Of a DNA stretch of 64,000 bases, positions 1 to 64,000 are shown piece by piece. Origin of the DNA: Ilyomonas limi. GTDB lineage: Bacteria > Bacteroidota > Bacteroidia > Chitinophagales > Chitinophagaceae. The notes under the pieces are model-generated. The model ran no database searches, was not told the DNA's origin, and saw only the letters and a list, made by a program, of their open reading frames with translations. The position numbers and the translations under genes are program-made. The stretch is taken from contig NZ_SZQL01000010.1 of the NCBI RefSeq assembly GCF_005233845.1, positions 1 through 64,000 of the forward strand, given 5' to 3'. Position 1 is the stretch's first letter. Each line of letters starts with the position of its first letter.

Positions 1-393
1 TTCATTCTATCGGGTCAGGTTATCCCTTAAAAGGTTGCTCCTCAGCAGCGCCTTTCTCCGTTTTGCCTGACAGCATAAATGTAACATAGGAAAATCTTTT
101 GACACAGTTTAAATTACACTCCCGTTTTCAGTCAGCAAACATCTATTTTTCTCGATTTATCTAATCAATGTTATAATTCCCCGTGCTGTTTCAGATGTGC
201 CATCAATATCTGTCAGTGAAATTATTCAAAGCTTAATGCAATGCTGTATACATGATTATATGTACAGTAATGCGAGGCTTGCTGTGTCAGCTATAGTTTA
301 AGAGCCGTCTACTCGATTGATAGAACACTTTTACTTAAAAAAAATTTAATTAACAATGAGGCATTGCTACATTCTTAATGCTGCGTGTGCACC
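1..393. other. left-edge gap with a T9SS sorting-domain scrap
   Basis: No intact gene is visible. On the minus strand 157-225 translates as the last ~22 residues of a gliding-motility-type C-terminal sorting domain (ISLTDID...GIITLIR then stop), closely resembling the end of the fragment at 11451-11880. An in-frame stop lies just upstream, so only the very 3' end of such a gene survives. I see nothing else in the gap. Confidence 0.55.
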
Positions 394-945
394 CTATTTA
401 AAGAGCCCTTTTACTTTGTCTACCACCCCGCCGCTGCCGGTAAAGAATGCTTTAAGGTCCTGCAGATCTACATCACCATCAGCATCCCTGTCCAAACTTG
501 TTTTAAACTTGTTCAGCATTCCCCGCACATTAAGTCCTTGTGTTTTACCCTCACTCACCTCATTGAAAATCTTTTGGAGATCAAAGCTGTTATCAGCAGG
601 ATCAGCAGCTTTTTGTACCAGTCTCTTCAACACCGTTGGTATCAGGTTGTTGGCTATGTTTGCTGCGTGTTGGACATTTAAGCCGAAATGGCTCTGTAGC
701 CGGTCCATAAAGCTGCCGGTAGCTTGTTGGGTAACAGGGTTGGCAGTTATATTTTCACCATTACTGTTAAAGAGATTAGCCACTTCTTTTACATTGCCGT
801 TGGATAAAGACGTTTTTAAAGAATTCTCAATAGCAGTGCTGGCTTCCTGTACAGCTTCTTCATTCCGCTCATCAGGGATGGCCGTATTGTTGATGATAGT
901 GGTATCTGCGTTTTGTTTTACGAGGTGGTTCAAATTTTCTATCAT
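394..945 (-). CDS. EF-hand domain protein, function unknown
   Basis: A 183-residue soluble protein with no signal peptide or membrane segment. The first ~110 residues look helical and polar. Near the C-terminus (about residues 152-165) lies a canonical calcium-binding loop, DRDADGDVDLQDL, matching the DxDxDGxxDxxD pattern of EF-hand and dockerin-like loops. Proteins of this layout are, as I recall, common in Chitinophagaceae and have no assigned role. The gene ends in a hydrophobic FFTGSGG...GLFK tail. It stands alone, facing away from the IS5-type element, with a gene-free stretch on its downstream side. Calcium binding is likely from the loop; anything further is unknown. Confidence 0.75.
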   Translation of the reverse strand: MIENLNHLVKQNADTTIINNTAIPDERNEEAVQEASTAIENSLKTSLSNGNVKEVANLFNSNGENITANPVTQQATGSFMDRLQSHFGLNVQHAANIANNLIPTVLKRLVQKAADPADNSFDLQKIFNEVSEGKTQGLNVRGMLNKFKTSLDRDADGDVDLQDLKAFFTGSGGVVDKVKGLFK

Positions 946-1043
946 AAAAATTGATTTAGTTGTTTTATTACAATAGCTAAAATTAATACTTTAAACACAA
1001 ATGTTTTATTACTCTGATGCAACAAACATTTTATTTTAAAGAA

Positions 1044-1960
1044 GCCATATAGAGTTTTAACAAAAAAGACTTCCGGGTGATAAAGAACTTTGAGTTGCAA
1101 AACAAAAAGGTCAGTTATCATGGAAGTCTTAAACAAAGATACGATTGAGTAGTGGATAGTACCACATTTGAGCAGTGGCAGGCGTGGTACTAAGGTGCGG
1201 GTAGAGTCCTGGAGAATAGTAGCAGCTATTCTGTACCGGTTGAAAAGCGGGTGTCAGTGGCAGATGCTACCAGTAGAAAAGTTCTTTACTTCGGAAAAGC
1301 GCTTAACCGCTAATGGTGTATATTATCATTTCAACAAATGGGTAAAGAATGGCTGTTTTAAAAAGGTGTGGATAGAACTATTAAAAACTAATCATAAGCT
1401 TTTAGATTTGTCTTGTATGCAACCTGACGGCTCACATACACCTGCAAAGAATGGAGGTGAGCACATTGGCTACCAGAGCAGAAAGGCAGCCCGCACTACC
1501 AATGCACTTTTCTTTAGCGATAATCAGGGGCTGCCGCTTGCTGTGGCTACCCCTCAGAGTGGTAACCACCATGACTTGCACGACGTCGAGCAACTGTTTG
1601 AAGAGTTGTATCATCTGCTCAGCGAAGCAGATGTTGATCTAAAGGGTGTATTTATGAATGCAGATAGTGGCTTTGATGCACAAGTGCTGCGTGAGCAGTG
1701 CAGTGAAAAACAAATAGAAGCCAACATTGAAGTCAATGAAAGAAATCAGAAGCAAGCGCTATCAACTGATTATGTTTACTTTGATGACCTGCTCTATAAA
1801 AGAAGATTCGTAACAGAGAAGATGAACGCCTGGATAGACTCCTTCAAAGCTTTGCTCATCCGATTCGAAACATCTGTTAAAGCATGGATGGCACTGCACT
1901 TCATCGCCTTTTCCGTGCTGTTGTGCAGAAAAATCCCAAACTGTTAAACTCTAAATAGGT
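1044..1960 (+). mobile_element. IS5-type insertion sequence, transposase interrupted by an amber codon
   Basis: The transposase reading frame is bracketed by imperfect inverted ends: the left end near 1044-1062 (around tagagttttaaca) and the right end near 1942-1960 (tgttaaactctaaata). The right end directly abuts the stop codon of the GH43 remnant at 1961. The exact ends are uncertain because the inverted repeats need gaps to align, and no target duplication was confirmed. Confidence 0.5.
1120..1947 (+). pseudogene. IS5-family DDE transposase with in-frame TAG at codon 11
   Basis: The frame opens at ATG 1120 (MEVLNKDTIE), meets TAG at 1150-1152, and then continues without interruption (WIVPHLSSGRRGTK...) to the stop at 1945. 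The context suggests an ancestral CAG (Gln), so a single C-to-T change would explain the stop. Translation could restart at TTG 1168, giving 259 residues. The DDE catalytic residues are visible: D in MQPDGSH, D in MNADSGFD and E in the FVTEKMNAWID motif, typical of IS5/IS4-type transposases. The C-terminus (FSVLLCRKIPNC) is normal for the family. The copy is probably inactive unless the amber codon is read through or the TTG start is used. Confidence 0.8.
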
Positions 1961-2625
1961 TCAAGGTATATAAGACTTGTCTATGACTAATTTATCGCCT
2001 GGTAAATCAACTTCAAACAAATAAGGAATGCGCACATACCGGCCAGTGATGTTTTTGTGACTATGAATAGACATTAACAGTTTGCCATCTAATGTGCGGA
2101 ACAACATTCCATGACGGTAATTAGGCGGTGTAATCGGGTCTTTCTCCTGAATCCAGAAACCATCGAGGGTGCCGCTTTTGAGTAAGCCACGCCTTGTGTA
2201 TATACGTCGTAAATCCAACTGGTCCATATCATTCCCAACTGTCCTGTTTTTGTTTGGAACAAGTAAGCGCCATCAGTTATTTTGTTCGGTATGTCATTGC
2301 CGTTTTCGTCTTTTTCAAGACTCCAGGGAGCGTCACTGGCACGGAACAACACCTTGCCTTTACCAATTGTCCCACTTAAATTTGGTTTCAGTTCCATATT
2401 TTCGATAGTGCCGTTCCAGTTCTGTAGCCATTCGTAGCAATAGACCATATAGAGTTTTCCATCTTTATCTATCCAAAAAGTTCTATCTAAAGTAGGCATA
2501 TCAACAGGTAAATAAATGGAATCCTTCATTGGTACATAAGGTCCATCAGGCTTATTGCTTACCAGTACGTGGCAGGCTCGCCGTTCTATGGCGTTTTCTC
2601 TAACGGTATCAATCTTGACGACTCA
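1961..2625 (-). pseudogene. GH43-like glycoside hydrolase remnant, frameshifted
   Basis: Two minus-strand frames make one protein. The upstream frame (2625 to ~2183) reads VLVSNKPDGPYVPMKDS... through YTQGVAYSK. The downstream frame continues from SGTLDGFWIQEKDPI to the stop at 1961. The switch falls at a run of four A residues near 2182, so one lost or gained base explains it. The motifs (DRTFWIDKDGKLYMVY, GPYVP, MLFRTLDGKLLMSIHS) are those of five-bladed-propeller GH43 arabinanase/xylosidase-like enzymes. The 5' part of the gene is missing; an in-frame stop lies near 2620. Its stop codon touches the IS5-type element, which suggests damage by transposition. Confidence 0.7.
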
Positions 2626-2935
2626 GTTGGTGAAGGTGGCAAAATAATAATATTTATTTCTGTAGGGGTGAATTTCAGCGGCCCAAATAATATAGATCTT
2701 CTTTAAAACTTTTAAATCAGAATATATTTGAAATTCTAAGCCTGAATACGATAACAGAAATTCTAAGCCTGGATCTTTAATTTATTAAATTCCAAATGAT
2801 ATAACGTAGAATTGATTTAGGAAAGTATATAACTACTTATCGTGCAGCTTTTGAAGATAATTCTACATTTTCGAAATTCCAGTTGCCTTGTGAAATAAAG
2901 CGTAGCACTTAAAGAGGACTTTTATTATAACTTTT
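2626..2935. other. gene-free stretch with a short direct repeat
   Basis: AT-rich spacer between the GH43 remnant and the end of the peptidase operon. A 15-bp sequence (gaaattctaagcctg) occurs at 2730-2744 and again at 2757-2771, 27 bp apart. No hairpin terminator was identified for the operon that ends at 2936. Confidence 0.5.
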
Positions 2936-3454
2936 TTATTGTTTAGAAGTAAGTTTTAAAATAGATTCTGGAATTGCATTAAATAGCGTTTTAATCAGTT
3001 CGATAATATCTTTAATTCCCTCGCGATTGCCAAGGACGTTTACTTCCCATCCTTTGCCTGTTTCATATTTTATTTTTGAGGTCGCTAAAAGCATTATAAA
3101 AGAAACAACACCACCCATAGCAAGAATAACCTCTGCGGATTGCTCATCGTCCTTGTAATTTTTAATGGCTTCGGCTAAGGCAGGCGCTGTGTTTTTTTCC
3201 TGGGCGAGTTGCAGCAAACTTGCCCTGGCAAATTTGATGGCTTCTTCTGATTCTAACGGCATGGAATATTGTTCCTGATTATCCATAACCGTTTTCATTT
3301 CCGGAATGTTTTTCACATTCGCCGGTAAATGCCTGATTATTGTTTCGGCGTCTGCATCAACCTTGTCGAACAGCGTTGTGCTAAAGTGATTAAAAAATCG
3401 CAACAGCCGAAAACCGTCCATATTTTCTATCAAACTTATTGTTTCTGATTTCAT
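2936..3454 (-). CDS. small one-helix membrane protein at the end of the CHAT/C25 operon
   Basis: A 172-residue protein I do not recognise. Residues 1-105 are mostly amphipathic helix. One hydrophobic segment, about residues 108-125 (VILAMGGVVSFIMLLA), is followed by a short basic/aromatic stretch (KIKYETGKGWEVNV) and a C-terminal helix (IIELIKTLFNAIP). It lacks a signal peptide, so it could sit in the inner membrane by this single helix. It starts 17 bases after the CHAT gene stop and is very likely co-translated with it. Its position suggests a membrane effector or a protease substrate. It is shorter than bacterial gasdermins and shows no gasdermin-like beta pattern, so I do not assign it to that family. 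Confidence 0.75.
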   Translation of the reverse strand: MKSETISLIENMDGFRLLRFFNHFSTTLFDKVDADAETIIRHLPANVKNIPEMKTVMDNQEQYSMPLESEEAIKFARASLLQLAQEKNTAPALAEAIKNYKDDEQSAEVILAMGGVVSFIMLLATSKIKYETGKGWEVNVLGNREGIKDIIELIKTLFNAIPESILKLTSKQ

Positions 3455-3471
3455 ATAAATAAATTTGGTTT

Positions 3472-5910
3472 TTATCTCCAGTCACCTGACAAGATCATGC
3501 CTGCCCAATAATAGGGGCCGTGGTTTTGAAAAGGCACTTCAGACATTATTTCGAGCATTGCCTTTTTGTAGGCGGCTGCTTTAGTAAGTTTTTCTTTAAG
3601 CCAATAGTGATAGAAGCGAATACAGAAATTGTTTGCCCATACGATTGAAATATTCCATCCGGCGGTCAACATGCTCCTAGCCCCGAGAAAGAAGGCTGCG
3701 TTTTCCATACCAAGAGCATCACCCCCTACGCCTTCTTTAGAACGTGCACTAACGCATGCCTGAAAAGTAACATGACTATTTTTCCAGCTTTTATCAGCAT
3801 CAAATAATTTGCAGGAATTTAGAAAATAACTTTTTTCAAAGTAATTAAATTTCGGATCTAAAGCAGGCAGCTTTTCACCATCTTTTAGTAGTAAGCCACT
3901 ATTGTAAAACGGATTTGCTTTTGCAGGATCAGTCCCGGGCGACGGAAAAACACCGTGTGTTGAAAAATGGATAAGTGAGTTTATGTAATCGTTTCTTGAA
4001 AATTTATCAAGGGAGTCAGCTTCGGATACTCCGTCAAAGGACGAGTAGTTTTTTGATAACCATTGTTTTACTTCTGAAAACTGCTGTATTTTTTCAGAAT
4101 TGTCCAGATCCTGCACTGCCGGTACCGTACAGCAAATAATTTTCGTTGGGAGAACAGGTGAATGTTCCAAAAGAGAGATTAATTGATACGCTCCGTGTAT
4201 CCTTGACAGCGAAAATTGCTGAATCAAATAACTGTTATTAAACAAAGCATATTGCAGAGGAAACAAAAACAATACTTCATGGGGCGAATAAATCAGGTGA
4301 TCACCCAAATTTAAATTTCCTTCCTCCAAAGCTCTCTTCAGAACATTGAGAAGCTTGCCTAAGTTCTCCGGAATATTAATCTTTTTGGTGAAAAACCCCT
4401 TAGTGGATTTGCTGTTCCATTCTTTGGGATCATCCAAATGGTCATCAACCCATTTCTTCATAACTGTTTTATCAACGTCAGGTGTACGCTCAACATAAAT
4501 CTTTCCGTTCGATGTCAGCAATACGCTGATAGAGTAGTCATCATACAAAAAGAAACTAAGATAAGATGCATGGTTCTTCAAAAGCAAAGAAGGTAATTTC
4601 TCAACGGGCAATTCATAATTAGCCACCTCCATTTCAGTATCTGATTGTTCTGCGATCGCATCTGCCAGCAGTCTGCCTTTTGAAGCTTCTATGGCTTTTA
4701 ATACACCTCTTTCATTCCCACTTCGGTGATATAGTTCTATAAGGCTTGGAAAAAGATATTCGAAAGTTTTAAATACACCCGCCCGTTCTTTTTTATTATA
4801 AATTGATGCGCGTTTATGCTCCAGGTTTACCCTTAATTCTTCTAAGGTGTCCGCTCCTTCGGCAGACAAACGCAGTCGTTTTTGGCAAATGTGGATACTC
4901 CACAATGTGTCGTTGGATTCGTCTATATATTTGCTTCTGAATTTGGGAAGTAGCTGTTGAAGGTCATGTAATGTGTTTTTCAACACATCTGGATTTGATT
5001 TAGTAGAGTCATTTAAAAATACACCCTGCAGATCGTAAAGTTTCAGGCGGAGATCCATTATGTTGTATTCCTCCTTTTCTTCACTTACCGTTTTAAAATA
5101 GTTATTAAATTTACGGTAAATACTTGTTGCATTATTAAATTGTTCGTTATTGTTTCCCGTATTTCCTATTAAGGGTCTTAACTGATTGATCATTTGGGAA
5201 ATTTCATTTGATTGTTGTGTTTCACCTTCGGATGTTTGCGTAAACATTTCACCAATAGCATCAATCATGTTTTTTAACTCAGCCTGCTGTTCTTCTGTTT
5301 CTGATTTTTTTGCTTCTTCAGAAGTAACACTGATTTCTCTGAATAATGCTTTTATTTTTGTTCCTAACCGCTCATAATTAATTCTTGAATAATAAGGAAT
5401 ATTACCAGGAGAAAGGCTTTGAAATATGCTTCTTGCCGTTTCAGGATTATCAATGGCGAGATATAATTCAACAGCATTCAACTGTGCAGAGATGAATTCG
5501 GGCTTGTTAAAATGTTTTTGGAAATCTTTGACCGTCCTGTCGTAAAATTCTATTCCTTCACTATAGCGGGCGCTATCGAGATATGATTTCGTAATGAAAT
5601 TGGCCGACGAAGCAGCAAAGTATAGTACTTCTTCTTTTCTCCTCTCAGCCGATTTAAATAGATAGTGATACACACATTCATACGTTGCTAATCCGTACAG
5701 CAAAGCATGATTGTAATTGCCGCCCTGCGCATAAGCGCTTGACATGGCGTTTAAGCTGCAAATACTATAAAATGGATCACCACTTGTCATCATCGCAAGT
5801 GAACTTTCAGTGTTGGCATTTTGTGGTGAATTCTTTATGAATTCTGTGATGAATTTAAAATCTCTTTTAAGGTATGCCCGGATAAGAATTTGAAAATTGA
5901 TTGAAGTCAT
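3472..5910 (-). CDS. TPR-CHAT caspase-like peptidase
   Basis: An 812-residue cytoplasmic protein. Residues 1 to ~420 are helical repeats of TPR type (for example YNHALLYGLATYECVYHYL and ELYHRSGNERGVLKAIEASK), interrupted by a polar, glutamate/glutamine-rich stretch at ~195-260. Residues ~430-812 form a CHAT domain, a clan CD cysteine peptidase fold. The catalytic pair is visible: His652 in IHFSTHGVF and Cys719 in VTFQACVSARS. The typical ending YYWAGMILSGDWR is present. TPR-CHAT proteins act as proteases in biological conflict systems, such as the type III-E CRISPR-associated craspase and gasdermin-linked proteases. No CRISPR locus accompanies this one. It lies 68 bases after the C25-like gene. 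Confidence 0.88.
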   Translation of the reverse strand: MTSINFQILIRAYLKRDFKFITEFIKNSPQNANTESSLAMMTSGDPFYSICSLNAMSSAYAQGGNYNHALLYGLATYECVYHYLFKSAERRKEEVLYFAASSANFITKSYLDSARYSEGIEFYDRTVKDFQKHFNKPEFISAQLNAVELYLAIDNPETARSIFQSLSPGNIPYYSRINYERLGTKIKALFREISVTSEEAKKSETEEQQAELKNMIDAIGEMFTQTSEGETQQSNEISQMINQLRPLIGNTGNNNEQFNNATSIYRKFNNYFKTVSEEKEEYNIMDLRLKLYDLQGVFLNDSTKSNPDVLKNTLHDLQQLLPKFRSKYIDESNDTLWSIHICQKRLRLSAEGADTLEELRVNLEHKRASIYNKKERAGVFKTFEYLFPSLIELYHRSGNERGVLKAIEASKGRLLADAIAEQSDTEMEVANYELPVEKLPSLLLKNHASYLSFFLYDDYSISVLLTSNGKIYVERTPDVDKTVMKKWVDDHLDDPKEWNSKSTKGFFTKKINIPENLGKLLNVLKRALEEGNLNLGDHLIYSPHEVLFLFPLQYALFNNSYLIQQFSLSRIHGAYQLISLLEHSPVLPTKIICCTVPAVQDLDNSEKIQQFSEVKQWLSKNYSSFDGVSEADSLDKFSRNDYINSLIHFSTHGVFPSPGTDPAKANPFYNSGLLLKDGEKLPALDPKFNYFEKSYFLNSCKLFDADKSWKNSHVTFQACVSARSKEGVGGDALGMENAAFFLGARSMLTAGWNISIVWANNFCIRFYHYWLKEKLTKAAAYKKAMLEIMSEVPFQNHGPYYWAGMILSGDWR

Positions 5911-5978
5911 TCTGTAGAATTAATTGAGGTGAGATGAAATATGAAAACAAATGCAACTTCAAACAAGCGAAAACTACT

Positions 5979-7784
5979 TCAATATGAAAGTTTCAATGTA
6001 GGATCTCCGAAAACGATATTACGATAAGGATGTGGAATTTGTCCTGCCACGTTTTCGTTACGCATCAGTTGAAGTATGCCGTCGCCAAGACATTGCCCCT
6101 GTTGCCACGCCTCATAAACCGGCGTGTAGTCCGCTGGTATACTGGTTACATTATGTGCAAGTACTGCTAAACCATTACACCGCATGAGGTAGGTTACCGC
6201 AAGATTTTGGGCGCCATACTGACGGTGTAATGGTGTGGCTGGTGAAATTCTCTCGCCGGCAGCGAGATATTGTGGCCGGTGTATGATATCACCCACATCA
6301 CATCCACCCAAGAGGTAAAATCTTGAATACGGAGAACGGTTTGGAAGTGCAAAGTGGTGCAATGCTTTTACAGAAGTTTGTCCTCCAGGCACACTTACGC
6401 TAAACACTGAGCCAGGACTCGTAAAGCTTTGAGGAAAGGCTGCCGGCACCACTTCTGTACTTCCCGGTTGTGCTGCAAAGTAATGATTAAGAAAGTCACT
6501 GTGCATCATATAGTAGCATACAAGATGCTCTTCCGAAAATGAGTTGAAGTAGTTTTCTATTGTCGCCCATTGTGTTGCGGGAAGGGAGTTACTATCTGCA
6601 TTCACTACAATGCTTGATTGTGTAACAGAATTCGTCCATTTATTGCTTTCCGATTCCCAGCCACCTGCAAAATCCAGGTCAAGAAATATATACCCCCGCC
6701 GTTGGCGCGATGTTGTCCGATGCTCGTGATTTCGATTAAAATAATCTACAAGAAGCCTCAGTTCTTCTTGTTCTGAATACTCCAGTCCACTTTGACCAGT
6801 ACGCCATGCTGATTGCGATGCCGTAATGCGGCCTACCCAAAACTTAGAATCTGCAGCATGCTTTTGATTAGTCCGTTCAGCGTGATGAACCTGCCACTGA
6901 GCAAGGGCGTGCGTAATAAAACCTGGCGCACTCCACTGATTGCGATTGTAAAGACTTCCATTCGGGTGGCGGGAATCATCGAATGGAAGCCTTCCGCCAA
7001 GATTGCTCCCGGGAGGAAAGGTGGGGGCTGTAGCCATCCACTCCCAGTACCCATGCGGATCAGCAAGTACTGCGTCAACCGAAAAATAATCCAATTCATG
7101 TTGTTCGAGTATTTGTCCAACTTGCCGGTCTTCAAGATTTACTATACCTGCGGTGGGGAAATCTCCAACCAGTAATACGCCCCCAAGCGTTTGTGCTGCA
7201 TGGTAAAACTTTTTAACGAATCGGTAGAGATCCAGAAATTCATCGGGTAAATGGCGGTGATAACGTTCCCTGGTTTCATGGCTGCGTACATCTAAACTGT
7301 ATGCTACTACTTCCCAGCCTTCGTTTTGCAGGTCATCAAAAAACCGGGTAAGTATTGATATTCCGTCAGAAAGGCTTGACAGGAGTGCTCCCGAAATTCG
7401 TTCTTCAACAATTACCAAAACACGCTGTGCTCCTGGTGAACTCGCCCTATAGTCAATAGGAAGAATTCGGGGGTTATCAAATGAGAGCTCCAATAAAGGC
7501 GAAGGCATTCGCCGGCCAAACCAGGTATAAGAACTTCCAGCCTGCAAAAAAGTTCCTCTGAGGTCATCGCCTCTAACCTTTGCAGAATATTGTTGATCAA
7601 TTCCGGATCGGGTAAACCTGAGTTCATCGTTGATGAATGATAATGAGGAGAGATTTTCGGTATTAGAAAGGTCGTCAAATTTTATTTGTCCATTTAAATT
7701 GTTACCAGCTTGCCATAAGTGTAAAGAAGCTGGATTTTCATTAGCGACAATACGCCACATCCCAAGGATTTCATTAAGTGTCAT
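5979..7784 (-). CDS. gingipain-type (C25-like) cysteine peptidase
   Basis: A 601-residue protein without signal peptide. Residues 1-92 form a small beta-rich domain (repeating L...G.W / YTWFG pattern). From ~120 onward the peptidase C25 fold is recognisable: RVLVIVEE (120s), the GGVLLVGDFPTA strand (~201-212), His428 in CYYMMHSDFLNHY as probable catalytic His, Cys495 in FYLLGGCDVGDII as probable nucleophile, and the C25 hallmark NIVFGDPTLKL at the C-terminus. C25 belongs to clan CD, like caspases and CHAT. Secreted gingipains carry a signal peptide and a sorting domain, both absent here, so this enzyme is probably intracellular. It starts 5 bases after the 141-residue gene. Cleavage specificity cannot be read from the sequence. 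Confidence 0.8.
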   Translation of the reverse strand: MTLNEILGMWRIVANENPASLHLWQAGNNLNGQIKFDDLSNTENLSSLSFINDELRFTRSGIDQQYSAKVRGDDLRGTFLQAGSSYTWFGRRMPSPLLELSFDNPRILPIDYRASSPGAQRVLVIVEERISGALLSSLSDGISILTRFFDDLQNEGWEVVAYSLDVRSHETRERYHRHLPDEFLDLYRFVKKFYHAAQTLGGVLLVGDFPTAGIVNLEDRQVGQILEQHELDYFSVDAVLADPHGYWEWMATAPTFPPGSNLGGRLPFDDSRHPNGSLYNRNQWSAPGFITHALAQWQVHHAERTNQKHAADSKFWVGRITASQSAWRTGQSGLEYSEQEELRLLVDYFNRNHEHRTTSRQRRGYIFLDLDFAGGWESESNKWTNSVTQSSIVVNADSNSLPATQWATIENYFNSFSEEHLVCYYMMHSDFLNHYFAAQPGSTEVVPAAFPQSFTSPGSVFSVSVPGGQTSVKALHHFALPNRSPYSRFYLLGGCDVGDIIHRPQYLAAGERISPATPLHRQYGAQNLAVTYLMRCNGLAVLAHNVTSIPADYTPVYEAWQQGQCLGDGILQLMRNENVAGQIPHPYRNIVFGDPTLKLSY

Positions 7785-7789
7785 ATTAT

Positions 7790-8215
7790 TTAATTTAATG
7801 TTTGTACAGTCGGCACATCTTCTAAATCACCAATGCCCTTTACATTTTTATTTCTTTGCCGATAACAGATTAAGTTAAGTGCATGTATTTTTCCAAAATC
7901 AATCCAGTTGTAATCAAAAAGACATTTATCTTCATTGTTATCAGGAGGTTTATTGGGATTAAATTTTTCTGTTTCAGTCATATTAAGTTTCGGCATTCTT
8001 ACATCGGTGACAAATCCTTCAAATAATTGAGAAATTAACTGATCTCCTTTCGCACTTTCTGATGTTAATTTTCTCTCAACAAATACAATGATTGCTTCAC
8101 GGTTTGTTACTGTACCGCCACTGATTTTTGATCCATAATCAACCCCCAATACTCCATCGTATTGAATGAACTTTTGCTTTGCATTTAAGTATGCATGAAA
8201 AAGTTTAGTATTCAT
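7790..8215 (-). CDS. small protein resembling the N-terminal domain of NAL1/trypsin-like proteases
   Basis: A 141-residue soluble protein, first gene of the peptidase operon. Residues 19-77 (GVLGVDYGSKISGG, REAIIVFVERKL, EGFVTDVRMPK) match the pattern GVGxGyK...E.AI.VFVxKKL...G..TDV that normally precedes the peptidase domain in bacterial NAL1/trypsin-like proteins. The peptidase domain itself is absent. The tail (residues 95-141) contains a distinctive DYNWIDFGKIHALNL segment of unknown role. As a free-standing domain beside two caspase-fold peptidases it may be an adaptor, inhibitor or substrate; that is inference. The start is the first ATG after an AT-rich leader; no TAnnTTTG promoter was recognised upstream. 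Confidence 0.65.
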   Translation of the reverse strand: MNTKLFHAYLNAKQKFIQYDGVLGVDYGSKISGGTVTNREAIIVFVERKLTSESAKGDQLISQLFEGFVTDVRMPKLNMTETEKFNPNKPPDNNEDKCLFDYNWIDFGKIHALNLICYRQRNKNVKGIGDLEDVPTVQTLN

Positions 8216-9080
8216 AAATTAAAATTTAATTTGTTGTCTACTCTTTGAATTGGATTTACGGCATACTCCTTTTTAGTTTATGTAGAGTTTATTTATTAAA
8301 TTGTATTGATCAGTAGTTGCAACAGGGCTGGGCAGTTGCTCAAGTCTTATCAATGATAAAACATATTTGATGTGTCAATTGTTAACCGCTACAATGTCGG
8401 TCTGTATGGTACATCACATAAGGATTACCATAATTGTATGAATTTTAAATAATTTTTATGCCTTTGATTATTATGCCTTTCGTTTTCGCTTGTGTTAATT
8501 GTTTAGTAACGTAAATGCAGAAATAATTTTGCCCTGCCTGCCAAAGCTATCAATGGAAATTGCTCAGGCACTCTCAAAGCTATCGTCAACTACTTCCCAT
8601 CACCATGTGAAAAACATCCTCTATTACACCGCGTTTAGCCAGGGAAATCAGTACGAACAATCAGGAAAAAAAAGTTAAGAATTGAATTTGATAGGCTAGT
8701 GGTTCTTATAATCGTCTAAAGGGGCTAAGTATTAGGCTTGAAATAAAGATAAAACATTTTTAATTATAACATCCAGACAAAAAATTTTACAATAAGAACA
8801 CATGAAGTTTTTAGCTCTTCCAAAAACTTTGCACAAATATATTACTACATATAAAGCAATATATAGCTTGTTTTGTTTTTTAATATCTCAAATGCACATT
8901 TGACTGCTTATGTCAATTCCTGATACCAAAAAAGCGAAATCAGATACCCGAAAAACGAAATTCTTTGTTTTCAAGTAGTACTGATACTCTGTTTTATTCT
9001 TTGTTTCCCCAAATTAAATTTCCTACCGCACCCATGAAACGAATCAATCATTATTTGTTGTTTTCCGTTTTACAATATTA
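8216..9080. other. AT-rich gene-poor stretch upstream of the peptidase operon
   Basis: No convincing gene. It should contain the promoter of the operon read leftward from 8215, but no clear box was found. Weak coding remnants are possible: a 42-codon plus-strand frame from ATG 8551 without recognisable homology, and a signal-peptide-like start (MKRINHYLLFSVLQY) from ATG 9034 that runs into the MITE at 9081. Confidence 0.4.
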
Positions 9081-9262
9081 GAGTTTATCTCAAAAACAGG
9101 TTATTCCAGGTATATATCTGAGCGATAGGGAGTAGACGATAATAGAGCCGCTATTACCAAAGGTGAAGAGAAGAAAAGATGGCAGGGGTAGACTGCCACG
9201 GCATCCGCACGAAGTACTCAGCCGCCATCCTTATACTACTGAGATATTTTTGAGATAATCTC
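9081..9262. mobile_element. IS5-derived MITE-like element
   Basis: A 182-bp unit bounded by 16-bp terminal inverted repeats: gagtttatctcaaaaa at 9081-9096 and tttttgagataatctc at 9247-9262, one mismatch between arms. Inside, a plus-strand frame reads DGRGRLPRHPHEVLS, resembling the N-terminal DGRGRPW...EVL motif of IS5-family transposases. The unit is therefore best read as an internal-deletion derivative of an IS5-family element. Its first base completes a TAG stop in the short frame starting at ATG 9034. No target-site duplication was evident. Confidence 0.6.
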
Positions 9263-9532
9263 TGGATATTTATCCAAACCTGGTGACCCAAAATTGTCAA
9301 ATACCTCATTTTTAGCAATCGTTAAAAAGGCTCACTGCTACATACGTACTTATGCTAGCACTTACCAACCAATAATACCTAAATACAGGATTTAGATGGA
9401 TATAACTGAGCATTCGCAAAAGCAAGTTTCAACTCTACCAATTATCCTACTTTTCATTTCAGTTCCTACACTGTCTACAAAGCGTGCCAGGTATTGCATC
9501 ATTATGTATCATACTGCATCATTGTTGCCCGT
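9263..9532. other. gene-free spacer
   Basis: No gene recognised. A plus-strand frame of about 44 codons after the MITE (GYLSKPGDPKLS...) stays open to near 9395 but has no recognisable family. It may be the continuation of the frame broken by the MITE. Confidence 0.3.
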
Positions 9533-9763
9533 CATTTCCTTTTTCATGTGATTTCGGTTACAAACTGGATTAGTAACCGGATTCGTCACAACATTATGGC
9601 TACTAAAGGCAAAGAAAGGCAACAATCGGCAAGAATAAGTGGCTGTAAAAGAATGTAAACCCCACAGAATGTGCGTAAACAGTGGATTGGTTACTTTCCG
9701 ATACAGAAAGTGAAATGTGTTTTTTTTAATGGATTGTAGCGTTTTTAGTAACGGAACAGTAAA
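9533..9763. repeat. attachment-site-like repeat with a copy of the mnmE 3' end (copy A)
   Basis: Three parts. The left arm (about 9533-9690) is clearly homologous to 17529-17673 next to mnmE; both contain ggttac-N11-gtaacc and the run aaaccccaca. The core ttactttccgatacagaa (9691-9708) equals the last 18 bp of mnmE at 17674-17691 apart from its first base, and on the minus strand reads F-C-I-G-K-stop. The right arm (9709-9763) repeats at 11434-11488 with about two mismatches. Left arm, core and right arm together resemble an attP, or a junction between two tandem integrated elements. Confidence 0.7.
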
Positions 9764-9774
9764 TTGAGTATAGA

Positions 9775-10018
9775 ATCAAGTACATTAGGCAATTTATAAT
9801 AATTTAGCTTCCATCTAGGTTTAGTCATGGTTCCATAAACGGAGTTGTAAAATTTCTTGCTTTAATTATATGTTTGTGGCGGTTTATGCTAATGCATCAA
9901 GTACATTAGGCAATTTATAATAATTTAGCTTCCATCTAGGTTTAGTCATGGTTCCATAAACGGAGTTGTAAAATTTCTTGCTTTAATTATATGTTTGTGG
10001 CGGTTTATGCTAATGCAT
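9775..10018. repeat. 121-bp perfect tandem duplication
   Basis: The unit starting atcaagtacattaggcaatt at 9775 is repeated exactly from 9896, with a period of 121 bp and identity continuing to 10018. No reading frame covers it. The perfect identity indicates a recent duplication. With only two copies and no spacers it is not a CRISPR array. Confidence 0.9.
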
Positions 10019-10212
10019 TTAAGTGTTATCATTAAGCATTATCAATTTGTTTAAGTTGCAGCCAACAACTGCCCTTTCCGGAAGGAGCGACATTGACAAA
10101 ACAGAAGCTGAAGAAAGATAAATAGCTAAACGAACTATTCTTTCAATTCATAGTAATTGTCCAGCCGCTCCTTTTGAGGACGAATGTAGGAGGAAGCAGT
10201 TCTATTTTTGTT
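10019..10212. other. spacer without recognised features
   Basis: Nothing identifiable between the tandem duplication and the cupin gene. Confidence 0.4.
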
Positions 10213-10584
10213 CTAAGTTTTAGCAAATTGGTCAGCACTCAACACTTCGATTCCAACGAAATCTTCACTCCCCTCCACCCAAGCATCATGTCCTGGAGGA
10301 ATGGTGTAAGATTCACCTCCTTTAATTGTCTTCTGTGTGCCATCATTCATGCGCACGGTAAGCGTTCCTGATACTGCATATCCAACATGGGAAAGCTGGC
10401 ATGAATCAGTGTGAACTACGGGCTTAATGCATTGTGACCATCGCCATCCCGGTTTCATGTTTAAGCGTCCAATAGTAAACCCTTCCAGCCGGACAATCTC
10501 GACTTTTGTCTTATCAGGCTGCCGAATCTCATCCGGGGTTTCATGAGATTTCGTTTCGAATTTTTTTACTGTTACCGGATCCAT
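10213..10584 (-). CDS. cupin domain protein
   Basis: About 123 residues when started at the internal ATG (MDPVTVKKFETKSH...); a longer start at 10638 would add 18 poorly conserved residues. The two cupin motifs are visible: WRWSQCIKPVVHTDSCQLSH...SGTLTV and GESYTIPPGHDAWVEGSE. The family keeps a W-R-W plus H-T-x-S-C-Q core and an IPPGHDAWV turn, typical of small single-domain cupins of unknown substrate. A metal centre is expected from the His residues, but the reaction cannot be inferred. The gene stands alone between repeat-rich gene-free regions and may be cargo of the mnmE-linked element. Confidence 0.75.
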   Translation of the reverse strand: MDPVTVKKFETKSHETPDEIRQPDKTKVEIVRLEGFTIGRLNMKPGWRWSQCIKPVVHTDSCQLSHVGYAVSGTLTVRMNDGTQKTIKGGESYTIPPGHDAWVEGSEDFVGIEVLSADQFAKT

Positions 10585-11423
10585 GTGATTTAAATTTATT
10601 TTGCCTACTTTTTTGCATGATGCAGGGATTTTCGGCATTTTTCCCTTTTTTGTTTCAGGAAGGATCAGTTGACAAACTAACCATTTATTAAAGATAGGAT
10701 AATATTTGGGGCGTCTGTTACTGTTGCCATCAACGTCCGGCGATATCTGCTGAAGTATATGAATTTTAGAATACTTCAGTTCATTCTATTGCTGAAGCAA
10801 TGTCGAAGTTCTTCCGCTTGGTTTTATATTGTCATTGACCGCCTTTTTTGAAAGCAGTTGTAGTGAGCAGTTGTTTCTAATGCCGCTTGCAAGATGATTG
10901 ATACGAGAATGGCTCTATTTAGCGTTTAAAGCTACCGTAATCCGGTTATATGTTTTTCTTGGTGAAATCCTGCTAGGACGAGCAATATCCGTTTGGGGAA
11001 GAAATAAACGTTATCGAAGGATAGGTGTCTTTTATGCCCTTTCGTTTAATGGTGCGTGTTTATACTTATTATATTATTGAATATAATTGGCTTTACTCCT
11101 TTGATCAACTGTCTAAAGATCATTTGCGCATGTGTGCATAGCATAGTGAAAGAATAATAAGAATACCACAAATAATACAAATAATACAATTGTTATCCTG
11201 TTAAGACCTTCCTTATTATAAGATATTATGTTGGTTTACTCTGATCAGATTTCTATTGGATTGCAATCTCCTGTTTAGCATTTGTAATATTTATATTATT
11301 TGGATTATTTCACATTTTGTCCAAGTACATAAACACACAAAATAGGGTAGAGGTGAATTCGCCAGTTACCTCCCTCTTTGACAATCAAATCATATTATCT
11401 AAATGGCAAATTTTATCTCGTGA
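10585..11423. other. long gene-free region with one hairpin
   Basis: No credible gene. An inverted repeat of 9-bp perfect arms (ctgaagtat 10750-10758 and atacttcag 10771-10779) with a 12-nt loop lies upstream of the cupin. The remainder is AT-rich with short repeated words (aataatacaaataatac near 11170) and no recognisable element. Confidence 0.5.
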
Positions 11424-11488
11424 CGATACAGAAAGTGAAATGTGTTTATTTTAATGGATTGTAGCGTTTTTAGTAACGGAATAGTAAT
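11424..11488. repeat. partial attachment-site-like repeat (copy C)
   Basis: Starts with the half-core cgatacagaa (11424-11433), followed by the same right arm as copy A (9709-9763), with about two differences over 54 bp. The left half of the core and the left arm are missing. It overlaps the 3' end of the T9SS fragment at 11451-11880, so part of that reading frame's tail is made of the repeat. Confidence 0.65.
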
Positions 11489-11880
11489 GCGAAACAGAAA
11501 CGTGATGAATATCTATTTCATCATTATATCTAATCATCGTTACAGTCCCCTGTGCTGCTGCAGATATGCCATCATTATCAATCAGTGAAATCTTCCATAT
11601 ATACATTCCTGCATCTTGATCAACATTGTTAATAGTTCCATTCCAGCCTTTGGCAATGTCGTAACATTCAAACACTTTCTGTCCAAAGCGGTTGTAAACA
11701 ATCATATCAAAGTGTTTTACAGGAAACGGATACTTTACTTTGAATACGTCATTGAGTCCATCCTTATTGGGTGTAAAGGCAGAAGGCATCATCAGTTTAC
11801 AAAGCTGGCTGGTGATACGAATAGAATCAGTTAGCACGCCGCACTGATTACTTGCTGTTAACCTATAGACACCTGCTCAT
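11451..11880 (-). pseudogene. T9SS type B sorting domain fragment (gliding-motility C-terminal domain)
   Basis: The frame encodes the typical C-terminal cell-surface sorting domain: SAFTPNKDGLNDVFKV, FDMIVYNRFGQKVFE, GWNGTINN, AGMYIWKISLID, GTVTMIR. It is used by Bacteroidota to route proteins through the type IX secretion system. The 5' part is lost; a stop lies in frame just before AGVYRLTASNQCG near 11873. The normal stop after the terminal ...IR is also gone, so the frame runs on for about 25 residues (YNDEIDIHH...NATIH) into the att-like repeat. The rest of the parent adhesin gene is absent. Confidence 0.8.
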
Positions 11881-12234
11881 TCGCTTTTTGTATTTTCAAT
11901 GTTCGGTAATGCGCCGTAACCTTTAGTCAAAGGAGTGCATCGATTGAAATAGAATAGCCATTTGGAGGAGGTTGGCAGTACTTTACATATGCTGAGCATA
12001 TTAGGATTTATTCTTTTCTGTTCTATACTGCTCAGCACAATCCAGAACAGGAGCTTACATAAGGAAATTACGCTAACTGGAGAGGAATATTATGAACGAT
12101 TGGTAAAGGCAAGGACCGGGGGCTGAGGTTTAATGATTGAAGACTTTGAAGAATCATTTTCATCCTTTACTTCGAGGTGCGCTATCGCTAACACCTCGAA
12201 GAGCGGGAATAAGGGCTTTAAAATCTTTTGAAAA
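11881..12234. other. gap with a tiny plus-strand ORF and a strong hairpin
   Basis: A 45-codon plus-strand frame, 11989-12126 (MLSILGFILFCSILLS..., one hydrophobic helix then a polar tail), follows a purine-rich ggaggagg about 20 bases upstream. It may be a small membrane protein, but I have no homologue to support it. The only other feature is the hairpin at 12170-12201, listed separately. Confidence 0.35.
12170..12201 (-). terminator. perfect hairpin downstream of prpD
   Basis: Arms cttcgaggtg (12170-12179) and cacctcgaag (12192-12201) pair perfectly around a 12-nt loop, 34 bases beyond the prpD stop. There is no T tract on either side, so it may be a processing or mRNA-stabilising structure rather than a classical terminator. 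Confidence 0.45.
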
Positions 12235-13686
12235 TTATATGACCATCATATCTATAAACTCATCAACTGGTGTATTAACAAGCCTATAAAAATCGAGTGA
12301 ATTTTCCAATACTTTTCTTTGCTGTTTTTCAGGAAAAACACGCGCAAGATTAATCCTGAACTTATTTATGAGTTGCGGTATTCCTTCTTCTCTTCTACGT
12401 TTATGCCCAATCGGATAATCGACCTGAACCTCCTCTAAAACAGTTCCGTCATTTAATTCAATAGTTATTGCATTGGCAATAGAACGTTTGGCAGGATCGT
12501 GATAATCTTTTGTAAACTGAACATCTTCCACGCATTCTATTTTATCACGCAGCACATCAATCCAAATATCTGAAGCAATATCATCTTCATAATCCGAAGC
12601 TGTTAATCGCCCATAAATCAACGGCACAGCTACCATGTATTGAATACAATGATCGCGATCGGCAGGATTGTTCAACGGACCTTTTTTATCAATGATTCGA
12701 ATCGCAGCTTCGTGTGTGCGAATCGTTATTTTCCGAATATCTTCCGCTGATTTATTCAAAGCCTTTAATTTATAATGTAATGTCATCGCCGCTTCCACAG
12801 CCGTTTGCGCATGAAACTCTGCCGGGTAAGAAATTTTAAATAACACGTTTTCCATTACATAGGAACCATAATCTCTTTGAAATGTAAATTGATTTCCCTT
12901 GAAGCACACATCATAAAATCCCCAGGTTTTCGCAGTAAGCACAGAAGGATAGCCCATTTCGCCGGTTTGTGCAATCATTGCTAAACGCACTGCTCTTGAA
13001 GTGGCATCACCGGCTGCCCAAGATTTACGGCTTCCTGTATTTGGTGTATGCCGATATGTTCTTAAAGATTGTCCGTCAACAAATGCCAGTGAGAGTGCAT
13101 TAACTAACTCTTCATGCGTTAGCCCTAAAAGTTTTCCTACAACTGCTGTTGATGCAACCTTTACCAATATGACATGATCTAAACCCACTTTATTAAAAGA
13201 GTTTTCGAGTGCCAATACGCCCTGTATTTCATGCGCGCGAATCATCAGGTCCAATACATCTTTCATAAAGAGTGCAGGTTTGCCTTCTGCAATAGATGTT
13301 CTGGAAATCCAATCTGCAGTTGCCAAAATGCCTCCTAAATTATCAGAGGGATGCCCCCATTCTGCTGCCAGCCAGGTATCGTTGAAATCCAGCCAGCGAA
13401 TCATAGTGCCAATATTAAAGGCAGCATGAACCGGGTCTAATTGAAACTGCGTTCCCGGCACCTTAGCACCATGTGGGACTATTGTACCTTTTACGACTGG
13501 TCCTAAGAGTTTGGTGCACGCAGGATAAGTTAAGGCTTCAAATCCACAGCCAAGTGTATCTAAGAGGCAATAATGCGCAGTTTTCCAGGCTAAGTCACTT
13601 TTAATCTCATAGTTTAACACATAATCCACTATATCTACCAATACTTTGTCTGGTTGTGTTCTTTCATTTATGACAGGCGATGCCAT
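12235..13686 (-). CDS. prpD: 2-methylcitrate dehydratase PrpD
   Basis: 483 residues, full length for the MmgE/PrpD family. Recognisable blocks are the N-terminal [10 protein letters not shown], the conserved [12 protein letters not shown]...[16 protein letters not shown] region, [16 protein letters not shown], and the C-terminal [17 protein letters not shown]. PrpD dehydrates 2-methylcitrate to 2-methyl-cis-aconitate in the propionate-degrading methylcitrate cycle in the cytosol. It is the last gene of prpBCD and starts 19 bases after prpC. Hydration to 2-methylisocitrate would need an aconitase encoded elsewhere. No acnD/prpF pair is present, consistent with the PrpD-type route. Confidence 0.92.
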
Positions 13687-13705
13687 TATTTATTTAATTT
13701 TAAAT

Positions 13706-14863
13706 TTAGGTTGTACGATTTTCGATTGAGATAAAGGCTCTATTTTCCGGGCCGATATAATTTGCGCTCGGGCGAATAATTTTTCCATCCTGCCGTTGCT
13801 CAATAATGTGTGCGCTCCACCCTGTAACTCTCGATACAACAAACAGTGGCGTAAACATCATGGTTGGTACGCCCATCAGATGATAGGAAACTGCCGAAAA
13901 CCAGTCGAGGTTGGGAAACATTTTCTTTTCATTCCACATTACCGTTTCTAATCGTTCTGCAATATCAAACAATAGCCTATCACCCGCTTCGTCAGAAAGT
14001 TGTTTTGCCACTTTCTTAATCACTTCATTTCTTGGATCTGAAACAGTATAAACCGGGTGGCCAAAACCAATGATTACTTCTTTATTTGTTAATCGTTTTT
14101 TTATATCGGCTTCCGCTTCATCGGGCGAATGATAACGACTTTGAATATCATAAGCTACTTCGTTGGCACCCCCATGTTTTGGTCCGCGCAAGGCACCAAT
14201 GGCGCCGGTTACAGCAGAATAAATATCAGAACCTGTTCCTGCAATTACTCTTGCTGTAAAAGTAGAAGCATTAAACTCATGCTCTGCATACAACACCAAA
14301 GAAATTTGCATTGCTTTTATCCAGGAATCCGAAGGCTTTTTGCCATGTAACAGGTGAAGAAAATGTGCACCAATGGTATCTTCATCCGTTACTGTTTCTA
14401 TTTCTTGTTTATTGTTTGCATAATGATACCAATACAATAAGGCGGAACTGAAAGATGCCAATAACCTGTCCGCAATGGTTTTTGCGCCTGCTTCACTATG
14501 GTTATCTTCTTCCGGTTCTATAGTACCAAGTGCCGAAGCGTAGGTACGCATTACATCCATCGGGTGCGCTGTGGGAGGAATGTTCTTCAGTATATTTTTT
14601 ACCGCATGGGGTAAACCTCGTAATGACTTCAACTTATTTTTATAATCATCCAATTGCTGTTGCGTTGGCAATGAACCGTAAATTAATAAATAAGCCACTT
14701 CCTCAAATGTTGCGTTAGCTGCAAGGTCCAAAATATTATAACCGCGGTAATGTAAATCGTTGCCACTTTTACCAACACTGCACAGCGCTGTATTGCCTGC
14801 TGCAACACCGGAGAGTGCCACACTTTTCTTGGGCTTGAATGTTGTTTGCTGATTAGTTTCCAT
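13706..14863 (-). CDS. prpC: 2-methylcitrate synthase PrpC
   Basis: 385 residues with the citrate-synthase fold. Family signatures are [18 protein letters not shown] at the N-terminus (the methylcitrate synthase pattern), [25 protein letters not shown] (containing an active-site His), [13 protein letters not shown] and [13 protein letters not shown]. It condenses propionyl-CoA with oxaloacetate. Its ATG overlaps the prpB stop by one base (TAATG), indicating translational coupling. A housekeeping citrate synthase is a possible alternative, but the neighbouring prpB and prpD settle the assignment. Confidence 0.93.
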
Positions 14864-15804
14864 TATTGCTTCTTTTTAAACAGGCTATCTAATTTTTGTT
14901 CGTAATCATAATAACCGATGCTTTGATACAAAGCTTCTCTTGTTTGCATGGTGCTTAAAACATGTTGCTGCGTGCCGTCTTTACGAATATGTTCATATGC
15001 ATTTTGCGCAGCTTTATTGGCGGCACGAAAAGCAGACAAAGGATATAGTATCAGTTCAACACCAGCAGCTTTTAATTCATCAACGGTGTACATTTTTATC
15101 ATACCAAACTCTGTAATATTTGCCAGCACAGGAATGCCGGTTGCCTCAACAAACTTCCTGTAAAGCGCTAAGTCATTCACCGCTTCGGCAAAAATAAAGT
15201 CGGCACCGGCTTCTTTATAAGCCACCGTTCTTTCTAATGTTTTTTCCAAACCTTCATTAGCAAATGCATCCGTTCTTGCACCAATTACAAACTGTTCATC
15301 TGTTCGTGCATCAACAGCAGCTTTCAACCTGTCCACCATTTCTTCTTTGCTCACCACTTCCTTGCCTGGTCTGTGCCCGCAGCGTTTAGCGCCAACCTGG
15401 TCCTCAATATGCAATGCCGCAGCACCGGACTTTATCAATGACTTTACTGTGCGTGCAATATTGAAAGCAGAAGGACCGAAACCCGTATCTACATCCACCA
15501 ACAAAGGCAATGTACAAACGTTGGTTATGCGATTAATATCAATCAGCACATCTTCCAATGTGGTAATACCTAAATCAGGAACACCCAATGAACCTGCAGC
15601 CACACCGCCACCGGAAAGATAGATAGCATTAAAACCGGCTTGTTGCGCAAGTAACGCATGGTTCGCATTGATTGTTCCAACAATTTGTAAAGGCTTTTCT
15701 TGTTTCATTGCTTCGCGAAAACGAAGACCAGCAGAATATATTTGTGTTGTTTCCTGCATTAGTAATAATGATTTTAAATTTAAAACATTAGCATTTGTTT
15801 GCAT
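14863..15804 (-). CDS. prpB: 2-methylisocitrate lyase PrpB
   Basis: 313 residues from the first ATG. The internal ATG at 15759 ([18 protein letters not shown]) fits the usual PrpB N-terminus better. The ICL/PEP-mutase fold is shown by [25 protein letters not shown] (metal-binding Asp), the catalytic loop [10 protein letters not shown] and [11 protein letters not shown]. It cleaves 2-methylisocitrate to pyruvate and succinate. It is first in the prpBCD operon, with the bidirectional hairpin 15830-15869 just upstream, so the promoter must lie in the short gap between them. No prpR-type regulator is adjacent. Confidence 0.93.
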
Positions 15805-15829
15805 TATTTCGGCGAAGATAACATGATAT

Positions 15830-15869
15830 AAAAAGAATAAGACCTTTCAAAAAAGGTCTTATTCTTTTT
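15830..15869. terminator. bidirectional hairpin between the nrdA fragment and prpB
   Basis: 18-bp perfect arms (aaaaagaataagaccttt at 15830-15847 and its complement at 15852-15869) with a 4-nt loop, rich in A on one side and T on the other. It would end transcription coming from 15901 and insulates prpBCD. Confidence 0.85.
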
Positions 15870-15900
15870 AAGGCATATGACTTATTGCTTATACTCAGAA

Positions 15901-16266
15901 TTACGAACCACAACTGATGCGGCCATCCTGCATGGAGCAGGTTGCGCCGGTGACATTTTCATCTTCTTTTTTACTCAGTATGATTTGTGATTTTAATTTT
16001 TTTTCACCTGCAATTGGCTCAACAACCTGGTTTCCTTTTTCAACTGTGAACTGCACTGCCTGTGCAGCAGCTTTTGTACGCAGATAATACATACCTGTTT
16101 TCAATCCTTTTTTCCGCGCATAAAAGTGCATTGACGTAAGCTTTGAGGTGGTGGGATTTACCAACAATGAATTCAGTGATTGCGACTGGCAGATAAATGC
16201 ACCGCGATCTGCTGTGTCATACTGTAGGCTTCCCCGAAGTTCAGCCAGTGAATTTAGAGTTAACAA
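15901..16266 (-). pseudogene. nrdA: 3' fragment of ribonucleotide reductase alpha subunit (nrdA)
   Basis: The ~120 residues match the extreme C-terminus of class Ia Nrd[30 protein letters not shown] and the signature [14 protein letters not shown] tail with the redox cysteines follows ([13 protein letters not shown]). Full NrdA is several times longer, and the rest is missing because the IS3-type element begins at about 16268. The apparent start is a TTG formed near the junction. The final cysteine pair is unusually spaced; an Arg (CGC) occupies the place where a CxxC first Cys would fit, one base from TGC. This is a non-functional remnant unless expressed as a fragment. Confidence 0.85.
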
Positions 16267-16300
16267 ACTGAAGTAATGTTAACTTTAAATTTTATACACA

Positions 16301-16564
16301 ATGAAAAGGAAGTTTACCGAAAGCCAGATAGTGGCTGCTATTAAGAAACAGGAAAGCGGCATAGCAGTAAAAGATATATGCCGGGAGTTATCCATCAGCG
16401 ATGCAACATTTTATAACTGGAAAGCTAAATATGGCGGCATGGAAGCATCAGATGTAAAAAGGCTTAAAGAACTGGAAGCTGAAAATGCTCAGCTTAAAAG
16501 CATGTTTGCAGAGATGAGCATTGAAAACCGTGCACTGAAACATCTACTGGAAAAAAAGTTATAA
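16301..16564 (+). CDS. IS3-family OrfA (HTH transposase subunit)
   Basis: 87 residues: an HTH_Tnp_1-type helix-turn-helix (KRKFTESQIVAAIKKQESG, CRELSISDATFYNWKAKYGG) and a leucine-zipper-like C-terminal coil (ELEAENAQLKSMFAEM...LKHLLEKKL). OrfA of IS3 elements binds the terminal repeats. The gene ends with the heptamer A AAA AAG (16552-16558), in the zero frame and two codons before the stop. This is the classical -1 slippery site used by IS911-type elements to make the OrfAB fusion transposase. OrfA is intact although its partner is broken. Confidence 0.85.
   Translation: MKRKFTESQIVAAIKKQESGIAVKDICRELSISDATFYNWKAKYGGMEASDVKRLKELEAENAQLKSMFAEMSIENRALKHLLEKKL
16552..16558 (+). promoter_or_regulatory. 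A_AAA_AAG programmed -1 frameshift site
   Basis: The heptamer is phased with orfA as A|AAA|AAG. After a -1 slip the next codon is GTT at 16558, leading into VITSEVKREAVQYLV of orfB, which is the expected OrfAB fusion junction. Confidence 0.75.
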
Positions 16565-17397
16565 CGTCTGAAGTGAAACGGGAAGCTGTTCAGTACCTGG
16601 TAACAGAAGAGCAGCTTAGTAACCGAAAGGCGTGTAAACTGGTAGGTATATCCCGTACTACCTGCCAGTACAAAAGAAGATAAAAGATGACAGCGAGGTG
16701 CAGACAGCCCTTAGGGAGCTCACCGGATAAACATGCAGCTATAGGCTACTGGCAATGCTGCTACCGGCTGTGGGACAAGATACCAGTGGAACCATAAGCG
16801 CATCTACAGAGTGTATACGAGCATGAAGCTCAACATACGCAGAAGGGCAAAGAAAAGACTGCCTGACAGGATTAAACAACCACTTACAGTGCCTAATGCA
16901 CCTAATGAGATGTGGAGCATAGATTTTATGAGTGACAGCCTGGTAGATGGCAGGAAGTTCCGCCTCCTGAATGTAATAGATGACTTTAATCGGGAGTCGC
17001 TGGCTATAGAAGTGGACACCTCACTGCCATCCTTAAGGGTCATCCGGGTGCTGGAAAGATTGATAACAGACAGAGGAAAACCACTTGCCATTAGAACAGA
17101 TAACGGACCTGAGTTTATCAGCCATCAATTGCAGCAGTGGTGTGAGAAGAATGCTATTACGATACAGTACATTCAACCGGGCAAGCCCATGCAGAATGCT
17201 TATATTGAAAGAAAGAACGGAAGTATTAGAAAAGAACTGCTGGATGCTTACCTGTTTTACAGTCTTACAGATGTAAGAGCTATGAGTGAAGAGTGGCGGG
17301 CAGATTACAACCATCAAGACCGCACTCAGCATTAAGTTATCTCTCACCCGTAAAGTTTATGGAAGCTTGCAAGGAGAAAACGCAGCAGCTTTATCCA
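16558..17397 (+). pseudogene. IS3-family OrfB integrase, multiply frameshifted
   Basis: The rve-type integrase is readable in pieces: SEVKREAVQYLVTEEQLSNR and CKLVGISRTTCQYKRR, a shift near 16680, KDDSEVQTALRELT, a shift near 16725, [18 protein letters not shown], another near 16785, then the long piece 16811-17316. The last piece carries MWSIDFMSD (first D), [16 protein letters not shown] (second D) and the E region YIERKNGS. One missing base near 17317 separates it from the usual tail [12 protein letters not shown]. At least four lesions make it non-functional. The age of the lesions suggests an old insertion. Confidence 0.8.
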
Positions 17398-17528
17398 CAA
17401 ACGGCGACAGCGTAAAACCCTCTCAAATTGAAGAGAGCCGTTTAGTGGATAAAGCGGTCAAAACTTGACCATCTAACAATTAGAAAACTCTAATTTCTAT
17501 TGGCTCTAAAACAAGGGAAGCTGACAAT

Positions 17529-17691
17529 TTCCCTTTTCATGCTAAAATGGTTACAAACTGAATTAGTAACCAGAATCGTCACAACAAAATGGCGAACAAA
17601 GGCAAAGAAAGGCAAGAATAATTAGCTGTATATGAATGTAAACCCCACAAACACTGCGTAAACAGTGCATCGGCTACTTTCCGATACAGAA
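17529..17691. repeat. mnmE-side attachment-site-like repeat (copy B)
   Basis: Homologous over about 145 bp to 9533-9690, with the conserved ggttac-N11-gtaacc palindrome, gtcacaaca, aggcaaagaaaggcaa and aaaccccaca words. It ends in the core ctactttccgatacagaa (17674-17691), which is the coding 3' end of mnmE. The layout (gene end = core, repeat arm outside the gene) is that of an integrated element using the mnmE 3' end. Elements such as SGI1 use the same position in the orthologous gene of Enterobacteria. Confidence 0.7.
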
Positions 17692-19056
17692 CTTACTAAA
17701 AATAAAATCCAACTGATCTTCATTCGTGATCTCCCCGGTGATCTCCCCAATATGATACAAGCAAGCTCTGATATCAGAAGTAATTAAATCCAAAGGTGTT
17801 CGTTGTGCAAAGCCATCTTTAATCAATACAATAGATTGCAATACTTTCTCCAGTGCTGCTACATGCCGCGTGTTGGTTACAATTGTTTCGGGCGTACCAA
17901 CCTCGTCATTTACTACTGATGTATATAAAGCATCTTGTAACACATCCATATTGCGCTGGTAGCGTGCAGAGATGAATACTATACCAGCAATACCAGTAAA
18001 CTTTGTTGCATAATCCACACCTTCTTCGTCTGTCTTATTTGCAACGGCGATTATTTTACTGCCTTCTGTTTGCATAGTTGCTAATGTTTGTTGCAGTTCC
18101 GCTTTACTTATGGCGGTAGCATCAAATACATACAGCACAATATCAGCACTGCGCATCTTTTGCAGACTGCGTTGCACGCCTACGCTTTCAATTACATCCG
18201 ATGTATGCTCGCGGATGCCGGCAGTGTCAATGAGTCTAAATAAAATGCCATTGATGTTTAATGTTTCTTCTATCGTATCCCGTGTAGTGCCGGCAATCTC
18301 ACTTACTATTGCGCGTTCTTCATTTAGCAATGCATTCAGTAAGGTGCTTTTACCGGCATTTGGCTTGCCGATAATGGCTACCTGTACGCCGTTTTTTATT
18401 ACATTGCCCAGCATAAAAGATTGTAATAACTGCTTTACTTTATATGCTGCTTCATCCAGTAAATTCATCAATCTGCTTCTGTCTGCAAACTCCACATCTT
18501 CCTCCGAAAAATCGAGCTCTAATTCAATTAATGCAGAGAATGTAAGCAGTTCTTCTCTTATATTTTTCAAGACTTCTGTAAAGCCACCGCGCATAGTATG
18601 CAATGCTGCTTTACGGCTGGCAGCGGTATTGCTTGCAATCAGGTCTGCCACTGCTTCCGCCTGGGCTAAATTCAATTTACCATTTAAAAAGGCCCGTTGC
18701 GTAAATTCGCCTGGTTTTGCTGCCCGTGCGCCGCATTGCGCCAGTATTTGCAAAATATTGTTTTGTATAAAATAAGATCCATGACAAGATATTTCTACCA
18801 CATCTTCTCCCGTATAGGAGCGTGGGGCTTTATATAATCCAATCACCACTTCATCAATAATGGTATCGTTATATTTCAAATAACCAACATGCAGTGTATG
18901 TGTAGGCGCTGCCTCCAAATCTTTTGAAGGAAATAATCCATTTACAATGGCTATGGCTTTAGGTCCGCTTACTCTTATTACGCCAATTGCGCCAACACCT
19001 TGCGGTGTGGCTAGTGCTGCTATTGTATCGTCCCACCCTGCTAATTTACCTAACAT
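17674..19056 (-). CDS. mnmE: tRNA modification GTPase MnmE
   Basis: 460 residues, the normal length. The N-terminal formyl-THF-binding domain (DDTIAALATPQGVGAIGVIRVSG) is followed by a helical domain with the inserted G domain: G1 GKPNAGKS at 230-237, TTRD 257-260, DTAG 277-280 and an NKTD motif. The C-terminus is FCIGK, with the catalytic Cys457. With MnmG it installs the cmnm5 group at U34 of certain tRNAs. The last 18 coding bases double as the repeat core described at 17529-17691, so an insertion here leaves the protein intact. No mnmG lies nearby. Confidence 0.96.
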   Translation of the reverse strand: MLGKLAGWDDTIAALATPQGVGAIGVIRVSGPKAIAIVNGLFPSKDLEAAPTHTLHVGYLKYNDTIIDEVVIGLYKAPRSYTGEDVVEISCHGSYFIQNNILQILAQCGARAAKPGEFTQRAFLNGKLNLAQAEAVADLIASNTAASRKAALHTMRGGFTEVLKNIREELLTFSALIELELDFSEEDVEFADRSRLMNLLDEAAYKVKQLLQSFMLGNVIKNGVQVAIIGKPNAGKSTLLNALLNEERAIVSEIAGTTRDTIEETLNINGILFRLIDTAGIREHTSDVIESVGVQRSLQKMRSADIVLYVFDATAISKAELQQTLATMQTEGSKIIAVANKTDEEGVDYATKFTGIAGIVFISARYQRNMDVLQDALYTSVVNDEVGTPETIVTNTRHVAALEKVLQSIVLIKDGFAQRTPLDLITSDIRACLYHIGEITGEITNEDQLDFIFSKFCIGK

Positions 19057-19282
19057 GCGCCAAAAATAAGAAGAAGCCCTTAACTCCCTAAAGGGGAAAG
19101 CAGAGTTCCTGTTCTCTGAAAGAGGAATAAAACTTTAGAAATTTCATTAAACAGTTTTGTCTTCCTAAATATTCAATATTATCTGTCCAATATCCAACCT
19201 TTATCCCAGTAATCCTTTCCATCCCCAATCCCAGTCCCTTTTGATACTTTCCCTCTTTACAATTAATTTCGCTGCCTGAAAA

Positions 19283-19303
19283 AAGTAATAATTATTATTA
19301 CTT
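19283..19303. promoter_or_regulatory. 21-bp perfect palindrome upstream of lpdA (operator candidate)
   Basis: Arms aagtaataat and attattactt pair perfectly around a single central t. The inner part has the 7-1-7 geometry (TAATAAT-T-ATTATTA) typical of Fur/PerR-type boxes. It sits just upstream of a near-consensus -7 element TACCTTTA (19315-19322) and about 40 bases before the lpdA ATG, so a bound protein would block the -33 region. Confidence 0.5.
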
Positions 19304-19344
19304 CAGCAGGTAATTACCTTTAACATTGTAAAAAACACTCCTCT

Positions 19345-20754
19345 ATGGCATACGACGTTATAGTCCTCGGCAGTGGCCCCGGCGGTTATCCGGCAGCCAT
19401 CCGTGCCTCACAGCTTGGTTTTAAAGTAGCAATTATAGAAAAAGAAAGCCTCGGCGGCATTTGCCTCAATTGGGGTTGCATACCTACTAAAGCCTTAATT
19501 AAAAGTGCCAATGTGTACGATTATTTCAAGCACAGCACCGATTATGGTATTAATGTAACCGGCGGTCAGCCCGACTTTGGCGCAGTGATTAAGCGCAGCC
19601 GCGGTGTTGCCGATAAAATGAATAAAGGTGTTGCCTATCTCATGCGCAAAAACAAAATTGATGTGATCATGGGCTATGGCAAACTCACCGGCAAAGGCAA
19701 GATTGAAGTAACCGCCAATGACGGCAAAAAGCAAACGGTAGAAGCAAAACATATCATTATCGCTACCGGTGGCCGCAGTCGGGAGTTGCCTAATCTAAAG
19801 CAAGATGGCAAAAAAGTAGTGGGCTACCGCGAAGCCATGGTGTTGCCGCAACAACCTAAAAGCATGATTGTGGTAGGCAGTGGCGCAATAGGTGTTGAAT
19901 TTGCGTATGTGTACAACAGCATGGGCACCAAAGTAACCATCGTTGAGTTTATGCCGCGTGTTGTGCCGGTAGAAGACGAAGAAATTTCAAAAGAACTGGA
20001 AAAACAATTCAAAAAGCAAGGCATCGAAATAATGACCAATGCTACTGTTGAATCGGTAGATATATCGGGCAATGGCGTAAAGGCGCAGGTAAAAAAGCAG
20101 GATGGCAGCACCGTAACGCTGGAAGCTGATATCGTGTTGAGCGCAGTAGGCGTGGTAGCGAATGTTGAAAATATTGGCTTGGAAGAATTAGGCATAAAAA
20201 CAGAAAAGGGCAGAATTGTGGTAGATAAATACCAGCAAACCAATGTGCCCGGTTTTTTTGCTATTGGCGATTGTACACCGCACCAGGCGCTTGCCCATAA
20301 AGCCACAAGAGAAGGCATTAATGCAGCCGAATATATTGGATATATCGAAAAGAAAGCCCCGCACCAGCCCGATGTAATGGATTATTCCAATATTCCCGGC
20401 TGTACCTATTGCACACCGGAAATTGCGAGTGTAGGTCTTACCGAGAAAGCAGCAAAGGAAGCTGGCTTTGAAGTGAAAGTGGGTAAGTTTCCATTTAGTG
20501 CCAGCGGCAAAGCTACGGCTGCCGGTGCCACCGAAGGTTTTGTAAAAGTAATTTATGATGCGAAATACGGCGAGTTCCTCGGTGCACACATGATTGGCAA
20601 TAATGTAACCGAAATGATTGCCGAAGTGGTAGTTGCCCGCAAACTGGAAACCACCGCGCACGAAATCCTCAACGCCGTTCACCCGCACCCGACCATGAGC
20701 GAAGCAGTGAAAGAAGCTACTGCTGTTGCGTATGGGGAGGCTACGGATATTTAG
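19345..20754 (+). CDS. lpdA: dihydrolipoyl dehydrogenase (E3)
   Basis: 469 residues. The FAD-binding motif GSGPGGYPAAIRA lies at 9-21, the redox disulfide GGICLNWGCIPTKA at 37-50 (Cys40/Cys45), and the NAD-binding GSGAIGVEFAYVYNSMG near 180. The second FAD site FAIGDC and the C-terminal catalytic HPHPTMSEA also match. The enzyme reoxidises lipoyl groups of pyruvate, 2-oxoglutarate or branched-chain dehydrogenases, or the glycine cleavage system. It stands alone, without E1/E2 genes, so it probably serves several complexes. A palindrome overlaps its promoter region, and a hairpin terminator follows. Confidence 0.95.
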   Translation: MAYDVIVLGSGPGGYPAAIRASQLGFKVAIIEKESLGGICLNWGCIPTKALIKSANVYDYFKHSTDYGINVTGGQPDFGAVIKRSRGVADKMNKGVAYLMRKNKIDVIMGYGKLTGKGKIEVTANDGKKQTVEAKHIIIATGGRSRELPNLKQDGKKVVGYREAMVLPQQPKSMIVVGSGAIGVEFAYVYNSMGTKVTIVEFMPRVVPVEDEEISKELEKQFKKQGIEIMTNATVESVDISGNGVKAQVKKQDGSTVTLEADIVLSAVGVVANVENIGLEELGIKTEKGRIVVDKYQQTNVPGFFAIGDCTPHQALAHKATREGINAAEYIGYIEKKAPHQPDVMDYSNIPGCTYCTPEIASVGLTEKAAKEAGFEVKVGKFPFSASGKATAAGATEGFVKVIYDAKYGEFLGAHMIGNNVTEMIAEVVVARKLETTAHEILNAVHPHPTMSEAVKEATAVAYGEATDI

Positions 20755-20773
20755 TTTTTAACCTTATAATTAT

Positions 20774-20806
20774 AAAAAAAGTCCCGTTCAAAACGGGACT
20801 TTTTTT
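20774..20806. terminator. shared terminator of lpdA and the DUF4440 gene
   Basis: 15-bp perfect arms (left arm 20774-20788 ending in gtcccgtt, right arm 20792-20806) with a 3-nt loop and A/T tracts on both sides. It overlaps the stop codon of the convergent gene at 20805. Confidence 0.9.
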
Positions 20807-21242
20807 ATGAAGTATGATCACTTACGATATACCACTTGCCAGCCACTTTTTTAAACAATAAATCAAAATGCCCGCTTGCATTACCCTTTTCTCTTTCTAA
20901 CATAAATTTTCCTACTACGAAATAGTAATTCCCGCATAGCGGTTTTAATTCCTTCAATTCAAAAGTGAGCTTCCCCATCGTTGCCCTATCGGGATAACCT
21001 CTCTTATAATGCGCCAATGTGCTGTCCCAACCATATGTAATGCCATTATGACCAATGAACATAATGGAATCACTCTTCAGATACGTTTGCATAAAGCTTT
21101 CAATATCGCCATTGTTCCATGCCGTTACCTGTTGGTTCATTACGGCTCGTATGGCTTGTTCATCGGTGGATTGTGCATGGCATATTACACAAAAGCAAAG
21201 CATTGAAGCAGCTAGTAGGTATTTCATAGTTTTTGTTTTCAT
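20805..21242 (-). CDS. secreted DUF4440 / SnoaL-like (NTF2 fold) protein
   Basis: 145 residues with a signal peptide (MKYLLAASMLCFCVICHAQ; the second ATG at 21227 is the likelier start). The mature domain, ~EQAIRAVMNQQVTAWNNGDIESFMQTYLKSDSIMFIGHNG, followed by a C-terminal GKWYIVSDHTS strand, is the NTF2-like fold of DUF4440. These are often small-ligand binders or enzymes of unknown substrate. It probably acts in the periplasm. It is convergent with lpdA and shares its terminator. Confidence 0.85.
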   Translation of the reverse strand: MKTKTMKYLLAASMLCFCVICHAQSTDEQAIRAVMNQQVTAWNNGDIESFMQTYLKSDSIMFIGHNGITYGWDSTLAHYKRGYPDRATMGKLTFELKELKPLCGNYYFVVGKFMLEREKGNASGHFDLLFKKVAGKWYIVSDHTS

Positions 21243-21620
21243 AAACTAACAAACAGGGAATTTCATCGAGTTAAATTATAAATATCGAAACCGCTATTCC
21301 GCCCTTTTATAACTTATTACTACTTGCAAAATACGGCGCTTTGTGCATGATCTGTGAATGGTAGTAAAATTAACGGTAATGCAAATATTACTGATTCCTA
21401 ATGGCTACTTGCAGGTAAATTCAATCTGCAGATTTATGCAAGGCTGCTGCAAAACCCAAAGTAAAAACAGCAATGTATCGGCAGCTCTGCGAAATGACGA
21501 ACCGCCTGCAATTCCATAATTTTCTACCAATTTTCACCACCAAAATCCCCTTACTCCAATTTAAACAATCCATTTTATCGTTTTACAGTATGTTCGCAGT
21601 TGATAAAATTAAAAGAAAAA
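21243..21620. other. intergenic region upstream of smc
   Basis: About 378 bases between divergent genes. It should contain both promoters; I see no clear TAnnTTTG box, RNA gene or repeat. Confidence 0.4.
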
Positions 21621-24600
21621 GTGCGCTTAAAATCATTAGAGATTAAAGGCTTTAAAAGTTTTGCCGATAAAACGGTTGTTCATTTTGATGAGGGAATTAC
21701 CGGCATTATCGGCCCGAATGGCTGTGGCAAAAGCAATATTATTGATAGTATCCGCTGGGTAATTGGCGAGCAAAAAATTTCCGCTTTGCGCAGTGAAAAC
21801 CTGGAAGCGCTGGTTTTCAACGGCAGCAGAACGCGTAGCGCCAGCGGGCTTGCCGAAGTAAGTCTCACTTTTGAAAATACCAGGCAGTTATTACCTACCG
21901 AGTTTACCACCGTAACCATTACCCGCCGCTTTTATAAAAACGGGGAAAGCGAATACCGCCTCAACGATGTGTCCTGTCGCTTAAAGGATATTCACAACCT
22001 GTTTATGGATACAGGCGTAAGTACCGATAGTTATGCTATTATTGAGTTGGGAATGGTGGATGACATCATAAAAGATAAAGAAAGCAGCCGCCGCCGCATG
22101 TTGGAACAGGCAGCCGGTATTACCATTTATAAAACACGAAAAAAAGAGGCTAAAGCAAAGCTGGAAGCCACCGAGCAGGACATTAACCGCATTGAAGATT
22201 TATTGTTTGAAATAAATAATCAGTTAAAAACTTTAGAAAACCAGGCTAAAAAAGCAGAGAAATATTACGAGATAAAGAAAGATTACAAAGAAGTTTCTAT
22301 TGAATATGCCAAAGCGGCATTAGAAGGCTTCAATGTAACATATAAAGATTTGCAGGAAAAAGGCGAAACTGAAGCTGCCAAGCGCGTGCAGATAGAAACA
22401 GAGATTGAAAAAGAAGAGGCAGAAATAGAAAAACATAAAGCTGGTTTTAACGAAAAAGAAAGTCAGTTACAGCAGCAACAGCAAGCGTATAATACGCTGG
22501 TGCAAGGGGTAAGAAGCAAAGAAAATGAGAAGAATTTAGCTACTCAAAAGCTGCAATATTTGCGCGAGAAGCAAGCATCAATTAAAGATTTTTTAGAGAA
22601 GGCAGAAGGGCAGCTAAAAGGTTTAACCAGCGCTATTGAAGTTACGCAGTTGCAAACAGCAGATGAAGAGGAAAAATTAGATGAGCTGCAGGCGCGGGTG
22701 CAACTGGCAAAAGGTACGATTGAGGATAAGCGTACGGTGGTAGATGAAAAAAGAAAGAGCTTGAATGTGCTCCGCAACGAATACCAGCAGTTACAGCGCA
22801 ACCAGTTTGAAGCCGAGAAAAAAGTTGCTGTTGCCGATACGTCCATCCAAAATTTGCAACGTCAGCATTTGCAACTTTCCGATGAACAACAACAGCGCAG
22901 CCGCCAGTTGGTACAACTGCATACCGAGCTGGAAGAAAAAGAAGCAGTACTGCAAGACAAGCGCGATTTGCTACAGGAACTGCAGGAGCATCACGAAAAA
23001 ACAAAATCACAAATCTTTGAGGCGCAGGCAGGGCTTGAAAGGCTGCGCAATGAATTAGCTGAAGAAAGTCGCAAATTAGATGCGCGGCGCAACGAACATG
23101 ATTTGCTCAAGAGCCTTATAGATTCTATGGAAGGCTATCCGGAAAGTGTAAAGTTTTTGCACAAAAACAAAAACTGGAATCATACCGCACCTATTTTATC
23201 CGATATTATTTATGTAGCGGAAGAATACCGCACCGCAGTAGAAAATGTGCTGGAACCTTATCTCAATTATTATGTAGTAAATAACTGGGAAGAAGGCTTG
23301 CAAGCCATTCATTTACTCGATCATAATAAAAAAGGGAAAGCCAATTTTTTCATGCTGGAAAAGTTGGACGAAGTGAATGTAGAATCGCATCAGCCTGCAG
23401 GCACACTCAAAGCATTGGATGTAATAGAAGTAGAAGACCGCTATGCAAAGCTTGCCGAGTATTTATTAGCCAATGTGTTTATCGCCGATAATGAAGAGGT
23501 GATTGCCAGCAGCAACGGCGCAGTGGTATTGGAAAAGAATGGTAAATATGTAAAAGGAAAATATACCTTATCTGGTGGCAGCGTTGGGCTATTTGAAGGA
23601 AAGAAAATTGGCCGCGCCAAAAACCTGGAAAAACTGCACGATGAAATAGTGTTGCAGGATGCAGTAGTAAATGCATTAAAAATTGAAATTAAAGATTTGC
23701 ATAATCAGGTTGTCGCTTACAACGAGCAATTGAAAGAGGGCGCTATTAAGCAAACACAAAACGAAATTAACCAGCTTACCAATAATGTATTTGCAACAAA
23801 AAATAAAATAGAAAATCTACAGGCAGCCCAGCAACAGGCGCAAAATAGAATTGCAGATACCGAAGAACGATTGACAGATGTGCAGGATAATATTGCTGAT
23901 ACCCGCGAACAATTACATACGATAAATGAAAAAATGCAGGCACTTACTGCAAATTTGAAACAAGCTGAAAACAACTTTCATTCAGCAGAGCAGGAGTATA
24001 ATTATGCTTCCGCGCATTACAACGAAATAAATATGCAGCTAATGCGTCAACAAAGCAAGCTGACTTCTTTGAAGCAGGATCTGACTTACAAGCAAAATCA
24101 ATTACAAAACCTAAACGGGCAAATTGCGGCAAACAGCAGGCAATTAGAAGAATCGGTTATTACCATACGAGAAAACGAAGCTGCCTTGCAGGATGCAGAA
24201 GGCGTATTGCAACAACTAATAAATACTAAAGAAGAAGCGGAAGAAGCGTTGAGTATTGCTAATAAAACGTATTACAACATTCGCAACCAGTTGCAGGATA
24301 AAGAAAGCGCTTTACGGTTAAAGGTAAAAAGCCGTGAAATCATCGACCAGGTATTGAATTCAGTAAAAGATAAACTGAATGAGTTGAAACTGCAACTTGC
24401 CGGTATGAAGGAACGGTTGAGTGTGGAATTTAAAGTAGAACTGGATGCTATTTTGGATGAGCCACGCAATACCACTTCGCCATTGGAAGAGTTAGCGGCA
24501 GCCAGCGAGCGTATGCGCAAGCGCTTAGAAAATATTGGTGAAATTAATCCTACGGCAGTGGAAGCTTTTACCGAAATGAAAAAACGCTATGAGTTTATAT

Positions 24601-25139
24601 TGGAACAAAAGGCTGATTTGACCTCCGCAAAAGATAGTTTACTCCAAACTATCCAGGAAGTGGAAGCCAGCGCCAACCAGCAGTTTTTAGATACTTTCAA
24701 CCAGGTAAGAGAAAATTTCCAGCGTGTTTTTAAAGCCTTATTTACCGAGGAAGATACGGCTGATATGATATTGGAAAACCCTGAAAATTTAGCTGAGACA
24801 GGCATTGATATTGTGGCAAAGCCTAAAGGCAAACGACCATCTTCGATTAGCCAGTTAAGCGGCGGTGAAAAGACCTTAACCGCAACAGCTTTGCTATTTG
24901 CTATTTATTTGATTAAGCCCGCACCTTTTTGTATCCTAGACGAAGTGGATGCACCACTCGATGATGCGAATGTGGGTAAATTTACCAATATGATTAAGCA
25001 GTTTAGTCAAAATTCGCAGTTCATTATTGTTACGCATAATAAAACTACCATGAGCACGGTTGACGTAATTTATGGTGTAACCATGCAGGAGCCGGGAGTA
25101 AGTCGTTTAGTGCCTGTTGACTTTAGAAATCTCAATTAA
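21621..25139 (+). CDS. smc: chromosome segregation protein SMC
   Basis: About 1172 residues from GTG 21621 (translating as MRLKSLEIKGFKSFADKT, the family N-terminus). A TTG at 21600 would add seven atypical residues. The Walker A GPNGCGKSNIIDS lies at ~31-43, followed by a long coiled coil, a hinge in the middle (around SMEGYPESVKFL...VVLEKNGKYVKGKYTLSGG) and a second coiled coil. The ABC signature ISQLSGGEKTLTATALLFA and Walker B FCILDEVDAPLDDANV are at the C-terminus. SMC dimers bind ScpA/ScpB and load at parS-bound ParB to organise the chromosome; neither scp gene is in the window. The next gene starts 2 bases after its stop. Confidence 0.96.
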   Translation: MRLKSLEIKGFKSFADKTVVHFDEGITGIIGPNGCGKSNIIDSIRWVIGEQKISALRSENLEALVFNGSRTRSASGLAEVSLTFENTRQLLPTEFTTVTITRRFYKNGESEYRLNDVSCRLKDIHNLFMDTGVSTDSYAIIELGMVDDIIKDKESSRRRMLEQAAGITIYKTRKKEAKAKLEATEQDINRIEDLLFEINNQLKTLENQAKKAEKYYEIKKDYKEVSIEYAKAALEGFNVTYKDLQEKGETEAAKRVQIETEIEKEEAEIEKHKAGFNEKESQLQQQQQAYNTLVQGVRSKENEKNLATQKLQYLREKQASIKDFLEKAEGQLKGLTSAIEVTQLQTADEEEKLDELQARVQLAKGTIEDKRTVVDEKRKSLNVLRNEYQQLQRNQFEAEKKVAVADTSIQNLQRQHLQLSDEQQQRSRQLVQLHTELEEKEAVLQDKRDLLQELQEHHEKTKSQIFEAQAGLERLRNELAEESRKLDARRNEHDLLKSLIDSMEGYPESVKFLHKNKNWNHTAPILSDIIYVAEEYRTAVENVLEPYLNYYVVNNWEEGLQAIHLLDHNKKGKANFFMLEKLDEVNVESHQPAGTLKALDVIEVEDRYAKLAEYLLANVFIADNEEVIASSNGAVVLEKNGKYVKGKYTLSGGSVGLFEGKKIGRAKNLEKLHDEIVLQDAVVNALKIEIKDLHNQVVAYNEQLKEGAIKQTQNEINQLTNNVFATKNKIENLQAAQQQAQNRIADTEERLTDVQDNIADTREQLHTINEKMQALTANLKQAENNFHSAEQEYNYASAHYNEINMQLMRQQSKLTSLKQDLTYKQNQLQNLNGQIAANSRQLEESVITIRENEAALQDAEGVLQQLINTKEEAEEALSIANKTYYNIRNQLQDKESALRLKVKSREIIDQVLNSVKDKLNELKLQLAGMKERLSVEFKVELDAILDEPRNTTSPLEELAAASERMRKRLENIGEINPTAVEAFTEMKKRYEFILEQKADLTSAKDSLLQTIQEVEASANQQFLDTFNQVRENFQRVFKALFTEEDTADMILENPENLAETGIDIVAKPKGKRPSSISQLSGGEKTLTATALLFAIYLIKPAPFCILDEVDAPLDDANVGKFTNMIKQFSQNSQFIIVTHNKTTMSTVDVIYGVTMQEPGVSRLVPVDFRNLN

Positions 25140-25141
25140 GC

Positions 25142-25585
25142 TTGTATAAAATTGTAGCGATATTATTCATTGTTTGTTATCCGCTGTTTGTGTTGTACAC
25201 GCGCGAGCCGGATTTTCAGGACAGCGATTATACCAAAGGCATTATTCATTTTGTAAAAGATTCATCAAGCAACCGTATAGAGCCGGTTGCTTTTTTTATT
25301 TTTCTTCATCAACAGTATATTGTTAAGGCAGATTATCTGTTTAAAACATATAAGGAAGGTCAAAAGGTAGATATTATTTACAACACCGGCGATCCTTCCG
25401 ATGCGAGTGTGTACAGTTGGTGGGGCTATTGGATACGGTGGAAAGAATTGCTGGCATTCCTTGCCGTGTTTATAGGATTGTACCAGATAGCAGCCGCTTT
25501 AACCAGCAATCCAACGCCCGAAGCACTAATAGAAGAACTGGAAGGCAGGGAAAATAGGCCAAAGCGAAGAAAATATGATGATTAA
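25142..25585 (+). CDS. DUF3592-like membrane protein
   Basis: 147 residues starting at TTG, two bases after the smc stop, so probably coupled to smc. There is a hydrophobic N-terminal segment (MYKIVAILFIVCYPLFVLY), a soluble beta-rich middle (YIVKADYLFKTYKEGQKVDIIYNTGDP, the DUF3592 pattern) and a second membrane helix (WKELLAFLAVFIGLYQIAAAL). A polar, charged tail follows. The function of DUF3592 is unknown. There is no upstream in-frame ATG, so the TTG start is the simplest reading. Confidence 0.7.
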   Translation: MYKIVAILFIVCYPLFVLYTREPDFQDSDYTKGIIHFVKDSSSNRIEPVAFFIFLHQQYIVKADYLFKTYKEGQKVDIIYNTGDPSDASVYSWWGYWIRWKELLAFLAVFIGLYQIAAALTSNPTPEALIEELEGRENRPKRRKYDD

Positions 25586-25970
25586 GATTACTGGTGCCAG
25601 CGTCTTTTTGTGTCAGGTTTTTATGAGCGTCCGCTCAACTGTAATTTACCTCAAATGAAAGCATTGCATATTGTGGAAGGCTTAGAAGCGAATGCTTCGG
25701 TGTGACTGGCAGAAATAACCATTTGTGTCAGTGATTACCGTAAAAAATGTGTTTCATCCGTGTACATCTGAAAGAGGATGCTTGAGCATAAGCAGCAAAT
25801 CATCCCTACAATCTGTAATTGTAAGAAAAAATAAAGGTGCCCGCATCCGCGGCGCACCTTATTTTAACCCCTGCTGCAAAAATTATTGTAACTTAAAACC
25901 ATTTTTACACTCACAACAATTCATAGATATTGCAAAAAGGGAAAGGTTTAAAAGGAAAATAAATTTTTTT
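25586..25970. other. intergenic region with a terminator-like hairpin
   Basis: No gene seen. A GC-rich stem (aaaggtgc at 25833-25840 with gcacctt at 25854-25860, flanked by A and T runs) lies at about 25828-25865. It would terminate the smc transcript and, read the other way, the plus-strand noise downstream. Confidence 0.6.
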
Positions 25971-26348
25971 TTATTCCATTCCATTCATCAGTTCGCGCTC
26001 TATTTCATCCATTTGCACAATGTCCCATGCTTCACTTTCGGTAGGGGTAATATTTAGTACATCCGGCAGATCTTCATTTTCAAACTGGGGCATTATTTCC
26101 TTTGTCACTTCACAAATCACAAAAGAAGCATTGTTATCGTAAAAGTGCTTTTGCAAACCTGTCAAATCATTTACCGCATCGGTATCCGCTTTTTTCACGT
26201 GGCGCAGATTAACTATTACATTATGCGGAGGTTCGGCGAGGCGCATTGTGGCGGTTTTCCACAATTCACCTGCTATATTGGCATCTAAACAATCCGTTTC
26301 CGGCGTAATTACCGTAAATTTTTCCTTGGTATCAATTTTGAAATTCAT
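25971..26348 (-). CDS. STAS domain protein (anti-sigma factor antagonist-like)
   Basis: 125 residues. The pattern FKIDTKEKFTVITPETDCLDANIAGELW, NVIVNLRHVKKADTDAVNDLTGL and ASFVICEVTKEI is that of STAS domains such as SpoIIAA. Such domains usually bind kinases or anti-sigma factors and carry a phosphorylatable Ser/Thr after a conserved Asp. Here the site reads KKADTDAVN, with Thr as the candidate. The acidic C-terminus (WDIVQMDEIERELMNGME) is unusual. No partner kinase or phosphatase lies next to it; it diverges from clpC. Confidence 0.75.
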   Translation of the reverse strand: MNFKIDTKEKFTVITPETDCLDANIAGELWKTATMRLAEPPHNVIVNLRHVKKADTDAVNDLTGLQKHFYDNNASFVICEVTKEIMPQFENEDLPDVLNITPTESEAWDIVQMDEIERELMNGME

Positions 26349-26463
26349 AAGTGTTTAATCGTATTTTGAAATAGTAATTAAATCGTATTTTAACGTAATT
26401 AACGGATTGGTGCTGAGTTTAGCTCAAAAATATTCGTTATACTTGTAACTCAATTTAAAAATC

Positions 26464-28995
26464 ATGGATAATAATTTTTCAGCTCAGGTTAAGGAAATTA
26501 TTTCATTCAGCAGGGAAGAGGCGCTGAGGCTGGGGAATGATTTCATTGGCACAGAACATCTGCTATTGGGTTTGATAAGAGAAGGAGAAAATACAGCCAT
26601 AAAAGTTTTAAAACAACTCAATGTTGACTTGTACGAACTCCGCAAAGAGGTAGAGCTTGCGGTAAAAGATAAAACAGGAAAAAATATCGCTAACATCAAT
26701 AGCTTGCCGCTTACCAAACAGGCAGAAAAAGTAATACGGGTAACCGTTTTGGAGGCGAAGGCGCTCAAAAGCCCGTTGGTAGAAACAGAACATTTAATGT
26801 TATCTATTCTTAAAAACAGGGAAAATATCGCTACCCAAATTTTGGGTCAGTTTGATGTGGATTATGATATTTTCCGCAACGAAATTGGCGTAGTACGCAG
26901 TGGTGAGCCGCGCAGCGAATACACCGAGAATGATGATGACGATTTTGATGATGAAAAGAAAGGCAGCTTTTCTTCGCAGCAGCGCAGCAGTAAGCAAAGC
27001 AATGCCAAGAGTAAAACACCGGTTTTGGACAACTTTGGTCGCGACATTACCAAATTGGCAGAGTCCGGCTCACTTGACCCGATTGTAGGCCGTGAGGAAG
27101 AAATTGAACGTGTTTCACAAATTCTTTCGCGCCGTAAAAAAAACAACCCAATACTCATTGGTGAGCCGGGTGTAGGCAAAACCGCCATCGTAGAAGGCCT
27201 GGCACTGCGAATTGTACAGCGCAAAGTAAGCCGCGTATTGTTCGATAAGCGCGTGATTAGTCTTGACCTGGCAGCTTTGGTGGCTGGTACAAAGTACCGC
27301 GGTCAGTTTGAAGAGCGCATGAAAGCTATTATGAATGAGCTGGAAAAGAACCGCGATGTGATTTTGTTTATAGATGAAATACACACGATAGTAGGTGCCG
27401 GTGGTGCCAGTGGCTCATTGGATGCCAGCAATATTTTCAAACCCGCATTGGCAAGAGGTGAGTTGCAGTGCATTGGTGCATCTACGTTGGATGAATACCG
27501 CCAATACATTGAAAAAGATGGCGCCTTAGACCGTCGTTTCCAGAAAGTAATGGTTGATCCGCCAAGCGTAGAAGAAACGATTATGATATTGAATAATATC
27601 AAATCGAAGTATGAAGACTATCACAATGTTATTTATAACGATGAAGCAATAGATGCCTGCGTAAAGTTGAGCGACCGCTATATGACCGACCGTTTGTTGC
27701 CCGATAAAGCAATAGATGTGCTGGATGAAGTAGGCGCCAGAGTGCACCTGAAAAACATCAATGTGCCCCAAAACATTCTGGATCTGGAAAAGAAGATAGA
27801 AGAAATTAAGCTTGAAAAGAACAAAGTAGTAAAAAGTCAGCGTTTTGAAGAAGCTGCTGCATTGCGCGACAATGAAAAACGCCTGGGTGAAGAACTGGAA
27901 AGAGCCAAAAACATTTGGGAAGAAGAAAGCAAGCACAAACGCTACCCGATAGATGAAGAAGCCATTGCCGAAGTGGTAAGTATGATGACCGGCATCCCTG
28001 TAAAACGTATGGTACAGGCTGAAACAGAAAAGCTCCGTAAAATGAGCGAAGACATGGCAGCTATGGTGGTTGGTCAGGAGGATGCCATCAGCAAAGTGGT
28101 AAAAGCCATCCAGCGTAACAGGGTAGGTTTAAAGGATCCTAAAAAGCCAATCGGTACCTTTATTTTCCTGGGACCAACCGGCGTAGGTAAAACAGAGTTG
28201 GCGCGTGCATTAGCCCGCTACATGTTCGACAGTGAAGATGCGCTCATTCGCATAGACATGAGTGAGTACATGGAAAAATTTACTGTAAGCCGTTTAGTAG
28301 GTGCGCCTCCCGGCTATGTTGGCTACGAAGAAGGTGGTCAGTTAACAGAGAAAGTTCGCCGCAAACCATACAGCGTTATCCTGTTGGATGAAATAGAAAA
28401 AGCACATCCGGATATTTACAACATTCTCTTGCAAGTGTTGGATGATGGTATTTTAACCGATGGTTTAGGCAGAAAGATTGACTTTAAGAATACCCTTATC
28501 ATCATGACTTCCAACATTGGTGTACGTCAGTTGAAAGAGTTTGGCGATGGTGTTGGTTTTGCTACCGCAAGCCGCGTTCAAAATCAAGATGAGAACAATA
28601 AAGCGGTGATAGAAAAAGCGCTGAAACGCACATTCTCACCCGAATTCCTCAATCGTATTGATGATGTGGTCATCTTCAACTCGCTCACTAAAGAACACAT
28701 CTTTGCTATTATTGATATATTAATGAGAGGTGTGGTTAAGCGTTTGAACAATCTTGGCTACAGCCTTGAATTGACAGAAGACGCGAAGAACTTTATTGCC
28801 GATAAAGGATATGATGTTCAGTTTGGTGCGCGTCCGTTACACCGCGCCATCCAAAAATACCTGGAAGATCCTTTGGCCGAAGAAATCCTGAACATGAACG
28901 TGAAGAACGGAGATGTGTTGATTGCTGACCTGGATAAAGAAGCTCAAAAGATAAAATTTGAATTTCGCCAGAAAGAAGCAGAAGCAAATGTTTAA
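26464..28995 (+). CDS. clpC: ATP-dependent Clp protease ATP-binding subunit ClpC
   Basis: 843 residues. The Clp N-domain repeats occupy ~1-145 (FSREEALRLGNDFIGTEHLLLGL). The first AAA+ module has Walker A GEPGVGKT at 233-240. A middle domain carries a UVR-like stretch (QRFEEAAALRDNEKRL). The second AAA+ module has Walker A GPTGVGKT at 570-577 and the hallmark RIDMSEYMEKFTVSRLVGAPP. The hexamer unfolds substrates for ClpP. The UVR-containing middle domain marks ClpC rather than ClpA or ClpB. clpP is not nearby. A terminator hairpin follows. Confidence 0.95.
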   Translation: MDNNFSAQVKEIISFSREEALRLGNDFIGTEHLLLGLIREGENTAIKVLKQLNVDLYELRKEVELAVKDKTGKNIANINSLPLTKQAEKVIRVTVLEAKALKSPLVETEHLMLSILKNRENIATQILGQFDVDYDIFRNEIGVVRSGEPRSEYTENDDDDFDDEKKGSFSSQQRSSKQSNAKSKTPVLDNFGRDITKLAESGSLDPIVGREEEIERVSQILSRRKKNNPILIGEPGVGKTAIVEGLALRIVQRKVSRVLFDKRVISLDLAALVAGTKYRGQFEERMKAIMNELEKNRDVILFIDEIHTIVGAGGASGSLDASNIFKPALARGELQCIGASTLDEYRQYIEKDGALDRRFQKVMVDPPSVEETIMILNNIKSKYEDYHNVIYNDEAIDACVKLSDRYMTDRLLPDKAIDVLDEVGARVHLKNINVPQNILDLEKKIEEIKLEKNKVVKSQRFEEAAALRDNEKRLGEELERAKNIWEEESKHKRYPIDEEAIAEVVSMMTGIPVKRMVQAETEKLRKMSEDMAAMVVGQEDAISKVVKAIQRNRVGLKDPKKPIGTFIFLGPTGVGKTELARALARYMFDSEDALIRIDMSEYMEKFTVSRLVGAPPGYVGYEEGGQLTEKVRRKPYSVILLDEIEKAHPDIYNILLQVLDDGILTDGLGRKIDFKNTLIIMTSNIGVRQLKEFGDGVGFATASRVQNQDENNKAVIEKALKRTFSPEFLNRIDDVVIFNSLTKEHIFAIIDILMRGVVKRLNNLGYSLELTEDAKNFIADKGYDVQFGARPLHRAIQKYLEDPLAEEILNMNVKNGDVLIADLDKEAQKIKFEFRQKEAEANV

Positions 28996-29015
28996 ATGGG
29001 AATAGTTGATAAAAG

Positions 29016-29041
29016 AAAAGCCGGTTTTTGACCGGCTTTTT
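29016..29041 (+). terminator. clpC terminator
   Basis: Perfect 10-bp arms aaaagccggt (29016-29025) and accggctttt (29031-29040) around a 5-nt loop, followed by T residues, 20 bases after the stop. Confidence 0.9.
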
Positions 29042-29374
29042 TGTTTTGTGCTCTAATAGATTGACAAGATATCATCCGTTCTTCCGCAATTGCCGCTAAT
29101 TTGGTGCTGCACTACTTTAAATTCAATGGCGGCTTTGTGCGAAGTCTGTTTCATGCCTTCAGTTGCAAATAATTGTTAGGAAATGCAAATACAACTTTCT
29201 GCATTTGCTTTGATTTCGCTACTACCTACAGTTTCGGCACAAAGCCGCCGCAAGGTTGTAAGTAATAATAAGTTCTTATTGGCGGCAATTGCTGAAGGAT
29301 AGGCTTGCCTGCACCTTTTAACTATTATCTTGCATATTTTCCACGAATTACTTATCCATTTACTAAAGCTTCTT
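29042..29374. other. intergenic region containing a large interrupted inverted repeat
   Basis: Two nested pairs of complementary words span most of the gap: gcaattgccgc (29086-29096) with gcggcaattgc (29282-29292), and ggcggctttgtgc (29128-29140) with gcacaaagccgcc (29237-29249). Both pairs are perfect and symmetrically placed, with ttcttc/gaag-type flanks also matching. This suggests a degenerate MITE or a long structured RNA. No reading frame is involved. Confidence 0.65.
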
Positions 29375-30061
29375 ATGCAAAAAGTAATCAAAGCCATCAT
29401 TTTCGATTTAGACGGCGTTATCATAGACTCTAATCCTGAGATAGAAAAGTTCTGGCACCGATGGGCAAAAAAAACAAAGCGGCAACTCACCCGGCAAAAC
29501 ATCACCGAGCACATTCATGGGCGTAAAGGTGTAGAAACGTTAGCAGCCTTATTCAACGATATAGATGATAAAACCAAAGAAGCCATCATTAAAGATGCTG
29601 TTGAGTTTGACAGTCAGATGAATCCTGAACCGATCAAAGGGATTTATCATTTTATCCAAACTTTATTACAGTTAAAAATACCTGTGGGCTTGGTTACCAG
29701 CTCACATGAAAAGCGGGCATTGCTCATGCTGCAAAAACAAAACCTGCACAATAGTTTTGAAGCACATGTAACTGCCGAAGAGGTAACAAATGGTAAACCG
29801 CACCCCGAGCCGTATTTGACCATTGCAAAAAAATTAAATCAGCATCCGGCGTATTGCCTGGTCTTTGAAGATGCTATTAGTGGTGTACTATCGGCAAAGG
29901 CTGCGGGAATGGAAGTAATTGGTGTTAATACTGAAGAAGCTGCTCAAAGTTTGTTGAATTATGGTGCTGCCTGTATAATTTCCAGCTTTGAAGAGTTGCG
30001 CGTGGAGCAAAACATATTACTTGGAAAAAACGGTATTTCCTACACACTTCAGGCGCCTTAG
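29375..30061 (+). CDS. HAD-superfamily phosphatase (phosphoglycolate phosphatase / beta-phosphoglucomutase type)
   Basis: 228 residues from ATG 29375 (MQKVIKAIIFDLDGVIID); an earlier ATG at 29330 would add 15 unsupported residues. Motif I is FDLDGVIIDSN (nucleophile and acid Asp), motif II VGLVTSSHEKRA, motif III Lys in NGKPHPEPY, and motif IV FEDAISGVLSAKAAG. The alpha-helical cap between motifs I and II places it in subfamily IA. The substrate, probably a small phosphorylated sugar or metabolite, cannot be named from sequence. It overlaps the convergent response regulator gene by 4 bases. Confidence 0.88.
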   Translation: MQKVIKAIIFDLDGVIIDSNPEIEKFWHRWAKKTKRQLTRQNITEHIHGRKGVETLAALFNDIDDKTKEAIIKDAVEFDSQMNPEPIKGIYHFIQTLLQLKIPVGLVTSSHEKRALLMLQKQNLHNSFEAHVTAEEVTNGKPHPEPYLTIAKKLNQHPAYCLVFEDAISGVLSAKAAGMEVIGVNTEEAAQSLLNYGAACIISSFEELRVEQNILLGKNGISYTLQAP

Positions 30062-30429
30062 CTAGTGCGTTCCAGGTGCTTGTTGATGGTTGCCAATAAG
30101 TCATTTACTTCAAAGGGTTTATGGATAAAATCGTCTGCACCGTATTCGTGTATGTTTTCGGCGGCGCTTGGGTTTGCCGAAAACATTACAATCGGAATAT
30201 TTTTGGTAGAAGGCTTGTGTTTTAGTTCGCGGCAAATGTCACGGCCGTCATTTCCCGAAAGCAATACATCCAGCAATAAGAGATGTGGCTTAAACGTTTC
30301 TACTTTTTCGTACACTTCTTCCCATCGGGAGAGCGCTACAACGTCAAATCCCTTCGTTTTAAACAAGAGTTGCATTACGGCCAGAATATCCAGGTCATCA
30401 TCTAAAATCAAAATCTTTTTTGAAGCCAT
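30058..30429 (-). CDS. single-domain response regulator (CheY-like)
   Basis: 123 residues, receiver domain only. Acidic pocket DDD at positions 9-11 (ILILDDDLDIL), phosphoacceptor Asp54 (LLLLDVLLSGNDG), Ser/Thr switch (VMFSANPSA) and conserved Lys near 104 (FIHKPFE). Without an output domain it must signal by protein contact. No histidine kinase is adjacent. The gene is convergent with the HAD gene and divergent from rpoC. Confidence 0.9.
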   Translation of the reverse strand: MASKKILILDDDLDILAVMQLLFKTKGFDVVALSRWEEVYEKVETFKPHLLLLDVLLSGNDGRDICRELKHKPSTKNIPIVMFSANPSAAENIHEYGADDFIHKPFEVNDLLATINKHLERTS

Positions 30430-30737
30430 TTTATTGCTTGATATCGTTTGTTTCTTTAATTGGATTCACACGTTATTTATGCCTGCGCGTCAGGCCGCGG
30501 TTTTATAAAGGAAAAGGGGATAAAAAAGCCTGCATCATGTCGCAAATAGAAATGCTATGTTATTTCCGTTACTTCAATTGTGTACTAATTGCTGTTTTGC
30601 ATCTCCCTCACAATAAAGCAAATATGACGTATTCCCTTTTAAACACAAAAAAAATTAAAGTTGTTTTAAAAAAGTTTTTATTAGAGAATTTATATACATT
30701 ATCACAATTTTCTGTTTTTTTATTTATACATTCATCT

Positions 30738-30745
30738 TACCTTTG
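30738..30745 (+). promoter_or_regulatory. Bacteroidota -7 box TACCTTTG upstream of rpoC
   Basis: Matches the Bacteroidota sigma-A consensus TAnnTTTG exactly, in an AT-rich context. The -33 element is weak (tctg near 30711). It predicts a 5' leader of about 230 bases for rpoC. Confidence 0.5.
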
Positions 30746-30842
30746 CCGCCTTATGCATTTTGCTGTTTTCTGTCCGGTTCTGTCTTTCTTATCAATAAAA
30801 AATAAACCATTATATCAGTTTGGAGTTTTGTGCTCATTCGTA

Positions 30843-30867
30843 TGCTATTGATTGCTAATCAATAGCA
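30843..30867 (+). promoter_or_regulatory. hairpin in the rpoC leader
   Basis: Perfect 11-bp arms tgctattgatt (30843-30853) and aatcaatagca (30857-30867) with a 3-nt loop, followed by ttgattttt. It could be an attenuator or the terminator of a short leader RNA starting at the box at 30738. Confidence 0.5.
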
Positions 30868-30984
30868 TTGATTTTTATTGCTATGGAAAACACCCTATAA
30901 AACAGGTAAAACGAATGTTGTTTACCAATTTTTGACAGGCGGCAAACTGCAACATTTAAGCATTTAAAACTGCAATTTTAAAAT

Positions 30985-33900
30985 ATGGCCATAAAAAAAG
31001 AAAATCGCCCAAGGGCAACTTTCTCCAAAATCACCATCGGGTTGGCTAGCCCCGATAGTATTTTGGAGCGCAGCTTTGGAGAAGTATTGAAGCCTGAAAC
31101 AATCAACTACCGCACCTATAAGCCGGAGCGCGATGGTTTGTTTTGTGAAAGAATTTTCGGGCCGGTAAAGGATTATGAATGTGCCTGCGGTAAGTACAAG
31201 CGCATCCGCTACAAAGGTATTGTATGCGACCGTTGCGGTGTGGAAGTAACTGAAAAGAAAGTGCGCCGCGAAAGAATGGGGCACATCAAACTGGTAGTGC
31301 CGGTGGTGCACATCTGGTATTTTAAGAGCCTGCCCAATAAAATTGGTTATTTGCTGGGTATGAGTTCTAAAAAACTCGAGAGCATTGTTTACTACGAGCG
31401 TTATGCAGTAGTACAAGCTGGTGTTCGCGAAGATAAAGGCCTGCAGATGGGCGACCTTTTGACCGAAGAAGAATACCTGGATATTTTAGATAATTTGCCG
31501 AAAGACAACCAGTTTTTGCCCGATGAAGATCCGCAAAAGTTCATTGCCAAGATGGGCGCTGAAGCGGTACACGATTTACTGGCAAGAATTGATTTGGATG
31601 AATTAAGCTATACCTTGCGTAATGCCGCTGCCACCGAAACTTCTCAACAGCGTAAAGCCGATGCTTTAAAACGTTTGAGTGTGGTAGAAGCGTTCCGCGA
31701 TGCAGCAACGCGTATTACTAACCGTCCGGAATGGATGGTAATGCAATACATTCCGGTTATTCCACCAGAATTGCGCCCGTTAGTTCCACTGGATGGCGGC
31801 CGTTTCGCATCTTCTGACCTGAATGACTTGTATCGCCGTGTGATCATCCGTAACAACCGTTTGAAGCGTTTGTTGGAAATCAAGGCGCCTGAAGTGATCT
31901 TGCGTAATGAAAAACGTATGCTGCAGGAAGCGGTGGACAGCTTGTTTGATAACAGCCGTAAGTCCAATGCCGTTAAGGCTGAAGGCGGACGTGCGCTGAA
32001 ATCACTTTCTGATGTACTGAAAGGTAAACAAGGTCGTTTCCGTCAGAACCTGTTGGGTAAACGTGTGGACTATTCTGGTCGTTCGGTTATCGTGGTAGGT
32101 CCTGAGCTGAAAATGCATGAGTGCGGTTTGCCAAAAGATATGGCTGCCGAACTGTTCAAACCGTTTATCATCCGCAAGCTGATTGAACGCGGTGTTGTAA
32201 AAACCGTAAAATCGGCTAAAAAATTAGTAGATAAAAAAGAAGCCATTGTTTGGGATATTCTCGAAAACATATTGAAAGGACATCCTGTAATGCTCAACCG
32301 TGCACCAACACTGCACCGTTTGTCCATCCAGGCATTCCAGCCCAAACTGGTAGAAGGTAAAGCTATCCAGTTGCACCCGCTTGTTACCGCTGCTTTCAAC
32401 GCCGACTTTGATGGTGACCAGATGGCGGTGCATGTGCCATTGAGCAGTGCTGCAATTCTGGAAGCACAACTGTTAATGCTTTCTTCTCACAATATCCTTA
32501 ACCCGCAAAATGGTACACCTATTACACTGCCTTCTCAGGACATGGTGTTGGGCTTGTACTACATCACCAAAGGCAGAAAATCTATGGATGGTGAAGTGGT
32601 GAAAGGCGAAGGAAAAGCATTCTACAGCCAGGAAGAAGTGTTGATTGCTTATAATGAAGGTCGTGCAGATTTACATGCCAACATTAAAGTAAAAACAAAT
32701 GTGCGTGAAGGCGGTGAACTGAAAAAGAAACTGATTGAAACAACCGTTGGACGGGTGTTATTCAACCAGTTTGTACCAAAAGAAGTAGGCTTTGTAAACG
32801 CATTGCTTACCAAGAAAAGCCTTCGTGAAATCATTGGTGATATTATTAAAATTACCGACGTTCCTAAGACAGCTAAATTCCTCGATGATATCAAACAGCT
32901 TGGTTTCCGCATGGCGTTCCGTGGTGGTTTGTCATTTAATGTAAATGACCTTATTATCCCGGATATGCGTAACGAATTGCTGGATCAGGCGAAAGCTGAA
33001 GTAGAAGAAGTGTGGGAAAGCTACAACATGGGCTTGATCACTAATAACGAACGCTACAACCAGGTAATTGATATTTGGAGCCGTGTGGATACCCGCATTA
33101 CAGAAACGCTCATCCGTGAGATGGCAACAGACAAACAGGGCTTCAACTCTGTATATATGATGCTCGACTCCGGTGCGCGTGGTAGTAAGCAACAGGTAAA
33201 ACAGTTGGCTGGTATCAGAGGTTTGATGGCGAAGCCAAGAAAATCTGGCTCAACCGGTTCTGAGATCATCGAAAACCCAATCCTTTCCAACTTTAAAGGT
33301 GGTTTGAACGTATTGGACTACTTCATCTCTACCCACGGTGCGCGCAAAGGTTTGGCGGATACTGCCTTGAAAACAGCCGATGCCGGTTACCTTACCCGTC
33401 GTCTCGTGGATGTTGCACAGGATGTGGTAATTAATGAAGAAGACTGTGGTACACTCCGTGGTATTGCTACTTCTGCATTGAAAGATAACGAAGACATCAT
33501 TGAACCATTAACAGACAGAATCGTTGGCAGAACTTCGTTGCACGACGTGTTCAATCCTGTTACAGATGAATTGATAATTGAAGCTGGTGAAGAAATCACT
33601 GTGGATATTGCGCACGCCATTGAAGCGGCTGGTATTGAAACTGTTGAAATCCGTTCGGTACTCACTTGCGAAAGCAAGCGCGGGGTGTGTGTAAAATGCT
33701 ATGGCAAAAACTTAGCTACCGGCTATACTGCACAACGCGGCGATGCAGTAGGTATTATTGCAGCACAGTCAATCGGTGAGCCAGGTACACAGCTTACATT
33801 ACGTACCTTCCACGTGGGTGGTATCGCCGGTTCTTCTTCTGTAGAATCTACTTTGGCTGCTAAGTTTGATGGTACTATACAGTTTGATGGTTTGCGTACC

Positions 33901-35274
33901 GTAACTGCAGAGAATAATGAAGGGGAGAAGGTCCAGATTGTAATTGGCCGTACCGGCGAAGTGAGGATTATGGATGTGAAGAACGACCGTTTACTCATTA
34001 CTAATAATATTCCTTATGGTGCTACACTGAACGTGAAAGATGGTCAGCAAATTAAGAAAGGAGATATTATCTGTACATGGGATCCGTTCAACAACGTAGT
34101 AGTTGCTGAAACTGCCGGTGAAGTGAAGTTTGAAAACGTACTGGATGGTATTACTTACCGCGAAGAAGCAGATGAACAAACCGGCCATCGCGACAAAGTA
34201 ATCATCGAAACAAAAGATAAAACGAAGATTCCGGGTATTATTGTAGAAGGTAAAGACATTAAAAACTATAACCTTCCGGTGGGTAGCCGCCTTATAATTG
34301 AAGAAGGCGAAAAGGTGAAAGCAGGTCAGGTGATTGTAAAAATTCCACGCACGCTTCGCAAGTCTGGTGATATCACAGGGGGGCTTCCTCGTGTAACCGA
34401 ATTGTTTGAAGCACGTAACCCAAGCAATCCTGCCATTGTATGCGAAATTGATGGTGTGGTTGCATTCGGTAACATAAAGCGTGGTAACCGCGAAATCATA
34501 GTAGAAGCAAGAGATGGAGTTGTTAAAAAATACCTTGTTCCGCTTACCCGCCAGATTTTAGTTCAGGATGGCGACTTTGTAAAAGCTGGTACTGCTTTAT
34601 CTGACGGACAAACCGCACCAGCAGATATTCTTTCTATTAAAGGACCTTTTGCAGTACAGGAATATGTGGTGAATGAAATACAGGAAGTGTATCGCTTACA
34701 GGGTGTGAAAATCAATGACAAGCACATTGAAGTGATCGTTCGCCAGATGATGAAAAAGGTAGAAATTGTAGATGCCGGTGATACCAGATTCTTAGAAGAA
34801 GATCTGGAAGACAGGTTTGATTTTAACGAAGAAAACGACCGCATCTTTGATAAGAAAGTAGTAACCGATCCAGGTGAAAGTACCAGGCTGAAAGCCGGAC
34901 AAATTGTAAGCGTACGCGAATTGAGGGAAGAAAACTCTCAACTGCGCCGTGCCGACAAAAAACTGGCTGAAGTACGCGATGCACAGCCTGCTACCGCGCA
35001 ACCGGTACTGCTGGGTATTACTAAAGCATCACTGGGTGTACAAAGCTGGATTTCCGCAGCTTCCTTCCAGGAAACAACAAAGGTATTAAGCTCTGCCGCT
35101 ATCCAGGGTAAATCCGATGATATGCTGGGCTTGAAAGAAAACGTAATCACGGGTCATGCAATACCAGCAGGTACTGGCTTACGCGACTTTGAGAACCTGA
35201 TAGTTGGCAGCAAGGAAGAATACGAACTCTTAGCTACTACCAAAGAAGCCATGAGTTTTGATGATGAAGAGTAA
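30985..35274 (+). CDS. rpoC: DNA-directed RNA polymerase subunit beta'
   Basis: 1429 residues, full length. The N-terminal zinc finger begins at Cys66/Cys68 (ECACGKYKR...CDRCGVEV). The catalytic Mg-binding motif NADFDGDQ is at 472-479. The second zinc cluster ([13 protein letters not shown]) and the trigger-loop/bridge region ([16 protein letters not shown]) follow. The C-terminus ends [25 protein letters not shown], as in Bacteroidota. It forms the polymerase active site with RpoB. In nearly all bacteria rpoC directly follows rpoB; here it does not, and a 555-base leader with its own promoter replaces that arrangement. Confidence 0.97.
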
Positions 35275-35340
35275 TGTCGGAACCGGGATTTTATGCGATT
35301 AAGCTGATTAACCGGATGAACGATAAGAATGGATAAATTA

Positions 35341-35376
35341 AGAGGCGGTCTAAATTATTTTAGACCGCCTCTTTTT
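35341..35376 (+). terminator. rpoC terminator
   Basis: Perfect 14-bp arms agaggcggtctaaa (35341-35354) and tttagaccgcctct (35359-35372) with a 4-nt loop and a following T run. Confidence 0.92.
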
Positions 35377-35398
35377 ATTTTGTACTTGAGAAGATTCT

Positions 35399-36841
35399 TT
35401 ACTCATAAGTTATCTTAAACACCCATGCATTTTTACCCGGCGGGTCACTGCTCACTTTTTGTGGCACTACAATACTTAAACGGTTGTTGTCATACCGCCA
35501 GATCATTCTTCCTTTTTCGCCTAATAAGGTTACCGTTTTTACTTTACCAACTTTCAGGTTGTCTATGCTTTGTACCGATGGGAGTGCAGTTTCTCCTTCA
35601 TTAGCACGGTAAATAGCATATACAATTCCGGGTTTATGGGTAAATACAAAATTGTTTTGTTCGCCGATTGCACTGTCACCTTTCGTGTCGTAAATGGCTT
35701 CTCCGTTTTGCTGCATCCATGCGCCAATTGCTTTTAATGTATCATACGCATCAGCATGCCAGTCGCCATCAGGGCCGGGTGCAATGTTTAATAACAAATT
35801 GCCATTTCTCGATACTACATCCGTTAAAATATGAATGAGCTTGTTGACAGATTTAAAATGTTCCTTTGGAATATATGACCATGAGTCGCCCATGGTAATG
35901 CAGCTTTCCCAAGGGTAGGGCAGGTAAGTAGCCGGAATGGACTGCTCGGGTGTTACATAGTTCTCATATTCCCCGCTTACAGTTCTATCCACTACCAATA
36001 AACCCGGCTGATGTTCTCTTGCCATAGCTGCAATTTTTGGCATATCAATGTCCTGATTGTAGGTGATAGAGCGTTGCCAATCCACACTGCTATCCACCGT
36101 TTTTCTGGGTCTCACCCAACCGCCATCAAGCCATAAAATGTCCATCTTACCATAGTCACTCATCAGCTCCTGTATCTGGTTGTACGTATAGTTTTTAAAG
36201 GCATTCCAGCGTTCAGGATATTTTGCCGGATTGTAATTTACATTTCGATCTTTTGGCGGAAAATAGTGCCACCAATAGTCATTACTATTCCAGTCGGGCT
36301 TGGAGAAATAAGCGCCAATCATAAAACTATCTGTACGAAAAGCATTGAATACTTCTTTGGCAATGTTGCTTTTTGGATTGGTGGAAAACGAGCATTTGGA
36401 GCTCGTTATTTTATAATCCGTTTGCTTTGTATCAAACATGCAAAAACCATCGTGGTGCTTGGTGGTAAATACCACGTATTTCATGCCTGCATCTTTTGCC
36501 GCAGCAGCCCATTTATCGGGATTAAAGTTGGTAGGATTAAAAGTCGTCTGCAGGTTTTCATACGCTTTCAGGTATTCAAAATAATTATCGGCATACGGAC
36601 CGCGGCGTTGTGTCCAGCCTTCATCTTCGGGGCAAATGCTCCAGCTTTCCACCACGCCCCATTGGCTGTAAGTGCCCCAATGCATCAGCAGGCCAAATTT
36701 TACATCCTGCCACCGGTGCAGCTTATTTAACACGGCTGAATCCTTAGGATAAATATACGCTTTGCTGGCATTGTGCTGCTGGCAAAAACTACTGATTGCA
36801 AGCAATAAGAAAATGGAAAAACAGTAGAAGTTTTTTTTCAT
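35399..36841 (-). CDS. secreted GH29 alpha-L-fucosidase (1)
   Basis: 480 residues from the ATG at 36841 (MKKNFYCFSIFLLLAISSFCQ, signal peptide); an upstream ATG at 36862 adds seven residues. GH29 motifs: KFGLLMHWGTYSQWGVVESW, VVFTTKHHDGFCMFDTK, and the nucleophile Asp239 in MDILWLDGGW. The general acid is not conserved across the family and is not assigned. A C-terminal beta domain (WRYDNNRLSIVVPQ) follows. It removes L-fucose from glycans in the periplasm or at the cell surface. It is the last gene of the GH20-GH29-GH29-GHD-GH29 cluster and lies 69 bases after the neighbouring hydrolase. Confidence 0.9.
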   Translation of the reverse strand: MKKNFYCFSIFLLLAISSFCQQHNASKAYIYPKDSAVLNKLHRWQDVKFGLLMHWGTYSQWGVVESWSICPEDEGWTQRRGPYADNYFEYLKAYENLQTTFNPTNFNPDKWAAAAKDAGMKYVVFTTKHHDGFCMFDTKQTDYKITSSKCSFSTNPKSNIAKEVFNAFRTDSFMIGAYFSKPDWNSNDYWWHYFPPKDRNVNYNPAKYPERWNAFKNYTYNQIQELMSDYGKMDILWLDGGWVRPRKTVDSSVDWQRSITYNQDIDMPKIAAMAREHQPGLLVVDRTVSGEYENYVTPEQSIPATYLPYPWESCITMGDSWSYIPKEHFKSVNKLIHILTDVVSRNGNLLLNIAPGPDGDWHADAYDTLKAIGAWMQQNGEAIYDTKGDSAIGEQNNFVFTHKPGIVYAIYRANEGETALPSVQSIDNLKVGKVKTVTLLGEKGRMIWRYDNNRLSIVVPQKVSSDPPGKNAWVFKITYE

Positions 36842-36910
36842 AAATAATGTATATAAGATCAAACAATCGCGTATTATTATGGCTGCTACATCTCTTTACA
36901 TAACTGTATT

Positions 36911-39112
36911 TCACTCCAGCACATACCAAGTATAGCTTTCGGGCGCCAGCGTAAATTGGAGTGTAAGTTCCTCATTTTTATTTAATTTGATATTCCTTGC
37001 AGTTCCTTCTTTTTCAGTAAGTGTAATATTGCCGCTTAATCCGGCATAACCGGCATAATACAATGGTACTTTGATAGTGCGTGTAATAGTTTCCTTTAAT
37101 GGATTGAATAATAGCAGCAAACCCTTAGTAGATAATTGAGGATTTACATGCAGCCAGCCATCCCAATCCCTGCCATCTGCGCGCCGCAGGTGAATAAGTG
37201 GGCTGTTTAAAATATCCCTGTATTTTTTATACCAATGGATGGTATTGATAACGGCTTGTTTGGTGGAATCTGTATCGTACAATCTTGGCCCGCGATAACA
37301 AGCCTGTACGCCTGCGCCATAGTACTGCATCATCAGTTGTTTATAATCTTTCAGATGTTCGCTTAACGGCTCCAAAACTGCTTCCGCACCGCCACCCTGG
37401 TATTTAGTAAGCGGCACAAAACCCCAGCTCATGCTGCTCGTTTTCTCCCACAAACCATCATAAATATTTTGCCTGTTTAATATCATTTGTTGCTCGCGAG
37501 GTAAAGAGAAATTCACTTCGCGGTAGCCAATAGCAATCTTATTAGTGCCGTCTAAAAAATACCAGTCGGGCGCATTTACATAGACCCCATGCTCGTTGCA
37601 CCAGTGATACAATTCTTTCTGCAACTGCATTTGCTTCCATTGACTGTCATCCAGATTTTTATGTCCGGGATGCGTGGTAGAAGCACATACATCACCGGGA
37701 TAAGGTCCGTCATTTTCAAATAGATTAAATCCTGTATGGCTGATGAAATATTTAAGTTTAGCAATATAAGCTAATCCCCATTTGCTGCCCAGGCAAGGAG
37801 CATTGCCAAAGAAAGCGCCTTTGTCAGGCAAGCCGGTAACCGGATCTATCACGTCATCTTCGTCGCTTATTCTGCGTGAGCTAAAGAGCGAATAGCCGCC
37901 AATTAATACTCCTTTTTGGTGTGCGTAACCTGCTAATTTTTTCCATTTAGCAATGTTGCTGGCAGAAGTGTCTTCTATGTTGCAATGACTGCCGAAACTC
38001 AAAATCAGTGCTTCATAGCCGGTTGCATGGCATTGGTCAATAGCTTTGATTACTTCTTCGTCATTCTTACTCACCAGGTGCATGAAAATAGGGTTAGCAG
38101 TTGTCCATGGTGCCACCACCGAATACATTTTTCGTATTGCCAATCCTCTTCTTTCGCGGTCGTAGCTATCCATCAGCAATTCATAACTTCTTACAGAGGT
38201 GAAAGTATCTTTTGGGGCTAATTCAACACCGGTAACTTTTGCTGGATACACTTCCAGCAAGCACGGCGTTTGGTAGTTGTAATTGACCTGCGAAGTGTAA
38301 GAAGAATCGGCAAGCCAATGTGTAGTTTGATCGCTGAGATCGTAGCGCATGGCATTGTTGAAAGCATAGTTGGTTTCTATATAGATGCCATGTTGCTTTT
38401 GCATTTGTTCTGTAGAGCCAACTACCGCACTTTCTTCTTCCACCATTGCTAATACTTCATTCACTGCCCGGTTGATGGTAATGCTTTGGTTTTGATGGTT
38501 GATAATGCTTAGCCATTTTACAATAAGTGGTAAGCCGTCGTATAGTTCATAATTAACGGTTACATCAACGCCTTGCAATGCTGGCAATTTAGATTGAAAT
38601 AAAAAGCTTACCATTTTACCTGTTGGCTGTTGCTTGTTCATTGCCCAGGTAGCACTACTCTTCCAGTTGAGGAAAGGTTGGATAGGAGCAATGGCGTATT
38701 TTACAAATTGAAAATCACTATCGTGCATCTTAAAATTATCCAGCCATTCCGGTAATAAATAAGCCCTTTCTTTTTGACCGTATAGTCCACCGATATTGTA
38801 CCGTGTGCCATTGATGGTTAATAAGGCCTCCGGCATAACAGCCCGCAACAGTTGCTGCCCGTTGCTCATATTTTTATATCCGGTGCAGGTAACGTTGGGT
38901 TGCAAACGAAAGCTTCTTTTCACCAATCCATTGTATAAAATGATGTCTTTGCCATCTGCAGATTGGTAAACAGTTGCCTTGGAAGTAACAGGTTTTACCA
39001 GCCAGTCTGTTGAAATTATACTATCGGCATCATTAGTCCAAACGGGTAATTGCTGTGCTTTACAAAAGCAGAGGGCTAATAATAATTGGAATAAAAGCAG
39101 GTATTTTTTCAT
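36911..39112 (-). CDS. secreted glycoside hydrolase, clan GH-D-like (alpha-galactosidase-type), substrate unknown
   Basis: 733 residues with a signal peptide (MKKYLLLFQLLLALCFCKAQ). An N-terminal beta-sandwich (to ~300) is followed by a barrel with VLIGGYSLFSSRR, FNLFENDGPYPGDVCAS (candidate nucleophile Asp in FENDG) and NAPDWYFLDGTNKIAIGYRE. It continues with LPREQQMILNRQNIYDG and a conserved GVQACYRGPRLYD. The architecture resembles GH36/GH27-type alpha-galactosidases and related Bacteroidota proteins that are annotated loosely as such. The first 20 residues direct export. Its place inside a fucosidase cluster suggests action on a galactose- or GalNAc-bearing fucosylated glycan; this is inference. 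Confidence 0.65.
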   Translation of the reverse strand: MKKYLLLFQLLLALCFCKAQQLPVWTNDADSIISTDWLVKPVTSKATVYQSADGKDIILYNGLVKRSFRLQPNVTCTGYKNMSNGQQLLRAVMPEALLTINGTRYNIGGLYGQKERAYLLPEWLDNFKMHDSDFQFVKYAIAPIQPFLNWKSSATWAMNKQQPTGKMVSFLFQSKLPALQGVDVTVNYELYDGLPLIVKWLSIINHQNQSITINRAVNEVLAMVEEESAVVGSTEQMQKQHGIYIETNYAFNNAMRYDLSDQTTHWLADSSYTSQVNYNYQTPCLLEVYPAKVTGVELAPKDTFTSVRSYELLMDSYDRERRGLAIRKMYSVVAPWTTANPIFMHLVSKNDEEVIKAIDQCHATGYEALILSFGSHCNIEDTSASNIAKWKKLAGYAHQKGVLIGGYSLFSSRRISDEDDVIDPVTGLPDKGAFFGNAPCLGSKWGLAYIAKLKYFISHTGFNLFENDGPYPGDVCASTTHPGHKNLDDSQWKQMQLQKELYHWCNEHGVYVNAPDWYFLDGTNKIAIGYREVNFSLPREQQMILNRQNIYDGLWEKTSSMSWGFVPLTKYQGGGAEAVLEPLSEHLKDYKQLMMQYYGAGVQACYRGPRLYDTDSTKQAVINTIHWYKKYRDILNSPLIHLRRADGRDWDGWLHVNPQLSTKGLLLLFNPLKETITRTIKVPLYYAGYAGLSGNITLTEKEGTARNIKLNKNEELTLQFTLAPESYTWYVLE

Positions 39113-39134
39113 GGATGAATGATGCTATTATTTA

Positions 39135-40637
39135 TTATTCTTTTGCTTGTTTGTATAAGCCAAACTCAGCAAGCGTAGGTTGCAGGCGCGCAGCCAAAAT
39201 ATGCAATCGTACTTCTTGTGCTGTTATGGGATTAAAACGCAACAAACGCTTATAACCCACGGTTGTTCCTGTTACCACTTCTTTCCATTCATTACCATCT
39301 TTGTATTCCAGTACAAAATTTTCTATACGCTGACCAACCGCAATATTTTCCTGCAACCACAATACATCAAAAGTGGAGGATTGTTTTAGATGAAAATTAA
39401 TGGTTGTAGTATCGCCTTTTTTTGTAGTAAAAGCAGTAGTTATTTTACCATCCATCATGCTGCCAGTGTTAGTGCCATTAGTAGTAGTAATAGTTGCTCC
39501 TTTAGCCATATTGGTTTTAAAAGTAGCATCCAGTATTTTCTTCCACTGCATCAAACTAAGGCTGTCCTCTTTACTAATCAGTCCTTTTCTGTTAGGCGGA
39601 ATATTGAGCAGCAACACCCCATTCCTGCCTACCGAACTATAATAAATATCCAGTAATTTTTCAGGTGATTTTACTGCCGTATCTTCAGATGGATGATAAA
39701 ACCAGCCCGGCCGGATAGACACATCTGTTTCTGCCGGATACCAGGCGAGCCCTTTTGCCTGCATCAGCTTGCTGCGACTGCCTAAATCATTGTCTGTCAT
39801 ATCACCGGCGGGCTTAAAAGCAACACTCGTTTGCGAGTTGGCAGCAATGGCGTTTGGGTTTAAATTATTAATGGGCACTACACTCCATTCTGTTTCCCTG
39901 CCGTAACCGCTTTCGGTGCCTACCCAGCGCACATCTGGCCCCATGCTGGCTATCACGGCTGTAGGTTGCAATTTGCGGATTAAATTATACCATGCTGCAA
40001 AATTATATACCTGCTTTTTACCGTTAGGACCTTCGCCGTTGGCGCCGTCAAACCATACTTCATCTACTCTGCCGTAGTTGGTCAGCAACTCGGTAAGCTG
40101 GTTCATAAAATACTGGTTGTACTTTGCCGAATCGCCGTAATACGGAGAATTTCGGTCCCACGGTGAAAGATACACGCCAAAGCCAATGCCGTACTCGTGG
40201 CAGGCATCCGCCACTTCTTTTACCACGTCACCTTTGCCCCCTTTCCATGGGCTGTTCTTTACTGAATGTTCGGTGTATTTGGATGGCCACAAACAAAAGC
40301 CATCGTGGTGCTTGCAGGTAAGAATTACTTGTTTAATGCCCGCTGCTTTGCACGTGCGAACCCATTGTCTGGCATCTAATTCAGTAGGATTAAATACCTG
40401 TTCGCTTTCATTACCCAATCCCCATTCTCTATCGGTAAAAGTATTGACCGTAAAATGTAAAAAACCCACTACCTCCAACTCCTGCCAACGTAATTGCCTT
40501 GCAGAAGGTACTACCATTGCCGCTTTGCGAACGACGGTAGCAGAATCATCGGTGGGTAGAATAGTAACCGCATTGGACTGCGCATAGACAGAGATGGCAG
40601 ATGCAAATGCGATGGAAAAAAGGGCTGTTTTTTTCAT
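39135..40637 (-). CDS. secreted GH29 alpha-L-fucosidase (2) with C-terminal discoidin-like domain
   Basis: 500 residues with a signal peptide (MKKTALFSIAFASAISVYAQ). GH29 catalytic domain: ELEVVGFLHFTVNTFTDREWG, LTCKHHDGFCLWPSKYTEHSV, and nucleophile Asp197 in VDEVWFDGANGEGPNG, the pattern of subfamily B (1,3/1,4-linkage-restricted) enzymes. From ~365 a sugar-binding F5/8-type domain follows (NMAKGATITTTNGTNTGSMM, TINFHLKQSSTFDVLWLQE). The gene lies 14 bases after fucosidase 3 and 22 bases before the GH-D-like gene. The subfamily B assignment is inferred from the motif only. Confidence 0.87.
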   Translation of the reverse strand: MKKTALFSIAFASAISVYAQSNAVTILPTDDSATVVRKAAMVVPSARQLRWQELEVVGFLHFTVNTFTDREWGLGNESEQVFNPTELDARQWVRTCKAAGIKQVILTCKHHDGFCLWPSKYTEHSVKNSPWKGGKGDVVKEVADACHEYGIGFGVYLSPWDRNSPYYGDSAKYNQYFMNQLTELLTNYGRVDEVWFDGANGEGPNGKKQVYNFAAWYNLIRKLQPTAVIASMGPDVRWVGTESGYGRETEWSVVPINNLNPNAIAANSQTSVAFKPAGDMTDNDLGSRSKLMQAKGLAWYPAETDVSIRPGWFYHPSEDTAVKSPEKLLDIYYSSVGRNGVLLLNIPPNRKGLISKEDSLSLMQWKKILDATFKTNMAKGATITTTNGTNTGSMMDGKITTAFTTKKGDTTTINFHLKQSSTFDVLWLQENIAVGQRIENFVLEYKDGNEWKEVVTGTTVGYKRLLRFNPITAQEVRLHILAARLQPTLAEFGLYKQAKE

Positions 40638-40651
40638 GAATAATTTTTGTG

Positions 40652-42823
40652 TTAATGAAATAATTGCTTCGTATCAATGGGTTGCTTGTTACCACCTTCG
40701 GTCTGTATAAAAGCAGTAAGATTGTTGCCGCCACCGCTATCATAATACGCCACTTTTATTTTGTGATAACCTTTCTTCAAAGCTATTTTCCCTTCGCGTT
40801 CCAAACCGCCGGCAGCTTCATCATTGTTTACAATCTGCTCGCCATCTATATACAATGCACTGCCATCATCGCTGGATGTGGAGAAAGTGTAAATGCCATC
40901 CTTAGCAATGTTAATATAGCCTTCAAATAGAAAAGCAAACTTATCCGCACGTTGTTTTTTATCTATACCAATGCTATTGGTAACACCTGTGTTTACCGGC
41001 ACGCCTTGCATAGATTGCATGTTGATACGCCCCTCGGGTTCAAAATAACGGTAAGCAATCCCTTGTTGCAATGTACCCACTTTTGTAGCAGGCACTAAGT
41101 GATAGGTTTTTGCCTCGGCAACCGCCATATTACTTGCCAGATTGCCGGTATGAAAAGCAATGGATTTTATGGTAGCTTTTTTATTGAGTATAAAAGGTTT
41201 TGTATAAAGGGGAGAAGCTGCTGTTGGCTCGCTACCATCCACCGTATAATGAATGGCACTGCCGTTTGCAGCCGTAATACTGATAGTAGGGAGCGGCGAA
41301 CTGTTTGGATAAGTTATATTGATCTGGGGCTTTGCCGCGAATGCGCCGTAGTTTTCTATCTTGAGTACATACGCATAAGGAGATTGTATCACATTTGGAT
41401 CGTAGTCCGGCAGTTGCACTGCTACATTATCGCCCATTTGCTTCCATTGGAGTGTTTGTTCCGTAGATAAAAAGTAAATGCGGGTACCCGCAGGAAGTGT
41501 AGTGTTTTTAATAATTAATTTTTTATCCGAAGGATATTTGGGCAGAATGGCATACAAGGAATTAGTAGCTGGATTGTAGGTGTAAAAAATTTCCTTTACT
41601 GCATAGCCGGGATCGGGATTAACCGTCAGCTTCAACATGATATCGTTGTTGCTGCTCGCTTCACTGTTTTTCTTTTCACTTTTTCCGGGTTTATAATCGG
41701 TTCTTCCTTCACTCCACTGAAAAGGTGTTTTCCAGCGTACGGTATTATAAATAGCCTCCCCGTTAATCTTCAACCAGCCGCCTATCTCCAGCAGGCGCTC
41801 CTGCATAATGGGCGGTATTTTGCCATGTTCATCCGGACCAATATCCAGTAAGAAGTTACCGCCCCGGCTTACCTTATCTATCAGGCTTAATACCAACACC
41901 TGCGCAGAGTTGTAATCCCATGCATCTTCTGCACGGTTGTAACCATAAGAGAAGCCCATACCGCGGCTTTCTTCCCAGGCATGGTCTGCAAAGTCAATAT
42001 CGGGCTGATATTCGGGCGTATAAACTTCGCCATGATGAAAGCGCACGCCGCTGCCCCAGCGGTCGTAGGTTACCACGCTGTTTTTTACGGGACTTTCATT
42101 ATACAGCCACGCTAAAAAGTCTTTACTTTTCCATTCCTCATCACTTAAATCCCACTCGCCATCCGTCCAAAAAACATCAGGCTTGTAAGTATTGACAAGG
42201 TCTTTCATTTGCGGCCACATGTGCTCCGAAATATACTTCGGCTTATTTGTTTTCCACAGGGGATTGTACCATTCATATAAAGAATAATACATGCCTGGGT
42301 GCACCGATGTTTTGCGCACGGCAGCAAATAAATCACCGAGCAAATCGCGGTGCGGACCTGCACTTACCGCATTCCATGCAAAGCCCCAATCGCGGTCGGC
42401 TTCTTTGCTGGGCCATAATGCAAAACCATCATGGTGTTTGGAAGTAAGCACAATGTATTTTGCGCCGGAGGCTTCAAACAATTTTGCCCAGGCTTCGGGG
42501 TCAAACAATTCTGCCTTAAAATCATTTTTCAGATCGTAATAACTTCTGTCGCCAAACTTTTCTTTGTGATATTTGATGCGGACAGAATCGCCGCTCATCA
42601 ATCCATTTTGATACCACTCGGCATAAGCGCCCACTCTTGAAAAGCCCGGCACCGAATACACGCCCCAATGAATGAAAATGCCAAACTTACCATCTTTCCA
42701 CCATTGTGGTACCGGCCTGGAGTCCAGGCTTTGCCAGGTAGGCTGATAGTTTTGTGCAAACAAAAAACTATATAAAACGGTAAGTAAAAGCGTTGAAAGG
42801 ATTTGCTTGTGTAATCTATTCAT
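40652..42823 (-). CDS. secreted GH29 alpha-L-fucosidase (3) with FN3-like and PA14 domains
   Basis: 723 residues with a signal peptide (MNRLHKQILSTLLLTVLYSFLFAQ). The catalytic domain spans ~30-470: WWKDGKFGIFIHWGVYSVPG, YIVLTSKHHDGFALWPS, and nucleophile Asp221 in PDVFWTDGEWD, the subfamily A-like pattern. A chitobiase-C/FN3-like domain (GSAIHYTVDGSEPTAASPLY) and a PA14 lectin-like domain (YTFSTSSDDGSALYIDGEQ) follow. PA14 domains often bind glycans. It differs enough from the other two GH29 genes to suggest a separate linkage preference. It precedes fucosidase 2 by 14 bases. Confidence 0.9.
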   Translation of the reverse strand: MNRLHKQILSTLLLTVLYSFLFAQNYQPTWQSLDSRPVPQWWKDGKFGIFIHWGVYSVPGFSRVGAYAEWYQNGLMSGDSVRIKYHKEKFGDRSYYDLKNDFKAELFDPEAWAKLFEASGAKYIVLTSKHHDGFALWPSKEADRDWGFAWNAVSAGPHRDLLGDLFAAVRKTSVHPGMYYSLYEWYNPLWKTNKPKYISEHMWPQMKDLVNTYKPDVFWTDGEWDLSDEEWKSKDFLAWLYNESPVKNSVVTYDRWGSGVRFHHGEVYTPEYQPDIDFADHAWEESRGMGFSYGYNRAEDAWDYNSAQVLVLSLIDKVSRGGNFLLDIGPDEHGKIPPIMQERLLEIGGWLKINGEAIYNTVRWKTPFQWSEGRTDYKPGKSEKKNSEASSNNDIMLKLTVNPDPGYAVKEIFYTYNPATNSLYAILPKYPSDKKLIIKNTTLPAGTRIYFLSTEQTLQWKQMGDNVAVQLPDYDPNVIQSPYAYVLKIENYGAFAAKPQINITYPNSSPLPTISITAANGSAIHYTVDGSEPTAASPLYTKPFILNKKATIKSIAFHTGNLASNMAVAEAKTYHLVPATKVGTLQQGIAYRYFEPEGRINMQSMQGVPVNTGVTNSIGIDKKQRADKFAFLFEGYINIAKDGIYTFSTSSDDGSALYIDGEQIVNNDEAAGGLEREGKIALKKGYHKIKVAYYDSGGGNNLTAFIQTEGGNKQPIDTKQLFH

Positions 42824-43147
42824 AATAACGGTTTTAACGGCGTTTACCCGGCAGGTGAAAATAGGCGCAATGGCTTGTACTACATTACTACTCTTTCACT
42901 TTTTATACTTTTTGTTTAACAGGAAATGGAATAAAATTATAAGTAACCGGACCTGTTTGTTTATATTCATCCAATACTTCAGCCTTACATCTTAGTCAGA
43001 CTCGAATTGAGCCGTGTAAGAGCGTTATTTAGTACAAAATAAGAACTACCATATTGCTCTTACAGCGCTTGAATAAGCGACATCAATTTTTAGTCACGAG
43101 TGTATTTTGTCAGTCAAACTAATCTCATCTGATTATGTACTTGCAAT
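42824..43147. other. intergenic gap inside the glycosidase cluster
   Basis: 324 bases separate the GH20 stop from the first GH29 gene. A 9-bp inverted repeat (tgtaagagc at 43015-43023, gctcttaca at 43056-43064) lies in it. The gap probably holds a promoter for the downstream four-gene group, but no box was recognised. Confidence 0.4.
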
Positions 43148-45475
43148 TTATTTGCTCACCAGCCAGCTATCAGGAATGTCTTTCGGGGCTTCATTGCCTA
43201 TGCTGTATTTCAGTTTCAAAGTATAACCCCCGCCGCCTTCTATAAAGTTTACAGTAATAGGCTGCAAACCTTTTGTAAGTGCCACCTGGCCGCTCTTTTC
43301 CTTGGCCGAATGTAGTCCATCATTATCTACCACCAGCCGGTTGGCAATGTACAGCACACTGCCATCATCGCTGGTGAGGTAAAAATTGTAAACAGCCGTT
43401 TGCGGCACATTAATGTAGCCTGTAAACTTTAGTGCGAATGGTTTGCCGCCCAGATCTTTATTAAAGGAAACATCTGGCGTTTTAAAGCTGCTGTCTGCCT
43501 CTTTTTTGATAGCTGTTGTGGTGGGAAAACTACCGTTGTAATAATCGCATTGAAGCCCGGGAGTTGCATTACTCAACTGTACCGATGCTGCAAAAGTTTG
43601 CTTGTCAAAATTTAAAGTATATACATCCCCTCTGCGGCCGGCAGGCGTAAAGAGTGCTAATTTTATTTGTACCGATTGCGAAATATTTAACGGCCTTGAT
43701 AAGGCCGGTGAAGCTGCTGTTGGCAGACTGCCATTAGTAGTATAATGAATACTGAAATCTTTTAAAGGCGATGGAATAAAGAAAGCAGTATCATGGATAA
43801 AAACGCTGCGTACAGGCAACGTGCCCAGATCGGGCAGCCGGTAATTAACATGCAGGTCTTCCAGACGTGGGTACTGTGCTGAAAGCCTTTGCAGGTAAGA
43901 AGCGTAGAGCGAAGTATCATTACTCCATACCGATTCTGCCAATGCAGTCAGGCGCGGCATAACAAGGTAATCTGCCCGCTGCTCCGATGGTACCTGCTCG
44001 GTCCAGAGATTGGCTTGGCCACCGGTAATATATTTTGTTTGCGCTGCCGTAAATGCTTTTGGAATGAGCGGGTAATGATATACTTCAGATAATGAATTTT
44101 GATCGGGAAATGCATCAAAATAAAAAGGGCCATCTGGTGTCATAATAATATTGTTGCCGTTTTTTGCGGCATGCAGCAGCGTTTCTTTTGCCCACACACG
44201 CCACCACATTACAACAGCCGATGCGTTGATACCGCCTTCCACTATTTCATCCCAGCCTATCAGTGTTTTACCTTTAGAGTGGAAAAAGCTGTCCATATAA
44301 TTGGTAAAATAACTTTGCAATTGCTCAATGCCTTTTATGTGGTGGGTAGTCATAAAATCCTTGCATTCGGGCGATTGTGCCCAGGCACTTCTTTCTACTT
44401 CATCGCCCCCGATGTGCATGTAGGTTGATGGAAAAAGTGCTGCAATTTCTGTATAGACATTGCGTGCAAACGTGAACACATTTTCATTGCACGGGCACAG
44501 CGGACTGGTAAATAAAGCACTGTTGCCGCCTTGCTCTTCGCATAACAGGTTTGAATAAATATGCGTTGCAGTAGCCATGTGACCCGGCATATCAATTTCG
44601 GGAATTACGTCTATATGTCTTGCCGCGGCATAGCGTATAATATCTTTTATTTCTTCCTGTGTATAAAAGCCGCCATACAATGTTTTGCCGTTTTTATGAA
44701 TGATATGGGTAGTATCAATATTAAAATCGGTGTTGCCGGTTTCTTTGGCGAGCCGCATACAGTTGGAGTCCTGGTTGTTGAATGTGCGCCATGCACCTTG
44801 TTCAGTCAGTTCGGGATATTGCTTTATTTCAATACGCCAGCCCTGGTCGTCTGTCAAGTGCAGATGCAGCTTATTCATTTTGTATAAAGCCATCATATCT
44901 ATGTATTTCTTTACGTAGCTTACCGGAAAGAAATGGCGCGCTACATCGAGCATCATGCCGCGCCAGGGGAATGCCGGCTTGTCTTCTATAGTCACGCATG
45001 GAACGGCAATTTCATTGCCTTGCCTGTTCTCCACATCAGCAGGCATTAGTTGCCGCAAAGTTTCCATGGCCATAAACATACCTGCCGGCTTACTTGCTGA
45101 TAAGGAAATAAACTGCGGCGTAATATGTATTGTATAAGCCTCCGAATCTTTTATAGAAGCATCGTAGCGTAAAGCAATATTGTTTGTAGACGAATTGGAA
45201 ACTACTGGCTGTAAAGCACTTTTACCAAGATAGCTTTGAATCATTTGCCTCAGCAGGTTAGCTTCATTTTTAAAAAGGTCATTATCAGCAGAACTGCTGA
45301 GTGTTGTTTTTTTATTAATAACGAACTGTCCCTGCAACGGCTTCAAGGAAGCGGGGTAAGGAATAATGTTGTATGGCGAAGCGTTTTGCGCATGTGACGC
45401 AAAAAAGACACCTGAACAACAAATAAACAGCAAGCACTGTATTATCTTATACTTTTTCACCAACAGCATGAGCAT
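43148..45475 (-). CDS. secreted GH20 beta-N-acetylhexosaminidase with PA14 domain
   Basis: 775 residues; signal peptide at ~8-30 (IIQCLLFICCSGVFFASHAQ). A GH20b N-terminal domain (IIPYPASLKPLQGQFVINKKT) precedes the barrel, which shows HLHLTDDQGWRIEIKQYP, DVIPEIDMPGHM and the catalytic pair Asp358-Glu359 in MHIGGDEVERSAW. The enzyme uses substrate-assisted catalysis. A chitobiase-C/FN3-like domain (FSIHYTTNGSLPTAASPAL) and a PA14 domain (YNFYLTSDDGSVLYIANRL) follow, the same C-terminal pair as fucosidase 3. It removes terminal GlcNAc or GalNAc. It is upstream of the fucosidases in the same orientation. Confidence 0.92.
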   Translation of the reverse strand: MLMLLVKKYKIIQCLLFICCSGVFFASHAQNASPYNIIPYPASLKPLQGQFVINKKTTLSSSADNDLFKNEANLLRQMIQSYLGKSALQPVVSNSSTNNIALRYDASIKDSEAYTIHITPQFISLSASKPAGMFMAMETLRQLMPADVENRQGNEIAVPCVTIEDKPAFPWRGMMLDVARHFFPVSYVKKYIDMMALYKMNKLHLHLTDDQGWRIEIKQYPELTEQGAWRTFNNQDSNCMRLAKETGNTDFNIDTTHIIHKNGKTLYGGFYTQEEIKDIIRYAAARHIDVIPEIDMPGHMATATHIYSNLLCEEQGGNSALFTSPLCPCNENVFTFARNVYTEIAALFPSTYMHIGGDEVERSAWAQSPECKDFMTTHHIKGIEQLQSYFTNYMDSFFHSKGKTLIGWDEIVEGGINASAVVMWWRVWAKETLLHAAKNGNNIIMTPDGPFYFDAFPDQNSLSEVYHYPLIPKAFTAAQTKYITGGQANLWTEQVPSEQRADYLVMPRLTALAESVWSNDTSLYASYLQRLSAQYPRLEDLHVNYRLPDLGTLPVRSVFIHDTAFFIPSPLKDFSIHYTTNGSLPTAASPALSRPLNISQSVQIKLALFTPAGRRGDVYTLNFDKQTFAASVQLSNATPGLQCDYYNGSFPTTTAIKKEADSSFKTPDVSFNKDLGGKPFALKFTGYINVPQTAVYNFYLTSDDGSVLYIANRLVVDNDGLHSAKEKSGQVALTKGLQPITVNFIEGGGGYTLKLKYSIGNEAPKDIPDSWLVSK

Positions 45476-45806
45476 AGATTTTAAAAGTGAAAGTTAGGAT
45501 AAGATAAGACAATAAAAAGACAGATAAGAATGCTGGTTATTATTGTATGAATGTTAGACAAAGGGGAATAAAGCAGCAGTAGGTATTACCGGTTTCAATT
45601 TGTAACTTTAAATAAACGGTAGGCAACAGACTTCAGGCGGGAAGATCAAGACTTGTATATTATGCCACTTATTTCAGATTGGTATAAAAATATTGATGAG
45701 ATTGAAGTTAAGTGATTAGATAAGCCGGTGTTTTTGCAAATAAAAAGCGATCATCTATAAAAAGTGACCGCTTTAAAAACTTGAAAAGGGATATATGAAC
45801 ATGCAG
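45476..45806. other. gap with a weak terminator hairpin
   Basis: 331 bases. A stem with one mismatch (aaagcgatca 45744-45753, tgaccgcttt 45765-45774) flanked by A and T runs would terminate the gene ending at 45807. Nothing else was recognised. Confidence 0.5.
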
Positions 45807-46391
45807 TTAAACGGCCAAAGCCAGCTCTTTATCTGCACAGTGCTGTTTGTAAGCTTTGTTAATGATGTTATCGGCAAAAGTGAAATCTTTCTCAAGCGAT
45901 GAAGCCGGCAGCTCAACACTGAATGAAGCAGCTATTTGTGCCAATTCTTTATCGTTGTAATAACTCCATAAAACTGCATTAATCATTCTTTCCTGTTCAT
46001 TCAGTTGTTGCAACACCGAAGCAATAAATTCATCAAAGCGGTATAGCAAGGTATGGCTGAACAGTTTACTTTTTTGTTTATCATTGGCAGCTTGCGCGGC
46101 AGTAAATAATTCACAAAACGCATTCAGGTAGTGCATACGATTGCGCTGATTATCACGAAGAATGGCAACGAGCGCCGGCTCATAATTGTGCAGGAGTGGA
46201 AACAAAATGCTTTCTTCTTTTTCTGCATAGCTCTTAAAAATTATACAGGTTTTCTTTATCTGCTGAATGAGGCGCACCCACTTGGCTGTTGCAGTATAAT
46301 CGGTAGTTTGAAGGCTTAATGCAGCCTTGCACAAAAGTGTACTGAGTTGTTGATACGTTTCGTTAAGCGGTTGAAGGCGGATCTGTTTCAT
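45807..46391 (-). CDS. hemerythrin-like helical protein
   Basis: 194 residues, all-helical, cytoplasmic. The segment YAEKEESILFPLLHNYEPAL resembles the ExxxFP motif of hemerythrin/HHE domains, followed by helices with NRMHYLNAFCELF and YRFDEFIASVLQQLNEQERMI. Several of the usual iron-ligand histidines are not in place, so metal binding is doubtful. HHE proteins of this size are linked to oxygen, nitric oxide or iron-sulfur repair. The gene is isolated; a weak terminator follows. Confidence 0.5.
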   Translation of the reverse strand: MKQIRLQPLNETYQQLSTLLCKAALSLQTTDYTATAKWVRLIQQIKKTCIIFKSYAEKEESILFPLLHNYEPALVAILRDNQRNRMHYLNAFCELFTAAQAANDKQKSKLFSHTLLYRFDEFIASVLQQLNEQERMINAVLWSYYNDKELAQIAASFSVELPASSLEKDFTFADNIINKAYKQHCADKELALAV

Positions 46392-46503
46392 ATAAGTTCA
46401 GTTTGATGGTGATTGATGAAACAAAACTATCCTTGATTATATAGCATTGCAATAGCATAAACATGCGATGCAATACAGATTGCCGGAAAGTCATTCAGGA
46501 ATA

Positions 46504-47178
46504 TTACGGCAAGCTCCAGTCTATCGGGTCCTTTCCTTCTTTTACCAATAAGTTGTTGGTTTTGCTAAAGTGCCGGCAGCCAAAAAAACCTTTATCGGCA
46601 CTGTATGGCGATGGATGAGCGGCCTTTAAAATGTGGTGTTTGGTGGCATCAATGAGTACTTGTTTTTCCTGTGCAAATTTGCCCCACAGTAAAAAAACAA
46701 TGCCTTCTTTTTCATCAGATAAAGTTTGTATTACTCTATCGGTAAACTGCTGCCAGCCAATCTTTTGGTGCGATGCCGGTTCTTTGGCTCTTACAGTAAG
46801 GATGGCATTCAATAAAAACACGCCTTGCTCTGCCCACTTCGTCAAGTTGCCGGTGTGCGGAATGGGCATACCAATATCGTTGTGCAGTTCTTCAAAAATA
46901 TTTTGTAGCGATGGGGGCAGCTTCACACCATCAGGTACCGAAAAAGAAAGCCCCATTGCCTGTCCTTTACCATGGTATGGGTCTTGCCCCAGCAGCACTA
47001 CTTTTACTTTGTTGAATGGCGTTTTATCAAACGCATTAAAGATGAGTGGGCCAGGCGGGTAGATAATAGCACCGGTGGCTTTCTCGGTTTTAAGATGTGC
47101 CGCTATTTGCTGGAAATACGGTTTGGAAAACTCGCTGTGCAATGCTTCTTTCCAGCTTGGATCAATCTTTACATCCAT
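46504..47178 (-). CDS. ung: uracil-DNA glycosylase (family 1)
   Basis: 224 residues, normal length. Active-site motif VVLLGQDPYHGKGQAMGLSFS with the catalytic Asp, Phe stacking residue region, GVFLLNAILTVR, and the DNA-intercalating loop HPSPYSADKGFFGCRHF. It removes uracil from DNA to start base-excision repair. It diverges from the tRNA-Arg gene, whose promoter lies 12-36 bases beyond its start. Confidence 0.96.
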   Translation of the reverse strand: MDVKIDPSWKEALHSEFSKPYFQQIAAHLKTEKATGAIIYPPGPLIFNAFDKTPFNKVKVVLLGQDPYHGKGQAMGLSFSVPDGVKLPPSLQNIFEELHNDIGMPIPHTGNLTKWAEQGVFLLNAILTVRAKEPASHQKIGWQQFTDRVIQTLSDEKEGIVFLLWGKFAQEKQVLIDATKHHILKAAHPSPYSADKGFFGCRHFSKTNNLLVKEGKDPIDWSLP

Positions 47179-47189
47179 GCTTAAATAGG

Positions 47190-47221
47190 TTTGGTTGCAA
47201 ACTAATTAAAATTTAGCTTTG
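47190..47221 (+). promoter_or_regulatory. tRNA-Arg promoter, Bacteroidota type
   Basis: TTTG at 47190-47193 and TAGCTTTG at 47214-47221 with 20 bases between, a full match to the TTTG/TAnnTTTG consensus. The predicted start is about 6 bases before the tRNA. Confidence 0.75.
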
Positions 47222-47233
47222 CTGCCTCAAAAA

Positions 47234-47307
47234 GGTCCGGTAGCTCAGCTGAATAGAGCAACAGCCTTCTAAGCTGTGGGTCATTGGTTTGAATCCAATC
47301 CGGATCA
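47234..47307 (+). tRNA. tRNA-Arg (anticodon TCT)
   Basis: 74 nt. The acceptor stem GGTCCGG pairs with CCGGATC (one G-U). The D loop contains AGCTCAGCTGAATAGAG, the anticodon arm CAGCC-TTCTAAG-CTG carries TCT, and the T arm is TTGG-TTTGAAT-CCAA. Discriminator A; CCA is not encoded. It reads AGA codons. Confidence 0.93.
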
Positions 47308-47319
47308 CAGAATACTTCT

Positions 47320-47360
47320 AAAAGCACCCATAAAACAATCGTTTTATGGGTGCTTTTTAT
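47320..47360 (+). terminator. terminator after tRNA-Arg
   Basis: 17-bp perfect arms (left 47320-47336, core aaagcacccataaaac; right 47341-47357) with a 4-nt loop and T-rich end. Confidence 0.9.
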
Positions 47361-47428
47361 TTAGGAAGCGAAGACTCTCAGTCAACACTGAAAAGCTGCC
47401 GGTTTTTAAAAGGTTAGCGGCAGCGCAT

Positions 47429-48208
47429 TTACAATTTTAGTCCTTTCAATATAGCTCTTTCTACAGGACAGCAATCTTCTGGTTCTCTATAAATATTAAA
47501 ATCTTTCTTCGTTAGCAAGGCAGGTTGTGCCATAAACTTAGGGTTTGTACCATGGTGGTCTTGCGCGGCATGAACAATAAACGGATGGCATAGATAAACA
47601 GTTCCAGCCTTGCCTGTAGCCAATACTATTTCACCTGCTGGTAAAACATCCAGTTTTTGGGCTAACTCCGTAAAGGAAAGTCCCTGCTCCCCTGCGGATG
47701 CCAAGATTCTTGCAACGTGTATATGCGAACCGGACTTAATAAGGGTTGGTGCGTCTTGTATAGAAACATCTGAGAAAAGAAACAGCATCAGCAATGCCCG
47801 TCCTTTGGAATGAATGTTGATCCGCCAGCTTAAGTAATCATAGGCTTTTTCTCCGGGAAAACTGGCATCTACATGCCAGCCGGTATCGCCCGCGGGTATT
47901 TTGCTGGGAAAGCGGATTGGAAATGATCCAAGCATTTCTCTAGGCAGCCAATTGCCTTTGCCTGCTAATTGATCAAAAGCAGTATGAAGGATGGAGGTGT
48001 TTGCTGCTTTTCTGAAAGGTTTATGCGCCATTTCTCCAATGCGAATTACAGGCTGCATCCAGGTTTCTGTATTGTACGGATCACATTGTGTGGCTTCCCA
48101 CAAAATGGCACGACATTCATCCGCAGCATCTGCAGAGAAAGCGTTCTCTATCTTTACAAAACCTTCATTGATAAACTGCTCTATTTGCCTTATAGATAGT
48201 TGTTGCAT
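47429..48208 (-). CDS. phytanoyl-CoA dioxygenase family protein
   Basis: 259 residues. PhyH-type Fe(II)/2-oxoglutarate oxygenase. The HxD iron motif lies in GWHVDASFPG, the strand around LIKSGSHIHVAR and the distal iron His and 2-OG site in FIVHAAQDHHG. The family hydroxylates diverse small molecules, and the substrate cannot be inferred. It stands alone between tRNA-Arg and an alpha/beta hydrolase gene. Confidence 0.82.
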   Translation of the reverse strand: MQQLSIRQIEQFINEGFVKIENAFSADAADECRAILWEATQCDPYNTETWMQPVIRIGEMAHKPFRKAANTSILHTAFDQLAGKGNWLPREMLGSFPIRFPSKIPAGDTGWHVDASFPGEKAYDYLSWRINIHSKGRALLMLFLFSDVSIQDAPTLIKSGSHIHVARILASAGEQGLSFTELAQKLDVLPAGEIVLATGKAGTVYLCHPFIVHAAQDHHGTNPKFMAQPALLTKKDFNIYREPEDCCPVERAILKGLKL

Positions 48209-48380
48209 TTATCTAAAACTATTAATTACCGATGCTTTATTGCTGACGGCCTATTGCCTATTTAAGTAGCGGCAATTGCATACATCCGTTTAAATATAGC
48301 TATTAGTGCAACAGAATTTTTGATGCTGAATAGCTGCTGTAAACCGCTACATTTTAAGTGACTGTTGATACCCACTTTTG

Positions 48381-49187
48381 TCATTTAAGTATTGCCCTCA
48401 ATGCAGCAAGGTATTTAGGATTATCCGTTATGCCGCCATGCCCTTGTCCGTTTAGTGTAATCAGCGTATCGCCGCTCTTCATTTCGCTTTTTAGTTTAAG
48501 GGAAGAGCCATAGTAAATCACCTCGTCTTTGTTTCCATGAAAAATTACCACCGGCATCTTGCAGTTTTTGAGGTATTCGTTCGTTTGAAATTTGTATTTC
48601 AATAAAAGTGCTGGAATGAGTGGATAAGTATGTCGCATGATGTCGGTCATGCTGTAATAAGGTGCCTGCAGGATGAGCAGTTTTGGATGATTGGTAGCTG
48701 CAATTTTAGCTGCCGGCCCTGTGCCGATGGAATAGCCAAGTACAACAATCTGCTCTTCTACATATCTCTTTTTCATCTCGTCATAAGCAGTTTGCAGATC
48801 ATGAAATAGTTGTACCTGGTTTTTAATAGAACTGCTGCTTTTTCCGTAACCAGGGTAATCTAAAATGAACACATCATAATGCAGGTTGATGTACCGTTTT
48901 GCTACGCCTCCCCAATGTTTTAAAGAACCTGCATTCCCATGCAGATAAAACACCAGCCCTTTTGTACTATCTGATTTAAATAGTAAACCATTCAACTGAT
49001 TATTATTGTTGGTTCTGATATTGATTTCTTCAAATGGCTGAGCAAAAGAGAATTGATAATTTTTGTCCAGCTTTTCGGGAAAAAAAATGAGTTTCTCCTG
49101 AAAGAAGTACAATACAATGCAGATAAAAACGTAAAAAATGAGCAGCAGTTTTAGTGTTTTTAAAATTATCTTCTTTGTAGAACGCAT
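48381..49187 (-). CDS. membrane-anchored alpha/beta hydrolase
   Basis: 268 residues. An N-terminal membrane anchor (LKLLLIFYVFICIVLYFFQEKLIFFPE) precedes an alpha/beta-hydrolase domain of the bem46/YqkD type: oxyanion region YLHGNAGSLKHWG, nucleophile elbow VVLGYSIGTGPA, Asp in FHGNKDEVI and His in NGQGHGGITDN. The substrate is unknown. The active domain should face the periplasm or cytoplasm according to anchor orientation, which cannot be decided here. Confidence 0.85.
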   Translation of the reverse strand: MRSTKKIILKTLKLLLIFYVFICIVLYFFQEKLIFFPEKLDKNYQFSFAQPFEEINIRTNNNNQLNGLLFKSDSTKGLVFYLHGNAGSLKHWGGVAKRYINLHYDVFILDYPGYGKSSSSIKNQVQLFHDLQTAYDEMKKRYVEEQIVVLGYSIGTGPAAKIAATNHPKLLILQAPYYSMTDIMRHTYPLIPALLLKYKFQTNEYLKNCKMPVVIFHGNKDEVIYYGSSLKLKSEMKSGDTLITLNGQGHGGITDNPKYLAALRAILK

Positions 49188-49339
49188 GGTTGAATTAAGG
49201 TGATAGTAATATTTTCACATTGGCGATATAGCTGAATTTGAAACACGTCAGCCGACATCCAATGCTGAAGAAACTTACAAAAGATGAAGATAGGAACTGT
49301 AGCTAAATTAATAACGTCAATGTAATGTTGGCTGCTGTA

Positions 49340-49936
49340 TTAATTATTTTTTGTAGTGTAAATGTTTATAATAGCTCCTGATACAAACGGAGTAGAACTT
49401 ACCAATTGTAAGTCTATCAGATGTGGAATTGTAGCAAACATTGAAATTCCTTTTCCTATAACAACAGGGTGAATGGCGAATCTGTATTCGTCAACCAATC
49501 CATGCTTAACGAGTTCCTGGGCAAAGCTTGCCCCGCCATGAGCTAAAATAGGTTTTCCTTCTTGTTGTTTCAGTTTAGTAATATCGGCAACAAGGTCGGT
49601 TGCAACAGCAGCATTTGCCCACGTAAAAGCATAGGGAGAAGTGGCTCCGGTTGTGTCACCATAACTTGTTTTAGGAACAAAACCACCTTTGGAAAAAATA
49701 ACTTTTGGAAGCCTGTTCATTGGTTCAGCAAGTTGGTCAGATGAAGTGACCCAATAGGGAGCCATGACTTCAAATGTGCAACGGCCCATTATATGAACGC
49801 CGCCTTCCCAAAGAGATTTTTCAATCCAGTCCTTTACTGATTTGTCCCTCGTCCGCATGAACCAGTCAAGTTCATGATTAGGCCCGCAAACAAAACCGTC
49901 GGCAGTTACGGTCATTCCTAAAACTAATTTTCTCAT
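49340..49936 (-). CDS. RibD C-terminal / dihydrofolate reductase-like protein
   Basis: 199 residues from ATG 49936 (MRKLVLGMTVTADGFVCGPN, the family start); the longer frame to 50038 adds 34 unsupported residues. Domain features: NELDW-type N-terminus, GGVHIMGRCTFEVMAPYW, LPKVIFSKGG and KPILAHGGASFAQELVKHGLVDEYRFAIHPVVIGKG, the NADPH-binding fold of RibD-C. These small proteins are often reductases of unknown substrate. Confidence 0.83.
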   Translation of the reverse strand: MRKLVLGMTVTADGFVCGPNHELDWFMRTRDKSVKDWIEKSLWEGGVHIMGRCTFEVMAPYWVTSSDQLAEPMNRLPKVIFSKGGFVPKTSYGDTTGATSPYAFTWANAAVATDLVADITKLKQQEGKPILAHGGASFAQELVKHGLVDEYRFAIHPVVIGKGISMFATIPHLIDLQLVSSTPFVSGAIINIYTTKNN

Positions 49937-50510
49937 CGTTATTATTTTATTAGCTACAAATCTCGCAACAACCTTCAATGCCCCGGCAGTGTGAATGCGA
50001 CTATTGCAGTGGCTGAATGCGACAGTGTGATACTGCAATGTTCCTCAAAACTGTCAGTTGAATTAGACATTTTTAAAACTAATTTTCGCATTATTACCAT
50101 CTATTCTTTGCAGATTGAATAATGGTGAGCTGTTCTGAAGTATTGCAGCTAACCTGTAAATTTATGCTATTGCACGCAGTTGCAAAAGACTTTACTACTT
50201 AAACTTAACTTTTTGCCGCTATACATTTTAGATTGTAATTGCGTTAGTACAACTTACCGTTCTTTAGGGTGTAAGTACAGCGCACTCAAGTACAGAGACC
50301 GATTAAAACGTGCAGCTATTTATGATTGGGCAGCAGCTTTCACGTTGTTCAGGGCAAATCGTCTTGTGGACATTTGTAGTTAGAATATCATCTTGTATAA
50401 AACAATAACAGCGATGAAAAAACAATACATTTGTTACTAAGTGAAGTGTAGCCCAGGAACAGTAGCAATGAAAAACATATACAGGAAGGAAATAAAAATG
50501 CTGCCATACC
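49937..50510. other. intergenic region between divergent genes
   Basis: 574 bases without a supported gene. A TACATTTG box at 50427-50434 matches the -7 consensus and could drive the antiporter gene; no good -33 element accompanies it. Confidence 0.4.
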
Positions 50511-51572
50511 ATGAATAAAAAAGAAAAGGTAATTATTGCGGTTGCATTGGTAGTTACCGCATTGTCCGGCGTGCTGCATTATACCGGCGCCAATGCAGTA
50601 TTTGGCTTCATCGTTACCGCTGGTGCGCTCACGCTCATAGCCATGATTGTGGGAGATGCTACGGAGCAACTGGGCAGCCGTATGGGACCGGGTGCCACCG
50701 GCATTTTGCAGTCTGCATTGGGCAATCTCCCCGAATTATTTGTTTGCATTTTTGCTTTACGGGCAGGCCTGGATACTGTAGTGCAGGCAGCACTCATTGG
50801 CTCTATATTGGGCAATTCGGTACTGGTTTTTGGGTTGGCATTACTGTTGGGTGGTCTTAAGCACGGCACGCAGCGGTTTAAATCAGAGCCGCCGCGGATG
50901 ATATCAACATTAATGATACTGGCATTTGCTGCGCTTGCCATACCTACACTTACCCATCAACTGCACACCTCTGCCGAAAGGCACATTAATGCACTGGATA
51001 TTTTTGTAGCGGTTATTCTGCTCCTGTTATTCGTTGCCAGTACTTATTTCTTTTTAAAAAACGATAAATCGGTAGTTCCCGAAGAGCAGGCTGCAAGGAA
51101 ACATGCAGCTTCCTGGTCGTTGCCGTTGACGCTTGTTGTGCTGGGTGCCAGTGGACTGGGCGCGGCTTTTGTGTCGGACTGGTTTGTAGAGGCATTACAG
51201 CCTGCCATGCACGCACTAGGTATCAACGATATCTTTGCCGGCCTGGTGATTGTAGCTATTGCCGGTAATGCTATTGAAAACTTAGTAGGCATTCAACTTG
51301 CCATGCGCAATCAGCCCGATTATGCAATCAGTGTAATCCTGAATAGCTCTTTGCAGATTGCATTAGGATTGTTCCCATTGTTAGTATTGCTTTCTTATGT
51401 TTTGGGCGGCGCTGTTTTATCTTTTGTATTAACGCCTATGTTGCTCGCCTGTCTTGCACTGGCAGTAATAGTAAGTGCCTTTATTGTTTTTGATGGAGAA
51501 TCTATCTGGCTTGAGGGGCTGGCTTTGGTAGGCTTGTATTGCTTGATAGCCGCTGCTTTTTGGTGGGGATAA
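50511..51572 (+). CDS. CaCA-family cation/proton antiporter (ChaA/CAX type)
   Basis: 353 residues, about eleven membrane helices in two inverted repeats. The alpha-repeat signatures are visible: ALGNLPELFVCIFALRAG in the first half (the CAX c-1 motif GNxPEL) and IAGNAIENLVGIQLA in the second. Such proteins exchange Ca2+ (or Na+/K+) for protons across the inner membrane. No regulatory gene is next to it. Confidence 0.88.
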   Translation: MNKKEKVIIAVALVVTALSGVLHYTGANAVFGFIVTAGALTLIAMIVGDATEQLGSRMGPGATGILQSALGNLPELFVCIFALRAGLDTVVQAALIGSILGNSVLVFGLALLLGGLKHGTQRFKSEPPRMISTLMILAFAALAIPTLTHQLHTSAERHINALDIFVAVILLLLFVASTYFFLKNDKSVVPEEQAARKHAASWSLPLTLVVLGASGLGAAFVSDWFVEALQPAMHALGINDIFAGLVIVAIAGNAIENLVGIQLAMRNQPDYAISVILNSSLQIALGLFPLLVLLSYVLGGAVLSFVLTPMLLACLALAVIVSAFIVFDGESIWLEGLALVGLYCLIAAAFWWG

Positions 51573-51646
51573 TTTTTTATCCGTTATATTTTAGAATGTC
51601 TGCGATATTTATAAAGTGCTTATTGAGGTATGCAACAGGTCTTACA

Positions 51647-52123
51647 TTATTCAAGTGCAATTGGCAGTTCGTATTGCCTGCTTCCGTCTTTTGGGCTTGC
51701 TTCGAATAGTATTAATATAAGTGTTGAGTTTGGTCTCTCTTTTTGTACTTCAACAGTGAAATTAAAGTTCCCCCATGCTGGTGCGCCGGCATCTGTCATT
51801 TGATGTCCCTTTTTAAGTTCATTATGTCCATCTTCAACCACCCAACTAAAAGTCGCCTCAAATACTTGCGCCTTCCCCTGAACCGTGTATTTATCTGCGC
51901 CCACTTTTTGTACCGTCACCTCTTTGAAGCGTGCATTGGAATAACCTTTTCGCTGCTTTGAAGTGTCCGCCTGTTTTTGCCTTTTAAAAGTTGAATCTGC
52001 ATTGTTATTTTCGGAAGCAGAAGGAGCCGTAACAGTATCTGAATTTGATAAAGAGGTATGCTGCTGTTCATTTTCTGTACAAGCAAATAAACTGATGACA
52101 ATCAGGCTATACAATAATTTCAT
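51647..52123 (-). CDS. lipoprotein with Gmad2 immunoglobulin-like domain
   Basis: 158 residues from ATG 52123 (MKLLYSLIVISLFACTENEQQ), with a lipobox-like FAC at the end of a short signal sequence. An earlier start at 52303 would add 60 residues of translated spacer. After a Ser/Asn-rich linker the Gmad2 domain runs from ~70 to the end (YTVQGKAQVFEATFSWVVEDG, FNFTVEVQKER, LFEASPKDGSRQYELPIAL). Gmad2 is an Ig-like beta sandwich of unknown binding role. The protein is probably lipid-anchored in the cell envelope. Confidence 0.75.
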   Translation of the reverse strand: MKLLYSLIVISLFACTENEQQHTSLSNSDTVTAPSASENNNADSTFKRQKQADTSKQRKGYSNARFKEVTVQKVGADKYTVQGKAQVFEATFSWVVEDGHNELKKGHQMTDAGAPAWGNFNFTVEVQKERPNSTLILILFEASPKDGSRQYELPIALE

Positions 52124-52618
52124 ATTTCCGTTAGATTGAAGAATAGTATTCAAATGGTAGCTATTTAAAACGTCTGTAATAATCGAATGATTGCAAATTG
52201 CCGGCCGGAGTAAGTGTGAAATTAAAAAGAAAATAAAGTAACTACTGAATAAAATAATTATAAAGCTAAAATGAATGCTGCTAAATAGTTGGCCGTGTAT
52301 CAAAATGTATAATGATGTTTACCGCTGAGAACAAGAGTAAATAGCGTTTTTCGCAGCGCTATTCTTAGCGTAATCTTCCTTTTTATGCTCTTTGCGGTGA
52401 GAGAAAGAGGCCTTCTAATACGCATCATACATTTAAAACACAACAAATGGTTTACAAAAAACTAAATAATTAAGAACTAACTCTATAATACACAAAGGTT
52501 TTGCAGCCTGCAAAACCTTTGTGTATTATAATTTGCGTATTATAATATAGATTACTACTGAACAAATAAATGTGGCCTATTTTAAGCAGCAGCAATAACA
52601 AAAAGTAAAAAAGTGGCC
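52124..52618. other. intergenic region with a long hairpin
   Basis: 495 bases. A 22-bp perfect inverted repeat with a 3-nt loop (arms 52486-52507 and 52511-52532; inner words aaggttttgca/tgcaaaacctt) lies downstream of the DUF5777 gene. It is probably the terminator of the six-gene unit. No gene was recognised. Confidence 0.7.
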
Positions 52619-53530
52619 TTAATACGTCACGCTCTTTTTGGCCTTATGACTGATGTTAAATACGCGCGAAATATTAAACCCGAAATACACATCACCATCG
52701 CCCCACTCGCCGGCAGTGCGGGCAATTACCTGTGGCTCAGTCATACCTTGTGCATTGCTAAAGACTAACTGAAATACATGCCCGCCCGTTTCTATTTCCC
52801 ATGCCAATGATATCGCATTATGCACGTCTATAGAGTTGACCTGATCAGGCAATAAATAATTGTATTCGGCAGAAATACTCATACGTTTGGTTAGCTTCAT
52901 GCGACCGCCTGCATTGAGGGCAAATACGTCATTCTTATCATTAACTGTAGGTACCAGATTGTAATGCAGCCACATCGGCACCAACTGCAGCGATAATGCC
53001 GAGCTGAATTTCCTGGCAGCAATCAACTGCGTTACATACGTAGTGCGGTAGCGTGCATTCAGATATGTTTTATCAGGAAATTTTAAGGTATAATTCGTTA
53101 ACCCGCTTGAAACGCTCAGCGATAATGGCACTCGCTCGGAACCATCGGTTTGCCACAACAAACGGTATTTAAAATAGGCATCAAATGTTTTCTCCAAAGA
53201 ACTTCTTCCAATACCAATTGCCAAACGGTCTGTAATGCCATAATCCAATCCTAAGCGAATGGAGGCATTATCCAGTCCGAAAAAGTTATACGCGCCATCA
53301 TTCAGCCTGCCAAAGCGGTGCATAATCAGGAAGTTCAAAGCGCCTCTCGCAGACGATTCAACCGTTTTCATATTTACAATATACAATCCTTTGAAAGTGC
53401 CTCTTACCGGCATTGGCTTTTCATTAGCCTGCATCGAATCGCTCAGCATATTCAGCAGGGTACTATCCTGTGCCTGCAGGCGATTGGCGGTTATTATAAC
53501 AACAAAAAGGAATAATAGGCGTTGCTTCAT
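52619..53530 (-). CDS. DUF5777 beta-barrel outer-membrane protein
   Basis: 303 residues with a signal peptide (MKQRLLFLFVVIITANRLQAQ). The mature part is a series of amphipathic strands (ASIRLGLDYGITDRLAIGIGRS, ARYRTTYVTQLIAARKFSS, MSISAEYNYLLPD) with a GDVYFGFNISRVFNI end, as in DUF5777. This Bacteroidota family is often encoded with YceI and cytochrome-like genes; its role is unknown. It lies 3 bases after the YceI gene and is the last gene of the unit. Confidence 0.83.
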   Translation of the reverse strand: MKQRLLFLFVVIITANRLQAQDSTLLNMLSDSMQANEKPMPVRGTFKGLYIVNMKTVESSARGALNFLIMHRFGRLNDGAYNFFGLDNASIRLGLDYGITDRLAIGIGRSSLEKTFDAYFKYRLLWQTDGSERVPLSLSVSSGLTNYTLKFPDKTYLNARYRTTYVTQLIAARKFSSALSLQLVPMWLHYNLVPTVNDKNDVFALNAGGRMKLTKRMSISAEYNYLLPDQVNSIDVHNAISLAWEIETGGHVFQLVFSNAQGMTEPQVIARTAGEWGDGDVYFGFNISRVFNISHKAKKSVTY

Positions 53531-53533
53531 GAT

Positions 53534-54076
53534 TTATTGTTTTAGTGTGCAATCAGCATTAATGTTTACGGTTATTTCCTGTGCAATTTTGCCTCGCACC
53601 AATGATGGAATAGTAATGTTGAAATCTTCCGGTTTTGCTTTAAACGTTGCGGTTCCAATCAGGTGCGTATCTTTTACTTCCAGGGTAGCAGGTGTTGTTA
53701 TTGCTTTGGTAATATTATGCAGGGTAAGATTGCCCTGTACTGTTACATTATACACACCATTTTTAGTAAGGTCCACATCGCCCGTATAAGTGCCGCTAAA
53801 CGATGCTTTGGGGTACTTATCGCTCTCTACATAATTCTCATTAAAATGCTCCTGCATCAGCTCTTTGGTAAACGTAAAACCCTTGAGCAGCAGCGAAAAA
53901 GCAAGGTTCTTTTTGCCTGCATCTACTGCAGCATACACCTGGTTGTTAACAGCTTTTATATCCTCCGCCGGTGTTTTGGAAAAGAAGCCAACATAGGCAG
54001 TTCGGGTAAGATATACCTGGCTGTAACTACAACAATACACCATTAATAACAGCAGGAAAAGCAATATTTTTTTCAT
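53534..54076 (-). CDS. YceI family periplasmic protein
   Basis: 180 residues with a signal peptide (MKKILLFLLLLMVYCCSYSQ). The lipocalin-like YceI fold is shown by AYVGFFSKTPAEDIKAVNNQ, LLKGFTFTKELMQEHFNENYVESDKYPKA, VTVQGNLTLHNITK and ATFKAKPEDFNITIP. YceI proteins bind isoprenoid-type lipids such as ubiquinone precursors. It is located between a cytochrome-like lipoprotein and DUF5777 and is probably co-transcribed. Confidence 0.88.
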   Translation of the reverse strand: MKKILLFLLLLMVYCCSYSQVYLTRTAYVGFFSKTPAEDIKAVNNQVYAAVDAGKKNLAFSLLLKGFTFTKELMQEHFNENYVESDKYPKASFSGTYTGDVDLTKNGVYNVTVQGNLTLHNITKAITTPATLEVKDTHLIGTATFKAKPEDFNITIPSLVRGKIAQEITVNINADCTLKQ

Positions 54077-54094
54077 AGTAAAAAGAATAAAAAG

Positions 54095-54478
54095 TTAGTT
54101 ATTTGATGCGCCTCTGTTTATCCAGTCTTTTATTTTATTGATGTCGCAATCGGATAGTTTACCACCGCCATCGGGCATAGGCGGATAGCCCGGAGCATGA
54201 GTAATAACGCCGATTAACAAGCCATTATCTGCAACCAATTTTACACCTGTATAAGAGTCTAAGGTTACGCCGCCATTCACATTTCCGTTGCCATGACAGC
54301 TATAGCAATTGGCTTCTAAAATAGGTTGTACATCGCTGCTATAGGTCATGTTTACCGTATCGCAATCCGATGGTGGTATGGGCGTGGTTAACCGGTCTTC
54401 GCTGCTTTTGGAACAGCCGATAATCAGCATCATACTTCCTGCAATAAGGCATAGCAATGTGCCTGTTTTCCTGCTCAT
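54095..54478 (-). CDS. cytochrome c-like lipoprotein
   Basis: 127 residues with a lipoprotein signal (MSRKTGTLLCLIAGSMMLIIGCS). One heme-binding CYSCH motif (residues ~61-65), a distal Met in PGYPPMPDGGGKLSDCD, and a C-terminal INKIKDWINRGAS helix, as in small Bacteroidota cytochrome c domains. Located in the periplasm, anchored by lipid. Its position with YceI suggests a respiratory or redox role for this operon. Confidence 0.85.
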   Translation of the reverse strand: MSRKTGTLLCLIAGSMMLIIGCSKSSEDRLTTPIPPSDCDTVNMTYSSDVQPILEANCYSCHGNGNVNGGVTLDSYTGVKLVADNGLLIGVITHAPGYPPMPDGGGKLSDCDINKIKDWINRGASNN

Positions 54479-54515
54479 ATTCTACATTTTTGGTTTAATA
54501 AATTAGAGTAAATAT

Positions 54516-54926
54516 TTATTTTTCTACTGCACAATCGGCAAGCATTACATCGGCTAAGAAACCGGTGCATCTGCCTTTGATTGATACCGGCTCGCCGTTT
54601 TTGATGCTTGCCGGAGTAGTATTTTTAGCTGTTACATTGCAGCTTACACCACCGGCTATATCATTGCTTTCGAGCAAAATAGTAAACGTGCTGTCGGTGT
54701 GCGCAACATCACTTACGGTACCTTTTACTAATAGTACTTTATCCAAAAAACGTTGATTTGCTGCTGCTTCATTTTGCGCATAAGCTGCATATAAATCTGC
54801 TGCACTGATGGTAATTGCCGGTGCCATAGCAGCTACGCTGGTATGTGGTTTATTGTATAAATAAAAGGCATAAGCGACGAGGCAAAGCATGAATATGCCG
54901 ATGGAAAAAAATATTTTTTTTCGCAT
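54516..54926 (-). CDS. OB-fold (tRNA_anti-like) membrane-anchored protein
   Basis: 136 residues. A single N-terminal membrane helix (IFFSIGIFMLCLVAYAFYLY) is followed by an OB-type domain: FLDKVLLVKGTVSDVAHTD, TILLESNDIAGGVSCNV, GEPVSIKGRCTGFLADVMLADCAVEK. This is the tRNA_anti-like family, which despite its name has no proven nucleic-acid role in this setting. Co-transcribed with the cytochrome-like and YceI genes. Confidence 0.75.
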   Translation of the reverse strand: MRKKIFFSIGIFMLCLVAYAFYLYNKPHTSVAAMAPAITISAADLYAAYAQNEAAANQRFLDKVLLVKGTVSDVAHTDSTFTILLESNDIAGGVSCNVTAKNTTPASIKNGEPVSIKGRCTGFLADVMLADCAVEK

Positions 54927-54946
54927 GGTACAAAGTGTTTAATCAA

Positions 54947-56341
54947 TCAAAAAGATTTGTGAAGCGGCAGCGTATAAACTGCGGAGATACCGGTGCTGGA
55001 GAATGGCAGCTTTCCAATGCCCAATCCTCTCAGCGGAACCTTCAAGTAAGGCTCTACCCGCAGGCTATTGTTGTTTTTAAAAATAAACTGATAACCACCG
55101 CTTATATTGGCTACCGAAAAAAGATTGTTTGTTGAGTTTTTATACGCGCGTTTACCCACATAATAATTGCCACTGCTGCCGGTAGCGTGGTACTCGTAAT
55201 TTTCCTTTTTCATTATATAAGAAGATAAACCGGCCGATACATAAAAACCACTCAATTTTTTACTGTTGAAATCATACTTAATATTCAGCGGCACCTCGTA
55301 CATGCGGCAAGTGCCATATACATAATGAATGTAAGTGGTAGTTGGGATATCGGTTCTTTTCCTATCGAAATATTCGCCGGGGCTGTAATAGTTTTTATTA
55401 TCCCACATCAGTCCCGACTCTACCGACCAGTGGTTATTAATTCTGTATCCTACAACCAAAGCTGCACTATAGCCTGGTTTTTCCACCTCCCGAAACTTAA
55501 CTGCTGTAACATCCAACCCAGCGGCGGCACCTGCATATAAACCCTTTGCTTTTATCGGAGCTGTATGTTTCAGATTTATTCTTTTTGCAGTTGCAACGCT
55601 GTCTTTTTGTGGTGTAGCAACTGCCTTGCCGTCTTTATCAGTATTAATATTTGCAGCAATTGTATCTTTCTTTTCAGTAGCGTTCTTCTTTATTTCGTTG
55701 CCTGCAATTATTGCATCGCTTGCTGTTTTATTATTGTTTTCAATTGCTGAGTAATTGTTATTATTACTACTATTATTTGTATTACTATTATTACCTGCAA
55801 TTACATCGGCAGGCAGTATAAACTGACGGCTATTGTTGTTATCGTTACTTTCATCAATGGTTGCTATTGTTTTATTATTTCTACTTTCTAAAATGTTCTC
55901 ATTATTGTTCCTTTCGGTTGTTGTACTTGTTATAAAATGATTGCCGCGCAGCAAGTCCTTTTTCTTCCCTGCACTACCCATTTCTTTTGCTTGCGAAGCG
56001 GGTACATCAGTACCTGCAATAGCCTGCTCTGGTGCTTTATCGGCATTGTTTATTATCGTATTTGAACCTTGTTGCTGCACTGTTGTATCAGTTGCTGTTG
56101 TGTTTGAAGAAGTAACTGGTTTTTGAAATTCCTTATTATAATAATAAACCGGAACTGCTATTAATAATGGAAGTAAAAGCAAGAGCAGCCACCAATACCT
56201 TTTTCGGTTCGATGGTTTCTGTTGCATAGCAGCTTGCATACCAGTGGCTACCTTCTCCCAGTCACTACCGCCTGTTTTCAAAGGATAGTCATCCGCTGAC
56301 TGCCGTATCAAATCGTCCATATCATTGTTTAAGTTCAACAT
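54947..56341 (-). CDS. membrane protein with outer-membrane-like C-terminal domain, paired with an ECF sigma factor
   Basis: 464 residues from the ATG at 56341, which overlaps the sigma-factor stop (ATGTTGA), so translation is coupled; a start at 56398 is less likely. A 45-residue cytoplasmic N-terminus with charged KTGGSDWEKVATGMQ precedes one membrane helix (YWWLLLLLLPLLIAVPVYYY). A long Asn/Ser/Thr-rich, low-complexity stretch (~90-260) follows. The C-terminus is beta-barrel-like (GYRINNHWSVESGLMWDNK, YEVPLNIKYDFNSK, LSGFYVSAGLSSYI). The layout suggests a membrane-bound regulator of the sigma factor or an envelope sensor, inferred from position. Confidence 0.65.
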   Translation of the reverse strand: MLNLNNDMDDLIRQSADDYPLKTGGSDWEKVATGMQAAMQQKPSNRKRYWWLLLLLLPLLIAVPVYYYNKEFQKPVTSSNTTATDTTVQQQGSNTIINNADKAPEQAIAGTDVPASQAKEMGSAGKKKDLLRGNHFITSTTTERNNNENILESRNNKTIATIDESNDNNNSRQFILPADVIAGNNSNTNNSSNNNNYSAIENNNKTASDAIIAGNEIKKNATEKKDTIAANINTDKDGKAVATPQKDSVATAKRINLKHTAPIKAKGLYAGAAAGLDVTAVKFREVEKPGYSAALVVGYRINNHWSVESGLMWDNKNYYSPGEYFDRKRTDIPTTTYIHYVYGTCRMYEVPLNIKYDFNSKKLSGFYVSAGLSSYIMKKENYEYHATGSSGNYYVGKRAYKNSTNNLFSVANISGGYQFIFKNNNSLRVEPYLKVPLRGLGIGKLPFSSTGISAVYTLPLHKSF

Positions 56342-56907
56342 GCTTCCAACTCCTCCTGACCGTTGATGTATTTTTGTAATAAATGACGTGCTTTCCACAG
56401 GTTAGACTTAGACGTGCCAACCGATATACCCAACGCGTTTGCTATTTCCTGGTGGCTCAAACCATCAATTACATACATATTAAACACAGCCCTGTACACG
56501 GGAGGTAACTTTTTTATTTGAACAATAATTTCTTTATATAACAGCAACTGGTCTGCATTATCACTTTTATCAGTGTCTTCCCACACCGCCCCCGGAATCA
56601 ATCCTGCTTCTGGAAGCATTTCATTTTTACGCAGCGCATCTATCGCACAATTAATCATTATTTTCCGTATCCATCCCATTAGCTTCGGTTCCAGAAATGC
56701 ATCGTCTTCTGCACTAAACCTGTCAAAGTGTATAAAGAGCTTTACAAAACCATCATTTACCACATCCACAGCTTTCTCGTAACGATAGATGTACCTGAAA
56801 ACAATCTTTAATGCATAACCGTAATACGCTTCGTAAAGTATCTTCTGACACTTTGATTCATGCTTTATACATGCTTGTATTACTTTGCTGAGGTCTTTCA
56901 AACTCAA
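56335..56907 (-). CDS. ECF-type RNA polymerase sigma factor
   Basis: 190 residues. Region 2 (FRYIYRYEKAVDVVNDGFVKLF) and region 4 with HTH (LPPVYRAVFNMYVIDGLSHQE and the following helix) are clear; no extra domain. ECF factors redirect RNA polymerase in response to an envelope or metabolic signal, usually via an anti-sigma protein. The next gene, overlapping by 7 bases, is the obvious candidate partner. No FecR-type gene is present. Confidence 0.88.
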   Translation of the reverse strand: MSLKDLSKVIQACIKHESKCQKILYEAYYGYALKIVFRYIYRYEKAVDVVNDGFVKLFIHFDRFSAEDDAFLEPKLMGWIRKIMINCAIDALRKNEMLPEAGLIPGAVWEDTDKSDNADQLLLYKEIIVQIKKLPPVYRAVFNMYVIDGLSHQEIANALGISVGTSKSNLWKARHLLQKYINGQEELEAC

Positions 56908-57216
56908 TGGGGACGGCTTTTGTAGGTAAGTACGAATGACTGTAATAATGGTTGCCTTAACAATAAAAATAAAATTACAAAAATGAGTTTACAATAATGA
57001 GGTTTCCTGATTATTTTGGATCATGATTTTTCTGATTTTTTGCTGATAAGCTGATAGAAGCCGCTACGTACTTCTGCGATCAGACGCCTATTGCTCTGCG
57101 GTGAAAAACGGACTCGTTTAAAAGCTCAATTCTTATTATACCCTTCGTATCATTAAAAAGAAAAAACACCGCGAGGTGTTTTTATACTATTCTTTACAAT
57201 AAGATGATTGAAATAC
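56908..57216. other. intergenic region with the fur terminator
   Basis: 309 bases. The hairpin aaaaacacc (57162-57170) / ggtgttttt (57175-57183) with a 4-nt loop terminates the SCO1-Fur operon. No other feature was recognised. Confidence 0.75.
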
Positions 57217-57645
57217 TTAAGCACATTGATTGCATTTGCCACTGGCTAACACATCTACCTGGCGCAGCTTAAAACCGTTAGGCAATTGCACCTGTGGAAT
57301 AGCGGTATGTTGCAGGCAAAAGGTAGCGCCACATACATCGCATACAAAATGGACATGCTCATCATGGTGATGACCAGCACTGCATTCATCTTGGCACAAT
57401 GCATAACGCACTGCATTATCTGCCGATGGAATGGTGTGAATAATACCTTTTTCTACAAAAGTCTGCAACGTGCGATAAACGGTTACGCGGTCAAACTGGT
57501 CGCTGCTCAGTTTTTCTATATCGGCATGTGCCAGGGCATTGTTGCTTTCCAGAAATAATTGCAATATGCGCCTGCGGCTATCGGTAAGGCTTAGCCCGCT
57601 TTTCTTTAAAATATTAGTTATTCCCTCTTTCATAAAGCAACACAT
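57217..57645 (-). CDS. Fur-family transcriptional regulator
   Basis: 138-142 residues (starts MCCFMKEG or MKEGITNILKK). Winged-helix N-terminus (SRRRILQLFLES, DIEKLSSDQFDRVTVYRTLQTFVEKG) and metal-binding C-terminal domain with GHHHDEHVHFVCDVCG, CLQH and a terminal CNQC zinc site. It could be Zur, Fur or PerR; residues alone do not decide. The first ATG overlaps the SCO1 stop (TAATG). A palindrome with Fur-box geometry lies in the divergent promoter region at 58368-58384. Confidence 0.85.
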   Translation of the reverse strand: MCCFMKEGITNILKKSGLSLTDSRRRILQLFLESNNALAHADIEKLSSDQFDRVTVYRTLQTFVEKGIIHTIPSADNAVRYALCQDECSAGHHHDEHVHFVCDVCGATFCLQHTAIPQVQLPNGFKLRQVDVLASGKCNQCA

Positions 57646-58304
57646 TAAGGATTATTGGTAAACATACCATTTACAAAATGGGTGTTGGTTTCCGGCTCGT
57701 TCAACAGCGTGTTAATATCGCTTTCCAACTGCTTTAAGTCCGACGTTTTCAGCCCGTCGTAAATCTGCCCGCGCACATTACCATTTTTGTCAACGAGTGC
57801 AAAAAACTGCGTATGCAAAAACTGGTCGTCAATATTTTTTACACTGTTTTTAGGATCATCCAGCAAATAGCTGTTGCGTGCCTGTTGGTAAAGGCTGTCT
57901 TTGCGTCCCGTAAGAAAAACCCATTTATGAGTATCTACCTTCATCTTTTCTGCATATTTCAGTAGCGTAGCGGCAGAGTCTGTTTCGGGGTCGCTGGTGT
58001 GCGATACAATCATAAAATCGGGTTGATCTTTAAACGCCTCATATACTTTCTTCATATTGCCGTTCATGCGTGGACAGATGCCTTTGCAGGTGGTAAAAAA
58101 ATAATTCACTACACACACTTTTCCCTGCATGTCCTTATCTGTAAACGTTTTTCCATTCTCGGCAGTAAAAGAAAATGGTTGTACAGCCGATAGCGTTGGC
58201 AGGCTTGTTTTCCAGTTATCGGTGCCCCAAAAAACAAAAAAGAGAAACAATGCAATCAGACCTGCAAAAAATAAGCTGTAGGTCAATAGTTTTTTGCGCT
58301 TCAT
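57645..58304 (-). CDS. SCO1/SenC family protein
   Basis: 219 residues with an N-terminal membrane anchor (LLTYSLFFAGLIALFLFFVFW). Thioredoxin-like fold with the copper-binding CxxxC (NYFFTTCKGICPRMN) and a His in FLHTQFFALVDKNG. SCO proteins deliver copper to the CuA centre of cytochrome oxidase or act as thiol reductases. It is translationally coupled to the Fur-family gene, suggesting metal-responsive control. Confidence 0.9.
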   Translation of the reverse strand: MKRKKLLTYSLFFAGLIALFLFFVFWGTDNWKTSLPTLSAVQPFSFTAENGKTFTDKDMQGKVCVVNYFFTTCKGICPRMNGNMKKVYEAFKDQPDFMIVSHTSDPETDSAATLLKYAEKMKVDTHKWVFLTGRKDSLYQQARNSYLLDDPKNSVKNIDDQFLHTQFFALVDKNGNVRGQIYDGLKTSDLKQLESDINTLLNEPETNTHFVNGMFTNNP

Positions 58305-58309
58305 AACCT

Positions 58310-58342
58310 CAAAGTTACACCACTTGTGTAGCAGTTTTGCAA
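58310..58342 (-). promoter_or_regulatory. SCO1-Fur operon promoter
   Basis: Read on the minus strand, TTG (58342-58340) and TAACTTTG (58317-58310) with 22 bases between fit the Bacteroidota -33/-7 pattern, immediately upstream of the SCO1 ATG at 58304. Confidence 0.65.
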
Positions 58343-58367
58343 TGCTAACATTCTATTAGAAAAATAT

Positions 58368-58384
58368 TTGCAACTCTGTTGCAA
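58368..58384. promoter_or_regulatory. perfect 17-bp palindrome TTGCAAC-TCT-GTTGCAA (Fur-family operator candidate)
   Basis: 7-bp arms with a 3-nt centre, lying between the divergent SCO1-Fur and MerC-like genes and 20 bases before a TACATTTG -7 box (58404-58411). The position covers the -33 region of the MerC-like promoter. A partial second copy, ttgcaatg, lies near 58338-58345. Confidence 0.6.
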
Positions 58385-58415
58385 AATACTGCACTGCCTG
58401 CTTTACATTTGCAGT

Positions 58416-58802
58416 ATGCGTTTGAAGTTAAACTGGGATGTACTTGGTATTTCTGCTTCGATAGCCTGTGCTATCCATTGCGCGGTGCTGCCGCTGGTAC
58501 TTACCAGCCTGCCTGTTTTTGGCGTGGAAATTATAGATAATGCCGGCTTCGAAATTGTAATGATAATGATTGCTGCCGCTGTTGGTGTTTATTCATTGTA
58601 TCATGGTTATAAAAAACACCATCGCCAGCTTACGCCTTTATTTATTTTTACTTTCGGCATCCTGTTTTTATGCGCCAAGCAAGTGTGGCACGAGCAGCAG
58701 CTATGGTTGTTGCCACCAGCAGTATTCTTTATTGTAACGGCACATTATTTTAATTACCGCAGTTGCAAAAAAGCGGCGCATTGCCATGTGGAAAACGTCT
58801 GA
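58416..58802 (+). CDS. MerC-like metal-transport membrane protein
   Basis: 128 residues from ATG 58416 (MRLKLNWDVLGISASIACAIHC); the frame extending to 58368 is probably untranslated. Four membrane helices and a cysteine pair (ACAIHC) in the first helix match the MerC family. The C-terminus is Cys/His-rich (YRSCKKAAHCHVENV). The predicted -7 box ends 5 bases before the ATG, so the transcript would be nearly leaderless. Divergent arrangement with a Fur-family regulator and the palindrome point to metal homeostasis. Confidence 0.75.
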   Translation: MRLKLNWDVLGISASIACAIHCAVLPLVLTSLPVFGVEIIDNAGFEIVMIMIAAAVGVYSLYHGYKKHHRQLTPLFIFTFGILFLCAKQVWHEQQLWLLPPAVFFIVTAHYFNYRSCKKAAHCHVENV

Positions 58803-58871
58803 GCCTGTATTTATGAGATTAACAGGATAAATAGGTATGCGGATATTTGTTATTTTCCTTTCTACATACGT

Positions 58872-60416
58872 TCATCCAATTGTATAGCTGATATTGCCGT
58901 CTTTTTCATCTTTCAACTGGATACCTAAAGCACCCAATTCATTTCTTATTCTATCACTCAGGGTATAGTCTTTCTTTTGCCGTGCTTCTTTGCGCAGGTT
59001 AATCATCAGTTCGATGATGCCGTTGAGTTGTGTATTGTTGTGTTGCTGAATGCTTTGCAGTCCCAGTATATCTTCAACATATATTTTCATTTGCTGCTGT
59101 AGCAACTGCAATGTGGAAGTGCTAATGGTATCTGCAGCTATGTGCTTGTCTTTAATGCCATTAATAATGGGCACCAGCTCAAACATATTGGCTAATACTT
59201 TAGCCGTGTTAAAATCATCATTAATAAATTCTTCAAACTCGTTTACGAGCTTTACAATTTTAACATCCAAATTTTCTTCAGTTGACGGTTGCTGGTTAAC
59301 AGTTGACTTTTCATTGTTTTTATCTGTCATCTGTCCGCTGTCGTTTGTCAACTTATTTAAGTTTTCATACGCTTCCCACAAACGTTTCAAGCCTTTGTCG
59401 GCTGCTTTTAATGCATCATTACTAAAATCGAGCGTAGAGCGATAATGCGTTTGCAAAATAAAAAACTTAATAGTCATGGGATGATAAGCCTGGTCGAGCA
59501 TTGGATGATTGCCGGTAAACAGCTCGCTTAACTTAATGACGTTATTATAGCTCTTACCCATCTTTTTACCATTGATGGTAATCATGTTGTTGTGCATCCA
59601 ATACTTGGCCAGTATTCTGCCATTGCATACTGCACTCTGTGCTATCTCGGCTTCGTGGTGCGGAAACTGCAAGTCCATACCACCGCCATGAATATCAAAC
59701 TGGTCGCCCAAATACTTTTGGCTCATTGCCGAGCACTCAATATGCCAGCCGGGAAAGCCTTCACCCCAGGGACTTGGCCACCGCATGATGTGTTCCGGCG
59801 GCGCATTTTTCCACAAAGCGAAGTCAGTTTTATTTCTTTTTTCTTCCTGGTTGTCCAGCTCGCGCGTGGTTTCCAGCATTTCTTCCAATACACGACCACT
59901 TAAAATACCATACGGTAGCCCTTTTTGTGCAAATACTTCATTATACTTTTTTACATCAAAATAAACCGAGCCGTTTACTACATACGCAAAACCGTCTTCA
60001 ATAATCTTTTTAATCATTTCTATCTGCTCTACAATATGCCCGGTTGCAGTCGGCTCTATGCTCGGGCGCAACGTATTAAACCGCTCAAATGCCCAATGAA
60101 ACAAGTTGGTATATTTTTGTACCAGTTCCATGGGCTCCAGCTTTTCTATAACGGCTTTTTTGCTTATTTTATCTTCGGCTTCGCGACCTTCTTCCTCAAA
60201 GTGGCCGGCATCGGTGATGTTGCGCACATAACGTACTTTGTATCCTAAGTGCATGAGATAGCGGTACACTACATCGAACGTAATATAAGGTCGCGCATGG
60301 CCTAAATGGCTTTCACCGCTTACAGTTGGTCCGCACACATACATGCCTGCATATCCGGGAATTAAGGACTCAAATACTTCTTTGCGGCGGGTTAAAGAAT
60401 TATATACTTTAAGCAT
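58872..60416 (-). CDS. cysS: cysteine-tRNA ligase
   Basis: 514 residues. HIGH-like motif ([21 protein letters not shown]), zinc ligands including Cys in [15 protein letters not shown]-like [11 protein letters not shown], and a C-terminal DALR-type helical domain. The enzyme charges tRNA-Cys. Between NLNKLTNDS and [15 protein letters not shown] sits an unusual polar insertion of ~25 residues ([21 protein letters not shown]). Its DNA (about 59266-59350) consists of short repeated words, including cagttgac at 59279-59286 and again at 59300-59307. It looks like an in-frame captured interspersed repeat in a loop. Confidence 0.95.
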
Positions 60417-60562
60417 AGCGCGAAGATAAAAGGAGATTAGGTAAAGGGAAATTTAATTATGAAAGGCACAAGATTTAAAGGATAAGGAAAAGACCTGAGA
60501 ACAAAACAAAAAACGAGACTAGAGGTATATATTTTAAGACTCCAATATTCAGGACCCAACGC

Positions 60563-61789
60563 TTACTTCTTGCTACCCGAAGCTTGCTGTTTACTGCTTG
60601 TATCTTGAACCTTGTAGCTTATATCTTGAATCTTGTTTCTTCTACCAGTCTTTTTCTTCAAACTTATATCTGTTACCAGCATCGAATGGTCGCTTAAATC
60701 TTCGTCCACCATATCAAACTGGTGAATATTGAAAGTAGTATCGGGTAAAATATAATCTATACGCAGGGTAGGAGCCAGCGCATTAAAACTTTTGCCAATG
60801 CCAAAACCCTTGGCTAAAAAAGCATCCCGCCGCAAGCCGCGGATACGAAAATAGGTGTAAGAATTGGGCACATCATTAAAATCGCCGCACATAATAGAAG
60901 AGTACTTACATTGGCTAAGTGCTTCGCGCACTACATCAGCCTGCTCGCCACGCCGCTGAAAGGCATATTTCATTTTGGTGATGATGTTTTTAGAAGCTTC
61001 CAGTGCTTCTTTGTTTTGCTCTTTAATGCGGTCCATGTCTTCATAATCACTGCTGGTAAATTTAAAAGATTGCAGGTGCGAGGTAAAGAGGCGAACCGTA
61101 TCGCCATTTAACAAAACATCAGCATAAATGAGGCTTTCCACACTGCCATGCGGGTAGGGAATTCTGGCTGAATTAATGATGGGATATTTCGAAAAAATAA
61201 TAGAACCATACTGGTAATAGCCATCATTTTTATTTACATCTTTCGCAAAATAATAATGCGGGTATTTATCCGAAAACAACCCGATGTTGTTAGCCTCTTC
61301 GCCTTGCCTGGTAGAATGGTTAAATTCCTGTAAACAAATAATATCAGGATCCAGTTTTAAAATAGCGCCGGCTATTTCGGTACGGTTGTGCTTGCGTATG
61401 TCGCTGCTATTGCTCAGTCCGTACATATTGCCCACATTCCAGTCCACAATACGGATGGCTGAATCACTTTTTGCTTCCACAAAATCCTGCATTGGGTGCA
61501 TGGCAAATAATACACTTATCTGCTTGTAACCAATCAGCAATGTAATAAGCGGAATGAGTGCCAGGCGGGGCTTGGCAATGAGCCAGAAAATAACAGCAAA
61601 GATGAGCAGCGTAGCCTGATAGGGAAAGGTTAAGCCTAAAAAGCCGATAAACCACCATGTAGCCGGGTTGAGATACGGCAACAGGCACGAAATTAAATAA
61701 GTAATGCAGCAAAGAATAGTGATAAAGCTGCATACTTTTCTAACCAGTTTTCTTACTAAGCTGCCTGCCATACCGTAAATGTAAGACAA
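60563..61789 (-). CDS. membrane-anchored endonuclease/exonuclease/phosphatase family protein (1)
   Basis: 408 residues. Three N-terminal membrane helices (to ~90) precede an EEP domain: IRIVDWNVGNMYG, DPDIICLQEFNHS (metal-binding Glu), YGSIIFSKYPIINSARIPY, SSIMCGDFNDVPNSYTYF and DYILPDTTF / SDHSMLVTDI (catalytic Asp-His). The family cleaves phosphodiesters in DNA or lipids; Bacteroidota copies like this are uncharacterised. The last 24 residues are a three-unit heptad repeat (KIQDISY/KVQDTSS/KQQASGS). Paired with a paralogue 13 bases upstream. Confidence 0.85.
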   Translation of the reverse strand: MSYIYGMAGSLVRKLVRKVCSFITILCCITYLISCLLPYLNPATWWFIGFLGLTFPYQATLLIFAVIFWLIAKPRLALIPLITLLIGYKQISVLFAMHPMQDFVEAKSDSAIRIVDWNVGNMYGLSNSSDIRKHNRTEIAGAILKLDPDIICLQEFNHSTRQGEEANNIGLFSDKYPHYYFAKDVNKNDGYYQYGSIIFSKYPIINSARIPYPHGSVESLIYADVLLNGDTVRLFTSHLQSFKFTSSDYEDMDRIKEQNKEALEASKNIITKMKYAFQRRGEQADVVREALSQCKYSSIMCGDFNDVPNSYTYFRIRGLRRDAFLAKGFGIGKSFNALAPTLRIDYILPDTTFNIHQFDMVDEDLSDHSMLVTDISLKKKTGRRNKIQDISYKVQDTSSKQQASGSKK

Positions 61790-61802
61790 TCAAAGTGTTT
61801 AT

Positions 61803-62924
61803 TTACTGCTTCCAGCAAACATCTGTTACTACGGCATAATGGTCTGATAATTTTCGCTCTGCCACCTTGCATTGCAGCACCTCAAAAGCAGTATCGGCAA
61901 AGCATACATCTATGCGCAGTGTTGGTGCTATTTTATAAAAAGTATTACCAATTCCATTGCCATTTTTAAGAAAAGCATCCTGCCGGTCGCCTTTCAAAAT
62001 GCGATAAGGATAAGAAGTAGGTACTGTATTCATATCGCCACAATAAATTACCGGGTAAGAACTGGTATCCAGCACGTTGCGGATAATGGTTGCCTCGCGC
62101 TGATGCTCTACCTCGGTATTGCGCATTCTTTGCTGAACATTATCTTTATAAGAATATAACTTCTTCATCATGTGGCGCTCGCCACCGTCGTAGCCATAAT
62201 CCGACTCTGGAAAAAGAAAAAAGGAGAATAAATGTGCCGTAGCTACGCGTACTCTTTTGCCTTGCAGCATCACATCGGCATACAACATACTCTCGTTGCG
62301 GCCGTCGTATGTAAAATGTATTTGCCCTGAATCTACAAATGGTGTTTTGCTGCAAATCGCAACACCCTGGTACAGCGTTGCCCATGGAGTTTTGGTGATC
62401 CGGTCGTTGGATTGAAGAATGTACTTATACCCGAGCGAATCCAGTTCTTTTCTTACACTGGCAAGTTTTGGATTGCCCACCAATGTATTGTATTCCTGCA
62501 GGCACAATACATTGGGGTTGTAGCCTGTAATCATTTCCAGCATTTCTTTTCTGGTCTCGCCTTTATGAGAAGACAGGGGATGGGCATTTATAAAATCAGC
62601 CACATTCCAGGTAAGGACACGCAAAGTATTCCTTTCTTTAGCAGCATTCCAATGGCTGCCCGGAGATACAGCTATTGTTTGGGATAAATTATATAATCCA
62701 ATTACGAGCAATGTCAGTAAAACATAACCCAATTTTTTATGGATGAACAGGCTGATAACAGCCAAAATTATCATGGCTGCAAACAGGTAAGGAAAGGCAA
62801 TAGCAAAAAATATGATATAGCTAAAAACGGCAGGCGGTATAAATCTGCTGCAGGCTGCAATAAGGAAGATTACTGAAAAAACAGAACAAAACAGTATCCA
62901 GCAAACCTTTAAAAAATGCTTCAT
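61803..62924 (-). CDS. membrane-anchored endonuclease/exonuclease/phosphatase family protein (2)
   Basis: 373 residues, paralogue of the next gene. Three N-terminal helices (SYIIFFAIAFPYLFAAMIILAV) and an EEP domain with RVLTWNVADFI, NVLCLQEYNTL, YCGDMNTVPTSYPYRI, and SDHYAVVTDVCW at the C-terminus. Metal-dependent phosphodiesterase active site is complete. It begins 12 bases after the pseudo-rhomboid gene, so the two EEP genes and the two rhomboid genes probably form one operon. Confidence 0.85.
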   Translation of the reverse strand: MKHFLKVCWILFCSVFSVIFLIAACSRFIPPAVFSYIIFFAIAFPYLFAAMIILAVISLFIHKKLGYVLLTLLVIGLYNLSQTIAVSPGSHWNAAKERNTLRVLTWNVADFINAHPLSSHKGETRKEMLEMITGYNPNVLCLQEYNTLVGNPKLASVRKELDSLGYKYILQSNDRITKTPWATLYQGVAICSKTPFVDSGQIHFTYDGRNESMLYADVMLQGKRVRVATAHLFSFFLFPESDYGYDGGERHMMKKLYSYKDNVQQRMRNTEVEHQREATIIRNVLDTSSYPVIYCGDMNTVPTSYPYRILKGDRQDAFLKNGNGIGNTFYKIAPTLRIDVCFADTAFEVLQCKVAERKLSDHYAVVTDVCWKQ

Positions 62925-62936
62925 TATAAAGGTTTA

Positions 62937-63863
62937 TCAAAAATCTTCTTTGCTGGCTTTTTTCAAAAATTCTTTCTCGTCATTGCTCAGGGAGGAGTAA
63001 CCATCTTCGTTTATTTTATCCAGTATTTCATCCAGCCGCTGCTGTGAAAAACGGGACATTTTTTCAAACGGTTTTTTGGTTGTTTTATAAAATATCTGCT
63101 GTTTGATGGATGGTTTATTGTATTTTTTATCTGGATTGCACAGGTCGTTTACCCAGTTGGCGAGGCTTATCATCCATGCACCCGGGTCTCTGCCTTTTTG
63201 CAATTGTTTTACATACAAATAACCCACGCCTGCACCAGCTAAGTGTGCTACCGCTGTGCCTGCATTGCCACTTGCAACAGTAGCATAATCAAATGCAACA
63301 AAAATAAGCGTAAGCACCCACAGTGGTATGCCGCCGTTGAGCATGGGCAGCAGCCGGTAGTTGGGTGCAAAAGTAGTGGTAGCTACGGCAATAGTCATTA
63401 CAGCAGTGCCGCCGCCAATCATAGGGTGTACCGCGCCAATATTTGCACGTAAAGCGGGGAAAGCATAAAAAGTAAGTACAAAAAACAAGGCGCCTGCCAG
63501 TCCGCCGTAGATGTACAACGGAATAATTTTTTTGTTGCCGGTAAGGTCTTGCAGTATATAGCCAAATCCCCACAGCCATAGTAAGGTGCTGATAAGCCCC
63601 CATACACTATCGTGGGTAATCATATAGGTAAAAATGGTCCAAGGACGGGCAAACAGTTTGCCTGCCTGCGCGGGCAGCGTAATCCAATCGAGCACCTGTG
63701 TATAAAACTGAGGCAAGCCACCGGCATCGGCTAAAACATAAATGATTTTTATAAAACTAATCAGCACAAAAACAACCGCATTAATGACGATGAGCCACAC
63801 CAATGCATTATTGTCGGCGCCCAGCAAAATAGAATTCCGTCTGTTCTGTTGCATCACACCCAT
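62937..63863 (-). CDS. rhomboid-like membrane protein lacking the catalytic serine
   Basis: 308 residues, six membrane helices and a soluble C-terminal tail (~215-308, SRFSQQRLDEILDKINEDGYSSLSNDEKEFLKKAS, as in DUF6576-type tails). In active rhomboids the fourth helix carries GASxG; here the site reads MIGGGTAVMTIAV, with Gly where the nucleophilic Ser should be. The helix-six His is kept (AHLAGAGVGYLY). It is therefore probably an inactive rhomboid that may bind, not cut, membrane substrates. It lies 54 bases after another rhomboid gene, which retains its HLGGA motif. Confidence 0.85.
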   Translation of the reverse strand: MGVMQQNRRNSILLGADNNALVWLIVINAVVFVLISFIKIIYVLADAGGLPQFYTQVLDWITLPAQAGKLFARPWTIFTYMITHDSVWGLISTLLWLWGFGYILQDLTGNKKIIPLYIYGGLAGALFFVLTFYAFPALRANIGAVHPMIGGGTAVMTIAVATTTFAPNYRLLPMLNGGIPLWVLTLIFVAFDYATVASGNAGTAVAHLAGAGVGYLYVKQLQKGRDPGAWMISLANWVNDLCNPDKKYNKPSIKQQIFYKTTKKPFEKMSRFSQQRLDEILDKINEDGYSSLSNDEKEFLKKASKEDF

Positions 63864-63917
63864 AAATATATAAAGTTTTCAAAATTGCTTATTAAATGTC
63901 GGAAATCCTGTTAAGTT

Positions 63918-64000
63918 TTAATAAAAATTCCGGCGGTTATTTTTATTCCAGAAATATACTAAAATAAATCCAACCAATGCACCGCCAAGATGCGCCACGT
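63918..64000 (-). CDS. rhomboid protease, C-terminal end (partial, runs off the window)
   Basis: The last 27 codons read VAHLGGALVGFILVYFWNKN..., the catalytic-His helix of a rhomboid, then a stop at 63918-63920. The 5' part, including the Ser helix, lies beyond the window. It is probably the active partner of the neighbouring pseudo-rhomboid. Confidence 0.75.
   Translation of the reverse strand, partial: VAHLGGALVGFILVYFWNKNNRRNFY

Follow-up and report, generated by a model that had tools for sequence, protein, structure and literature searches.

What does it mean that the end of a housekeeping gene, mnmE, is found again with matching flanks elsewhere in the same stretch of DNA? The window, by which we mean the whole 64,000-nucleotide stretch of Ilyomonas limi DNA that was analysed, lies on contig C2 and carries mnmE on its minus strand (17674-19056), encoding a protein with the C-terminus FCIGK-stop.

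Cores, arms and a third type of end

The core at the mnmE end (17674-17691) reads CTACTTTCCGATACAGAA and recurs at 9691-9708 as TTACTTTCCGATACAGAA, with 17 of 18 bases identical and a sole difference that changes the mnmE stop from TAG to TAA. A small indel splits the alignment of the two cores' left flanks into two registers offset by 10 nt (83% over 104 nt, 9605-9708 against 17588-17691, and 83% over 93 nt, 9534-9626 against 17527-17619). The right flank of the second core is found again at 97% over 64 nt (9699-9762 against 11424-11487), where the half-core CGATACAGAA occupies 11424-11433. The sequence-only reading of this DNA had described the recurring 18-bp core, the common left flank and the right flank shared with a half-core (9709-9763 and 11434-11488), and the alignments confirmed all three. 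When 9534-9763 was used as a query against its own genome five places were matched, all on C2 or on another contig, C25, and in a single orientation.

We call the arm on the mnmE-proximal side E1 and that on the distal side E2; in the own genome, E1-core-E2 units occur on C2 and C25 only, with uniform orientation. In a complete element a core would be combined with a pair of arms, as a rule E1 and E2 (about 130 and 60 bp), a layout that resembles the attP of lambda-type integrases. The arm motif TTAGTAACGGAATAGT fits E2 in 11 of 12 sites but E1 arms in just 7 of 14, and with 5 and 6 mismatches it does not fit the window's own E1 arms.

The half-core at 11424 marks a distinct end type, E3. To its left, 129 bp (11295-11423) are similar to the DNA found at the corresponding position on C25, in G281 and in L190, and the E3-plus-half-core junctions seen (4 of 4) abut an E2 arm. 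These ends deviate from the E1 pattern, their half-core being predicted to give an MnmE ending in FCIVT or similar and not in FCIGK. A fifth, weak E3-like match (G127b, 20 bits) is followed by neither a core nor an E2 and is inconsistent with docking on E2. We considered whether E3 might be what originally followed mnmE and rejected this, since a single array contains two copies of E3 and the E3 half-core encodes no GK-stop. An E3-like end suspected by eye beside mnmE in G193 had no E3 profile match and was excluded from the count.

Table 1. Features of the array in the window, with predicted base-exact element boundaries.
Feature	Position	Strand	Remarks
Core/target site, last 18 bp of mnmE, mnmE-side junction of array	17674..17691	-	FCIGK-stop
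E1 arm, mnmE-proximal end of prpBCD element	17527..17673	+	profile match 17558-17691, 97 bits (site is in profile)
Integrase-less element, E2...E1, 6.2 kb	11434..17673	.	ends by alignment and profile; no backbone genes
prpB (PEP mutase / isocitrate lyase family)	14863..15804	-	named from operon context
prpC (citrate-synthase family)	13706..14863	-	named from operon context
prpD (MmgE/PrpD)	12235..13686	-	single match in own genome at E 1e-60
E2 arm, distal end of prpBCD element	11434..11488	+	profile match 11419-11493, 61 bits (site is in profile)
E3 end with half-core CGATACAGAA, right end of cupin element	11295..11433	+	73% match on C25 over 148 nt; also G281, L190
Integrase-less element, E2...E3, 1.7 kb, one cupin gene	9709..11423	.	
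Cupin-domain protein, 141 aa	10213..10638	-	Cupin_2 match under Pfam's curated cut-off
E2 arm, distal end of cupin element	9709..9763	+	profile match 9692-9767, 63 bits (site is in profile)
Internal core copy, GK-stop still encoded on minus strand	9691..9708	+	
E1 arm, right end of next element leftward	9534..9690	+	profile match 9565-9708, 124 bits (site is in profile)
Third element, right part, E1 end at 9690	1..9690	.	left end probably E2 at C25:31441, junction predicted

Cargo and the neighbouring contig

Besides prpD, prpC and prpB, the first of the elements left of mnmE holds a CHU_C gene fragment, a ribonucleotide-reductase tail fragment and an IS3-type ORF pair that looks interrupted; prpD is present in 20 of 195 family genomes. 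The part of the third element that lies in the window (1-9690) contains a DUF937-like gene, an IS4/5-type transposase, a CHAT protein, a 601-aa protein and a NAL1_N-like gene. C25 is probably the left neighbour of C2, the array continuing there with a one-gene isomerase-like element, a two-component system with a serine-hydrolase-like gene and a decayed junction near C25:8689 (E2 at 20 bits). At the junction of the two contigs we predict one insertion sequence flanked by two copies of GTTTTCAG. Left of the window, contig edges carry insertion-sequence ends. A general Pfam scan of 20 own proteins found no transfer genes, and PADLOC assigned none of seven cargo proteins to a family.

Ends and integrases across the family

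The source genus is represented by this genome alone, and comparisons were made across other genera of the family with E1 and E2 profiles built from 14 E1 and 12 E2 sites. The E1 model matched at least 41 of 394 family genomes (26 of 101 genera) and the E2 model at least 29 of 394 (20 of 101 genera), the weakest matches of both being possibly due to chance. An E1 match abuts the mnmE stop in 26 of the 37 assembled regions with an E1 match, and in 26 of the 33 that contain the mnmE end, but these proportions are no estimate of prevalence since the regions were picked for E1/E2 matches. Three genomes positive with the E1 model (G027, G162 and G361) are outside the regions opened, and two more (G098 and G001) gave no E1 profile match when their regions were opened. 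Judged by this conservation of sequence, E1 and E2 are attachment-site arms. The GK-stop was found in 31 of 31 translated E1 half-cores, a count biased by the core being part of the E1 model and excluding weaker E1 matches (among them G144, G126, G303, G327, G347, G352, G382, G255, G204 and G226) as well as the weakest E1 sites of G193, G248 and G381. In same-genus genome pairs the mnmE side is common and the array side mostly is not: G137 and G248, of one genus, have both flanks in common around 31.8 and 9.6 kb of unlike DNA. In the G070/G385 pair the array side is common too, and each genome has an integrase element.

The own genome has nine PF00589 matches, none of them on C2 or C25. Querying it with the N-terminal 110 residues of an integrase gave nothing; the profile search used instead found no cognate integrase, the best score being 124 bits against at least 680 in six cognate cases. 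These six, out of 41 E1-bearing genomes (next best score, 450 bits), lie 0.6-3.2 kb from an E1 arm, are 56-67% identical to the integrase of G215 and contain PF13102, with PF17293 in three of them; one of the six is that of Niastella yeongjuensis. No close-clade integrase was found in the other 35 genomes, and a few of the 41 have more distant ones at 370-450 bits. Just three of the six cognate integrases (G215, G385 and G070) stand beside an E1 that abuts mnmE; the contig breaks off at the G127 locus, and the 25 kb to the right of E1 showed no mnmE in either G218 or G093. An autonomous example is provided by the one-contig genome G215, with E2 at 33103, E1 at 44802 adjoining mnmE and, between these ends, the integrase, two HTH_17 proteins and a BT4734-like protein.

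In the wider integrase family, the best 80 of 430 loci include 74 with mnmE upstream and on the integrase's strand (66 of them within 1 kb); once the four alignment-source loci are removed, the figure is 72 of 76. Within the same best 80 of 430, the MnmE C-terminus is F-C-[I/V]-G-K in 75 of 75 readable cases, and an E1 match was found in 7 of the 10 loci with an integrase at least 54% identical and in none of the other 70. This link between E1 and integrase is partly circular because the integrases were chosen for nearness to E1; among close loci outside the alignment, three of six have an E1 match, one of them at E 0.0067. No integrase follows mnmE on its strand in the window's own elements, which possess just the ends.

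These results bear out most of the sequence-only reading, which had found no integrase in the window (none of the nine PF00589 matches is on C2) and had proposed tandem elements at mnmE with the cupin gene, prpBCD and possibly a peptidase operon as cargo, a proposal now supported by ends conserved on both sides across other genera, by a recombinase family located at mnmE and by variation within genera. Neither of the findings that it named as contrary was obtained, as arrangements vary among relatives and a recombinase family does exist at mnmE. The tyrosine recombinase that it suggested looking for left of the window was not found, C25, the probable left neighbour, having no PF00589 match.

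Interpretation, alternatives and related systems

Given conserved ends, an integrase family at mnmE and no cognate integrase here, we read the region as a tandem array of integrase-less site-specific mobile elements at the mnmE 3' end, most likely served by an integrase acting in trans, and put the probability of this at roughly three in four. The elements would have been inserted successively at the mnmE 3' end. Full-size relatives with the same E1/E2 ends and the same mnmE target would supply the tyrosine integrase that inserts them, and possibly excises them, in trans. Each insertion would exchange the end of mnmE for the E1 half-core, restoring the invariant Gly-Lys-stop, so that mnmE would survive it; the Gly-Lys-stop in E1 half-cores suggests a way for a conserved gene end to be reused repeatedly and harmlessly. 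We infer that the elements could still be mobile today, and the array may be stranded, since no cognate integrase was found in its own genome. Tentatively, and with more doubt than confidence, the mnmE end of Chitinophagaceae could be a docking site for integron-parallel cassettes shuffled by the integrases of passing elements. Such cassettes would be small, sometimes single-gene, would have a two-armed signature and would pile up mostly in one orientation, those with E3 ends docking on the distal core of a resident element instead of on mnmE. The elements may form an integron-like reservoir made of ordinary integrase attachment sites. Where ends mark an element they reveal Bacteroidota accessory genes that an integrase search would miss, and such elements can hold whole pathways, as with prpBCD here.

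A chance or assembly repeat devoid of attachment-site meaning, for which the insertion-sequence ends at contig edges could be cited, has a negligible probability: it is refuted by arms conserved across genera and by the integrase family at mnmE, and the repeat is not chance because all five own-genome places are co-oriented on C2 or C25 and the profiles match other genera. The array might instead consist of immobile relics, full integrase elements that inserted, lost their backbone in place and were pushed left by the next arrival (CIME accretion by decay). PMC5704250, in its accessible part, gives such a three-step route and describes tandem partners as generally decayed elements. An Xis-like piece is kept in 3 of 28 integrase-less intervals, so some intervals are decayed full elements, and the decayed junction on C25 and the gene fragments within the prpBCD element (CHU_C, ribonucleotide-reductase tail) also favour decay. 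This account is nevertheless unlikely, as 25 of the 28 intervals hold no trace of the autonomous backbone (Int, Xis-like, HTH, BT4734-like), which was detected in 3 of 3 autonomous controls. No backbone genes were found in the six own intervals, nor in any of the eight with strong profile matches at both ends, the remaining intervals having one end weak, a core alone or a cut by a contig end (two of the 28, C25:31441-31642 and window 1-9690, are cut in this way and are one element if the contigs join). Several intervals of 1.0-1.4 kb have a single gene between their ends, and a Fic gene is common to the mnmE arrays of two genera at 80-84% DNA identity, which also speaks against decay.

Integrons pack short units, mostly of one orientation, into dense arrays that rely on a tyrosine recombinase encoded elsewhere, and in this the array resembles them. 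We nonetheless think it rather improbable that the locus is a platform dedicated to cassette shuffling, with mnmE read-through as promoter and the integrase of an element that is resident or passing through. The intervals are small (over 26 of them the median is 2.7 kb, and 23 measure 1.0-5.3 kb) and several hold one gene, which, like the recurring Fic gene and the nine cores within 35 kb of G381, the leftmost weak, agrees with such a platform. So does the strand of the cargo, co-oriented with mnmE at 44:7, a count that excludes five insertion-sequence ORFs and the 202-bp C25 end and in which one window plus-strand ORF (356-976) overlaps a likelier minus-strand gene; in G381 the bias is weak (9:5). 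The ends, however, are two unlike arms, docking is at a housekeeping gene end, no resident integrase was found beside the array by the PF00589 search, and most E1-bearing genomes (35 of 41) are without a close-clade integrase. Membership of the SGI1 family of trmE-integrating mobilizable islands is very improbable. The same gene and gene end, 18-bp repeats and tandem arrays are on record for that family (PMC9035990 and PMC5704250, as far as accessible), and in PMC9035990 the final bases of one junction come from the circular form, as proposed here. The window's elements, however, encode no integrase, the integrases of their relatives come from Bacteroidota and carry PF13102 (three of the six also PF17293), and phylum and cargo differ. 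The comparison with SGI1 made by the sequence-only reading thus stands for the gene end and the 18-bp core, a likeness of insertion site, and is an analogy with no demonstrated relationship.

PMC8138268, in the part available, assigns the SGI1 recombinase to the same subgroup as CTnDOT and NBU1; CTnDOT/NBU1-type elements likewise use Bacteroidota tyrosine integrases but differ from the present ones, which are integrase-less and target mnmE. We found no report of mnmE arrays in Bacteroidota in the open-licence literature, judged by titles and abstract openings, and the accessible main text of PMC12884075 contains neither 'mnmE' nor 'trmE'. Our preferred reading, a tandem array of integrase-less elements, comes closest to CIMEs, cis-mobilizable elements that keep attL and attR without an integrase (PMC5704250, accessible part). 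As in that source, the elements are integrase-less (on C2 and C25 by the PF00589 search), stacked at one gene end and bounded by ends common with integrase-bearing relatives, E1 and E2 matching the cognate element at boundaries that are predicted to the base, with E3 in place of E1 in the cupin element. They differ in their compactness, with several single-gene intervals and up to nine cores in a row, in the lack of backbone remnants in most intervals and in cargo co-oriented with the target gene. In its working the array resembles CIMEs that have accreted, with a compactness reminiscent of integrons.

The mnmE end and the array beside it

The sequence-only reading had proposed that tandem or nested elements integrate at the 3' end of mnmE, whose last 18 bp form the core. 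We regard the array as real and largely explained; judged from sequence comparison, it appears to be a variant of tandem accretion with integron-like features, whose elements may still be mobile. A second copy of the mnmE end lies at 9691-9708 with a single change, in the stop codon. The left flanks of the two copies (E1, the mnmE-proximal arm) are 83% identical. To its right, the second copy carries a flank (E2, the distal arm) that recurs at 11434-11488 with 97% identity. A search of the whole Ilyomonas limi genome (5.88 Mb, 70 contigs) with 9534-9763 gave five matching places, all on C2, the contig whose first 64,000 bases form the window, and on another contig, C25 (31.6 kb). A 16-base core pattern allowing up to two mismatches occurs at 16 places in this genome, four of them exact and all four on these two contigs; its backwards control occurs at nine.

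The right end of C25 and the left end of C2 seem to carry ends of a shared insertion sequence, with inverted-repeat ends identified by eye and a transposase start that is presumably IS256-like. Since the ends match and share the 8-bp flank GTTTTCAG (one copy in C25, two in the window), it is suggested that C25 adjoins the window on its left, separated from it by one insertion sequence, and the order of array units in the table holds if it does. No E1 was recognised to the left of the core at C25:24635. Cargo families were assigned by Pfam, the cupin match lying under the curated cut-off and the NAL1_N match barely over it.

Features of the array in the window and on C25 (E3, second right-end type, at units 2 and 4)
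Feature	Position	Strand or size	Remarks
mnmE	window 17674-19056	minus strand	gene end at 17674
core+E2	C25:24635	window's orientation	
E1-core-E2	C25:25822-26021	window's orientation	
E2	C25 ~31441	window's orientation	
decayed junction	near C25:8689		20 bits
matching insertion-sequence ends	C25:31512-31642 and window 1-132		each flanked by same 8 bp
unit 1, leftmost		1.3 kb	E2-isomerase-like gene-E1
unit 2		5.5 kb	E2-response regulator, serine-hydrolase-like gene, histidine kinase-E3
unit 3	up to 9690		E2-[insertion sequence]-CHAT-gene operon-E1
unit 4		1.7 kb	E2-cupin-E3
unit 5		6.2 kb	E2-prpBCD-E1, then mnmE
CHAT-operon genes	window 2936-8215		co-oriented
tandem duplication	window 9775-10016	121 bp, two copies	100% identical, just within E2 end of cupin element
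CHU_C type IX secretion domain fragment	window 11451-11837		adjoins E2, inside prpBCD element
ribonucleotide-reductase tail fragment	window 15901-16266		inside prpBCD element

Excerpts of PMC5704250 describe cis-mobilizable elements (CIMEs), tandem accretion and arrays of up to six copies of the mnmE-integrating island SGI1; those of PMC9035990 report that SGI1-related elements occupy the end of trmE, that the circular form contributes bases of attL and that dissimilar islands occur in tandem. An excerpt of PMC8138268 assigns the SGI1 recombinase to a subgroup shared with integrases of Bacteroidetes. In the literature searched, available in part, we found no account of an integrase family at mnmE across Bacteroidota, of dense arrays of compact integrase-less elements or of a second end type such as E3.

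The cognate integrase and its relatives

In the family searched, Chitinophagaceae (including Sediminibacterium sp. C3, G390, and Niastella yeongjuensis, G385), six genomes carry a tyrosine integrase 0.6-3.2 kb from an E1 arm, which abuts mnmE in three of them (G215, G385 and G070). In G215, a genome of one contig, an 11.7-kb element bounded by E2 (33103) and E1-mnmE (44802) encodes this cognate integrase, two HTH_17 proteins and a BT4734-like/DUF3987 protein; one HTH_17 protein is, by its position, presumably Xis-like, and the other matches slightly under the Pfam cut-off. The other five integrases are 56-67% identical to that of G215; all six contain Phage_int_SAM_5 and Phage_integrase, and three Arm-DNA-bind_5. 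Among 41 E1-bearing genomes only these six reach 680 bits with the integrase profile (next best 450), and the I. limi genome has no integrase of cognate strength (best score 124 bits).

The wider family was represented by the best 80 of at least 430 relatives in a scan of named genomes. By name, 79 of the 80 loci are Bacteroidota; the exception, L252, is labelled Candidatus Planktophila, and its contig is perhaps misbinned. mnmE lies upstream on the same strand in 74 of these best 80 (within 1 kb in 66, within 5 kb in 72), and in 72 of 76 once four profile-source loci are removed. Among the remaining six, the L216 locus begins at the core, mnmE is on the opposite strand in L198, and no mnmE was seen at the integrase locus in L189, L193, L226 and L247. 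E1 matches (E 0.01) occur at seven of the ten loci of this set with at least 54% integrase identity, one at 0.0067, and at none of the 70 with lower identity; with the four profile sources among the seven set aside, three of six independent loci match. In many Bacteroidota the distant-clade integrases (L199-L268 of the best 80) follow mnmE, mostly by 1 kb or less. The seven distant-clade loci that were read share a similar arrangement of an integrase gene, HTH-like genes and long genes that look BT4734-like. Pfam was applied to one of them, L233, whose cargo resembles a type I restriction-modification system (HsdM and a specificity subunit); these elements are perhaps a defence-carrying family.

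Integrase-less elements and their ends across the family

We collected 28 integrase-less intervals from 14 genomes. Both ends match strongly in eight; four of these lie in I. limi, two each on C25 and in the window, and G215, G163, G281 and G390 have one each. Two intervals are cut by contig ends, and elsewhere one end is weak or core only. A search that detected all three autonomous (full-size, integrase-bearing) control elements left 25 of the 28 without any match to Int, Xis-like, HTH or BT4734-like proteins; a Xis-like piece is kept in three. Open reading frames of at least 150 aa are co-oriented with mnmE 44:7 (35:2 without G381), and by these 20 of the 21 intervals with a majority orientation run with mnmE. 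A Fic gene with about 80 bp before its start is 80-84% identical in DNA among G390 and G215 (one genus) and G120 (another), all copies lying within array regions at mnmE, in G215 next to a weak E2 only. The longest array seen (G381:C5:669334-704500, L139-L141) contains nine cores within 35 kb, of which the leftmost is weak; E2 recurs in it and, by eye, so do a few kinds of right end.

Mean column identity is 68% for fourteen aligned E1 sites from ten genomes and 65% for twelve E2 sites. The E1 model was found in at least 41 of 394 genomes (eight candidates scored per genome) and the E2 model in at least 29 (11 candidates), the weakest of which may be chance matches. A TTAGTAACGGAATAGT-like motif with up to three mismatches is present in 11 of 12 E2 sites (0% of shuffles) as against 7 of 14 E1 sites (0.14%); by these counts the arm motif common to the ends is secure in E2 and holds in part in E1. 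The window's two E1 arms differ from it by five and six mismatches.

E1 abuts the mnmE stop in 26 of 37 assembled regions with an E1 match. The regions of G193 and G390 do contain mnmE, at some distance from E1, and nine regions (C25, G127, G204, G371, G218, G093, G059, G255 and G226) have no mnmE in the stretch fetched, with none over about 25 kb beside E1 in G218 and G093. Seven of 33 regions with the mnmE end have no abutting E1 (G193, G285, G275, G390, G098, G001 and G170). mnmE or its upstream side is common to 13 of 14 same-genus pairs; G093 and G371, without mnmE in the stretch, have only the E1 region in common. The array side mostly differs, except for the integrase element of G070 and G385 and a few genes; for G208 the stretch of it covered is too short for comparison. 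G137 and G248 also have the far-left flank in common, separated from E1 by 31.8 kb and 9.6 kb, respectively, and would be the nearest thing to an occupied versus a differently occupied site.

Proposed gene repair, E3 junctions and cargo

GK-stop is encoded by all 31 E1 half-cores translated, internal ones included, with varying codons and stops, the core being part of the E1 model that found them; MnmE C-termini readable in the best 80 of at least 430 named loci are FCIGK in 74 of 75 and FCVGK in one. From these ends, an element appears to bring, and would supply to mnmE, its last two codons and stop. E3 half-cores translate differently: FCIVTR in the window, FCIVT in G281 and L190, and FRIVPI on C25. 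All four E3 junctions adjoin an E2 arm and none abuts mnmE; three served to build the E3 profile, L190 being the sole independent one (E 1.8e-5), and a fifth, weak E3-like match (G127b) has no core behind it. In the boldest reading of the four junctions, E3 elements would use the distal core of a resident element as their insertion site.

The CHAT operon encodes an 812-aa CHAT-domain protein, a 601-aa protein that has no Pfam match and by eye resembles a cysteine peptidase, a NAL1_N-like protein (141 aa) and a 172-aa protein without assignment; PADLOC matched none of these four. A single prpD match at E 1e-60 occurs in the I. limi genome, and prpD is present in 20 of 195 family genomes; around it, in 8 of the 19 other carriers (5 to 15 kb examined on each side), there was no mnmE and no E1 or E2 match. 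The two gene fragments in the prpBCD element look as if they were a captured chromosomal stretch.
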